64,000 nucleotides of DNA from NCBI GenBank assembly GCA_948144175.1, contig CANXME010001453.1, forward strand, positions 1,612,001 to 1,676,000, read 5' to 3'. The notes under the pieces were generated by a model. It was not told where the DNA came from and did not search any database. It saw only the letters and a list, made by a program, of their open reading frames with translations. Made by a program: the position numbers and the translations under genes. Numbering within the stretch: the stretch's first letter is position 1; every line of letters begins with the position of its first letter. Shown piece by piece: positions 1 through 64,000 of this stretch. Origin of the DNA: Closterium sp. NIES-65 (lineage: Eukaryota; Streptophyta; Zygnematophyceae; Desmidiales; Closteriaceae).

Positions 1-1165
1 CTCTCACGCGCACTCTACGCGTGCACTCTCACATGCGCATTCTCACGCGCACTCTCACGCGCACTCTCACGTGCACTCTCACGTGCACTCTCACTCGCAC
101 CCTCACGCGCTCTCTCACATGCGCACTCTCACGCGCACTCTCACGCGCACTTTCACGCGCTCTCTCACATGCCCTCACACGCGGCCTCTCACACGCACTC
201 TCACGCGCACCCTTACGCACACTCTCACGCCCTCTCCCACGCGCTCTTTAACGCGCACTCTCACGCGCACTCTCACGCACGCGCTCCCTCACACTCTCCC
301 TCACACGTCTCTCACGCGCACTCTCACGCGCTCTCTCATGCGCTACGCGCTCTCTCACGTGCTCTCTCACCTGCCCTCTCACGTGGCCTCGTACGTGGCC
401 TCTCATGCGCACTCTCACGCGCTCTCTCACGCGCACACGCACTCTCACGCGCTCTGTCACGCGCTCTCATGCGCACTCTCACGCGCTCTCTCACGCGCAC
501 ACGCACTCTCACGCGCTCCCTCACGCGCTCTCTCACGCGCACTCTCACGCGCTCTCTCACGCGCACTCTCACGCGCACTCTCACGCGCACTCTCACGCGC
601 GCTCTCTCACGTGCACACGCACTCTCACGCGCACTCTTACGCGCTCTCTCACGCGCTCTCTCACGCGCTCTCTCACGCGCACTCTCAGGCGCACTCTCAC
701 AAGCTCCGTCACGCGCTCTCTCACGCGCGCTCTCGCGCGCACTCTCACGCGCTCTCTCACGTGCGCTCTCTCATGCGCACTCTCATGCCCTCCCTCACGC
801 GCTCCCTCACGCGCTCTCTCACGCGCCCCCTCACGTGCGCACTCTCACGCGCACTCTCACGCTCTCTCTCACGCGCACTCTCACGCGCGCACTCTCACGC
901 GCACTCTCACGCGCTCTATCACGCGCTCTCTCACGCGCTCTCTCACGCGCACACGCACTCTCACGCGCTCTATCACGCGCTCTATCACGCGCTCTCTCAA
1001 GCGCACGCGCACTCTCACGCGCTCTATCACGCGCACTCTCACGCGCTCTATCACGCGCACTCTCACGCGCTCTATCACGCGCGATCTCACGCACAATCTC
1101 GCGCGCGCACTCTTAGGCGCTCTCTCACGCTCTCCCTCACGCAATCTCTCACGCTCTCCCTCGCG
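1..1165. repeat. CTCTCACGCGCA-type minisatellite
   Basis: Imperfect tandem repeat of short units mixing CTCTCACGCG and CACTCTCACGCGCA, running from the window edge. Every frame stays open for hundreds of codons as Ser-His-Ala or Arg-Thr-Leu repeats, so the open frames come from the repeat and are not genes. Read on the minus strand the unit contains GTGAGAGTGCG, a core that recurs in the arrays at 21.6-23.0 kb and, with one change, at 28.2 kb. Confidence 0.95.
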
Positions 1166-1326
1166 TTCCGTATCTCCCCTTAAAATGAAAGTGCAATGCA
1201 AGAGGAGACCAATTGACACAGTAAATTTACGAGGAGAGCAGAAGGATTAGGAAATTTCAGCGGGGGGAGGGAGGATGAAAGGACCGGGACGCACCTGATA
1301 ACCACGGTGCCTGAGCAAACAATCCG

Positions 1327-1408
1327 CGCTGGCGCACCAACCCGCGCTCGCGCACCAACCCGCACTCGCGCTCCAACCCGCGCTCGCGCTCCAATTCGCA
1401 CTTGCGCT
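1327..1408. repeat. 18-bp tandem repeat
   Basis: Four to five copies of an 18-bp unit of the type CCAACCCGCGCTCGCGCT. It is short, GC-rich and non-coding in appearance. Confidence 0.85.
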
Positions 1409-1434
1409 CCGGGCACCTGTCGCCGGAGGCGACA

Positions 1435-1910
1435 ACAGGGAGGAGGGAGAGGCGACAACAGGGAGGAGGGAGAGGCGACGGCGGGGAGGAGGGAGAGGCG
1501 ACGGCGGGGAGGAGGGAGAGGCGACGGCGGGGAGGAGGGAGAGGCGACGGCGGGGAGGAGGGAGAGGCGACGGCGGGGAGGAGGGAGAGGCGACGGAGGG
1601 GAGGAGGGAGAGGCGACGGCGGGGAGGAGGGAGAGGCGGCGGCGGGGAGGAGGGAGAGGCGACGGCGGGGAGGAGGGAGAGGCGACGGCGGGGAGGAGGG
1701 AGATGCGACGGCGGGGAGGAGGGAGAGGCGACGGCGGGGAGGAGGGAGAGGGGATGGCGGGGTGGGATGGAGAGTGGATGGCGGGGTGGGAGGGAGAAGC
1801 GATGGAAAGGTGGGAGGGAGAGGCGATGACGAGGTGGGTGGGAGGGAGGCAATGACAAGGTGGGCGGGAGGGTGCGGCAACAGGTGGTGGGGGAGGAGAA
1901 GCGACGACAA
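1435..1910. repeat. 23-bp purine-rich minisatellite
   Basis: About 14 near-perfect copies of a 23-bp unit built on GGGGAGGAGG plus GAGAGGCGAC, decaying after about 1760 into variants with GATGG and GGTGGGAGGGAG. The plus strand is almost pure purine. Since 23 is not a multiple of three, the long open frames through it are chance. Confidence 0.95.
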
Positions 1911-2481
1911 GGTGGGAGTGCCAAACAAGAAACTGCACTAACCGAACTGGGGAGGGGGGAGGACGCATGAAACACAACACGAAAAAGACGATGGGGCAAA
2001 ACGAAAACACTTCACAGAATTTTCACACTTTCCAGAAAGACCAAGCGTGAAAACTTTGTATATTGAAACCCGAAAACGATGGGGCAATCCGAAAGCCAGA
2101 ACAGAACTTTGGCACTTGGAAACTTAAACCAAAACCAAAACGCTGGTGCCACGTGAAAACACACGCATGATCACATGAAATTTGTGTGACTTGGAAAACA
2201 ACTCATTTTGAACCAATACATTTTTCCACACTTTTGCTAGAGCAAGAACCTGATGGTTCAATGTTACAATATATCACATTGAAGATATCAATCTTAGTTG
2301 TTCACATTAATTAATACACAAAATCAATGTTTTGAGATTTCACCCATTTCACAATGAGACGAATAGTCACGTTATTCCATAATCAAGAACTGATGAGCTT
2401 GTAATATTTCTTAATATATGTTTTGTAATATATGAATGTAACGTCTACGCAACCCTTCCGACGTTAAGGCCAGGGTCTCAT
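1911..2481. other. intergenic, nothing recognised
   Basis: AT-richer unique-looking DNA without a convincing open frame. It ends at CTCAT, the target duplication of element A. The pre-insertion locus therefore continues at 9888-9915 and again after 20743. Confidence 0.6.
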
Positions 2482-2609
2482 TGTCAGATTTATATGACAT
2501 AGTTGCTGTAGGCTATAGTGGGGTAGCACATATGGGGTACAGGGTTTCTAGGGTTGTATTTGTACCCAATCTTTCCTTAGTCATTCCATCCCTGTTCACT
2601 TGTTTCACA
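2482..2609 (+). repeat. element A 5' LTR
   Basis: 128 bp, TGTCAGATTT...TTTCACA. The core GTAGGCTATAGTGGGGT, then TCTAGGGTTGTATTTGTAC, is shared with the LTRs of B, D, F and E1. The primer binding site begins at 2610. Confidence 0.95.
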
Positions 2610-2689
2610 TGGTATAGAGCGGGTCCTTCCTAAGGACCGTTTTTTTTAGGGCCCACCGAAGCGCGCCCCGAGGCGCGCATTTTTTTTAG

Positions 2690-3545
2690 CGACTCCTCGG
2701 GTCGCCATTTCCCTCGCGGCCCCGCTGCCCCTCCTGATCGCGGCCCCGCCGCCTGCTTGACGCGGCCCCGCCGCCTCCACTGACGCGGCCCCGCCGCCGG
2801 CTCTGACGCGGCCCTGCCGCCCGCTACGTCGCGGCCCCGCCGCCTGCTTGACGCGGCCCCGCCGCCTCCACTGACGCGGCCCCGCCGCCGGCTCTGACGC
2901 GGCCCTGCCGGCCCGCCGCTGCACCTGACGGCCCCGCCGCTGCACCTGCCGGCCCGCCGCTGCACCCTACGGCCCGCCGCTGCACCCTACGGCCCGCCGC
3001 CTCACCTGACGGCCCCGCCGCTGCGCCTGCCGGCCCGCCGCTGCACCCTACGGCCCGCCGCTGCACCCAGCGGCCCGCCGCTTCACCTGACGGCCCAGCC
3101 GCTGCACCTGCCGGCCCGCCGCTGCACCCTACGGCCCGCCACTGCACCTGTCGGCCCGCCGCTACACCCCACGGCCCGCCGCTGCACCCAGCGGCCCGCC
3201 GCCTCACCTGACGGCCCCGCCGCTGCACCTACCGGCCCGCCGCTGCACCCTACAGCCCCGCCGCTGCACCTGCCGGCCCGCCGCTGCACCGGTCGACCCG
3301 CCGCTGCACCTGCCGGCCCGCCGCTGCACCTGACGGCCCCGCCCCTGCATCTCCCGGCCGAGCCGCCCCAGCAGCAGAGCCGCCCCAGCAGCCGAGCCGC
3401 CCCAGCCGCCGAGCCGCCCTAGCAGCCGAGCCGCCCCAGCAGCCGAGCCGCCCCAGCTGCAGTGCCGCCCGAGCCGCCCGAGCCGCCGAGTCGCCCGAGC
3501 CGCCCAGCAGTCGAGCCGCCCGAGCCGCCCGAGCCCTCCCTGCAC
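2690..3545 (+). repeat. GC-rich tandem-repeat leader of element A
   Basis: The stretch between primer binding site and gag is built of imperfect repeats of GCGGCCCCGCCGCC, then GGCCCGCCGCTGCACC, then GAGCCGCCCCAGCAG. No frame looks like protein. The position is that of the untranslated leader, and the corresponding leaders of B and D carry different GC-rich repeats. Confidence 0.85.
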
Positions 3546-3604
3546 TGCCCTGTCTGGTGAGCATTGAGCTTTACTCTGCGCACTGCCCTCTCTCTACTGC
3601 TGTC

Positions 3605-4950
3605 ATGGCTACCCCCAGTGTCCTCGCCTTTGACGCTGAGGGCAGAGCCATTGACTTTGACGTGTGGGTAGACGACCTACTGCTTTTCCTACAGTGCGAC
3701 AGAGCTGACGGACTCTCTCTCTTTGATCTCACTTCTGGTGCCTCTCCCGCCCCTGCTGCTACTGAGGATGCCACTGTTCGCTCACAGTGGGCCACACGCG
3801 ATGCTACTGCACGTCTTGCTGTGCGTCGCCACCTCCCCCCCACTAAGCGTGCGCACTTTGGGTCGTACAAGAGTTCTAAGACCTTGTACGACGCCGTTAT
3901 CGCACGCTACTCCACCCCTGCCACTGCTGCACCGAGCCGCCTCATGCTACCGTACCTCTTTCCCGACCTTGCTGCTTTTGCCACAGTCGCCGACCTCATT
4001 ACCCACCTGCGCACTAGTGACGCTCGCTTCCGCGCTGCACTTCCTGCTGAGTTCTGCGCCAAGAACCCCCCCCCCAGTACTTCACTCTCTACTACATTGT
4101 CACCCGCCTCCCTGACTCCCTTCGCGGAGTCAGGGACGACCTACTCGCAGTCTGCCCCACCACTCTCACTGTCGAGATCCTCGAGAAGTCCCTCCTCGCA
4201 GCCGAGAAGAGCATTCTCGCTGTAGGGGCCTCTCGTGGTGACCCGCGCACCCCCATCTTTGAGGGGTGTTCCCCCTCCCCCCTCCTGCCCTCTGTCGCCT
4301 CTGCTGCTACGGCCGACCTTGTTGGTTTTGAGTCGGTCGGAGCGGCGTCTGCCCCCAGCGGGAGACGTCGCTCTGGCAAGAGCAAGGGGGGCAGGGGCGG
4401 TGGTGGAGTCGGCGGGGGCGGTGGAGGCGGAGGTAGAGGCAGCGGCGGAGGTGAGGGTGGTAGCGGGAGTAGTGGCGGGAATGGAGGTGTCGGCGGAGGC
4501 AGTGGAGGCGGGGGCGGCAGCGGCGGTGGTAGTGGGGGTGGAGGCGGAGGCGGCGGTGGCGGCGACGACGGTGGGAGTGGCGGTGGCGGTGGAGGTGGTG
4601 GCGGCGGCGGCGGATGAGGCGGCGGAGGTCGTGGCGCGCCGAGGAGGAGTGGCTCCGGTGGTGGTCAGCGCCAGCAGCATCAGCGTGGTCAGGAGACCCT
4701 CTCCCCGCAGCAGCTCCGTGAGTGGTACTCTGCGCGTCACCGGGGTGGGGGTACTGGTCCGTGCACTTACGTCCTGCGCACTGGCGACCGTGCGGGTGAG
4801 CAGTGTGGTGGTCCACACTCCCCCCAGCGTTGCTTCGGCCGCCTGACTGACGCTTGGCGCCGCCAGTTTCCTGACGCCTCTGAGATCCCTCGCTGGGACC
4901 AGCTGTCTAGGGCTGGAGTAGCTATCTTTGATCTTGACTTTGATGCTATT
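3605..4950 (+). pseudogene. gag region of copia element A
   Basis: Begins at the ATG at 3605 (MATPSVLAFDAEGRAIDF). The N-terminal part resembles the UBN2-type gag domain of copia elements, with WVDDLLLFLQCDRADG near residue 25. A long Gly-rich low-complexity linker follows, then the motif LSPQQLREW. The domain ends in a C-x13-C-x3-H-x4-C arrangement (CTYVLRTGDRAG...C...H...C) followed by FGRLTDAWR. That spacing is not the usual copia knuckle. The product would form the particle core. The region is a fossil with about two breaks. Confidence 0.8.
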
Positions 4951-4959
4951 CTTGCTGCA

Positions 4960-7900
4960 ATGTATGCTGTGACTATTAGTGAGGAGGGTGACTGTTACCG
5001 GTGTTTCCCGCCCGGCCCGGGCATTGGTACTGCGGCTCTAGGTGCTGTTGAGGCTGCTGCTCCAGGTGCTGGTGAGGCTGTTGCTCTAGGTGCCAGTGAG
5101 TCTGAGTCCTCAGGTGCTGGTGAGTCTGCTCTATCAGGTACTGTGTCGACTTCACCCTCTCTCACTTTCACTCTTGACTCCGGGGCGTCTCGCTCCTTCT
5201 TTCGAGACCGCACCACACTCACGCCGCTTAGTCGGCCAGTGGCAGTCTCCTTGGCAGACCCCTCTGGGGGTCCTGTTCTGGCTCGCTACTCCACTGTCCT
5301 GCCGTGCCCTGCGGTCCCGTCTGGCGCCCTGTCCGGTCTCTACCTCCCCTCGTTCTCTACGAACTTGGTGGCGTGTGCTGACCTACAGGATGCAGGGGTT
5401 GACCAGTTCACCCCTGCGCGCCGACGAGTCACCCACTGCACGGACGCGGACATGGGTCGACACCTGACCACATTCACACGTGGTCCAGGGTCGAGCCTGT
5501 ACACACTCACTGTTCCGTCTCCTTCTCCTGCGTCTGGTCAGGTAGCTGCGTCGGGTCGAGTGTTTGCTGCAGCGTCCAGGTCTGGTCCTGAGTCTGCCCC
5601 CTGCTCGTGTCGTCTCTTGTCCCACGAGACCCTCCTGTGGCACCACAGGATGGGTCACCCCTCCATGCCTCGTCTCCGGGGCATGGCCTCTCGCCTTCTT
5701 GTCTCTGGCCTTCCCCGGTCCCTCCCTCCCCTTCCTCCGGGGCCTGGCCCTCCCTGTGTCCCCTGTGTCGAGGGTCGCCTGCGGGCTACCCCTCACTCCT
5801 CGCCGTTCCCTCCGACGGAGGCCCCGATGCAGACGCTTTACATGGACGTGTGGGGCCCAGCCCGCGTCCGTGGACAGGGTCACGAGCGCTACTTCCTGCT
5901 GGTGGTTGACGACTACACGCGTTACACCTCAGTTTTCCCCTTGCGCAGCAAGGGTGAGGTCACTGAGGTGTTGATCAACTGGATCCGCGCAGCTCGTCTC
6001 CAGCTCATGAAGAGCTTCGGCTCAGACTTTCCTGTTTTCCGCCTGCACTCAGACAGAGGCGGAGAGTTCTCCTCCGGCCTTCTGCGAGCCTACTGTCGGG
6101 CACGAGGCATCCGCCAGACCTTCACGCTTCCGGACTCTCCACAGCAGAATGGGATTGCTGAGCGCCGCATCGGCATTGTCATGGACGTCGCCCGTACGTC
6201 CATGGTGCATGCGGCTGCCCCCCATTTTCTGTGGCCGTTTGCGGTTCGGTACGCCGCGCATCAGATCAACCTTCACCCCAGGGTCTCTCGGCCCGCGATG
6301 TCCCCAGTCTTGATGTGGACGGGGAAGGTTGGCGATGCGTCGGCGTTCCGTGTCTGGGGATCTCGGGCGTTTGTCCGCGACTTGTCTGCGGACAAGCTGT
6401 CCCCTCGTGCTGCTCCCTGTGTCTTCCTTGGCTTCCCCCCTGACGCCCCAGGGTGGCAGTTCTACCACCCCTCCTCTCGTCGTGTTCTGTCCTCCCAGGA
6501 CGTCACGTTCGACGAGTCAGTCCCCTTATACCGCCTCTTCCCCTACCGCACTCCTTCCCTCCCCCCTCCACCGGACTTCCTTGTGCCGGTTCCCCCCCCG
6601 ATAGACGCCCTCCCCCCTCATGTTCCTGCTCCCTCAGGTGTGTCCCAGGTAGACGCCGTTGACCCGGTCGAGGTTACTGGTGACTCTGGTGCTGCTGCGG
6701 GTGCTGGGCCTGGGGGTGCTGCCTCTGGGGGTGCTGTGCGCGGGGGTGCCGGGACTGGAGGTGCTTCTACTGGGGGTGCTGAGCCTGGGGGTGCTGGGCC
6801 TGAGGGTGCTACTGCGGAGGGTGCTGAGCCTGAGGGTGCTGAGACTGGAGGTGTTACGCCTTGGGGTGCTGAGCCGGGGGGTGCTGTGTCAGGAGCTGCT
6901 GAGCCTGGGGGTGCTGAGTCTGGAGCTGCTGCGCCTGGGGGTGCTGCGTCTGGAGCTGCTGGGCCTGGGGTTTCTCCGGCTGCTGCGTCTCGCCGGGAGC
7001 CCCTCTCTCCACACGAGCTGCGCGAGTGGTTTGCTCGCCGCTGGAGGCATGCTGCTGGAGCTGGAGCTTCTTCGACTGTCGAGGGTGCTGGTCCTGCCGG
7101 TCCCGGAGCTGCTGGTCCTACGGGTCCTACTAGAGCTGGAGCCACTGAGGGTGTTGGTGCTGAGACAGCTGCTGTCTGTCCTGGCGGTGGTTCTGCTGCT
7201 GGTGCTACTGGAGGTCCTGCTGCTGGAGGTGCTGGTGGCGCTGGTGCTGTCGCTGAGTGTGCTGGTGCTGTACCTGCTGAGTCTGGAGTTGCCGCGCGGC
7301 CTCGGCCGTACTACGTTCCGCTCCTGCAGCAGGTTCTTGGTCTTTCTCCTCCGGTAGAGTGTCCACAGCCTGTCCAGTCGCAGTCCCTGTTGGAGCCTTC
7401 CTCTCCACTGCCTGCTCCCTCTCCTTACACTGGTCCTACTAGAGGTCTTGCTGAGCGTCGTGAGCCTGCGTCTCGTCCTGCATCGCCTGTTCGTGCTGCT
7501 CGCACTAGTGGTCGCGGTTCGCGTCAGCGTCCTCCTCCTGTCCCTGGCACGCACCGGATGTCTCTGCGTCCGTCCATTGCTCCTCTGCGTGCCCCTTTGC
7601 CTTCTCCTCCTGAGTCCTCTCTTCCTGCGCTTGCCGACCCTGAGTCGGACTCTCTTCGTGCTGCCAGTCCTACTGTCACGCGTCTCCTTGCTACTGTCGT
7701 CACTGACCCCTCGTTTGAGTCCACTGCTGCGTCTGCCCTTGTCGATGAGCTCGTCGACTTTGCTGCTCGCTGTCGTCTAGACTACGCTGCTAGTCTTGTT
7801 GCTAAGTCAGCGTCTCACTGTCCTCCGTCCGTCGGGGGTGACTGTGCTCTTAGCACGGACGTCCTAGAGGACAGGCAGGAGGAGTTACAGTGTCTGGCGG

Positions 7901-9543
7901 CTGCTTCACCTCATCTCGCGTCTGTACTGCTTGCTCCTGAGGGAGACCCGGATGCACTAGACATCCCGACTCCGCGCTCTTACGCGGAGGCCGTAGAGGG
8001 TCCCTACTTGTCTCAGTGGCAGGCAGCTATGGATGCAGAGATGGCTTCCTGGAAGTCCACAGGCACCTACGTTGACGCAGTTCCCCCTCCTGGGGCGAAC
8101 ATCGTCAGTGGCATGTGGATCTTCAGGGTGAAGCAGCCGCCGGGCTCTCCACCTGTCTTCAAGGCGCGGTACGTTGCTCGTGGCTTCAGTCAGCGGCAGG
8201 GAGTTGACTACTTTCAGACCTTCTCTCCCACCCCGAAGATGACCACTCTTCGGGTGCTGCTGCACATAGCCGCTCAGCGCGACTACGAGATTCACTCTCT
8301 CGACTTCAGCACTGCGTTCCTGCAGGGTAGCCTGCACGAGGAGATCTGGCTGCGCCGTCCACCTGGCTTCACTGGGACTTTCCCTCCTGGCACCCAGTGG
8401 AGCCTCCATCGGCCAGTCTACGGTCTCCGCCAGGCACCGCGTGAGTGGCACGACACACTGAGGACTACGCTTGCGGCTCTTGGGTTTGCTCCTTCTACTG
8501 CCGACCCGTCGCTGTTTCTGCGCACCGACACTTCTCTGCCGCCGTTCTATATCCTCGTGTACGTCGACGACTTGGTCTTTGCCACAGCGGACACTGCTGG
8601 ACTCGCCTACGTGAAGTCCGAGCTGCTGAAGAGACACACGTGCACAGACCTGGGTGAACTGCGCAGCTACCTTGGCTTACAGATCACTCGAGACAGAGCA
8701 CGCCGCACCATTACCTTGACTCAGTCACACATGGTGCAGCAGGTCCTTCAGCGCTTCGGCTACACGTACTCCTCGCTTCAGGCCACTCCTCTGCCTACTC
8801 GCCACTCGCTCTCAGCTCTGCCTTCGGATGAGTCCGTAGAGTCGAGTGGCCCGTATCCAGAGCTTGTTGGCTGCCTCATGTACCTGATGACCTGCACACG
8901 ACCTGACCTTGCATACCCTCTCAGCATTCTTGCACGCTATGTTGCTCCTGGGAGACACCGACCAGAGCACATGGCTGCAGCGAAGAGGGTGTTGCGCTAC
9001 CTGTGCAGTACGTCAGGCATGGGGCTAGTGCTTGGAGGGCGGAGTCCAGTGGTCCTCACAGGGCACGCGGACGCTTCTTGGGCTGACGACCAGGCTACGC
9101 AGCGGTCGTCACAGGGTTACACCTTCAGTCTTGGTTCCGGCTCTGTCTCCTGGCGGGCTACTCGCTCGTCTTCGGTTCTCTGCTCCAGTTGTGAGGCTGA
9201 GATCTACGCTGGGGCCATGGCTGCACAGGAGCTTCGCTGGCTCACCTACCTGCTGACTGACCTTGGAGAGCCGCCTCGTTCTCCTCCAGTGCTGTACGTA
9301 GACAACAAGGCCATGCTGGCCTTGTGTCGAGAGCAGCGACTGGAGCACAGAACGAAGCACATTGCTCTTCGCTACTTCCTTGCTCGTGAGCTGCAGTTGC
9401 GTGGACAGTTGCGGCTTGCGTACGTGGCCTCTGAGGCCAACACTGCTGATGTGTTCACCAAGGCACTCGCGCCTTGTGACCATCAGCGCCTCTGCACCCA
9501 GCTGGATCTTGTGCCTGTCTTGCCTCACTTGCTCTCCTCTTGA
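4960..9543 (+). CDS. pol region of copia element A (protease-integrase-RT-RNase H)
   Basis: One open frame of about 1527 residues. The protease has TLDSGASRSF near residue 70. The integrase has the HHCC finger (LLWHHRMGHPS...CVPC), the catalytic Asp in YMDVWGPA, the second Asp in LHSDRGGEF and the Glu in QQNGIAERR. A Gly/Ala/Glu/Pro repeat linker of about 250 residues follows and holds LSPHELREWFARR. The reverse transcriptase runs from MWIFRVKQ through YVARGFSQRQGVDY to the catalytic YVDDLVFA, and RNase H from LTGHADASWADD through SCEAEIYA to TKHIALRYF. In copia elements these parts are made as one polyprotein cut by the protease. The start shown is the first Met of the open frame. The natural protein probably continues from gag. 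Confidence 0.9.
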   Translation: MYAVTISEEGDCYRCFPPGPGIGTAALGAVEAAAPGAGEAVALGASESESSGAGESALSGTVSTSPSLTFTLDSGASRSFFRDRTTLTPLSRPVAVSLADPSGGPVLARYSTVLPCPAVPSGALSGLYLPSFSTNLVACADLQDAGVDQFTPARRRVTHCTDADMGRHLTTFTRGPGSSLYTLTVPSPSPASGQVAASGRVFAAASRSGPESAPCSCRLLSHETLLWHHRMGHPSMPRLRGMASRLLVSGLPRSLPPLPPGPGPPCVPCVEGRLRATPHSSPFPPTEAPMQTLYMDVWGPARVRGQGHERYFLLVVDDYTRYTSVFPLRSKGEVTEVLINWIRAARLQLMKSFGSDFPVFRLHSDRGGEFSSGLLRAYCRARGIRQTFTLPDSPQQNGIAERRIGIVMDVARTSMVHAAAPHFLWPFAVRYAAHQINLHPRVSRPAMSPVLMWTGKVGDASAFRVWGSRAFVRDLSADKLSPRAAPCVFLGFPPDAPGWQFYHPSSRRVLSSQDVTFDESVPLYRLFPYRTPSLPPPPDFLVPVPPPIDALPPHVPAPSGVSQVDAVDPVEVTGDSGAAAGAGPGGAASGGAVRGGAGTGGASTGGAEPGGAGPEGATAEGAEPEGAETGGVTPWGAEPGGAVSGAAEPGGAESGAAAPGGAASGAAGPGVSPAAASRREPLSPHELREWFARRWRHAAGAGASSTVEGAGPAGPGAAGPTGPTRAGATEGVGAETAAVCPGGGSAAGATGGPAAGGAGGAGAVAECAGAVPAESGVAARPRPYYVPLLQQVLGLSPPVECPQPVQSQSLLEPSSPLPAPSPYTGPTRGLAERREPASRPASPVRAARTSGRGSRQRPPPVPGTHRMSLRPSIAPLRAPLPSPPESSLPALADPESDSLRAASPTVTRLLATVVTDPSFESTAASALVDELVDFAARCRLDYAASLVAKSASHCPPSVGGDCALSTDVLEDRQEELQCLAAASPHLASVLLAPEGDPDALDIPTPRSYAEAVEGPYLSQWQAAMDAEMASWKSTGTYVDAVPPPGANIVSGMWIFRVKQPPGSPPVFKARYVARGFSQRQGVDYFQTFSPTPKMTTLRVLLHIAAQRDYEIHSLDFSTAFLQGSLHEEIWLRRPPGFTGTFPPGTQWSLHRPVYGLRQAPREWHDTLRTTLAALGFAPSTADPSLFLRTDTSLPPFYILVYVDDLVFATADTAGLAYVKSELLKRHTCTDLGELRSYLGLQITRDRARRTITLTQSHMVQQVLQRFGYTYSSLQATPLPTRHSLSALPSDESVESSGPYPELVGCLMYLMTCTRPDLAYPLSILARYVAPGRHRPEHMAAAKRVLRYLCSTSGMGLVLGGRSPVVLTGHADASWADDQATQRSSQGYTFSLGSGSVSWRATRSSSVLCSSCEAEIYAGAMAAQELRWLTYLLTDLGEPPRSPPVLYVDNKAMLALCREQRLEHRTKHIALRYFLARELQLRGQLRLAYVASEANTADVFTKALAPCDHQRLCTQLDLVPVLPHLLSS

Positions 9544-9754
9544 CTTTACTTGTACTGTGACATATATATATCTGCTCTTGCTTGTCTAGTTTTATATATA
9601 TATGTCTGTACTCCTGCATGTGAACTGGCATCTGGCCCTGCTCTTGTGCTCGGACTATGTGGTGACGTTGTGATCCACCTTGAGCTTGCTCTGCTTTGCT
9701 TTACTTGACTGGTCTTGTGACCCCTTGTTCTCCCCCACTTTGCCTATGGGGGTG

Positions 9755-9882
9755 TGTCAGATTTATATGACATAGTTGCTGTAGGCTATAGTGGGGTAGC
9801 ACATATGGGGTACAGGGTTTCTAGGGTTGTATATGTACCCAATCTTTCCTTAGTCATTCCATCCCTGTTCACTTGTTTCACA
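9755..9882 (+). repeat. element A 3' LTR
   Basis: 128 bp, one base different from the 5' copy. It is preceded by the purine tract TATGGGGGTG and followed by the target duplication CTCAT. Confidence 0.95.
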
Positions 9883-9915
9883 CTCATGTAAAACTTTGGG
9901 CAACAATTGCAAAGC

Positions 9916-10190
9916 TGTAATGAATATGCAATTCATTACTGTAGAGGCTGCTCCTAGTGAGAACAGCCCGAGCACTTCGCGTCAGGATGGCTCGTCCTAC
10001 ACTTTCGCACCGAGCCAATTCCGAGTCGCCCCGCACCAATCGCGACATTTCCGAGCCACGCACATCTAGAGGTTCTCGCCTAGCTAGTTTTCGCCCTATA
10101 TATTCTCGCTTTCTTCATTGTTTCGTCATTCTGTAATCACGTCTTCTTTATGAAGTCTTCCGCGCACTTTCTCTAGTAAAACTCATAACA
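9916..10190 (+). repeat. element C left LTR
   Basis: 275 bp, starts TGTAATGAAT and ends CTCATAACA. CTATATATTC around 10113 could serve as a TATA box for the element transcript. Sequence differs from the A/B/D/F LTR family. Confidence 0.9.
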
Positions 10191-12892
10191 CTTGGTATCA
10201 GAGCTACTTTCCTAGCTTCCCCGTTTTTAAGAGTGTAATACCCCTCTGGGGGGGGACAGGGAAGGATGCCGTGGTGATAGGAGCACCGCAAGAGCTGGCC
10301 AGGAGAACGGGTAGTTGCTACTAGCGGCCATGAATTTCAAGGCGCTCCTGCGGCACCGACGGATCCTTGCCCTCGACGGTCGAGATGGACCGTGGCCTCC
10401 CTCCCCCCGGGTGGCGGACAGCTTTTGCTGTCGTCGCATTTATGGCGTAAGTTAGTTGCATGGCATTTTCGTCAATTTCCGAGTTAACACTGTGTGGCAG
10501 CTGACGTCGAAGGAAGCGTCGTCACTGCACGCCTGAGATTGACGGGTGGCGTCGGCACGTGGTCGACAACTGCGCGCGACATTTTCGGAAAAAAAGACTT
10601 GCGCGAGTTGCGTCGGCACGTGGTCGGCACCAACGCGCGACAAAATCGGGAGTTAATGCGTGCGGCAAGTGGCGTCGGGCGATTTCGTCACATTGCGCAC
10701 GAGAAATTCGGAGTCTTCGGCACGTGGTGATCGTCGTCACAGTGCGCGAAGATTTCGGGTGGCTTCACGTGTGAAACGACTGCTGGTCGAGCAACCAGGC
10801 GCAATGTGTGATTTGCGTCGGGAAAACCGACGGCGAGGAGAGGCGGCGTGGCGATTGCCCGAAGAAAGCGGGGGTCTACCGTCGTCCCGCCCGGGTGCAG
10901 CAGGTGTTGCTGCAAAAGGGTGCGTCGTGGGTGTTTTTCGGCAGAGCGGCACAGTGTGGGACGGAAGTCGTTTTTCAAACCACCGAAAAGTTCGGGAAAG
11001 GCCGCCTACGACGAGACTGTTCCGGCTTGGATGACTACTGTTTCTGGCACAATGTTTATCGGCGAAAATTTCGGAGCAACAGTGGCAGCCGATTCTGCAC
11101 TACACGCGGCACAGTTCCCTCCGGCCAGAGGTACCTGTGTTTGCAGACAGCCCAGTACACCACGGAACAACGATTCGGCGCAGCGTTTAGACCCGCGAAT
11201 TTTCGGGGGTTCTACCGGCTACAATAAACGGAGTTGCGACAAATACGGGTCCGGCGAGAGAAACGGGTTCCGACTTCAGGAGGCGAGAAAAACGACCTAC
11301 TGCGACGACTTTTGCTGAGGCCGAGTCTCACGGCTTAGCGGCGGTAGCAGAAGGAGCTTCCTACCGGCCAAGTCTACCGACGTTTCGCATACCCCACGCC
11401 CAGAAGGCCTCGAAGGCAAGTTGTAAGACCAAAGAGCCACTGGATCCAAAGGTGGGGCCCTGTGTTTAGCCCTGTGCTGGCTCAAAAGCGCGGGTATTGC
11501 GCCAGTTCGACAGCTGGGCGTACAATTTTTTTCAAGATTGCGACACTGTTCAGCACCGACAAAACCGGACCATCGGCAACGTTTCCCCTGCCGAAACGGT
11601 CGAGACGGAAGAAATTGTGGCAGCTGGCGGTGTTTCTCCTGATTCAACGGTCTACCCAACGGCAGTGTAGCAGCGAAGGGAGTTCCCGAAGCTGTGGAGT
11701 TTTAAGTGCGATAGGCACGGTGGGCAGCGAAGCGGCCGGGCGGGCGTTTGATACGATAAACTCACCCCGACTACGATTGTGTTCGCGCCTTCATCGAACG
11801 CCAGAAAAATCGCGGGTCAACACGAAGAATGTCTCATCCGACAAAAGCAGACGCTGGGTGAACGGCGTCGTGCGAAATTGTCGGGGGGCGAAAGCAAAAC
11901 AAAAAAGGAGGGAAAGTTGTGGGTGTCGTTTCAAGCTACTTGAGTGATAGGCGGAGCCCGTACACCACTCCACCGCGAATTTCGGAGTCTATTCGGTAGA
12001 CCTCCGAAAGGGTTTGATATCGTTACATGGAGGCGCGACGAGGGGTGTATGCCAAGGATGCCTGAGATTTGCTAAGTATTCCCGACAGGTGCGAAGATGG
12101 GTGAACGTCGGAGCACCAGGGTTAACGGCGGAAATGTCGGGGCTACAAGGCAGAAAATACTTCGGGGCTTGATCCCTCAACCATGATTTTCGGGTGCAAC
12201 TTCGACGGTGGGAGACGGGTGAACGTCTGCTCGCCAGCTGTTTAAGCGTTCCTCGGTGTACTTCGAAGCAGTCTGGGGGAGTTTTGCTGCGAGATCTGCG
12301 GCGTTGATGCGCGCTAGGGTCCGTGAAAATCGGTCTCGGGAGACCCATAAGTACTGGGTTCCACGCCAAAAAAGCACCTCCTGTTGGTGGGTCGCTTGGG
12401 TGGTTAACCGCACGAAAAAAATGGTGACCGGGTGGGCGCGATAGAAACGCCGGTTCTTTCGGGGGACAACCTGCAGGCGACCAAGATTTTACGTGGGTTG
12501 GAAATTTCCGACATTTACGGGCGCAACGAGCAGTTCCGAAAAGAGTTTTTAACGGAGTCAGCGGGGTCGCTGACAGTATCCGTGCCGACGGCTGATTGCA
12601 GCGTCGCTTGATTAAGCGCGTGGAGGCACTCATCGTCAAATGTGTAGCCGTACAAATCGGAAGCTGCTCGGGGGTACTAGCCGCAACACGAGGGAAAATT
12701 TTGCAACAGGTGGAGGGAGAAGGCGACAGCTGTTTTCGCCCCTGCCCGGAGGTTTTCGGCGAGTCACGACAACACCGACAATGCAGCTGACGTCATCGAC
12801 AGTTCGAGTTCAACTTTGAAAACATATTTGCGAGGTCAGGGGGGAGAGCAGCAACTATTTTTCGCCTCTGCCCGGTACTTCTCAGCGAATAT
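10191..12892 (+). other. interior of element C, left part (no coding domain seen)
   Basis: GC-moderate DNA with only short open frames (up to about 160 codons) on both strands and none with a recognisable domain. It carries diverged internal repetition, including CGTCGGCACGTGGTCG at about 10550 and 10612 and frequent ATTTTCGG or AATTTCGG words. It reads as a non-coding, structured retrotransposon interior. Confidence 0.6.
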
Positions 12893-13024
12893 TGTGAGAA
12901 TAAGCGAACAGGAATGAATGAACTAGCAGTGAAATGAGTACAAGTGGGAAACCCTAGAATTGTGTACCCCCTATAGGCTAACCCACTGTAGCCTACACAA
13001 GCAGAACATATCTAATGTTTGACA
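12893..13024 (-). repeat. element B 3' LTR
   Basis: 132 bp, TGTGAGAATAAG...TTTGACA on the plus strand, matching the copy at 19687-19818 base for base in my reading. Confidence 0.95.
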
Positions 13025-13230
13025 CACCCCCATAGGCAAAGTGGGGGAGAACAAGGGGTCACAAGACCAGTCAAGCAAAGCAAAGCAAGCTCAGGGTGGA
13101 TCACAAAGTCACCACACAGTCCGAGCACAAGAGCAGGGCCAGAGGCCAGTTCACATGCAGGAGTACAGACATATATATAAAACTAGACAAGCAAGAGCAG
13201 GTATATATATATGTCACAGTACAAGTGAAG

Positions 13231-16200
13231 TCAAGAGGAGAGCAAGTGAGGCAAGACAGGCACAAGACCCAGCTGGGTGCAAAAGCGCTGATGGTCACAA
13301 GGCGCGAGTGCCTTGGTGAACACATCAGCAGTGTTGGCCTCAGAGGCCACGTACGCAAGTCGCAATTGACCACGCTGCTGCAGCTCACGAGCAAGGAAGT
13401 AGCGGAGAGCAATGTGCTTCGTTCTGTGCTCCAAGCGCTGCTCTCGACACAAGGCCAGCATGGCCTTGTTGTCTACGTACAGCACTGGAGGAGAACGAGG
13501 CGGCTCTCCAAGGTCAGTCAGCAGGTAGGTGAGCCAGCGAAGCTCCTGTGCAGCCATGGCCCCGGCGTAGATCTCAGCCTCACAACTGGAGCCGAGAACC
13601 GAAGACGAGCGAGTAGACCGCCACGAGACAGAGCCGGAACCAAGGCTGAAGGTGTAACCCTGTGACGACCGCTGCGTAGCCTGGTCGTCAGCCCAAGAAG
13701 CGTCCGCGTGGCCGGTAAGGACCACTGGACTCCGCCCTCCAAGCACAAGCCCCATGCCCGACGTACTGCACAGGTAGCGCAATACCCTCTTCGCTGCAGC
13801 CATGTGCTCTGGTCTGTGTCTCCCAGGAGCAACATAGCGTGCAAGAATGCTCAGAGGGTATGCAAGGTCAGGTCGTGTGCAGGTCATCAGGTACATGAGG
13901 CAGCCAACAAGCTCTGCATACGGACCACTCGACTCTACGGACTCATCCGAAGGCAGAGCTGAGAGTGAGTGGCGAGTAGGCAGAGGAGTGGCCTGAGGCG
14001 AGGAGTACGTGAAGCCGAAGCGCTGAAGGACCTGCTGCACCATGTGTGACTGAGTCAAGGTAATGGTGCGGCGTGCTCTGTCCCGAGTGATCTGCAAGCC
14101 AAGGTAGCTGCGCAGTTCACCCAGGTCTGTGCACGTGTGTCTCTTCAGCAGCTCGGACTTCACGTAGGCGAGTCCAGCAGTGTCCGCTGTGGCAAAGACC
14201 AAGTCGTCGACGTACACGAGGATGTAGAACGGCGGCAGTGAAGTGTCGGTGCGCAGAAACAGCGACGGGTCAGCAGTAGAAGGAGCCAACCCAAGTGCCG
14301 CCAGCGTAGTCCTCAGTGTGTCGTGCCACTCACGCGGTGCCTGGCGGAGACCATAGACTGGCCGTCGGAGGCTCCACTGGGTGCCAGGAGGGAAAGTCCC
14401 AGTGAAGCCAGGTGGACGGCGCAGCCAGATCTCCTCGTGCAGGCTACCCTGCAGGAACGCAGTGCTGAAGTCGAGAGAGTGAAGCTCGTAGTCGCGCTGA
14501 GCGGCTATGTGCAGCAGCACCCGAAGAGTGGTCATCTTCGGGGTGGGAGAGAAGGTCTGAAAGTAGTCAACTCCCTGCCGCTGACTGAAGCCACGAGCAA
14601 CGTACCGCGCCTTGAAGACAGGTGGAGAGCCCGGCGGCCGCTTCACCCGGAAGATCCACATGCCACTGACGATGTTCGCCCCAGGAGGGGGAACTGCGTC
14701 AACGTAGGTGCCTGTGGACTTCCAGGAAGCCATCTCTGCATCCATAGGTGCCTGCCACTGAGAGGAGTAGGGACCCTCTACGGCCTCCGCGTAAGAACGC
14801 GGAGTCGGGATGTCTAGTGCATCCGGGTCTCCCTCAGGGGCAAGCAGTACAGACGCGAGATGAGGTGAAGCAGCCGCTAGACACTGTAACTCCTCCTGTC
14901 TGTCCTCTAGGACGTCCGTGCCAAGAGCACACTCACCCCCGACGGACGGAGGACAGACAGACGCAGACTCAGCAACAAGACCAGCAGCGTAGTCGAGACG
15001 ACAGCGAGCAGCAAAGTCAACGAGCTCAGCGACTAGAGCAGACGCAGCAGTGGACTCAAAAGAGGGGCCAGTGACGACAGTAGCAAGCAGACGCGTGACA
15101 GTAGGACTGGCAGCTCGAAGAGAGTCCGACTCAGGGTCGGCAAGCGCAGGAAGAGAGGACTCAGGAGGAGAAGGCAAAGGGGCACGCAGAGGAGCAGTGG
15201 ACGGACGCAGAGACATCCGGTGCGTGCCAGGGACAGGAGGAGGACGCTGACGCGAACCGCGACCACTAGCGCGAGTAGCACGAACAGGCGACGCGGGACG
15301 AGACGCAGGCTCACGACGCTCAGCAAGACCTCCAGTAGGACCAGTGTAAGGAGAGGGAGCAGGCAGAGGAGAGGAAGGCTCCAACAGTGACTGCGACTGG
15401 ACACGCTGTGGACACTCTACCGAAGGAGAAAGACCAAGAACCTGCTGTAGGAGCGGAACGAAGTACGGCCGAGGCCGCGTGGCAGCTCCAGACTCAGCAG
15501 GGACAGCACCAGCACCCTCAGCGACAGCACCAGCGCCACCAACACCTCCAGCGGCAGGACCTCCAGCAGCACCAGCAGCAGAACCACCGCCAGGACAGAC
15601 AGCAGTAGTCTCAGCACCAACACCCTCAGCAGCTCCAGCTCCAGTAGGACCCGTAGGCCCAGCAGCTCCGGGACCGGCACCACCAGCACCCTCGACGGTC
15701 GACGAAGCTCCAGCTCCAGCAGCACTCCTGCAGCGGCGAGCAAACCACTCACGCAGCTCCTGGGGAGAGAGGGGCTCCCGGCGAGACGCAGCAGCAGGAG
15801 AAACCCCAGGCTCAGCAGCTCCAGACTCAGCACCCCCAGGCACAGCCGCTCCAGACTCAGCACCTCCAGGCTCAGCAGCTCCAGACTCAGCACCCCCAGA
15901 CTCAGTAGCTCCAGCTCCAGTAGGACCCGCAGGCCCAACAGCTCCGGGACCGGCAGCACCCTCAGCAGGCGAAGAAGCTCCAGCTCCAGCAGCACGCCTC
16001 TAGCGGCGAGCAAACCACTCCCGCAGCTCCTGTGGAGAGAGCGACTCCCGCCGAGACGGAAGAACCGGAGAGCCCCCAGGTCCAGCAGGCGCAGGCTCTG
16101 CACCTCCAGGCCCAGCACCCCCAGGCTCAGCAGCTCCTGACGTAGCACCCTCCGGCTCAGCACCCCCCGGCTCAGCACCCCCAGACTCAGCACCCCCCGG

Positions 16201-18477
16201 CCTCGCACCCCCAGGCTCAGCACCCCCAGGCTCAGCACCCCCAGCAGCAGCACCCCCAGGCTCAGCACCCACAGCAGGACCAGACTCAGCAGCAACCTCG
16301 ACTGGCTCGACCGTGTCTACCTGGGACACACCTGAAGGGGCAGGAACCTGAGGGGGGAGGGGGTCTACCGGGGGGGGAACTGGTACAAGGAAGTCCGGTG
16401 GGGGGGGAAGGGAAGGAGTACGGTAGGGGAAGAGGCGGTAGAAGGGGACTGACTCGTCGAACGTGACGTCCTGGGAGGACAGAACACGACGAGAGGAGGG
16501 GTGGTAGAACTGCCACCCTGGAGCGTCAGGGGGGAAGCCAAGGAAGACACAGGGAGCAGCACGGGGGGACAGCTTGTCCGCAGACAAGTCGCGGACAAAC
16601 GCCCGAGATCCCCAGACACGGAACGCAGACGCATCGCCAACCTTCCCCGTCCACAGTAACACTGGGGACATCGCGGGCCGAGAGACCCTGGGGTGAAGGT
16701 TGAGCTGATGCGCCGCGTACCGAACCGCAAACGGCCACAGAAAATGGGGGGCAGCCGCATGCATCATGGACGTACGAGCGACATCCATGACCATGCCAAT
16801 GCGGCGCTCAGCAATCCCATTTTGCTGTGGAGAGTCCGGAAGCGTAAAGGTCTGGCGGATCCCCTGTGCACGATAGTAGTCTCGCAGAAGGCGAGAGGAG
16901 AACTCCCCACCTCGGTCAGAGTGCAGACGCAGAACAGGAAAGTCCGAGCCGAAGCTCCTCCTGAGCTGGAGACGAGCCTCGCGGATCCAGTCGATCAGCA
17001 CCTCAGTGACAGCACCCTTGCTGCGCAAGGGGAAGACTGAGGTGTAACGCGAGTAGTCGTCAACCACCAACAGGAAGTAGCGCTCGTGACCCTGCCCACG
17101 GACGGGGGCCGGGCCCCACACGTCCATGTGAAGCGTCTGCAGAGGAGCCTCTGTCGGGGGAAACTGGGAGGAGTGAGGAGCAGCCCTGAGGCGCCCCTCG
17201 ACACAGGGGACACAGGAAGGTCCTGGTCCCGAAGGAAGGGGAGGGAGAGACTGGGGAAGACCAGAGACAAGGACACGGGAAGCCATGCCCCGAAGACGGG
17301 GCAAGGAGGGGTGGCCTAGACGGTGGTGCCACAGAAGAGTCTCGTGAGACAGGAGGCGACACGAACAGGGGGCAGACTCAGGACCAGACCTGGACGCAGC
17401 AGCAAACACCTGACCCGACGCTGCTACCTGACCGGACGCGGGGACAGGAGGAGACTCAGTGGTCAGGGTGTAGAGGCTCGACCCCGGCCGACGCGAGAAC
17501 GTGGCCAGGTGCCGGCCTGTGCGTGCGTCCGTGCAGTGGGTCACCCGCTGACTCGCAGGAGTGAACTGGTGAACCCCCGCATCCTGTAGGTCTGCACCAC
17601 TCACCAAGTTCGTCGAGAACGAGGGGAGGTACAGGCCAGACAGGGTGCCCGAGGGGGCAGCCGGACACGGGAGGACAGTGGAGAAGTGAGCGAGGACAGG
17701 ACCCCCAGAGGGGTCAGCCAGGGAGACTGCAACCGGCCGACCAAGCGGCGTGAGTGTGGTGCGGTCCCGAAAGAAGGAGCGAGAAGCCCCAGAGTCAAGT
17801 GTAAAGGTGAGGGAGGCCGAAGCCAACGCGGTACCTGAGAGCGCAGCCTCACCCGCACCTGAGGAAGCAGACTCACTAGCACCTAGAGCAGCAGCCGCAC
17901 CTGTACCTGGAGCAGGAGACTCACTAGCACCCAGAGCAGCAGCCTCACCAGTAGCTAGAGCAGCAGGTCCTATACCTGGGTCAGGCGGGACGCACAGGTG
18001 ACCGGCACGGTCAGCACTAGTAGGCAATGCATACATGGCAGTGAGAATAGCATCATAGTCAAGAGCATATATATCTACCCTCTGCCTAAGCAACTCCACC
18101 CAGTCGGGAAGCTCAGCCTCGTCGCCAAACACGGTACGCCAGGCGTCGCTCAGACGGGCGAAGCAGCTGGACGGTGTATGACTACGTGTCCCACAAGGCT
18201 GACCAGTCCGAGTACCAGTGCGAATCACGTAAGAGCAGCGAACAGCACTGAGAGACCCTCCACTTTGAGCGTACCACTCACGAAGCTGGCGAGGCGTGAG
18301 AGACACGCGAGAGGGTCGCGGGAGCTGCATCTGGCCGCCACCACGAGTAGAAGCAGCAGGAGTGGAAGTAGGAGTAGCGTCGCCACCCCTACAGCCCCAA
18401 CCAGCGTACCACTCACGCAGCTGCTGGGGCGTGAGGGAGTCACGCCGGCGTCGCTGGGGCTGCATTTGGCTCCGCAA
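13231..18477 (-). CDS. gag-pol coding region of copia element B
   Basis: Minus-strand frames give, in order: LREWYA motifs with a C-x13-C-x4-H-x4-C finger (CSYVIRTGTRTG...), protease TLDSGASRSF, integrase HHCC finger (WHHRLGHPS...CVPC), MDVWGPAPV, LHSDRGGEF and QQNGIAERR, a long Gly/Ala/Glu/Pro repeat linker with LREWFARR motifs, reverse transcriptase with FKARYVARGFSQ and YVDDLVFA, and RNase H with HADASWADD and TKHIALRYF, ending at 13231. The protein is very close to that of element A. A few breaks; treated as a fossil. Confidence 0.88.
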
Positions 18478-18599
18478 GTAGAAGCAGGAGCAGGACTAGC
18501 AGCAGGGAGGCAGGCAGCCAGGCAAGCCAAAAGGCAGGCAGGCAGGCAAGCAGGCGACGCGCAGCGTGCTAGCAGGGCAAGAGCTCACCAGTGGTGGGA

Positions 18600-19680
18600 A
18601 GAGTAGGCTCGGCGACTCAGCGGCTCGGCAGCTCGGCGGCTCGGCGGCTCGGGCGACTCGGGCGGCTCGGCGGCAAGGCGGCTCGGCAGCAACTGCAGCT
18701 CAGCAGCTCGGTGACTCGGCGGCTCGGCGGCAGGGCGGCTCGGCAGCAACTGCAGCTCAGCAGCTCAGCGACCCGGCGGCTCGGCGGCAGGGTGGCTCGG
18801 CTGCTGGGCGGCTCGGGTGCAGGGCGGCTCGGCGGTGGGGCGGCTCGGCTGCTGCAGGTGAGCGGCTCGGCTGCTGCAGTGGGAGATGAAGGAGGAGGAG
18901 AAGCAGGGGAGGCCACACACCTGCCACCCCTCTGCTGGCCTCTCCCGTCGCCTGTCGAGGCGACCTGAGGGGGCCGCTTGCGGCCCCCGAAGGAGCCGCG
19001 ACGGGCGACGGGAAAAGGGGGGGGGTGGGTGGTGGGGGGGGGCCGGTAGGTGCAGCGGCGGGGCCAGCAGGTGCAGTTGCGGGGCAGGTAGAAGGGGACG
19101 GCAGGAGCCGTCAGGAGGGGACGGCGGGGCCGTCACGAAGGGACGGCGGGGCCGTCAGGAGGTGACCGGGCCGCGACGGGGGCAGGCGGCGGGGCCGCGT
19201 AAGGGCCTGGGCGGGGCCGCGACAGAGCCGTCGGCGGGGCCGCGTGAAAGCCGGGGCGGGGCCGCGTAGAAGCCGGTGCGGGGCCGCGTAGAAGCCGGGG
19301 CGGGGCCGCGCGAGAGCAGGCGGCGGGGCCGCGAAGGAGCCGGGGCGGGGCCGCGTGAGAGCAGGCGGCGGAGCCGCGTAAGGGCCTGGGCGGGGCCGCG
19401 ACAAAGCCGTCGGCGGGGCCGCGTGAAAGACGGTGCGGGGCCGCGTAGAAGCCGGGGCGGGGCCGCGCGAGAGCAGGCGGCGGGGCCGCGAAGGAGCCGG
19501 GGCGGGGCCGCGTGAGAGCAGGCGGCGGGGCCGCGACAGAGAGGGGGGCGGGGCCGCGTCAGTGAAGGCGGCGGGGCCGCAGGGGAAATGGCGACCCGAG
19601 GGGTCGCTAAAAAAAAGATCGCGCCTCGGGGGGCGCTTCGGTGGGCCCAAGAAAAAACGGTCCGTAGAAGGACCCGCTCT
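18600..19680 (-). repeat. GC-rich tandem-repeat leader of element B
   Basis: Two blocks of repeats: 18610-18880 with units like GGCGGCTCGGCAGC, and 19130-19590 with units around GGCGGGGCCGCGTGAGAGC. It occupies the leader position between primer binding site and gag and is not protein-like in any frame. Confidence 0.85.
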
Positions 19681-19686
19681 ATACCA

Positions 19687-19818
19687 TGTGAGAATAAGCG
19701 AACAGGAATGAATGAACTAGCAGTGAAATGAGTACAAGTGGGAAACCCTAGAATTGTGTACCCCCTATAGGCTAACCCACTGTAGCCTACACAAGCAGAA
19801 CATATCTAATGTTTGACA
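19687..19818 (-). repeat. element B 5' LTR
   Basis: 132 bp. On the minus strand it ends ...TTATTCTCACA and is followed directly by the primer binding site TGGTATAGAGCGGG. Confidence 0.95.
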
Positions 19819-20463
19819 AATATCGACAAAAGCCTCGGCGATTCTGGACAAGACTGCCAGGGGCGCTGACAGCTGGAGAAGCTACAGAGAGGATTTTCGA
19901 CACTGCAACAAGACAAACGGCAGCAATTTCGGGACTGCAGCAGCTGACAACTGAAGGTAATGCGGCAGCAGGGTGATTCGGTGCTGCCACGCGGAGATAT
20001 TTGGGTGGCGGTCTTTTCCAAGAGGGGGGAGAAAGTGCTCTCGCACTGTACTTGTCAGATTTTTCTGACTTATTTTCTGACAGATTCAGCACGACGGACG
20101 CTCGCGATCACATCAACGACATCGACGGGTCCTGCTTCATCGACTTCTAACAACGCGTCAGCATATCCGCCCACGACGTGTTCATCTTGACCGTCCGACA
20201 GAGATCCACCACATCGACGGTTCTTATTCATCAACGGCTTTTCAACTTGACATTCGAATTCAACCGCCCGATCGTTATCGGCAGTATCAACGGCTGACAT
20301 TCCAACTCTTTGAATTTCGCCTGGTCAACGCGTTCAGCCACGCGTCAATTTCACAGTCAACGACGTCTACACCGTCAGATCCGTTTCAACCGAGGTCTGC
20401 AGTTTTCACGCTACTGCAAGACTCGGCTCCGTATAAGGGGGCCTTATCTAGAAGGTGGGAGAG
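19819..20463 (+). other. interior of element C, right part
   Basis: Continuation of the C interior after the B insertion, starting with the second AATAT. It has no long open frame, shows recurring CATCGACGG/CAACGGC words, and ends in the purine tract before the right LTR. Confidence 0.6.
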
Positions 20464-20738
20464 TGTAATGAATATGCAATTCATTACTGTAGAGGCTGCT
20501 CCTAGCGAGAACAGCCCGAGCACTTCGCGTCAGGATGGCTCGTCCTACACTTTCGCACCGAGCCAATTCCGAGTCGCCCCGCACCAATCGCGACATTTCC
20601 GAGCCACGCACATCTAGAGGTTCTCGCCTAGCTAGTTTTCGCCCTATATATTCTTGCTTTCTTCATTGTTTCGTCATTCTGTAATCACGTCTTCTTTATA
20701 AAGTCTTCCGCGCACTCTGTCTAGTAAAACTCATAACA
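20464..20738 (+). repeat. element C right LTR
   Basis: 275 bp, five differences from the left LTR, followed by the target duplication AAAGC. Confidence 0.9.
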
Positions 20739-20743
20739 AAAGC

Positions 20744-21445
20744 ACTTGATTGAAGTGGTTACCTTGTGACTCAAAACGACGCGGGGGTTTGGTTGGAAGT
20801 ACAGAAACATACCTTGCGACACCCTAAACACACCAAGCGACTGACGCCCAACACTACTGGTCGCACGCACACTCAACCACACACTCAAATGCAACTGCAC
20901 AACAAGCACTGCTTTACATGAGACTATGACTGCGCCTAGTGTGAAACCTACTCGCCGCCTCCCAGGCGATTAGCGTAGCAACCCAAGCACACAAACTACT
21001 AACGACCGTCCCGACGCGCACACGTCCTTTCCACTACCCCGCGCGATAAACACATCGAAATTCGCCCAGACCAAGGCGGGGAATCAACAATGCGCCACGG
21101 GAGGCGCCGTAGGCGCAATGCACACGAAGCAGCCCACAGTCGCGCAATGACCGAAAACCGAAAACGTGCAGGTAGGCAACGACACGACGAGTAGGCAAGC
21201 TTAGCCTAAAGTCTGGGGTACACCATCGCAACCCTGACCGAGTTCGCGACCAGCATCGTGCACATCCGCAGGAGCGTGCGCGTTCCAGCGGAAGGAGGTC
21301 CCATATCGCGCCAAGCATGCATTGCTGGACATAAAAAAAAGACCGCCGAAAGGGGAGTGCAATACAACAAGGGCTGATGCCGAGCATCTCGGACAAAAGC
21401 ATACGCTAGACGGGAATGCCTATCACGCAAATGACCCAGCACCGC
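20744..21445. other. intergenic, nothing recognised
   Basis: Unique-looking DNA of mixed composition. Open frames of up to about 120 codons exist on the minus strand but have no recognisable domain and no splice support. Confidence 0.5.
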
Positions 21446-21447
21446 GC

Positions 21448-21590
21448 AAACCAGGCCAGCGCCGCGCATATCAGGACAGCGCCGCGCATATCTGGACAGC
21501 GCCGCGCATATCTGGACAGCGCCGCGCATATCTGGACAGCGCCGCGCATATCTGGACAGCGCCGCGCATATCTGGACATTCCCGCCTGGT
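21448..21590. repeat. 20-bp tandem repeat
   Basis: Seven near-perfect copies of a 20-bp unit, GCCGCGCATATCTGGACAGC. Confidence 0.95.
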
Positions 21591-23005
21591 CCGCACTCAC
21601 ACATTCCCGCCTGGTCCGCACTCTCACATTCCCGCCTGTCCCGCACTCTCGCTCACCCCCCTGTTCCGCACTCTCACATTCCCCCCTGTTCCACACTCTC
21701 ACATTCCCCCCTGTTCCGCACTCTCACATTCCTCCCTGTCGCTCACTCTCGCATACCCACCTGCCTGTCATAGGCACTCACACATTCCCTCGTGGCCAGC
21801 ACTCTCCCATTCCCACGGGCCCAGCACCCTAACATTACCTCCTATCCCGCACTCTCACATCCCCTCCTCGCCCGCACTCTCTCATTCCCTCCTATCCCGC
21901 ACTCTCTCATCCCCTCTTCTCCCGCACTCTCTCATTCCCTCCTATCCCGCACAGTCTCATTCCCTCCTATCCCGCACTCTCTCATTCCCTCCTATCCCGC
22001 ACAGTCTCATTCCCTCCTATCCCGCACTCTCTCATTCCCTCCTATCCCGCACTCTCTCATTCCCTCCTATTCCGCCCTCCCTCATTCCCTCCTATCCCGC
22101 ACTCTCTCATTCCCTCCTATCCCGCACTCTCTCATTCCCTCCTATTCCGCCCTCCCTCATTCAGGCCTGTCCCGCACTCTCGCATACCCCTTCCTGGCCA
22201 CTCACATACCCCCTCACCCGCACTCACATTCCCCCCTGTTCCGCACTCTCACAGTCCAGCCTGGACCGCACCGCACTCTCGCATTCCCCCCTCTTCCGCA
22301 CTCTCACATACCCCCCTGTTCCGCACTCCCACCCTCCCCCCTGTTCCGCACTCTCACATTCCCCCTGTTCCGCACTCTCCCATTCCCCCCTGTTCCGCAC
22401 TCTCACATTCCCACCTGTTCCGCACTCTCAAATTCCCCCTGTTCCGCACTCACACATTCCCCTTTTTCCGCACACTCACATTCCCCCTGTTCTGCACACT
22501 CACATTCCCCCTGTTCCGCACAATTACATACCCCCCTGTTCCGCACTCCCACCCTCCCCCCCTGTTCCGCACTCTCACATTCCCCCTGTTCCGCACTCTC
22601 CCATTCCCCCCTGTTCCGCACTCTCACATTCCCCCTGTTCCGCACTCTCACATTCCCCCCTCTTCCGCACTCTCAAATTCCCACCTGTTCCGCACTCTCA
22701 AATTCCCCCTGTTCCGCACTCACACATTCCCCCTTTTCCGCACACTCACATTCCCCCTGTTCTGCACACTCACATTCCCCCTGTTCCGCACAATTACATA
22801 CCCCCCTGTTCCGCACTCCCACCCCCCTGTTCCGCACTCTCACATTCCCCCTGTTCCGCACTCTCCCATTCCCCCCTGTTCCGCACTCTCACATTCCCCC
22901 TGTTCCGCACTCTCACATTCCCCCCTCTTCCGCACTCTCAAATTCCCCCTGTTCCGCACTCTCAAATTCCCCCTGTTCCGCGCTCTCAAATTCCCCCTGA
23001 TGAAT
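21583..23005. repeat. pyrimidine-rich minisatellite block (CTCTCACATTCCCCCTGTTCCGCA type)
   Basis: Long run of 20-25-bp imperfect units such as CCTGTTCCGCACTCTCACAT and TCATTCCCTCCTATCCCGCA. A higher-order duplication is visible: the segment around 22420-22560 recurs at about 22680-22830. On the minus strand the units read GTGAGAGTGCGGAACAGGG, so donor-like GTGAGAG recurs. Confidence 0.92.
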
Positions 23006-23144
23006 CCTTATCCTTGTGGCTGTTATTGTACAGGCACGCCACTGGAACTATATGAAGCCGATTCTTAGTTACCACAATTTGTGTAAAATACTAATACTTC
23101 CAGTCATTATCAAGTCTGTAACTTGTTTTACATTGAATAAAGTC

Positions 23145-23649
23145 TTAGTTGTGGCAGATGCGTAGAACAGCTTCCACCGTTCGGGAGTTGTCGACCATGT
23201 CCCCTTGGCTCTCTTGGGCCAGCTCTAACTCCTCTATAGCCCACTTCTCGAGGACACAACTCTGCTTGGGATTGGCCCGCGCAAATTCTTCTAGGGACCA
23301 GGTTTCGCTCGCATCCAGTAAAACAGGGGGTTTGCCCGTGGGCATTCGGGAGCGTCGCATTAGAGGCCTGTTACGGGCTAGCTGGAGGTTTGCTAGCCTT
23401 CTCCCTCTCCTCATTCCACCACCCACTAATGGGCGATTCATCCTTGACTTTCTGTGGTCGTCGCTGTCCGGATCACTCTCCAATTCATCGGTGAGCCGTG
23501 TGCCCAGAGTCAATCCCCTGTGTCGTGTGCTCCGACCCCTGTTCATCCTGGATGAGCCACAGTGGGTGGGTATGCAAATGGAGAGTTGGGGACAGGACAG
23601 GGTGGAAATGAATTCGAACATTTCAAGCTGAGCCGTGGATGCACCGGAG
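23145..23649 (-). CDS. candidate 3'-terminal exon of an unrecognised minus-strand gene
   Basis: A minus-strand open frame enters through a good acceptor (pyrimidine tract, then TTTCACAG, at 23650) and ends at TAA, 23145-23147, giving about 168 residues. The composition looks like protein and not repeat: an acidic stretch DELESDPDSDDH, a basic stretch MRRGRRLANLQLARNRP and a C-terminus with ETWSLEEFARANPKQS and EKWAIEELELAQES. I do not recognise the family. The exon starts in a phase that does not match the donor at 25844, so another exon would be needed between them if they are one gene. The upstream intron would be filled by the arrays at 23.65-25.79 kb. Confidence 0.4.
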
Positions 23650-23650
23650 C

Positions 23651-25130
23651 TGTGAAACAGTGGGGGAAGGGGAGTGAGCAGTGGGGGAAGGGGTGTGAAC
23701 AGTGGGAGAAGGGGAGTGAAACAGCGGGGGAAGTGGAGTGCAACAGTGGGGGAAGTGGAGTGGAAGCGTGGTGGAAGGGGAGTTGAGCCGAGGGGGATGA
23801 GGTGTGTAATGGTGGGGGATGGGGAGTGGAACGGTGGAGAATGGGGAGTGGAAGTGTGGGGGAAGGGATGTTCTGGCGTGGGGTAAGGGGAGTGGCAGCG
23901 TGGGGGAAGAGGCGTGGAAGCGTGGGGGAAGGGGAGTAGAGCCGTGGGGGTAGGGGAGTCTAACAGTGGGGGAAGGGTTGGGTAACAGTGGGGGAAGGGG
24001 TGTGAAACAGTGAGGGAAGGGGAGTGAAGCAGTGGGGGAAGGGGAGTGAAGCAGTGGGGGGGGGGGAGTGAAACGGTGGGGGAAGGGGAGTGAAACAATG
24101 AGGGAAGGGGAGTGAAGCAATGGGGGAAGGGGAGCGAATCAGTGGAAGTTGCCGATTTCGAAGTGTGGGGGAAGGGGAGTGGAAGCGTGAAGGGGTAGTG
24201 GTTCCGAATGGGGAAGGGGGGTGGAAGCGTGGGGGAAGGGAAGTGGAAGCGTGAGGGAACCGGAGTAAGGAGTGAGATCAGAGGGGATGGGAGATGCGCA
24301 ATGAGATGGGGGGAGAGGACCGAATGGGGAAGGGGAGCGGAAGCGTGGGGGAAGGGAAGTGGAATCGTGGGGGAAGGGAAGTGGAAGCGTGGGGGAAGGG
24401 AAGTGGAATCGTGGGGGAAGGGAAGTGGAAGCGTGGTGGAAGGGGACTGGAAGATTGCGGGAAGGGGAGTGGCAGCGTGGGGGAAGGGGAGTGGCAGCGT
24501 GGGGGAAGGGGAGTGTAACGGTGGGGGGTGGGGAGTGGAACAGTGGGGGATGGGGAGTGGAACAGTGAGGGATGGGGAGTGGAACCCGTGGGAAGCATGG
24601 TAAAACCGAGAGGGAAAGGGTGTGTAACAGCGGGGGATGGGGAGTCTACAGTGGGGGATGGGGGGTGGAAGCGTGCGTGGGGGGAGGGGAGTAGTTAGGA
24701 GGGGGAAGGGGTGTGTAACGGTGGGGGATGGGGAGTGGAACATTGGAAGATGGGGTGTGGAAGTGTGGGGGAAGGGAAGTTTTGGCGTGGGGGAAGGGGA
24801 GGGGAAGCGTGGGGGAAGGGGTGTGGATGTTTGGGTGCAGGGGAGCATGGGTGCATGGGTAGTGAAACAGTGGGGGATGGGTAGTGAAACAGTGGGGGTT
24901 GGGGCGTGAAACAGTGGGGGATGGGGAGTGAAACAGTGGGGGTTGGGGCGTGAAACAGTGGGGGTTGGGTAGTGAAACAGTGGGGGTTGGGGCGTGAAAC
25001 AGTGGGGGATGGGGAGTGAAACAGTGGGGTACGGGGAGTGGAAGGGTCAAGGAAGGGGGAATGGAAGGGTGGGGGAAGGGGAGTGAAAGCGTGGGGGAAG
25101 GGGAGTGGTAGCGGAGAGGAGGGGGAGTGG
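23651..25130. repeat. purine-rich minisatellite block abutting an acceptor
   Basis: Imperfect units of 20-25 bp built on GTGGGGGAAGGGGAGTG with GAAACA or GAAGC. On the minus strand they read CCTTCCCCCACTGTTTCAC, which is the pyrimidine tract of the candidate acceptor at 23650, so the array looks like an expansion of that acceptor region. Confidence 0.92.
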
Positions 25131-25164
25131 GAGCGTGGGCAGGGCACAGGGGAGCGTTAGAGCG

Positions 25165-25790
25165 GGGGAGCAGCGGGGCATGGGAGCAAGCGTGGTGCAC
25201 AACGGGGGAGCAGCGGGGCGTGGGAGCAAGCGTGGTGCACAACGGGGGAGCAGTGGGGCGTGGGAGCAAGCGTGGTGCACAACGGGGGAGCAGCGGGGCG
25301 TGGGAGCAAGCGTGGTGCACAACGGGGGAGCAGCGGGGCGTGGGAGCAAGCGTGGTGCACAACGGGGGAGCAGCGGGGCGTGGGAGCAAGCGTGGTGCAC
25401 AGCGGGGGAGCAGCGGGGCGTGGGAGCAAGCGTGGTGCACAACGGGGGAGCAGCGGGGCGTGGGAGCAAGCGTGGTGCACAACGGGGGAGCAGCGGGGCG
25501 TGGGAGCAAGCGTGGTGCACAACGGGGGAGCAGCGGGGCGTGGGAGCAAGCGCGGTGCACAACGGGGGAGCAGCGGGGCGTGGGAGCAAGCGTGGTGCAC
25601 AACGGGGGAGCAGCGGGGCGTGGGAGCAAGCGTGGTGCACAACGGGGGAGCAGCGGGGCGTGGGAGCAAGCGTGGTGCACAACGGGGGAGCAGCGGGGCG
25701 TGGGAGCAAGCGTGGTGCACAACGGGGGAGCAGCGGGGCGTGGGAGCAAGCGTGGTGCACAACGGGGGAGCAGCGGGGCGTGGGAGGTGA
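25165..25790. repeat. 40-bp tandem array
   Basis: About 15 copies of a strictly 40-bp unit (TGGGAGCAAGCGTGGTGCAC followed by AACGGGGGAGCAGCGGGGCG) with only a handful of single-base variants. It is far more uniform than its neighbours, which suggests recent expansion or homogenisation. There are no spacers. Confidence 0.97.
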
Positions 25791-25843
25791 GGGGCTGAGA
25801 TTCACAGCGTGAGGTGGGAGCGTGGGAGATTCACAGGGGTTAC

Positions 25844-26027
25844 CTCCCTGTCCGTCTCCCTTGGGGGTGACCACAGTCTCACTTATAACACGTAATCGGA
25901 CATTGAAGTGCGAGGACTCTCCCATTTCGATCACAGGCACATGCGATCGTGCGCAGATGGCAAACTGTTCGTTAGCGGTACGACCGTCAGTGGCAACGAG
26001 GTTGATACATGCCCTTTGGCGATTCAT
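25844..26027 (-). CDS. candidate exon, unrecognised
   Basis: Minus-strand frame from an ATG at 26027 (MNRQRACINLVATDG...) to a donor G|GTAACC at 25844, 61 codons plus one base. It includes HFNVRLRVISETVVTPKGDG, which has the alternating hydrophobic pattern of a beta-rich domain. No family recognised. It could also be the 3' part of a longer exon. Confidence 0.3.
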
Positions 26028-26099
26028 GTGGTGATGAAAGCAGTGTGGAGCGGGTTGATCGAGGCCTGGATGAGACGGGGGGAGCAGTGTACGCATTCC

Positions 26100-26776
26100 G
26101 CTGCGTCCTTGGAGTGCGATTGGTTTGCGCCGCGTGGTGCAATTTCGCCCCGTAATGGCAGTTAGGAATGCGATTCCCTAATTGCGCAGCCTGCTGTGTG
26201 ACGCCACTGTGCGGGCGAGTTAGCGTCACTACCTCGTCACCTGTTGCGTACGCGGATTGTGATAGATCACGCTGTGTTCCCCTATGAACACTACTTCCCA
26301 TCCCTAATCGCGTTGCGCGTGTTCCTGTAAGCCGTGGCGACTGTCGTATGTGATTTCGTAAGCCCGGCTCACTCCGCATCTGATGGCGTCTTGTCACACG
26401 AAGATTTGTGCTGCATCGCTCCTTGCTGCTTGAAGCCATCGGTGGCTGACCTAAACCCATTACTATTTGTGAAGAGCGTATGTTGTCCTTGGTGTCACCA
26501 CTTACCTCGATCAGTACTCGAGCCTGTTCGTCGTCGCTTTACCACCACCACACGGTCTCCCCGGCGTATGTACTGATTAGGTCCACTGCTGGTGGGTGAG
26601 TGTGTTGTCTCAGATGCATCGCTCGTAATTGTGCAAAACAGTTGACCCTTGGGCTGGTTTAGGCGTGCGACAACAAATCCGTCGTCACAAATTGACGTGT
26701 TGGTTTGTCTTGGGAAATGAATGTTCGGTGGCGAGACTCGTTTGCACTTCAGTTTGGTTTCAGATTCGTCAGCCAA
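26100..26776 (-). CDS. candidate exon pair with a 55-bp intron, unrecognised
   Basis: A minus-strand frame from about 26776 ends at a strong donor, CGAG|GTAAGT (last exon base 26506). 55 bp on, TTTAG is followed by a second open frame from 26450, and the phases fit exactly (one base plus two). The joined product reads ...DGFVVARLNQPKGQ...IRRGDRVVVVKRRRTG...STDRGQPPMASSSKE... and stays open for over 100 codons. No domain is recognised and the true first exon and 3' boundary are not visible. The region may belong with 25844-26027. Confidence 0.3.
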
Positions 26777-27212
26777 TCAGAACACCCCTGTTTCCGTCGA
26801 CTGCAAAGCACTTGAACTACTTGAGACCCTGGCTTTAACGTTGTTTGTTCCAGGTTCGTTTTGAATGGTTCATCCTGGTGCGCAATGGTCTAATGCGGTG
26901 AACGACCAAAACTGCGCCCAAACGTAGTTTACCGTATTCAACCACGTTGAACGAGCCCAGAACAATAAAGTATGACCCGCCCTTAGTGCTTTGCGAGGGG
27001 CTGTCGAAGTTGCTTCTACAAGATGAGATTTCCTTTCTGCAGATTCGACTCTAAATAGTGATGCGAGCCTTACACACGTAGTGTCCCGATTCTGGGCTGT
27101 CCGATTTTTTTCGACCAAGCGTCAAACGAAAAATCGTATGTCAAGCGTCAGCGTCGAAACGTTTTGACGGTTGGCGCAAGCCAGTCTGAGCGTTACCTCC
27201 AACTTACCTGCC

Positions 27213-29584
27213 ATGATGGCGCCCGGCGCGCACAAGCCAGGCCACCACCGTCAGCTCACAGCGCAGCAGCAGCTGCCGGGCGGGCAGCAGCAGCACGGGT
27301 GCGACGTGGTGTCGCGTCTCCTCGCGCCCTTCGCCGTGCTGCTCCTCCTCGCCGCCCTCCTCGCCTACCTCGCTCTCTCCCACGCGCAACCCCCCCCGCC
27401 CGCGCTGCTCCTCGCCTCCACCAGCCGGCCCCCCCCGGCCGTGTCGCGGCGGGACGAGGAGGCGGGAGGCACGATGCGGTTCGACGGGGCGGCGAGGGTA
27501 GTGCGGCTAGCCGTGGGTGTGAAGGAGGGGGGAGATGGGGGTGGGGGGGAGGGGAAGGGGGCGGATGCGAGGCAGGACGCGCGCGGGTGGATGATTGACC
27601 CGCTTGCCGCAGCGGTGGCCGCTGGGCTGAAAGGTGAATGGCGGGGTGGAAGGTGAAGGGCGGGGTGGAAGGTGAAGGGCGGGGTGGAAGGTGAAGGGCG
27701 GGGTGGAAGGTGAAGGGCGGGGTGGAAGGTGTTGAAAACGAGGGTGAAGTCTGCCCTTGTGGGGAGAGGAGAGGAGAGGAGAGGAGAGGGCGGGGTGGAA
27801 GGTGTTGAACACGAGGGTGAAGTCGATAGATAGCGGGGAGAGGAGGTGACGCTCTGCCTCCTCATGCCGTTCTGCCCTCATGCTTCCGAGCTGTTACGTG
27901 CGAGACCCATCTAGTACTCTTGATGACACTCAGCACCTGGTTCGCTCAACTCTAGGTAATCATCTCAAGCCCCTTTCCCCCCGCGGGTGCCCTCTGTGCC
28001 GCCCCTCCCCTTTCCTCCCAGGGGGTGCCACGTCATGCCTCATGACGCATGTGGGGGAGGTGCTACCTGAGAAGGTTCGTGGAAACCACCGGCACCATGA
28101 CTACAACGAGACGTTGGTGCTGTGGGGGGCGAGAATGAGAGTGCGGGTGAGTCACAGCCACGACTGTTATTGTTCATGGGGGTGAGTGGAGCACGGAGAG
28201 GGCGAATGAGGGTGCGGTGGGGGGGACGAGAGTGCGGGTGAGTGGAGAGGGGGGATGAGAGTGCGGATGAGTGGCGAGGGGGGATGAGAGTGCGGGTGAG
28301 TGGGGAGGGGGGATGAGAGTGCGGGTGAGTGGAGAAGGGGGATGAGAGTGCGGGTGAGTGGAGAGGGGGGATGATAGTGCGGGTGAGTGAGAGGGGGGAT
28401 GAGAGTGCGGGTGAGTGGCGAGGGGGGATGAGAGTGCGGGTGAGTGGAGAGGGGAAAAAGTGCGGGTGTGTGGGGGAATGGAAGTGCGTGTGAGTGGGGG
28501 AATGAGAGGTGAGGAGTGAGGGAGAGTGGAGGAATGAGAGGTGAGGGGTGAGGGAGAGTGGAGGAATGAGAGGTGAGGGGTGAGGGAGAGTGGAGGAATG
28601 AGAGGTGAGGGGTGAGGGAGAGTGGAGGAATGAGAGGTGAGGGGTGAGGGAGAGTGGAGGAATGAGAGGTGAGGGGTGAGGGAGAGTGGAGGAATGAGAG
28701 GTGAGGGGTGAGGGAGAGTGGAGGAATGAGAGGTGAGGGGTGAGGGAGAGTGGAGGAATGAGAGGTGAGGGGTGAGGGAGAGTGGAGGAATGAGAGGTGA
28801 GGGGTGAGGGAGAGTGGAGGAATGAGAGGTGAGGGGTGAGGGAGAGTGGAGGAATGAGAGGTGAGGGGTGAGGGAGAGTGGAGGAATGAGAGGTGAGGGT
28901 AGGTCGAAGGGTCCATAGGGGTGGGTGGAGGCTTACAGGGTGGTTGAAACGGTTGGGTGTTGATGGTCAAGGCAGACGTGGTGTGGTGGTGGAGTGGTGG
29001 AGTGGTGGGGTGGTGGGGTGGTGAGGGCAGAGGTGGCCTGCTGCATGTGTGATCCACCTCACGTGCATATGCTGCCACTGTGATGGCACTGTGCTGCCAC
29101 TGTGCTGGCACTGTGCTGCCACTGTGCTGGCACTGTGCTGCCACTGTGCTGGCACTGTGCTGCCACTGTGATGGCACTGTGCTGCCACTGTGTTGTCATT
29201 GTGATGGCAAGTGTATGTGGAGTATCCAACAGGATGAATGACTGGCGTCGTCAGTGCCCGTTTCCTCATCACAGTCCCATCTCTCACTTTCCCGTGACAA
29301 TGCTTCTTCTCTTCACACATTCCCTCTTCCCCATCCCATCCCCTCCCCCTACTGCTCCCTGTGACTCCTCCCCACAGAACGAGAACCGTGACGTGGCAAA
29401 GGGCTTTGCTGAGGTCATTCTGACAGCGGATGACGTGGCGGTGATGGCATGCCCAGCCATGAGCGCGCATGCAGTGGTGAACATCGACACGTCTCGCTCT
29501 GCGTACCTGATGGCCTACCAAGATGGCCTGCACGACCCCAACGACCCTCGCTCTGACTATGCTGTCTGGCCCGACCTTGTGTGA
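27213..29584 (+). CDS. membrane-anchored RmlC-like cupin protein
   Basis: Three exons: 27213-27633, 28022-28146 and 29378-29584, 250 residues, all junctions GT-AG with matching phase (421 nt, then 125, then 204 plus stop). Residues 35-57 (SRLLAPFAVLLLLAALLAYLALS) form one hydrophobic segment after a short Gln-rich N-terminus, so it is a type II signal anchor. A variable Pro/Gly-rich stalk leads to DPLAAAVAAGLK and then a single cupin domain (about 141-250) with the first motif RGNHRHHDYNETLVLWG and the second motif AHAVVNID. The His and Glu residues are those that usually hold a metal. From memory it resembles uncharacterised plant RmlC-like cupins; the reaction is unknown. I chose ATG 27213; a second ATG follows directly at 27216. 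Both introns are almost wholly tandem repeat. Its 3' end converges with GCN5, about 380 bp between the stops. Confidence 0.85.
27634..27800 (+). repeat. 19-bp array starting at the exon-1 splice donor (cupin intron 1)
   Basis: Exon 1 ends CTGAAAG|GTGAATGGCGG. Immediately downstream lie about five copies of a 19-bp unit, GGTGAAGGGCGGGGTGGAA, so AAG|GTGAA recurs at each repeat. A later segment with GGAGAGGAGAGG and another GGTGGAAGGTGTTGAA follows. Confidence 0.92.
28180..28475 (+). repeat. minisatellite carrying the exon-2 tail plus donor (cupin intron 2)
   Basis: About ten imperfect copies of a 26-30-bp unit. Each contains ATGAGAGTGCGGGTGAGTGG, which matches the last bases of exon 2 and its donor (ATGAGAGTGCGG|GTGAGT at 28135-28152). 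Confidence 0.95.
28500..28900 (+). repeat. 32-bp minisatellite (cupin intron 2)
   Basis: About 12 near-identical copies of a 32-bp unit containing GAGGTGAGGGGTGAGGGAGA and GTGGAGGAAT. Each unit holds two donor-like GTGAGG words. Confidence 0.96.
29080..29215 (+). repeat. 22-bp repeat, CTGCCACTGTG type (cupin intron 2)
   Basis: About six copies of CTGCCACTGTGCTGGCACTG-type units close to the 3' end of the intron. Confidence 0.9.
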
Positions 29585-29963
29585 CGTCCGTTCATGCCCC
29601 TTGAGTCATGTCACACTGTAATATATATATATTCTATTTCATTTATGAGGTTTATCCTTAACACAGATACAGTGATACTGCAGAGCACCTGCGAGAATGA
29701 GCAGGTGCAGCCAGGGCAGTGTTGGCAGGTGAGGGAATGGAGCAGCGATGCTCCATCACAGCAACAGCAACAGCCACAGCCAAACCATCCTGCTTCACCC
29801 AACCCTGTTAGCATCTGGCAGCCCTCACTGTGAACCAGGTGCAGCCGTATTCCGGAAGTTCTTGCTGATGATGGTGCGATGCCTTGGAGTGCAGTGCAGT
29901 GGAGTGGAGTGGAGTGGAGTGGAGTGGAGTGGAGTGGAGTGGAGTGAAACAAAGCAGAAAGGG
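29585..29963. other. convergent 3' intergenic region with GGAGT pentamers
   Basis: Separates the cupin stop (29584) from the GCN5 stop (29964). It holds about 11 tandem GGAGT pentamers at 29888-29945. No polyadenylation signal could be assigned with confidence. Confidence 0.7.
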
Positions 29964-38809
<8,846 letters not shown>

Positions 38810-40579
38810 CACAGCAGAATGCTTCTCGCGGTCTTCGTGCGAGAACCGTGTTACAATCCCCACGGTCGTTCGTCGTTAACACACGCGATTCTCGCGACCT
38901 GGATAGTCAGCTGGGGAGCGACGTGAGCGCGACTGTTGTCCGAGCGGGAAGAGAAGGAAGAGAGGGAAGAGAAGGTTGTCCTAGGGAGAGGGAAGAGAAG
39001 GTTGTCCTAGGGAGAGGGAAGAGAAGGTTGTCCTAGGGAGAGGGAAGAGAAGGTTGTCCTAGGGAGAGGGAAGAGAAGGTTGTCCTAGGGAGAGGGAAGA
39101 GGTAGGGTTGGAGGAAGGACGGCACGGCCCTTAGCAGCGCGTAAGAGGATTCTCCTACCATTTGCAGCCCGAAGCAAGCCTTCGTTGTTGGAATAGCGCA
39201 AGGACTGTTCCTGTTAGTTACCTCAGGCGTGATGTTCGTGTAGTGGGTGGATGGTTTGCGTCGAGGGGGTGATTGAGAAAACTCATCTAGTGTGTTCAGT
39301 CCCCTCTGCATCTTCGATGCTGCTGAGTTACAATTGAAGATTCGCACAAGTCACGAGGTGTGCGAAGACCTCTGCGAGTGTCGATTACGTCGCCAGTGCC
39401 GAGAGGTTCTGTGGGGAACTGTGTTGGGTGACCCCGTGAAGGTGAGATTGTTCTGGTTCCCCTCCCCTCGCCAGTGTCAAAACAATTTTAGCGGGATGCC
39501 TTCAACCCCTTTCCCCCCTTCTCCTCGCCCTTCCGCTCCTTCCGCGCGTGCGATTCTTGTCGCCCTCCCTGCGCACCTCGTTTCGCTCGGGCGCTGCTTC
39601 GCACTCAACGGAGAACATTAGGCGTCGCGACGGGGCGTGCTCCCTCTTTCCCTCTCCCTCTCCCACTCTTTCGTGGTGCTTCCCCTACGTGATTGCACCA
39701 CGCATCGCGCGGGTCGCGAAGGTCGCGCGGATCGGGCGGCACATTCGGGGGCGTGAAGGGGGCTGCCGCCTCGACCTCGAGCAGCAGCAGCGCGCGCGTG
39801 CAGCGCCGAGCGCCCCACTGTACGATGCTGCGCCGCCCCATGTGAGCCCACCACTCTGCCCTCTCTCCCGCTCTCCCTCGCCTCCTCGTTCCCTCGCCTC
39901 CTCGTTCCCTCGCCTCCTCGTTCCCTCCTTCGTCCCAACGCATGGGTGGCACTGCTGCCCTCATCGCGCATTACCCGATGCCCCAGCCCCATAAACCTTG
40001 CCTCTTCTCGCGCATTACCCGCGCATCGTGCCAGCAGCGCACGCCCTGATGGCATCAGCCCCATAGACCTTGCCTCCTCTTCTCTCTTACCCATGTTCTC
40101 CACCCACTTTTTCCTTCATCCCTCCCATCCGCAGTGCTGCAGAGGCCCTCGTTGCAAGAACACTCATTGTGTCACACAGCGCTCCTGTGTCACACAGCGC
40201 TCCTGTGTCACGCCATACAGCCCGCATGCCCCGCCCCCTCGCCACCTGCACAGCAGCCGTCTCTCTCCCGCTCGCTCCCCGTGCCTCTCCCACTCTGCAC
40301 CTCCTGCCATTTCGCACTGCCCACTCAGTAACCAGCCTTCCCTGCACACACACCCGGCACAATCAGCACACCCGGCACACCCAGCACACGGGCAGCAGGC
40401 AAAGCTCTCGCACGCAGCACACACAGCAGTGCCGCAGCAGCAACCACGCCTTTGTGCCGCCGTCACCATCAGGTACCGGCGTGCCCCCTTCCAACCACCG
40501 AGCACACGAGGGGCGAGTGAGTGCCATCCGCTCTCCACTGCACACCGTCTGCGCCGCCACGAGCCGACAGGGTGGGGGT
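38810..40579. promoter_or_regulatory. divergent intergenic region between GCN5 and PTRHD1
   Basis: 1.77 kb between two genes transcribed away from each other, so it should hold both promoters; neither core promoter can be pinned down. It contains a 26-bp purine repeat (six copies of GGTTGTCCTAGGGAGAGGGA type, 38965-39110), a threefold CACAGCGCTCCTGTGT repeat at 40165-40215 and CACCCGGCACA repeats at about 40345-40395. Open frames at 39548-39994 have no recognised domain. Confidence 0.5.
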
Positions 40580-42680
40580 ATGGCCGGGACTGCTGCTGAC
40601 TCTGCAGCAGGTGGGGCTGCAGCAGAGCAGCCAGCTGGGCCAAGCGGTGCGGAGGGTGTAGAGAGGACTGCAGCACAGGGGGTAGCAGAGGGAGGCGCCA
40701 CAGGCGGGCTGGAGTTTAGTGGGGCAGGGGATGGGGCACTGCAGGGGAGCGGGGAGGGGCAGGGGCAGGCGCAGGGCGAGGGGGAGGGGGAGGGGGAGGG
40801 AGTGGCGGGGGAAGAGGAGGAGGCGTTGGTGCAGCACGTGGTGATCCGGCGCGACCTGGTGGAGGCGCTGCAGTGGCCGCTGGGGTCCGTCATCACACAG
40901 GGCTGCCATGCCACTGTGGCCGTGCTGTGGCAGCACCGCCACCACCCCAATGTGCTCAAGTACTGTGGGCAGCTTGACTCCATGCGCAAGGTGGGTGCGG
41001 TGATGCCGTGTGGGAAGGGTTAAAAATAAGGCCATAAAAAACGGTATCTTAAAAAACGGTTCAAAACGGTTCCAGGAGGTGTTTTCTGTTTTATTGACAA
41101 AACAGCCACTTTATGAGACCAAATTGAACCAGAAATTCAGCAGGATGAAGGGGACGAACCCCTTCTTGCATGTGTCCGGTTGTTGGCATTATAAAGAATG
41201 TATTTGATCTGGTTTTCTTTCTATCTTTCTTTCTTTCTTTTTTTCACCGTAAAAATCGGACTGTATTTTACGAAAACTGTATTTTTTAGCCTTGCGTGTG
41301 GGCATTGCTGCTCACAAGCGCGCTCAATAACTCGCATCTCTGGATCCCAGGCACCCAGTTTTTCAAACTTATGATTTCAGGCTTGAGATTTGGAGCCTTG
41401 AACCCGAGTTGACTTTTGAGTCGACTCAACTTGAGATTTGGAGCCTTGAACCCGAGTTGACTTTTGAGTCGACTCAAAAGTCAACTTGAGATTTGGAGCC
41501 TTGAACCCTTGATTGAACTTGCGGCTTCAGATTTCACAATATTGCTTCATATGGTGTGCATGAATTGACTTGTGGGGGCGGAGGGGGAGAGGGGGGAGGG
41601 GAGGGTGAGGTTTGCAGCACTTCTGTTACCGGCAACGCAGCATTCTGAATCCGTGAAGCCGCAGGAACATCTGGTTCGAGCTAGAAAAGAGCTCATGGAT
41701 GTTATTGGCCGTTTTGAGCTCGAAAAGAGGGTAACTTGATGGCTTTACTCTGGAAAGCTGGGGTTTTTCGTCACCTTGTTTGAAGCATGGGTGCTTGAGT
41801 TTTCAGTTGGGTAGTAACTGCGTTCCCCAGAGTCATCATCGGTATCAGCCACTATCATCATCGGTATCAGCCACTATCATCATCGGTATCAGCCACTATC
41901 ATCATCGGTATCAGCCACTATCATCATCGGTATCAGCCACTATCATCATCGGTATCAGCCACTATCATCATCGGTATCAGCCACTATCATCATCTGTATC
42001 AGCCACTATCATCATCCCTCACAACCCTCAGTGGATGTTCAACATCTCTTCCCCCCCGCACCAACCCCCCTTCCCCCCCCCCTTATCCTCCCTCACCCCC
42101 TACGTCTCACCTACATTATTTATTCTGAAATCCTCATAGAAATTATGATTTTTTTCGCTCTTCTCTGATGCTTCCTGTTGCTGCATATTCGCATACCTAC
42201 CCCGCGAAACTGCCAGCCATCTCTCGTTCGCCCTTTGAGCACAACACAGACGTTTTCCTCATTCAATTGATTCATTTCATTCTCCCTTTCTTTCCGCCAC
42301 GCACTTCGGGGCAGATTTGCTACTTCAATCTCACGTCACTTCAGTCTACGACTTAGACGGCAGTTTTATAGCTCTAATGGCACAGCGTTCATATGGCCAT
42401 GAACCATTCAGCACCTCATCCAGTGTTGTAGTCCTGTTACTGATTCTTCAAACATTTCTTCTTCCCCGTTGCCGCCCTCCCCTCTCTCCCCCCTCAGGTG
42501 ACACTAGAGGTGAAGGGGGAGACGCAGCTGTTGAATCTGTCCAAGAAGCTGCAGGAGGCGGGCATCACTCACCGTGTGTGGATGGAGCAGCCTGAGAACA
42601 TGCCCACGTGCATCGCCACTCTTCCACACCCCAAGAGCGTTGTCACACCTCACATGAGGAAGCTCAAGCTGTGTAAATGA
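40580..42680 (+). CDS. PTRHD1: peptidyl-tRNA hydrolase, PTRHD1 type
   Basis: Two exons, 40580-40990 and 42498-42680, 197 residues, joined in phase 0 across a GT-AG intron of 1507 bp. Residues 1-80 are a low-complexity Ala/Gly/Glu/Gln-rich leader. The PTH2-type domain follows (83-197): LVQHVVIRRDLVEALQWPLG, then ITQGCHAT, then LDSMRK|VTLEV at the splice junction, then VWMEQPENMPTCIAT and a basic C-terminus (MRKLKLCK). Each block aligns from memory with human PTRHD1 and its plant relatives. The PTH2 fold releases amino acids or peptides from tRNA; for PTRHD1 itself the substrate is less certain. The Gly/Glu leader looks lineage-specific and may begin later than this ATG. Confidence 0.92.
41230..41510 (+). 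repeat. short repeats in the PTRHD1 intron
   Basis: A pyrimidine TTTC tract at about 41218-41245, then three copies of a GAGATTTGGAGCCTTGAACC block interleaved with GAGTTGACTTTTGAGTCGAC. Confidence 0.8.
41838..42018 (+). repeat. 22-bp array in the PTRHD1 intron
   Basis: Eight to nine copies of CATCATCGGTATCAGCCACT plus AT. Unlike the GCN5 arrays it lies mid-intron, not at the donor, and its unit has no donor word. Confidence 0.95.
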
Positions 42681-43486
42681 AGGAGATGTAACCCTATGAG
42701 TAAACGATATAGCGTGGAACTGGTCTCTTATATATAGTGACTCGTGTTGCTTGTGTTCTTCAAGGATGCTTCAAAAACCTAAAAGCAACGAAGAAATGTC
42801 ACTTCATGTGGGGTGAAAGTTCACTATTTGGTGGTACCCACCGTCTTGGAACTGCATGTGGAAAAATGATTAACAATCGCGAACCCCTCAATAACAGGTG
42901 CGCATAACCACCACCAACATTTTCCACGTCGGCGCTCGCAACGGCATGCCTGCTAGTGCCCAGTTTCCCGGCTCCTTCGAAAATACACTGAACTTCTGTC
43001 GAGGCGCGCAGCTTCAAATTGCTCGCGCCTCGACACCACCGTCAACCCAACCAACCCAGCATAAGCGCCTGTCGTGCTCCCCGCCTCCCCATTCACCTCA
43101 CGTTCTCCACTTCCCAACACAGGATCGCTCACCAACACGAGCGAAACACCTTAGCTCGCACCCTGAAGCGCTGTGGCGGCTTTTGTCCCCAAAGTCAGCC
43201 GTGATTCCGATACGACGGACAGACAGGAAGTAGAAGCACGCGAGTATTTAGCTGAACGAGTTAGACTTTAATCGCACGGGGTACCAGCCCTTGGCGGTAG
43301 GGGCTAGTTTCGTGTGGCACCGCCATGACGCACCAGGGTGCTGCTACGGGTGGCGGTTACTAACAAGACACATGCAGTATCCTAGGCTACTAACATTTTA
43401 GCGGAAAACATAGGCTCTCGTTGACGCAACGGTACTAGGTGTCGCAATAGCTGTTTGATTCTTTCTCGAAGATCTTGGACCAGGCC
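42681..43486. other. intergenic between PTRHD1 and the 422-residue gene
   Basis: PTRHD1 3' flank and the promoter side of the next gene. Open frames of up to about 110 codons at 42898-43233 have no domain or splice support. I see no repeat or RNA gene. Confidence 0.5.
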
Positions 43487-45058
43487 ATGGCATGCAGCCC
43501 GCCGCGCAGCACAGCCTTTCTCAAAGGCGCAATCAGTGTCTACTCTCCACCTCAACGGGTGTTATCTGATCCTCTTAAACGCGCATGTTTGAGGCTTGCT
43601 AAGGGTGAGCACGATTCCGCACTTCCCATTCCACGGCTGCGTTCTTGCTCAGCTGATTGCTGTATGTTCTGTTACTAGTATTTTATCCTGCATGACTTAC
43701 CTTTGCCTTGTTTTCTGTTATTCCTCAGAAAACGATGACATTCTTTGGCTGGATTTTTTCCGGCCGCAGACCCATCAACAGCCGTCGCACATCGTCGCAC
43801 GGACTTTCGTGCGATGCGATGCAGCTCGCCAGGGTTCGTCTCGTCGCCAGAGTCAGCAATCAGTGAGTGCGGGCGCGACAGCGCGGGCCAAGGGGACGAG
43901 AAGCCCTGCGGGGGCGGCGACCGCCGAGCGGCTACGGGTGCGGAAGGAGGGCAGCGCGCCGAGGAAAGCGGAGGTACCCGCGCCGGGCGCTGGTCGCGCG
44001 AGGGGCGAGCTAGACGCATTCGAGACGTGGCTGTGCGGCAGGGAGGCGCACAGGGAGAGCGCCAAGGGGGAGAAGGACGGCAGCGGAAGGGGCACAGGCA
44101 GACAGCGGGGCGGCCCAGCGCAACCGTCGTCGGCTCCGACGCCCACGGCTCCGCAGGTGAGGCGCGAGTGCGCGGAACGGCGTAGCACTGGTAGGCAGGC
44201 CGGGTGTCCTTCACAATCCGTCCACGTCGCACGTCATCCACACCTGCACATTCGGTGCTTCCCGAGTCAACGTGAGCCATCACTCACCCCCTTCCGCCTT
44301 CGCTTCCCCTCCACATCCCTATACCATTCCCTCAGAGAGCGGCGCAACCGCGCCAGCAGAAGGTGAGCGGCGGCGACCGCGCGAGCCAGAAGACGGGGCA
44401 ATCAGCCCCTGCTGAGAACAAAAGGCCTGCGGAGGGGCGCGCGGCTAGTAGCGCAGCGACGCACTCCGCCTCGAACGCGCAGCAAAACAAAGCTGGCGAA
44501 GCCTCGCGCTGCCGTGGCAGCAACGGTTGCCGACCCAGCAGCGATGGGGCCACCAGCAGCAGCTGCGCCAGCACTGGGTGTACAAAGGTCGGGCCAGAAC
44601 TGCCCAGGCAAGGTCGGTCTACCGGTGGTGAGGCTCCATCTCCCCGAACCAATCGACAGGCTAGGCGCGTTCGCAACTCGTATGCCTCGCTGGCTGACGT
44701 GGCAATGGCCGGCATGACGTGGATTGCGGGGCCAGAGGGGGTTAAGATCGAGGGAAGCGTGCAGCGGTGGAGGGAGGGCGAGGGGCGGGAGAGGCGCGTG
44801 CTGGTGGAGCGCGCCGTCGTGTCGCTGCAGCTCTTCCTGCCGCTCTCGCTCGTCGACCTGTCGCTGCGTGCCATGTGGCAGGGGATCATCAATAGGTGGC
44901 CTGGCTTGTGTGCGAGTTGGGTGGGAGCGGCGGTGCAGGCGGCTTCTGGTGTGGGCTGCTGGTTCTCGCGATTGAGGGCGTGGTGTGTGGTGCTCGGCGC
45001 GCTGCGAGCATTGCATCTGCTGCTCTGTGCCGTCAAGCCCAAGCCATGTGCCGCATGA
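43487..45058 (+). CDS. unrecognised protein, 422 residues, three exons
   Basis: Exons 43487-43604, 43729-44156 and 44336-45058. Donors are AAGG|GTGAGC and CGCAG|GTGAGG, acceptors TTCCTCAG and TCCCTCAG, and phases match (118, 428, 723 nt, the last with TGA). The N-terminus (MACSPPRSTAFLKGAISVYS...LRLAKGENDDILWLDFF) is compact and could be a folded or targeting segment. Residues 60-310 are low-complexity and charged (Arg/Gly/Ala/Ser/Gln-rich) and probably disordered. The C-terminus has a likely folded part with SLADVAMAGMTWIAGPEGVKIEGSV (split here as SLADVAMAGM and TWIAGPEGVK), ERAVVSLQLFLPLSLVDLSL and two hydrophobic stretches ending at CAVKPKPCAA. I do not recognise the family. Support is splice consistency only. 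Introns are short and free of arrays, unlike its neighbours. Confidence 0.5.
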
Positions 45059-45646
45059 TGTTCGATATGACCATGTGCCTGTGTACTTCTGACTTCGTGC
45101 TAATCCGGGGTGTAGGATAGTCTATTCATTTTGTACAGATTGTGGATGTATTGTGCCTTATAATAATCAACACAAGGATCTGAGAGTGCAGTTTCCTGCG
45201 ATCAGAAATTGATCGTCCCTAGGATCTCCTCAGGAAGGTTCGCACACAATTGGTTCTGTGGTGGTGGGCCCTTGATCTCAAAAGCAGAGTGAATGTAAAA
45301 TGCTTGAGATTATTACAACATTCAAATACGAAGGTATAAATAAGAGTACAGGGAGGAATACGAAGCTACCTAGCTAGCCATGTACTCTAAGGGGTACATT
45401 CCCTTATTACAGCGAAACTCAACCGTACAGCTCCAGACAATCCTCGCCACTGCTGCTGCCTGATGTTGTTGTTGTGAACAAACAATCTTAAGCGCCTCTG
45501 TCGTGTCGAAACACCAAGACACAAGCGAAGCAGCGCATATCGAGGCACCAGTGAGTCAACCCTCGGAGGTTGATGTAACCGCTGGAGGTTACGCGAAAGT
45601 CAAAGTTCAGCGACCTTTGACCTGACAAATGCAGCGCGGCTGCAAG
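45059..45646. other. 3' flank and intergenic, nothing recognised
   Basis: AT-richer DNA that ends at GCAAG, the target duplication of element D. The locus continues at 53107. Confidence 0.5.
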
Positions 45647-45781
45647 TGTTGAGAATAGAACGAGAATGAATAAACTATGAATGAAGTGAGTACAAATAGG
45701 AAACCCTAACTGGGTTGTACCCCCTATGGGATACCCCACTACAGCCTACACAATAGTATAAGCTATATATATGTTCTGACA
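45647..45781 (-). repeat. element D 3' LTR
   Basis: 135 bp, TGTTGAGAATAG...TTCTGACA on the plus strand, next to the purine tract complement CACCCCCATAGG. Confidence 0.92.
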
Positions 45782-45987
45782 CACCCCCATAGGCAAAGTG
45801 GGGGAGAACAACGGGTCACAAGACCAGTCAAGCAAGACAAAGCAAAGCTCAGGGTGGATCACAAAGTCACCACACAGTCCGAGCACAAGAGCAAGGCCAC
45901 AAGGCCAGTTCACATGCAAGAGTACAGACATATATATAAAGCTAGACAAGCAAGAGCAAGTATATATATGTCACAGTACAAGTAAAG

Positions 45988-47973
45988 TCAAGAGGAGAGC
46001 AAGTGAGACAAGACAGGCACAAGACCCAGCTGCGTGCAGAAGCGCTGATGGTCACAAGGCGCAAATGCCTTGGTGAACACATCAGCAGTGTTGGCCTCGG
46101 AGGCCACGTACGCAAGCCGCAACTGTCCACGCTGCTGTAGCTCACGAGCAAGGAAGTAGCGAAGAGCAATGTGCTTCGTTCTGTGCTCCAGTCGCTGCTC
46201 TCGACACAAGGCCAGCATGGCCTTGTTGTCTACGTACAGCACTGGAGGAGAACGAGGCGGCTCTCCAAGGTCAGTCACCAGGTAGGTGAGCCAGCGAAGC
46301 TCCTGTGCAGCCATGGCCCCTACGTAGATCTCAGCCTCACAACTGGAGCTGAGAACCGAAGACGAACGAGTAGCCCGCCACGAGACAGAGCCGGAACCAA
46401 GGCTGAAGGTGTAACCCTGTGACGACCGCTGCGTAGCCTGGTCGTCAGCCCAAGAAGCGTCCGCGTGACCTGTAAGGACCACTGGACTCCGCCCTCCAAG
46501 CACTAGCCCCATGCCCAACGTACTGCACAGGTAGCGCAATACCCTCTTCGCTGCAGCCATGTGCTCTGGTCGGTGTCTCCCAGGAGCAACATAGCGTGCA
46601 AGAATGCTCAGAGGGTATGCAAGGTCAGGTCGTGTGCAGGTCATCAGTTACATGAGGCAGCCAACAAGCTCTGGGTACGGGCCACTCGACTCTACGGACT
46701 CATCCAAAGGCAGAGCTGAGAGCGAGTGGCGGGTAGACAGAGGAGTGGCCTGAGGCGAGGAGTACGTGAAGCCGAAGCGCTGAAGGACCTGCTGCACCAT
46801 GTGTGACTGAGTCAGGGTGATGGTGCGGTGTGCTCTGTCCCGAGTGATCTGCAAGCCAAGGTAACTGCGCAGTTCACCCAGGTCTGTGAACGTGTGTCTC
46901 TTCAGCAGCTCGGACTTCACGTAGGCGAGTCCAGCAGTGTCCGCTGTGGCAAAGACCAAGTCGTCGACGTACACGAGGATGTAGAACGGCGGCAGTGAAG
47001 TGTCGGTGCGCAGAAACAGCGACGGGTCAGCAGTAGAAGGAGCAAACCCAAGAGCCGCAAGCGTAGTCCTCAGTGTGTCGTGCCACTCACGCGGTGCCTG
47101 GTGGAGACCATAGACTAGCCGTCGGAGGCTCCACTGGGTGCCAGGAGGGAAAGTCCCAGTGAAGCCAAGTGGACGGCGCAGCCAGATCTCCTCGTGCAGG
47201 CTACCCTGCAGGAACGCAGTGCTGAAGTCGAGAGAGTGAAGCTCGTAGTCGCGCTGAGCGGCTATGTGTAGCAGCACCCGAAGAGTGGTCATCTTCGGGG
47301 TGGGAGAGAAGGTCTGAAAGTAGTCAACTCCCTACCGCTGACTGAAGCCACGAGCGACGTACCGCGCCTTGAAGACAGGTGGAGAGCCTGGCGGCCGCTT
47401 CACCCTGAAGATTCACATGCCACTGACGATGTTCGCCCCAGGAGGGGGAACCGCGTCAACGTAGGTGCCTGTGGACTTCCAGGAAGCCATCTCTGCATCC
47501 ATAGCTGCCTGCCACTGAGAGGAGTAGGGACCCTCTACGGCCTCCGCGTAGGAGTGCGGAGTCGGGATGTCTAGTGCATCCGGGTCTCCCTCAGGAGCAA
47601 GCAGTACAGACGCGAGATGAGGTGAAGCAGCAGCCAGACACTGTAACTCCTCCTGCCTGTCCTCTAGGACGTCCGTGCCAAGAGCACACTCACCCCCGAC
47701 GGACGGAGGACAGACAGACGCAGACTCAGCAACAAGACTAGCAGCGTAGTCTAGACGACAGCGAGCAGCAAAGTCGACGAGCTCAGCGACAAGAGCAGAC
47801 GCAGCAGTGGACTCAAAAGAGGGGTCAGTAACGACAGTAGCAAGGAGACGCGTGACAGTAGGACTGGCAGCACGAAGGGAGTCCGACTCAGGGTCGGCAA
47901 GCGCAGGAAGAGAGGACTCACGAGGAGAGGGCAAAGGGGCACGCAGAGGAGCAGTGGACGGACGCAGAGACAT
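45988..47973 (-). pseudogene. reverse transcriptase and RNase H part of copia element D
   Basis: Minus-strand frames with SLDFSTAFLQGSLHEEIW, YVDDLVFATAD, HADASWADD and TKHIALRYFLAREL, closely matching A and B. Treated as a fossil. Confidence 0.85.
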
Positions 47974-48087
47974 CCGGTGCGTGCAAGGGACAGGAGGAGG
48001 TCGCTGATGCGAACCGCAACCACTAGCGCGAGCAGCACAAACAGGCGACGCGGGACGAGACGCAGGCTCACGACGCTCAGCAAGACC

Positions 48088-51000
48088 TCAAGTAGGACCA
48101 GTGTAAGGAGAGGGAGCAGGCAGTGGGGAGGAAGGCTCCAACAGTGACTGCGACTGGACAGGCTGTGGACACTCTACCGGAGGAGAAAGACCAAGAACCT
48201 CCTGCAGGAGCGGAACGAAGTACGGCCGAGGCCGCTCGGCATCTCCAGGCTCAGCAGGGACAGCACCAGCACCCTCAGCGGCAGGACCTCCAGCAGCACC
48301 AGCAGCAGAACCACCTCCAGGACAGACAGCTGGAGTCTCAGCACCAACACCTCCAGCAGCTCCAGCTCCAGTAGGACCCGCAGGCCCAGCGGCTCCGGGA
48401 CCGGCGGCAACAGCACCCTCAACGGTCGAAGAAGCTCCAGCTCCGGCAGTACGCCTCCAGCGGCGAGCAAACCACTCGCGCAGCTCCTGTGGAGAGAGGG
48501 GCTCCCGCCGAGATGCAGCACCAAGAGAAACCCCAGGCTCAGCAGCCTCAGACGCAGCACCCCCAGGCTCAGCAGCTCCAGACGTAGCACCCCCAGGCTC
48601 AGCAGCTCCAGACCCAGCACCCCCAGGCTGAGCAGCTCCAGACTCAGCACCCCCAGACTCAGCACCCCCAAGCTCAGCAGCTCCAGGCACAGCACCCCTC
48701 GGCACAGCACCCCCAGGCCCAGCACCCTCCGCAGTAGTACCCCCAGGCTCGGCACCCCCGCACACAGCACCCCCAGAGTCAGCACCCCCAGGCTCAGCAC
48801 CCGCAGCAGCACCAGAGTCACCAGTAACCTCGACCGGGTCAACTGCGTCTACCTGGGACACACCTGAGGGGGCAGGAACTTGAGGGGGGAGGGTGTCTAC
48901 CGGGGGGGGAACCGGCACAAGGAAGTCCGGTGGCGGGGGAAGGGAAGGAGTGCGGTAAGGGAAGAGGCGGTAGAAGGGGACTGACTCGTCGAACGTGACG
49001 TCCTGGGAGGACAGAACACGACGAGAGGAGGGGTGGTAGAACTGCCACCCTGGAGCGTCAGGGGGGAAGCCAAGGAAGACACAGGGAGCAGCACGAGGGG
49101 ACAGCTTGTCCGCAGACAAGTCGCGGACAAACGCCCGAGATCCCCAGACACGGAACGCAGACGCATCGCCAACCTTCCCCGTCCACAGCAAGACTGGGGA
49201 CATCGCAGGCCGAGAGACCCTGGGGTGAAGGTTGAGCTGATGCGCCGCGTACCGAACCGCAAACGGCCACAGAAAATGGGGGGCAGCCGCATGCATCATG
49301 GACGTACGAGCGACATCCATGACCATGCCAATGCGGCGCTCAGCAATCCCATTTTGCTGTGGAGAGTCCGGAAGCGTGAAGGTCTGGCGGATCCCCCGTG
49401 CACGAGAGTAGTCTCGCAGAAGGCGAGAGGAGAACTCCCCGCCTCTGTCCGAGTGCAGACGCAGAACAGGAAAGTCCGAGCCGAAGCTCCTCCTGAGCTG
49501 GAGACAAGCCTCGCGGATCCAGTCGATCAGCACCTCAGTGACAGCACCCATGCTGCGCAAGGGGAGGACTGTGGTGTAACGCGAGTAGTCGTCAACAACC
49601 AACAGGAAGTAGCGTTCGTGACCCCGCCCACGGACGGGGGCTGGGCCCCACACGTCCATGTGAAGTGTCTGCAGAGGAGCCTCTGCCGGGGGGAACTGGG
49701 AGGAGTGAGGAGCAGCCCGAAGGCGCCCCTCGACACAGGGGACACAGGAAGGTCCTGGCCCCGAAGGAAGGGGAGGGAGAGACTGGGGAAGACCAGAGAC
49801 AAGGACACGGGAAGCCATGCTCCGAAGACGGGGTAAGGAGGGGTGGCCCAGACGGTGGTGCCACAGGAGGGTCTCGTGAGACAGGAGGCGACACGAACAG
49901 GGGGCAGACTGTGGGCCAGACCGGGACGCAGCAGCAAACACCTGACCTGACGCAGCTACCTGACCAGACGAAGGGACAGGAGGAGACGTAGTGGTCAGGG
50001 TGTAGAGGCTCGACCCCGGCCGACGCGAGAACGTGGCCAGGTGCCAGCCTGTGCGTGCGTCCGTGCAGTGGGTCACCCGCTCACTCGCAGGAGTGAACTG
50101 GTGAACCCCCGCATCATGTAGGTCCGCACCTCTCACCAAGTTCGTCGAGAATGAGGGAAGGTACAGACCAGACACGGTGCCCGAGGGGGCAGCCGGACAC
50201 GGGAGGACAGTGGAAAAGTGAGAGAGGACAGGACCCCCAAAGGGGTCAGCCAGGGAGACCGCAACCCGCCGGCCAAGCGGCGCGAGGGTGGTGCGGTCTC
50301 GAAAGAAGGAGCGAGAAGCCCCGGAGTCAAGTGTGAAAGTGAGGGAGGACGAAGGCGACGCAGTACCTGAGAGCGCAGTCTCACCAGTACCTGAGGGCGC
50401 AGACGCACTGGCACCTAGAGCAGCAGCCTCACAAGCACCTAGCGCAGCAGTACCAATGCCCGGGTCGGGCGAGAAACATCGGTAACAGTCACCCTCCTCA
50501 CTAATAGTCACAGCATACATAGCAGCAAGGATAGCATCAAAGTCAAGATCAAAGATCGCTACACCAGCCCTAAGAAGCTCATCCCAGCGGGGGATCTCAC
50601 TAGCCTCGGGGAACTGCTGACGCCAAGCGTCCGTCAGGCGGCCAAAGCAGCGCTGGGTGGGGTGGGCACCCCCACACTGCTCACCCGCGCGGTCGCCGGA
50701 ACGAAGGACGTAGGCACACGGACCGGCACCCCCACCCCTCTGACGCCGAGCGTACCACTCACGGAGCTGCTGGGGCGGAGGGATGTCCCGCGAACGCTGG
50801 TGCTGCTGCTGCTGCGGGCGCTGACCACCACCACCGCCGCTCCGCTGCTGGGTACCACCCCGACCAGCTCCACCCCCTCCGCCACCACCGCCTCCTCCTC
50901 CGCCTCCTCCACCGCCTCCACCGCCACCGCTGCCGCCACCACCACCACTGCCGCCACCTCCGCCGCCTCCGCCGCCGCTGCCACCACTACCACCACCACC

Positions 51001-51873
51001 CCCTCCACCACTCCCGCCGCCACCCCCACTCCCTCCGCCGCCTCCACCGCCACCTCCACCGCCCCCTCCAGCTCCACCCGCGCCCTTGCCCCCCTTGCCC
51101 TTGCCAGAGCGGCGTCGCCCACTAGGGGCAGACGCCGCGCCGACCGACTCAAGACGAAGCAGGTCGGCAGCAGCAGCAAAGGCAACAGAGGGCAGTAGGG
51201 GGGAAGGAGAGCACCCCTCAAAGATGGGGGTGCGAGGGTCACCCCGAGAAGCTCCTACAGCGACGATGCTCTTCTCCGCCGTGAGGAGGGCCTTCTCGAG
51301 GATGTCGACAGTGAGGGTGGTGGGACAGACTGCGAGAAAGTGGTCCCTGACTACGCGAAGAGAGTCAGGGAGGCGCGCGACTACGTAGTAGAGAGTGATG
51401 TACATGGGGGGGGGGTTCTTGGCGCAGAACTCAGCAGGAAGGGCGGCGCGGTAGCAAGTGTCACTAGTGCGGAGGTGCGTAATGAGGTCAGCGACAGTGG
51501 GAAAGGCAGAGAGGTCAGGAAATAGGTAGGGAAGAATGAGACGGCTCAGTGCAGCAGTGGCAGGGGAAGAGTAGCGCGCAACTACAGCGTCGTACAAGGT
51601 CTGAGCACTCTTGTACTGACTAAAGTGCGCGCGCTCAGAGGTAGGGAGGTGGCGACGCACAGCAAGACGTGCAGCAGCATCGCGGGTAGCCCACTGAGAG
51701 CGCACAGTGGGATCAGCATCAGCAGCAGGGGCAAGAGAGGCGCCAGAAGTGAGTTCAAAGAGAGAAAGGCCGTCTGCTCTATCGCACTGCAAGAACAGCT
51801 GCAAGTCGTCGACCCAGTCCTCAAAGTCAATGGCGCGACCCTCAGCGTCAAAAGCGAGGACACTAGGGGTAGC
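48088..51873 (-). pseudogene. gag-protease-integrase part of copia element D
   Basis: Begins at ATG 51873 (MATPSVLAFDAEGRAIDFED). Gag shows WVDDLQLFLQCDRADG, then a poly-Gly/Ser linker of about 110 residues, PPPQQLREWYARR and the finger CAYVLRSGDRAG...C...H...CFGRLTDAWR. The protease has TLDSGASRSF. The integrase has WHHRLGHPS, MDVWGPAPV, LHSDRGGEF and QQNGIAERR. A Gly/Ala/Glu/Pro repeat linker with SPQELREWFARR follows. This is the best example in the window of the full gag of this family. The element as a whole is broken. Confidence 0.88.
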
Positions 51874-51899
51874 CATGACAGCAGTAGACGGTCTCACCA

Positions 51900-52960
51900 G
51901 ACAGGACGGGTCGGGCAGCGCAGTAGCACAGCAGCACAGCAGCTCAACCGGCTCAGTAGCAACAGCAGCCTCGCAGGACCAGCGGCTCGGCTCCTCAGGC
52001 GGTGCAGGCGGCTCGGGCGGCTCGGGCGGCTCGGGCGGCTCTGGCGGCTCGGGCGGCTCGGGCGGCGCGGGCGGCTCGGGCGGCTCGGGCAGTCAGCGGC
52101 ACAGGCGGCTCGGGCGGCTCGGCTCCTCAGCTGCGGAGACGGCTCGGGCGGCCCAGGTCGCACGGCGGCTAGCGGGCGGCGTGGGGGCCGGGACAGCGTC
52201 GTGCAGCAGGGACGGGAGAGCGCGGCCGGGACGGGCGGCACAGGGCGGCTCGGGACCGGGTCGGGCGGCGCGCGGGCGGTGAGGGGCCGGGACGGGCGCG
52301 CGTGGGCGGCGAAGGGCCGGGACGGGCTCGCGTGGGCGGCTAGGGGCCGGGACGGGCGCGCGTGGGTGGCTAGGGGCCGGGACGGGCGCTCGAGGGCGGC
52401 TAAGGGCCGGGACGGGTTCGCGTGGGCGGCTAGGGGCCGGGACGGGCGCGCGTGGCTGGCTAGAGGCCGGGACGGGCGGCGCGCAGGTGGCGAGGGGCCG
52501 TGACGAGCGGCGCGCGGGCGGTTGTGGGCCTGAACGGGCGGCGCGTGCGCGTCTAGGAGCCTTGACGGGCGGCGCGCGGGCGGCTAGGGGCCAGAACGGG
52601 CGGGCGCGCTGGCGGCTAGAGGCCTGAACGGGCGGCGCGCTGGCGGCTAGGGGCCTAAACGGGCGGGCGCGCTGGCGGCTAGGGGCCTGAACGGGCCGCA
52701 CGCGAGCGGCTAGGAGCCCTGACGGGCGGCGTGTGGGCGGCTAAGGGCCGGGACGGGCGGCGCGCGGGCGGCTAGGTGCCTGAACGGGCGGGCGCGGGCG
52801 GCTAGGTGCCGAGACGGGCGGGGCGCGGGCGGCAAAAAGCGGCTCGCGCGGGCGTCTAGGGGGCCGCAGGGCAGGCCAAAAAGGAGAGAGCAAGGGCCCG
52901 GAGCGCGCTCCGGGCAGAAAAAAAAAAGTTTTGAAGGTGGTGGGCCCTAAGCACAGTTCC
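51900..52960 (-). repeat. GC-rich tandem-repeat leader of element D
   Basis: 52000-52100 is GGCGGCTCGG repeats. 52240-52850 is about 18 imperfect copies of a 30-35-bp unit around GGCTAGGGGCCGGGACGGGC. It sits in the same leader position as in A and B but with a different repeat. Confidence 0.88.
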
Positions 52961-52982
52961 CGCGGGGGAACCTGCTCGATAC

Positions 52983-53101
52983 AGAATGAATGAACTATGA
53001 ATAAAGTGAGTACAAATAGGAAACCCCAACTGGGTTGTACCCCCTATGGGATACCCCACTACAGCCTATACAATAGTATAAGCTATATATATGTTCTGAC
53101 A
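52983..53101 (-). repeat. element D 5' LTR (shared portion)
   Basis: Aligned part of the 5' LTR. On the minus strand it is followed by TATCGAGCAGGTTCCCC, a primer-site-like sequence. Confidence 0.85.
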
Positions 53102-53200
53102 GCAAGGACACACAACTGACTCGACATTGAGCAGTTGCCCGAGTCGCACTGTATCGAACAGCAACAGTAAAATAGTTATAATGTCTCTTCATATTCTCTG

Positions 53201-54001
53201 TGTCAGATTGTTATCTTATGTTCTAGCCTGTAGTGGGGTGCTCTATAGCGAGCACAACCCTTCTAGGGTTTGCTATTTGTATCCTCATTCCTGCTAGTTC
53301 AATCCTCTTCCTTTCTTCTAATTTTATCATGGTATCAGAGCGACATTCGTCCTGGCCTGTGGGCCCGCCCCATGCTTCCGCTGCTACGCACTTTCGGTCG
53401 CGCGCCTAGGGCGCGTGGCAAATTTTTATTGTCCCGCCCCCGGGCGTGTGACTCCTTATCTGCCCGTCGCGCGCCCCGTGGCACGCGACGGTGCCCTAAA
53501 TCTGCCCGTCGTGCACCCCGTGGCACGCGACGGTGCCCTGCTCGTCGTGCGCCCCGTGGCACTCAATCGGGCCCTTAAACTTAAACTTACCCGTCGTGCG
53601 CCCCGTGGCACCCCCACCCCCTCCTCCTTTGTCTCTCTGCAGCCGCGGGGAGGAGGGTATGGGGGTGGCGGGTGTTGGGGTGTTGGGTCGTTCACTTCCC
53701 TTCCCCTCCTCCTTTCATTCCCACTGCTGCAGCTACCGCTTGGGGGGAGGGTGTGAGGGTGTGGGGGAGCAGGGGGAGTGGCACCGGGGTGGCGGGTGTG
53801 AGGCAACCAGCAGCCGTCCCTCCACCTCTCCTCTCTTCCCCCCCTCTCTGCTGCTACTGCAGCAGTGTGGGGGAGGGGAAGGAGGAGGGTGAGAAGATGG
53901 AGGGGGTGACCAGCTTGTGTCAGCTCGCCTGCAGTTACTACACAAACTCCTGCTGAGGTTGTATTCTACACAAACTCCTGTTGCAGGCAGTTATGGGGGA
54001 G
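53201..54001 (+). mobile_element. short non-coding LTR element E1
   Basis: A 129-bp LTR-like block (TGTCAGATTGTTATC...TTTTATCA, 53201-53329) carries the family core GTAGTGGGGTGCTC...CTAGGGTTTG and is followed by a canonical primer site TGGTATCAGAGCGAC. About 670 bp on is the family purine tract TTATGGGGGAG directly before TGTCAGAAC at 54002. The interior has GCGCCCCGTGGCACGCGACG-type repeats (53465-53620) and no gag or pol. I could not find a matching 3' LTR or a target duplication, so it is either a diverged miniature element or a remnant joined to E2. Confidence 0.55.
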
Positions 54002-54436
54002 TGTCAGAACTTATATTATGTAACTGCCTGTAGCTGTAGTTAGTGTAGTTATTTAAATCTGTAGGTGGTGCACCTCTTCACTTGTTTCCTTTGCTATATG
54101 TTCTTCGAAACTATAGTGCAACCCATTCTTCCCAACTTCGCTTCCAACTCACTCGAACCTCACCCTAGGCAAGTACCCGCTCGACACCTAATCTCGGGCC
54201 TAGGCTCCTAAGCCTAGGCCCTAGTTTCAACTTAACTTTTCCTCGTGCAACTACTATTTTCGACACTCTGTATTCATATATATATTCTTGTATCTCTTTG
54301 TTTTAATCAACTTACTTTGCCCTCACATACTAGCGCAAGGGTGGTTCAAGTACCTTACTTAAAACGCTTCCGCTACTACATCACTTTACTCAGACTTTAA
54401 CTCTACCAAAGATCCTAAAAGGCACTCAGCCCAACA
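54002..54436 (+). repeat. probable 5' LTR of element E2
   Basis: 435 bp with TG...CA ends, placed by the primer-site match at 54437. Without the second LTR the left boundary is not proven. A TATATATAG box lies just downstream at about 54772, outside the LTR. Confidence 0.5.
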
Positions 54437-54874
54437 TGGTGTGAGAGCAGGTTAGAGTTTAATCATTTCTCCTCAATACTTAATGTGAGAGTACGACGGC
54501 TTATGCCAGCTATGCCTGCTTGCCTTTACTTTATCATGCTATTTCTAGCATAGGATAATCATATGCATGCATGAATTGCTTGATTTCCTAGGCTGGGTGC
54601 TTTCCTATATTTTATTTTAGTTATAGCACCGAGCTAGGTTGCGTGCACCGAATTCTGGCTTTTCGGTTGCCACCGAATTGCCTTCTACCGAATTCGGTAA
54701 GGATCTGTTCGGGACGCTTCGCGACCCGCGGAACCTTCGCGTAACACCTGGTTACGGGGCCTTGTGTCGAGCCTATATATAGCCTCGTGTTGTACCCAGG
54801 TGATCATTCAATTCAATTTGAATCATCTTTTCTGAGCTCGATCCCAGATCCTCACACTTAATATACCAAGAGAC

Positions 54875-57800
54875 ATGTCTACTAGAAAAGAGAGGAGCTC
54901 CTCCAACGGCTCTCCTGGTACAACTCCTACTCCACCTCCTGCCTCTGGCCTACAGACAGAGGAAGGGACAACAACGAGACCGGCAGCTAGGTCTACTGAA
55001 ACACCCGCAAATCAAGGCGTGGGCTTCGATCCAAGCATGATGGAGAAATTATTCTCTTTCATGTCCTTCTACAAGCAACATCAGCAAGTAGGACCTGTGC
55101 AATCAAACAACAGCAACAACAACAACAACGTGACGCCCATGAGTCTCGATGGCTCATCCCACGCACGCGGGAATCAACAACAGCAACCTACCTTCGCTCC
55201 GTACGAGCCTCAGCGCGGCTCCGTCAGCTTCATGCCACAACCACAACCTGCACCGGGACAAGAGGGAACTTTGGACGCACTACAAGTTCAGTCGCAGTTC
55301 GCGCACGTTCTAAAACTGCAAACAACAAAACCCTTCGACGGGAAGGACTTCTTCACTTGGTCATTCGAATTTGAACTGATGATGGAAGGAGCGCAAATCC
55401 TCGGCTTCTTCGACGGGTTCCTGCCATACCCAACAAACGGCACATAGTATGAGAAGCAGCTGTACACCTATCAATCAATGATGGCGTACACGATACTGTT
55501 GAGGAACATCACTCCATCTCAACAACAAAACATTCGGTCTTACCGAGGCTACGGCAACTCCGCGGAGCTCGCGTACAATCACTTGAAGACCCTGTATCAA
55601 GCAACAGACAGCGTAAACCAAAGTCGGTTAATGGTGCAGCTAACTACCATCGAAATGAAATCGGGCGAGAAGGGAATGACGTATATCAGCCGCTGCCGCG
55701 AGCTGCGCGACAAGCTTCTTCGATGTGGAGGAACGATTTCAGAGGACGCCTTCGTCACGGTTGTCATCCGCGGTCTTGGTCCTCACTGGCGCTCCACTCG
55801 CGCCATACTACGAGCCCACAGGAAAATCTTTGAAGCAGCACTTTGCGCCGAAATCCATGCCGAATAGCAAGACATGGACCTGCAAGAAGAACGACAAAGG
55901 AGAAAGGTGTCAATGCCCGAATTCGCGTTTCACACTCAACGGCGCTACAACAACAACAATCGACCAAAATTCATACCTCCGTTCTGCCACCTCTGCAAGA
56001 CTTCAGGGCATCCTCGTACGCACTGCCCAAATCGACAACGCCAACTTCGCCCTTCAAGCAGTCAAGTCACTTCAACGCAAGCAAACCCGACAACTTCAGT
56101 CCACGTCTCAACAACATCAACGGGACAACTTGCAAAAGAAACAAGAAACATCGTCAGCTGCATGGCAAGGCTGAGTGACTCCTGCACAACTGAATCACCA
56201 CCATATTACTCACCAGAAGAACAACTCGACAACAGTACGCCTCGCCGCGAGTCACTTCAACCAAACCCGACATACGCCGCCATCGCCCAAAGCAAGCCGT
56301 CCGGGAAGGATACATGGTTCTTGGACAGTTGCTGCGGACAACACATGTGTTCCTCAGGACGTTTCGTTCAATGCGAGCACCAACTTCAACGAGAAGTGGT
56401 CATCACTGTCGCCAATAACCAGAACCTGCGCACACGACGACAAGGGGTAGTGCAACTTCAGTCACGAGAGACGAATGTCGTACTGCAAATGTCAAAAGTC
56501 CTGATAGCAGAAGGACTTGGTTACAACTTACTGAGCGTCAGTCAGTTGATGGCGAAAGGCATACATCTGGAAGCCGACAGTACCACCCAGGAGTTCAAAC
56601 TGTACCACGGGAAGGGCGGCCTCTACATCGGAAAGGCGATTCTGAAGAACAATGTCTTCGTCCTCGACTTCGTCCCAGACCTAAGCACCGCAGACAGTGA
56701 CGGGATCGTCACCTTCACATCCTGGACGCACCCGCCGGATCTTGACCCCGACTTCAGTCCGGAAGGCTTCTGGAATTCATATACCATTCTTGAAGCAGAA
56801 CGAACACGTGCGTTAGTAACAATACAACATTCGGCAGCAGCAGAGACAACATCGGCAGCAGCAGAAGCAACATCAGCAGCAGCAGAGACAACATCAGCAA
56901 CAGCAGAGACAACATCGGCAGCAGCAGAAACATCGTCGGCAGCAGCAGGAACAATGACACCAGACCTCGTTGACGAAGCACCACCAACTCCCGCACACCA
57001 GCTGAATCCGACTCAATGGGAAGTCCACAGAAGCGCAAACTTCATCGCCAGCTTCTACTCCAACTCCGACGCGTATCAACGCTCACCCGGACACTGCGCC
57101 TCCGAAGACATCTGGCACGCACGCATGGGACACCCAAGCAACACTGTGTTAAACAACACAATAAGAGCAGGAGTCCTTGACAAGGACTCATTACTACTAC
57201 TCGACGGCAAAGAACTTCAACGAGCACGAGGAACTTGTCTTACCTGCCCCGAAGCCGACTTACCACATCGGCCGTTCATTCCTCATCACAACCCGAGCGC
57301 ACCCGCGTACGCACCACTCGAGAAGGTGTACAGCGATATCCTTTTCAATCGGGAACCAGGACAAGTTACATACAACTACACGATCACCTTCATCGATGCC
57401 GCCACCCGTTACGTCTGGCACCTAAACCTACCCAGCCGCGACATGGCACTCACAGCCTTCGCTGCCTGGCTACCAGTAGCAGAGAGAGAGTCGGGCGCAC
57501 AACTGAAAAGCTTCCAGTCAGACGGAGGGGGAGGATACACTTCTCAGCGATTCAAGCAGTGCCTGGCGGAAAGGGGAATCAAGCAGCTCCTCTCTCTTCC
57601 CTACGCCCATCAGCAGCAAGGTGTGGCAGAAAGAATGAACAGGACTCTGCAGAACAGCATGCACAAATTGTTACGTGGCATGCGGCTACCCAACCACCAG
57701 TGGCCTGCAGCAATGGACCACGCCGTCATGCTGCACAACTTGATGTCGTCGTCTTCACTTCCGAACAACGCGTCACCGCATCTGCTGTGGACAGGGAAAC

Positions 57801-59898
57801 AAGGCAGCACAAAAATGTTACGAGTTTTCGGGTGCATGGTACAGTACCGACCCCCAGAAGCACGAGCGGGAAGATTTTCACAACGCGCACGGTGGGGACT
57901 ACACCTCTGCATCGAAAAGAACTACAACGTGTGGAAAATCTTTGACGTCCACTCCAAGGAAACAGTAGCAGCACGTGACGTAATTTTCTACGAACGACTC
58001 ACGCTTCAGACGTACCTTGCCAACTTGCACGAAAATGAAGATCCCACAGGTGGCTTTCGTGGTGACCGAGCCTTCGCCTCAGCAGCGGACGAAGCAGACT
58101 GAGACGAGCAGAATGTGGACAACGCATCAGAAGAAGCCGGACCTCTCTCGTTTTGCTCCGTCAATGTCCCCATGGACAAAGACAACCCTCGCGAAAGCGC
58201 CAACGCCGAAGTCTTCTACCACTTCGCCGACAACGGTTACGTAACACCTGCAACAGCCAACACCCACGAAGCAGAACGGATAGGGCCGAATTTCATACCC
58301 GACCCAGAAGCGGGAGATGAAGCAGCTTATCCTGAGGACACAACTCTTCCCCGCTACTCACAGACTGGACTGCAGATTCTCGGCCTCGTCACCGCAGTCC
58401 ACGGCACCTCTCTACCTAAGGAGCCTGCGACGGTTCAGCAGGCTCTGGGGGGGGAACACAGGGAAAAATGGCGTGAAGCCATGGACAGAGAGTTAAAAGC
58501 GCTGGAGGAACGGAACACCTGGAAAGTTGTCCCCATCAGCGTGGCAAGGAATAAGACCATTCTCACCGGGAATGGGTCTTCCGCATTAAAACAAAAGCAG
58601 ACGACACAATTGAGAAATTCAAAGCACGCTGGGCTGTGCGTGGATTCGATCACGAGCACGGATGGGACTTCACCGAGACATTCGCCCCGGTCAGCTGACA
58701 TACCTCACTTCGAATTGTCCTCGCGATCGCCGCTATGAAGAAGAAGCTACGACAAATCGATGTCGCCAACGCGTTCCTCTATGCACCTGTCGACGCGGAA
58801 ATCTTCGTCGAGCTCCCACATGGTACCCACGGGGAACCGAACCAAGTCTGTCAACTGCTGAAATCACTCTACGGGATCAAGCAAGCTCCGCGGCTATGGC
58901 AACAGTACCTACACGCTCGCCTCACTCGCATCGGATTTCGTCAACTGCCTCACGACCAAGGGATGTACCGACTCACCAAAGACACCGACTTTATTCTGTT
59001 GATCGTCTACATAGACGACTTACTCTACATCGGCTCCACTGACGACATCACCACCTGGTTCGAAGGGGAGCTACAGAAGGACCTCACACTCACGGTCTCC
59101 TCTAGCGTCACACAATATCTCGGCTTAAACATTTGGGAAGAAGAAGGCGCAATCTACCTCAACGCCGCTAAGTACGCCGACACCATCGCCAAACGCTTCG
59201 CGCTCACACCTACCACCATTTCTACGCCCTACCGCTACACGACAGGAAACCACAATGAAGGATCCCCTCTACTTAAATCCGCCGGGATACGCGACTACCA
59301 GAGAAAACTGGGCTGCCTTCTCTTTGCAGCCGTCACCTGCCGCCCAGATCTATCCTACTCCGCAAGCCAACTCGCCACCTACCTCAAAAGACCTTAAGCA
59401 GAACACTTGGCGGAGCTTGACCGCGCTCTCCACTACTTCGACAGTACCTCTACGATCGATCTGACCTACTACAAGAACACAACTACACCGACAAAATTAA
59501 TCGGCTACGTCGACGCCGATCACGCTGGCGACTCAGACAATAGGCGCTCCCGCACTGGCTACATCTACCGCCTCGAACCTATCGGACCGATCTCCTGGCA
59601 ATCAAGCAAGTAGGAACTAATCGCTCTCTCGTCGGCTGAAGCAGAATATATTGCACTCTGCTCAGCCACCAAGGAAGGACTCTATATTCGCGAGCTGCTG
59701 GAAGAAGCGAAGCTAGTTGAGTTACCCAACTTTACTCTGTTCTGCGACAACCAATCTGCGATTCGCATCGCCAACAAAAGTGGATTCGCGAACCGAACGA
59801 AGAATATCGCTCTGCGATATTTCTTCGTGAAAGACGAGATTGAGAAGGGGAAACTTGAACTATCCTACTGTCCCACGTCCGAGATGGCAGCTGACTAC
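54875..59898 (+). pseudogene. gag-pol region of copia element E2
   Basis: Gag starts MSTRKERSSSNG and is Gln/Asn-rich, with FDGKDFFTWSFEFELMM. The nucleocapsid has a normal C-x2-C-x4-H-x4-C knuckle (CHLCKTSGHPRTHC, about 55984). Then come protease WFLDSCCGQHMC (about 56310), an Ala/Thr/Glu repeat (about 56830-56950), integrase with IWHARMGHPS, SDGGGGYTS and QQGVAERMNRT (57110-57650), reverse transcriptase with QIDVANAFLYAPVD, LYGIKQAPRLW and VYIDDLLYIG (58740-59030), and RNase H with GYVDADHAGD, SSAEAEYIALC and RTKNIALRYF (59505-59830). A fossil. Confidence 0.85.
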
Positions 59899-60030
59899 TG
59901 TTGGAATCACTGAACAGGAATGCATGAACTAGCAGTGAAATGAGTACAAGTACCTAACCCTAGAATTGTGTACCCCCTATAGGCTAACCCACTGTAGCCT
60001 AAACTAACACAACATATATAATGTTTGACA
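59899..60030 (-). repeat. element F 3' LTR
   Basis: 132 bp, closest to the B LTR (shares GAACTAGCAGTGAAATGAGT and CTATAGGCTAACCCACTGTA). Confidence 0.92.
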
Positions 60031-60263
60031 CACCCCCAGAGGCAAAGTGGGGGAGAAATAGGGGTCACAAGACCAGTCAAGGCAAAGCAAGGCATAACAA
60101 GCTCAGGGTGGATCTCAAGGATACCACACAAATTCCGAGCACAAGCAAGTGGTCACAAGACCAGTTCACATGCAGGTTTATAATAGAGCAAAAGGTACAA
60201 TGATCACAACCTAACAAGAGTAAACATGCAGGTACATATATAGAGATCACAGTACAAACAGAC

Positions 60264-63200
60264 TCAAGAAGTAAGCAAGTGAGGTCCAGTAGGCACAAGG
60301 CCTAGAAGAGTGCAAAAGCGCTGAGACGACCGCTGAGTAGCCTGGTCGTCTGCCCAAGAAGCGTCTGAGTGCCCAGTGAGAACAACTGGGACTCGCCCTC
60401 CAAGCACTAGCCCCATGCGTGACGTACTGCACAAGTAGCGCAACACCCTCTTAGCTGCATCCATGTGCTCCTTCCGGTGACGGCCGGGAGCGACATAGCG
60501 TGCAAGAATGCTGAGAGGGTATGCAAGGTCTGGTCGAGTGCAGGTCATCAGGTACATGAGGCAACCCACAAGCTCTGGATACGGGCCACTCGGCTCTACG
60601 GACTCATCCGAAGGCAGAGCTGAGAGCGAGTGACCGGTAGGCAGAGGAGTGGGCTGAGGCGAGGAGTACGTGAAGCGGAAGCGCTGAAGGACCTGCTGCA
60701 CCATGTGTGACTGAGTCAAGGTGATGGTGCGCCGTGCTCTGTCCCGGGTGATCCGCAAGCCAAGATAGCTGCGCAGTTCACCCAGGTCTGTGCACGTGTG
60801 TCTCTTCTGCAGCTCCGACTTCACGTGGGCGAGTGCCACAGTGTCAGCAGTAGCAAAGACCAAGTCGTCGACGTACAAAAGGATGTAGAACGGCGGCAGT
60901 GAGGTGTCGGTGCGTAGAAACAGCGACGAGTCAGCAATAGAAGGCGCGAACCCAAGAGCCGCGAGCGTAGTCCTCAGTGTGTCGTGCCACTCACGAGGCG
61001 TCTGGCGGAGACCGTAGACTAGCCGTCGGAGGCTCCACTGGGTACCAGGAGGGAACGACCCAGTGAAGCCAGGTGGACGGCGCAGCCAGATCTCCTCGTG
61101 CAGGCTGCCCTGCAGGAAAGCAGTGCTGAAGTCAAGCGAGTGGAGCTCGTAGTCACGCTGAGCGGCGACGTGCACCAGAGCCCAAAGAGTGGTCATCTTT
61201 GGGGTCGGGGAGAAGGTCTGGAAGAAGTCAACTCCCTCTCGGTGACTGAAGCCTCGTGCAACGTAAGGCGCCTTGAAGACAGGCGGAGAGCCCGACGGTC
61301 GCTTCACCCTGAAAATCCACATGCCACTGACGATGTTCGCCCCAGGTGGGGGAACCTCGTCGACGTAGGTGCCTGTGGACTTCCAGGAATCCATCTCTGT
61401 GTCCATGGCTGACTGCCATTGAGAGGAGTAGGGACCGGCCATCGCCTCTGCGTAAGAGCGTGGGGTCGGGATGTCTGGTGCATCCGGGTCTCCCTCAGGG
61501 GCAACAAGCATGGACACGAGATGGGGCAAAGTGGCAGCAAAGCACTCAAACTCCTCCTGCCTGTCCTCAAGGACGTCAGTGCGAAGAGCACACTCACCCC
61601 CGACGGACAGAGGACAGAAAGACTCAGACTCAGCAACTTGGCTAGCAGCGTAGTCTAGACGACAGCGAGCAGCAAAGGCGACAAGCTCAGCAACTAAGGC
61701 AGACGCAGCAGCAGACTCAAAGGAAGGGTCAGTGACAACAGTAGCCAAGAGACGCGTGACAGTAGGACTGGTAGCACGAAGAGAGTCTGACCCAGGGTCA
61801 CAAAGAGTAGGAAGAGAGGAAGCAGGAGGAGACGGCAGTGGGACACGCTATGGAGCAGTGGACGGACGAAGCGCCATCCGGTGAGTGCCAGGGACAGCAG
61901 GAAGACGCTGACGCTGGACTCGACTACTAGAGAGAGCAGTGCGGACAGGCGACTCAGGACGAGACTCACGCAACGCAGGACGAGACGCAGGCTCACGCCG
62001 CTCAGTAAGACCTCCAGTCGGACCAGTGTAAGGAGCAGGACCAGGAAGAGAGGAGGCGGACGGTAACGCCGACTGCAGCTGGACAGGCGGAGGATACGCT
62101 AAGGAGGGAGGAGGAAAAGGAGGAGGAAGCTGACCAAGAACCTGCTGAAGGAGCGGAACAAAGTACGGCCGAGACCGAGCAGCGACACCAGAGCCAGCAG
62201 GGACACCCGCACCAGGGTCCGCAGCACCACCAGGAGCTCCAGCGCTCACGTCCTCAGCACCAGCGGTAGCTCCAACGCCTGGGTCCTCAGCACCTGTAGC
62301 AGCTCCAACGCCCGGGTCCGCAGCACCAGCGGCAGCTCCAACGCTTGGGTCCTCAGCACCTGCAGCAGCTCCAACGCCCGGGTCCTCAGCACCAGCAGCG
62401 GCTCCAACGCCCGGGTTCTCAGCACCAGCAGCAGCTCCAACGCCCGGGTCTTCAGTACCAACAGCAGCTCCAACGCCCGGGGTCTCAGCACCAGCAGCAG
62501 CTCCAACAGCAGCGGGGTCCATAACACGAGGCACGCCACTCCGAAGAGTGCAGCGCCGCTCGTACCACTCACGGATCCGCTCGCGGGAGGGGAGCTCCCG
62601 AACGGGAGAACAAGCACTAGCACCAGTCCCAGTAGTACGTCTGGCTCGAGCGGTACCTCTCCGGAGGCTGCAGTACTCTAAGTACCACGCACGCAGCTAA
62701 TCTGAGGAGAGGGCTCCTCCAGGTGCAGGACTCCCAGGCCTAGTACCTCCAGACTCAGAACCCCCAGACTCCGGACTCCGCAGCTCAGCACCACGAGGCT
62801 CCACACCCCCAAGCTCAGCACCCTCAAGCTCCACACCCCCAGGCTCCACACCCCCAGGCTCCACACCTCCAGGCTCCACACCCCCAGGCTCCACATTCCC
62901 AGGCTCAGCACCCCCAGGCTCTGCACCCCCAGCAGGACGAGAGTCGACAGCTACCTCAACAGGCTCAACCGGGTCTACCTGAGACACACCTGAGGGAGCG
63001 GCACCCTGAGGGGGGAGGGGGTCTGCAACGGCAGCACCTGGCGCGAGGAAGAGAGGCGGGGGGGGGAGCGGGGCAGTGCGGTAGGGGAAGAGGCGGTAGT
63101 AGGGGACGGACTCGTCAAAAGTGACGTCCTGGGAGGGCAAGACTCGGCGCGAGGTGGCGTGGTAAAACTGCCAACCAGACGCGTCCGGGACAAAGCCGAG

Positions 63201-63980
63201 GAAGACGCAGGGAACAGAACGGACAAAAGCTAAAGACCCCCAGACCCGGAAACGTGACGCATTGCCAACCTCCCCCGTCCATTGCAGCGTGGGCGAGGTC
63301 TCCGGCAAGGAGACACGGGGCCAGAGGTTGAGCTGATGCGCAGCGTACCGGACCGCAAACGGCCACAAAAAGTGGGGGGCAGCCGCATGGATCAAGGAGG
63401 TACGGGCGACCTCCATGACCAGGCCAATGCGGCGCTCCGCAACCCCATTCTGCTGTGGAGAAGCCGGAAGCGTGAACGACTGCTCAATGCCGTGCTCAGC
63501 ACAGTAGGCTGCCAAGAGGTCGGAGGAGAACTCACCACCTCTGTCAAAGTGCAAGCGCAGGACAGGAAAGTCCGAGTGAAAACGCTCGCTGAGCTGGAGA
63601 CGGGCTCTGCGGATCCAAGGGATCAAGGCATCAGGGACCTCACCCTTGGTGCGCAAGGGGAAGACCGAGGTGTAGCGCGAGTAGTCGTCAACAACTATCA
63701 GGAAGTACCTCTCCTGACCCTGACCACGGACGCGGGTTGGGCCCCACACGTCCATGTGGAGTGTCTGCAAGGGAGCAGTCGTCGGGGGGAACGAGGAGGA
63801 GTGAGGAGCGGCGCGCTGCCGTCCCTCGACACAGGGGAGACACGTAGGAGCAGGCGAGGGTGGGAGGGCAGGAAGGACCCTGGGCAGGCCAGAGACAAGG
63901 TACCGGGAGTGCATGGCACGAAGCCGCTGCACAGACGGGTGGCCAAGGCGGTGGTGCCAGAGGACAGTCTCGAGTGCCAA
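60264..63980 (-). pseudogene. pol region of copia element F
   Basis: Minus strand: integrase from the window edge (LWHHRLGHPSVQRL, MDVWGPTRV, LHFDRGGEF, QQNGVAERR), then a linker built of GGVEPGGVEPGG-type repeats and of GVGAAAGAEDP decapeptides, including IREWYERR and LRAWY motifs, then reverse transcriptase (MWIFRVKRPSGSP, FSTAFLQGSLHEE, YVDDLVFATAD) and a RNase H remainder ending at 60264. A fossil, with a few breaks. Confidence 0.85.
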
Positions 63981-64000
63981 AGAGCGACACGAGCAGGGGG

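Follow-up and report, generated by a model that had tools for sequence, protein, structure and literature searches.

Donor-anchored tandem arrays in introns of two neighbouring Closterium genes and how they may be retained

The closest described counterpart of the arrays reported here is the VNTR in intron 18 of human ABCA7, a repeat of a 25-bp unit that begins with the GT of the canonical exon 18 donor (PMC5954066). According to the excerpts of that report, transcripts spliced at the second copy retain 25 bp, are out of frame and are subject to NMD, exon 19 skipping rises with longer VNTR alleles, and the alternative transcripts together exceed the canonical one in 90% of BA10 brain cases (PMC5954066). 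Excerpts of two other papers describe tandem duplication as an accepted route of intron gain (PMC3443670) and a duplication crossing an acceptor in potato RdRp that changed gene structure and gave a new intron (PMC4974935); the excerpted text of three more (PMC10407611, PMC8469720 and PMC6692358) has no direct bearing on a donor-array pattern.

We followed up an earlier reading of a 64,000-nucleotide window from Closterium sp. NIES-65, made from the sequence alone (the original prediction), which held that intronic minisatellites repeatedly start at, or copy, the 5' splice site in a GCN5 gene and an adjacent cupin-like gene, and that no description of this as a gene-wide pattern was known. The latter statement was borne out for arrays recurring through one gene, which no listed title or abstract opening in the open-licence literature described, but not for a single gene, since ABCA7 is a precedent (PMC5954066, in excerpt).

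Gene models and the introns surveyed

The window is 59.5% G+C and contains spliced eukaryotic genes. Three of them were examined, two of which had been picked by the original prediction for the pattern; the third, PTH2, is a small control gene outside the original finding, found by Pfam on the six frames of 38900-43500. Their coordinates in the window are as follows.

29964..38012, minus strand: GCN5/KAT2 gene, exons 2-12 (Pfam Bromodomain and Acetyltransf_1; PDB match 9ynv_N)
38012-37948, 36953-36873, 36437-36366, 36040-35992, minus strand: GCN5 exons 2-5
34882-34763, 34551-34508, 34275-34176, 33339-33073, minus strand: GCN5 exons 6-9
32025-31932, 30464-30323, 30021-29964, minus strand: GCN5 exons 10-12
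27216..29584, plus strand: cupin-like gene, exons 27216-27633, 28022-28146 and 29378-29584, with an open in-frame translation
40823..42677, plus strand: PTH2 (peptidyl-tRNA hydrolase 2) domain exons, with one 1507-nt intron (40991-42497)

When spliced, GCN5 exons 2-12 give a single open protein of 363 residues. The best PDB match of this protein is the histone acetyltransferase 9ynv_N (E 5e-91), and nine of the ten exon joins are gap-free in the alignment, the exon 9/10 join lying at a 4-residue gap. Given the open protein and the nine gap-free joins, misplaced exon boundaries were rejected, and the boundaries of the original prediction stood, including those of the cupin-like gene, which is in frame. 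We take the name cupin to rest mainly on the label in the original prediction and on recall, because the sole Pfam match, PF14667, is weak and under the family cut-off. The joined PTH2 exons cover nearly the whole Pfam PTH2 model; exon 2 by itself had no PDB match. A GCN5 fragment used as a query in viral contigs found no relatives.

These models supplied 13 introns with boundaries set by homology or reading frame (10 from GCN5, 2 from the cupin-like gene and 1 from PTH2), all 13 of them GT-AG. GCN5 intron 1, whose donor is uncertain, entered none of the counts; the closest listed array lies about 70 nt from the nearest candidate donor.

Elsewhere in the window, Pfam on the six frames of 19600-24400, 24400-27200, 43000-46000 and 9400-13000 returned nothing at E 0.01. 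Long open frames at about 4600-9600, 13200-18500, 46000-52100 and 55000-64000, on both strands, resemble copia-like polyproteins by eye, and a copia-like reverse-transcriptase fragment used as a query in viral and genome contigs found no relatives.

Arrays at donors and acceptors

Arrays were defined by TRF (period at least 9, score at least 50), and a donor was counted as touched when an array started at +2 or earlier. For each junction, we also asked whether its 20 bases recur within the same intron at 16/20 or better, with 100 shuffles per intron for comparison. Arrays cover 50% of the intron sequence, with tandem units of 9-48 bp plus one 87-bp row. Those relevant to donors are listed below, with the junction at the slash where one is shown.

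36770..36885, minus strand: GCN5 intron 3, 26-bp unit of 13 nt of exon 3 tail, GTACGT and 7 nt; 4 identical copies, then decayed copies; junction recurs 20/20
36340..36378, minus strand: GCN5 intron 4, 19-bp unit of 13 nt of exon 4 tail and GTGAGT; 2.1 copies; junction recurs 16/20 (shuffled maximum 15)
35779..35991, minus strand: GCN5 intron 5, 18-bp unit GTGAGAGGCATGGGGCAT, whose start coincides exactly with the donor GT; 11.4 copies; junction recurs 16/20 (shuffled maximum 14)
34728..34761, minus strand: GCN5 intron 6, 9-bp unit from +2, without GT; junction 12/20 (shuffled maximum 13)
34130..34186, minus strand: GCN5 intron 8, 19-bp unit with CAG/GTGGGG; about 3 copies, with 3 to 11 exon bases, varying by TRF row; junction recurs 17/20 (shuffled maximum 15)
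32719..33085, minus strand: GCN5 intron 9, 23-bp unit with 13 nt of exon 9 tail; GG/GTAGGG kept in the first two copies; junction recurs 18/20
31867..31954, minus strand: GCN5 intron 10, 31-bp unit of 23 nt of exon 10 (DIIKDPI codons) and GTGCGTGC; 3 copies with GTGCGT or GTGAGC, the last with GTGAGC; junction recurs 20/20
30157..30296, minus strand: GCN5 intron 11, 23-bp unit with the word CAGGTGAAT, beginning 27 nt into the intron; junction 13/20 (shuffled maximum 13)
27631..27731, plus strand: cupin intron 1, 19-bp unit AAG/GTGAA..., 3 exon bases included; junction recurs 17/20 (shuffled maximum 16)
28220..28900, plus strand: cupin intron 2, 29-bp units with ATGAGAGTGCGG/GTGAGT (to about 28475), then a 32-bp array; start 74 nt into the intron; junction recurs 17/20 (shuffled maximum 15)

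An array crosses the donor, exon bases included, in six of the 13 introns (GCN5 introns 3, 4, 8, 9 and 10 and cupin intron 1), and the donor is touched in eight, the other two being GCN5 introns 5 (+1) and 6 (+2). The original prediction named arrays equally frequent genome-wide at acceptors or mid-intron as evidence against it; by the same TRF definition, no array crosses an acceptor in any of the 13 introns. The difference between eight touched donors and no touched acceptor corresponds to p of about 0.008 in a sign test done by hand. The junction test also separated the two ends, with recurrence at 8/13 donors and 0/13 acceptors and 5.2/13 expected for random intron positions. Arrays touch seven coding stretches within 2190 coding bases, and six of the seven are exon tails at donors. 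Dinucleotide-shuffled introns (n = 1300) yielded 0.02 donor-touching introns per 13, against eight in the real sequence, so that chance low-complexity arrays were rejected and the donor-anchored arrays of the original prediction are real, with the following corrections to individual introns.

The claim that units consist of exon tail plus GT was confirmed for GCN5 introns 3, 4 and 10, as were the exact start at GT in intron 5 and the donor repeat in cupin intron 1. For GCN5 intron 9 it is true of the first two copies; GT is gone from the amplified copies, which therefore are not a decoy ladder. The copy of the cupin exon 2 tail and donor is real but displaced into the intron, and in GCN5 intron 11 the donor word is repeated, but as a donor copy it is no better than shuffles. 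Intron 8 had been called weak and is in fact strong, while intron 6, called weak as well, is so: its array abuts the donor with a unit that lacks GT. The description of the result as ladders of decoy donors consequently fits GCN5 introns 3, 4, 5, 8 and 10 and cupin intron 1, but not GCN5 introns 9 and 6. The first six decoy donors of intron 5 are in frame with the true donor.

No donor array is present in GCN5 introns 2 and 7 or PTH2 intron 1, where the first arrays lie 64, 136 and 63 nt in, respectively. Near acceptors, a short-period array ends within 15 nt in 4/13 introns (null 1.75, P 0.08). In GCN5 introns 5 and 4, arrays with 5- and 10-bp periods (34895-35022 and 36056-36209) stop 12 and 15 nt short of the acceptor, and the closest AG upstream lies at 167 and 181 nt.

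Several other repeats were seen in these introns. In GCN5 intron 5, about 330 bp at 35158-35491 end in perfect inverted repeats of 14 bp and contain inner hairpins, with a matching CACAGTCGTA-like word on either side by eye, and look like a MITE-type insertion; a 29-base piece from its end occurs once in the window. GCN5 intron 2 has nested perfect inverted repeats with 15-bp arms at 37203-37255 and a second inverted repeat (19 bp, 89%) at 37296-37340. Away from its donor, the PTH2 intron has a 22-bp array of 8.4 copies and a 48-bp segment that is duplicated perfectly.

Explanations for the donor-side arrays

Whether the donors are hit more often than random placement allows was considered under several null models, and all P values given here are optimistic, because both genes were chosen for showing the pattern. 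When the gaps between arrays were re-dealt, with crossing arrays clipped to the intron start, a first gap of at most 2 nt was expected in 0.15 introns and seen in 8/13. Uniform seeding, in which each array counted as one unit and present-day introns had their arrays collapsed, gave 1.1-1.2 donor-crossed introns compared to the six observed (P 0.0003). When the collapsed introns were instead limited to 150, 120 or 100 nt with the last 40 nt barred, the expectation rose to 4.1, 5.2 or 6.3, the P for at least six donor-crossed introns became 0.17, 0.42 or 0.71, and the excess was gone. Donor enrichment depends, therefore, on the assumed ancestral intron length, and the statement that random minisatellites would not sit here this often holds for uniform seeding (1.1 versus 6) but not for introns capped at 120 or 100 nt. 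Zero acceptor crossings under collapsed-intron uniform seeding has a P of 0.30, which is unremarkable, and on that null the asymmetry would thus be a donor excess and not an acceptor deficit. The tests give the same sign to the contrast between donors and acceptors but differ on which of the two it represents.

We consider it probable that this repeat-prone region produces ordinary minisatellites and that a splicing sieve decides which of them persist. Provided that splicing takes the first donor, a duplication across a donor has no effect on the mRNA; a duplication across an acceptor does have one when splicing takes the first AG. Short tandem duplications would arise in non-coding DNA, and some would expand. 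One that straddles a donor would carry a copy of the exon tail and GT into the intron, with the old junction still in place ahead of the new one. Provided that splicing generally uses the most 5' donor of adequate quality, such a duplication would not alter the mRNA and would persist. One that straddles an acceptor would put a complete acceptor copy, and hence a new AG, upstream of the real acceptor; were splicing to take the first AG that follows the branch point, extra sequence would enter the mRNA and the duplication would be lost. Over repeated rounds, introns could come to have arrays anchored at the donor and 3' ends free of them. The arrays, the exon boundaries, the asymmetry and the marks of constraint are seen in the sequence itself; which donor the spliceosome uses, that selection acts and how general such duplication is are inferred.

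Because the exon tails encode part of a conserved protein, the intronic copies are most simply derived from the exon. Nine of the ten GCN5 joins made at the first donor restore the conserved protein with no gap, and this conservation favors use of the first donor. At least one decoy scores as high as the true donor or higher in 7 of the 10 scored introns with donor-side arrays; position must therefore matter, since strength alone would fail, and 33 of the 46 decoys listed outside cupin intron 2 would shift the frame. At the other end, the last 30 nt of the 13 introns hold 3 AG dinucleotides compared to 21.2 in random windows of the same introns (P 0.00005). Strong donor-like sites (threshold 14) are absent from the 12 exon tails of GCN5 and the cupin-like gene, where 2000 synonymous-codon shuffles predict 3.6 (P 0.010); at thresholds 12, 13, 14 and 15 the P values are 0.043, 0.032, 0.010 and 0.33, uncorrected for the four tried. 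In the corresponding 12 introns, 24 such sites lie within the first 60 nt. The loss of AG at intron ends, the depletion of donors in exon tails and the frequent decoys downstream all fit the rule of the sieve. ABCA7, with its NMD-prone transcripts from the second copy, and the potato duplication, which altered the gene by crossing an acceptor, are precedents for it. Several observations count against it. Collapsed intron lengths predict only 1.2-1.5 donor-crossed introns versus 6 (P 0.0003-0.0012), short-period arrays do come near acceptors in the 4/13 introns noted above, the exon-tail depletion is not seen at threshold 15, arrays are unevenly spread outside the genes, and the donor-anchored ABCA7 array is not harmless, because longer alleles raise exon 19 skipping in the excerpts of that report (PMC5954066).

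Array density outside the introns also bears on this question. The intergenic stretch 19600-27200 is 48% array, compared to 50% of the introns, and array birth therefore needs no link to junctions. Very long minisatellite fields with 12-, 22-, 25- and 40-bp units lie outside the three genes at 1-1154 and 21576-25786; array formation is thus common in parts of the region. Other stretches outside genes vary, with 18% array at 38830-40500, 0.9% at 43000-45700 and 0% at 9500-13000, so arrays are not equally common across non-coding DNA.

The original prediction had instead proposed a process that duplicates DNA at exon-intron junctions. In a fuller form of such a view, which we regard as unlikely, duplications would nucleate preferentially at junctions in a manner coupled to transcription or splicing, and introns would grow from their donors as decoy ladders of which the spliceosome reads only the first rung. 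A mutational process linked to transcription or repair that duplicates preferentially at junctions, for example through R-loop breaks or a polymerase stalled near the donor, is in our view unlikely. The near absence of arrays from some of the non-coding stretches just described would suit such targeting, as would the six donors crossed where uniform seeding expects 1.1 and the eight short first gaps, and the copies in introns 3 and 10 are identical to the exon tail and therefore probably recent. The excess vanishes, however, if ancestral introns were about 100-120 nt with the acceptor side protected; junction windows are duplicated in 8/13 introns, against 5.2 for random positions; and PTH2, the one extra gene, is negative. 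By eye, the units of one intron's array do not resemble those of another, and they share no composition (intron 4 is C-rich, the cupin units are G-rich and intron 10 is mixed), and no G-richness shared among the ladders was seen by eye. Since the donor excess is present on some nulls and absent on others, duplication targeted to junctions is possible but not needed, even though the asymmetry that led to its proposal is real.

It is quite unlikely that there is no bias at all and that donors fall in arrays because half of the intron sequence is array, in genes picked as striking. The 50% coverage, the eight duplicated donors against 5.2 duplicated random positions and the negative result for PTH2 are all as expected if so, but acceptors then should not differ, and none of the 13 is duplicated or crossed; nor should arrays so often begin no more than 2 nt from the donor, as they do in 8 introns versus 0.15 for re-dealt gaps. 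Selection in favor of additional donor-like sites or of G-rich repeats close to the donor, acting through U1 recruitment and long-intron definition, is very unlikely, given that the 2 strong sites per intron in the first 60 nt (versus 0.86 per 60 nt in mid-intron) which would speak for it are set against an amplified unit that lost GT in intron 9, a unit that never had GT in intron 6, and donor arrays that occur in short introns 4 (325 nt) and 6 (211 nt) and in neither intron 2 (994 nt) nor the PTH2 intron (1507 nt).

If the pattern is genome-wide, ordinary duplication passing a splicing sieve and targeted mutation could be told apart directly by RNA and strain comparisons. Such a genome would also offer a natural experiment on how the spliceosome chooses among identical, evenly spaced donors across many introns and copy numbers, and it would show intron lengthening without a change in protein.

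Comparison with known systems

Like intronic minisatellites generally, these arrays have tandem units of 9-48 bp; they differ in their position at the 5' end of the intron in 8/13 introns. They share with ATP2A1/ATP2A2, the 24-bp repeats of fission yeast and potato RdRp a short tandem duplication that copies splice signals within a gene (PMC4974935 and PMC3443670, in excerpt). In those cases, as far as the excerpts describe them, the outcome was a new intron or new splice use, whereas here the intron is lengthened at its donor side only. Copies of both GT and AG, as in intron gain by tandem duplication, were not found among the 13 introns, given that no acceptor is crossed and none recurs at 16/20 or better.

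The likeness to ABCA7 is closer. GCN5 intron 5 has the same anatomy as the VNTR in the excerpts of that report, with an array running from the donor GT. Arrays at or spanning the donor whose units repeat the donor are present in GCN5 introns 3, 4, 5, 8 and 10 and cupin intron 1; in GCN5 intron 9 this is so in the first two copies only, and in intron 6 it is not. The ABCA7 array, as excerpted, concerns one intron of one human gene and a unit that begins at GT. Here 8/13 introns are affected and, unlike in ABCA7, units hold exon bases, 13-23 of them in GCN5 introns 3, 4, 9 and 10, up to 11 in intron 8 and 3 in cupin intron 1. The donor-anchored array is of a known kind, with ABCA7 as the sole case found, and its recurrence along one gene is, as far as our searches show, new.
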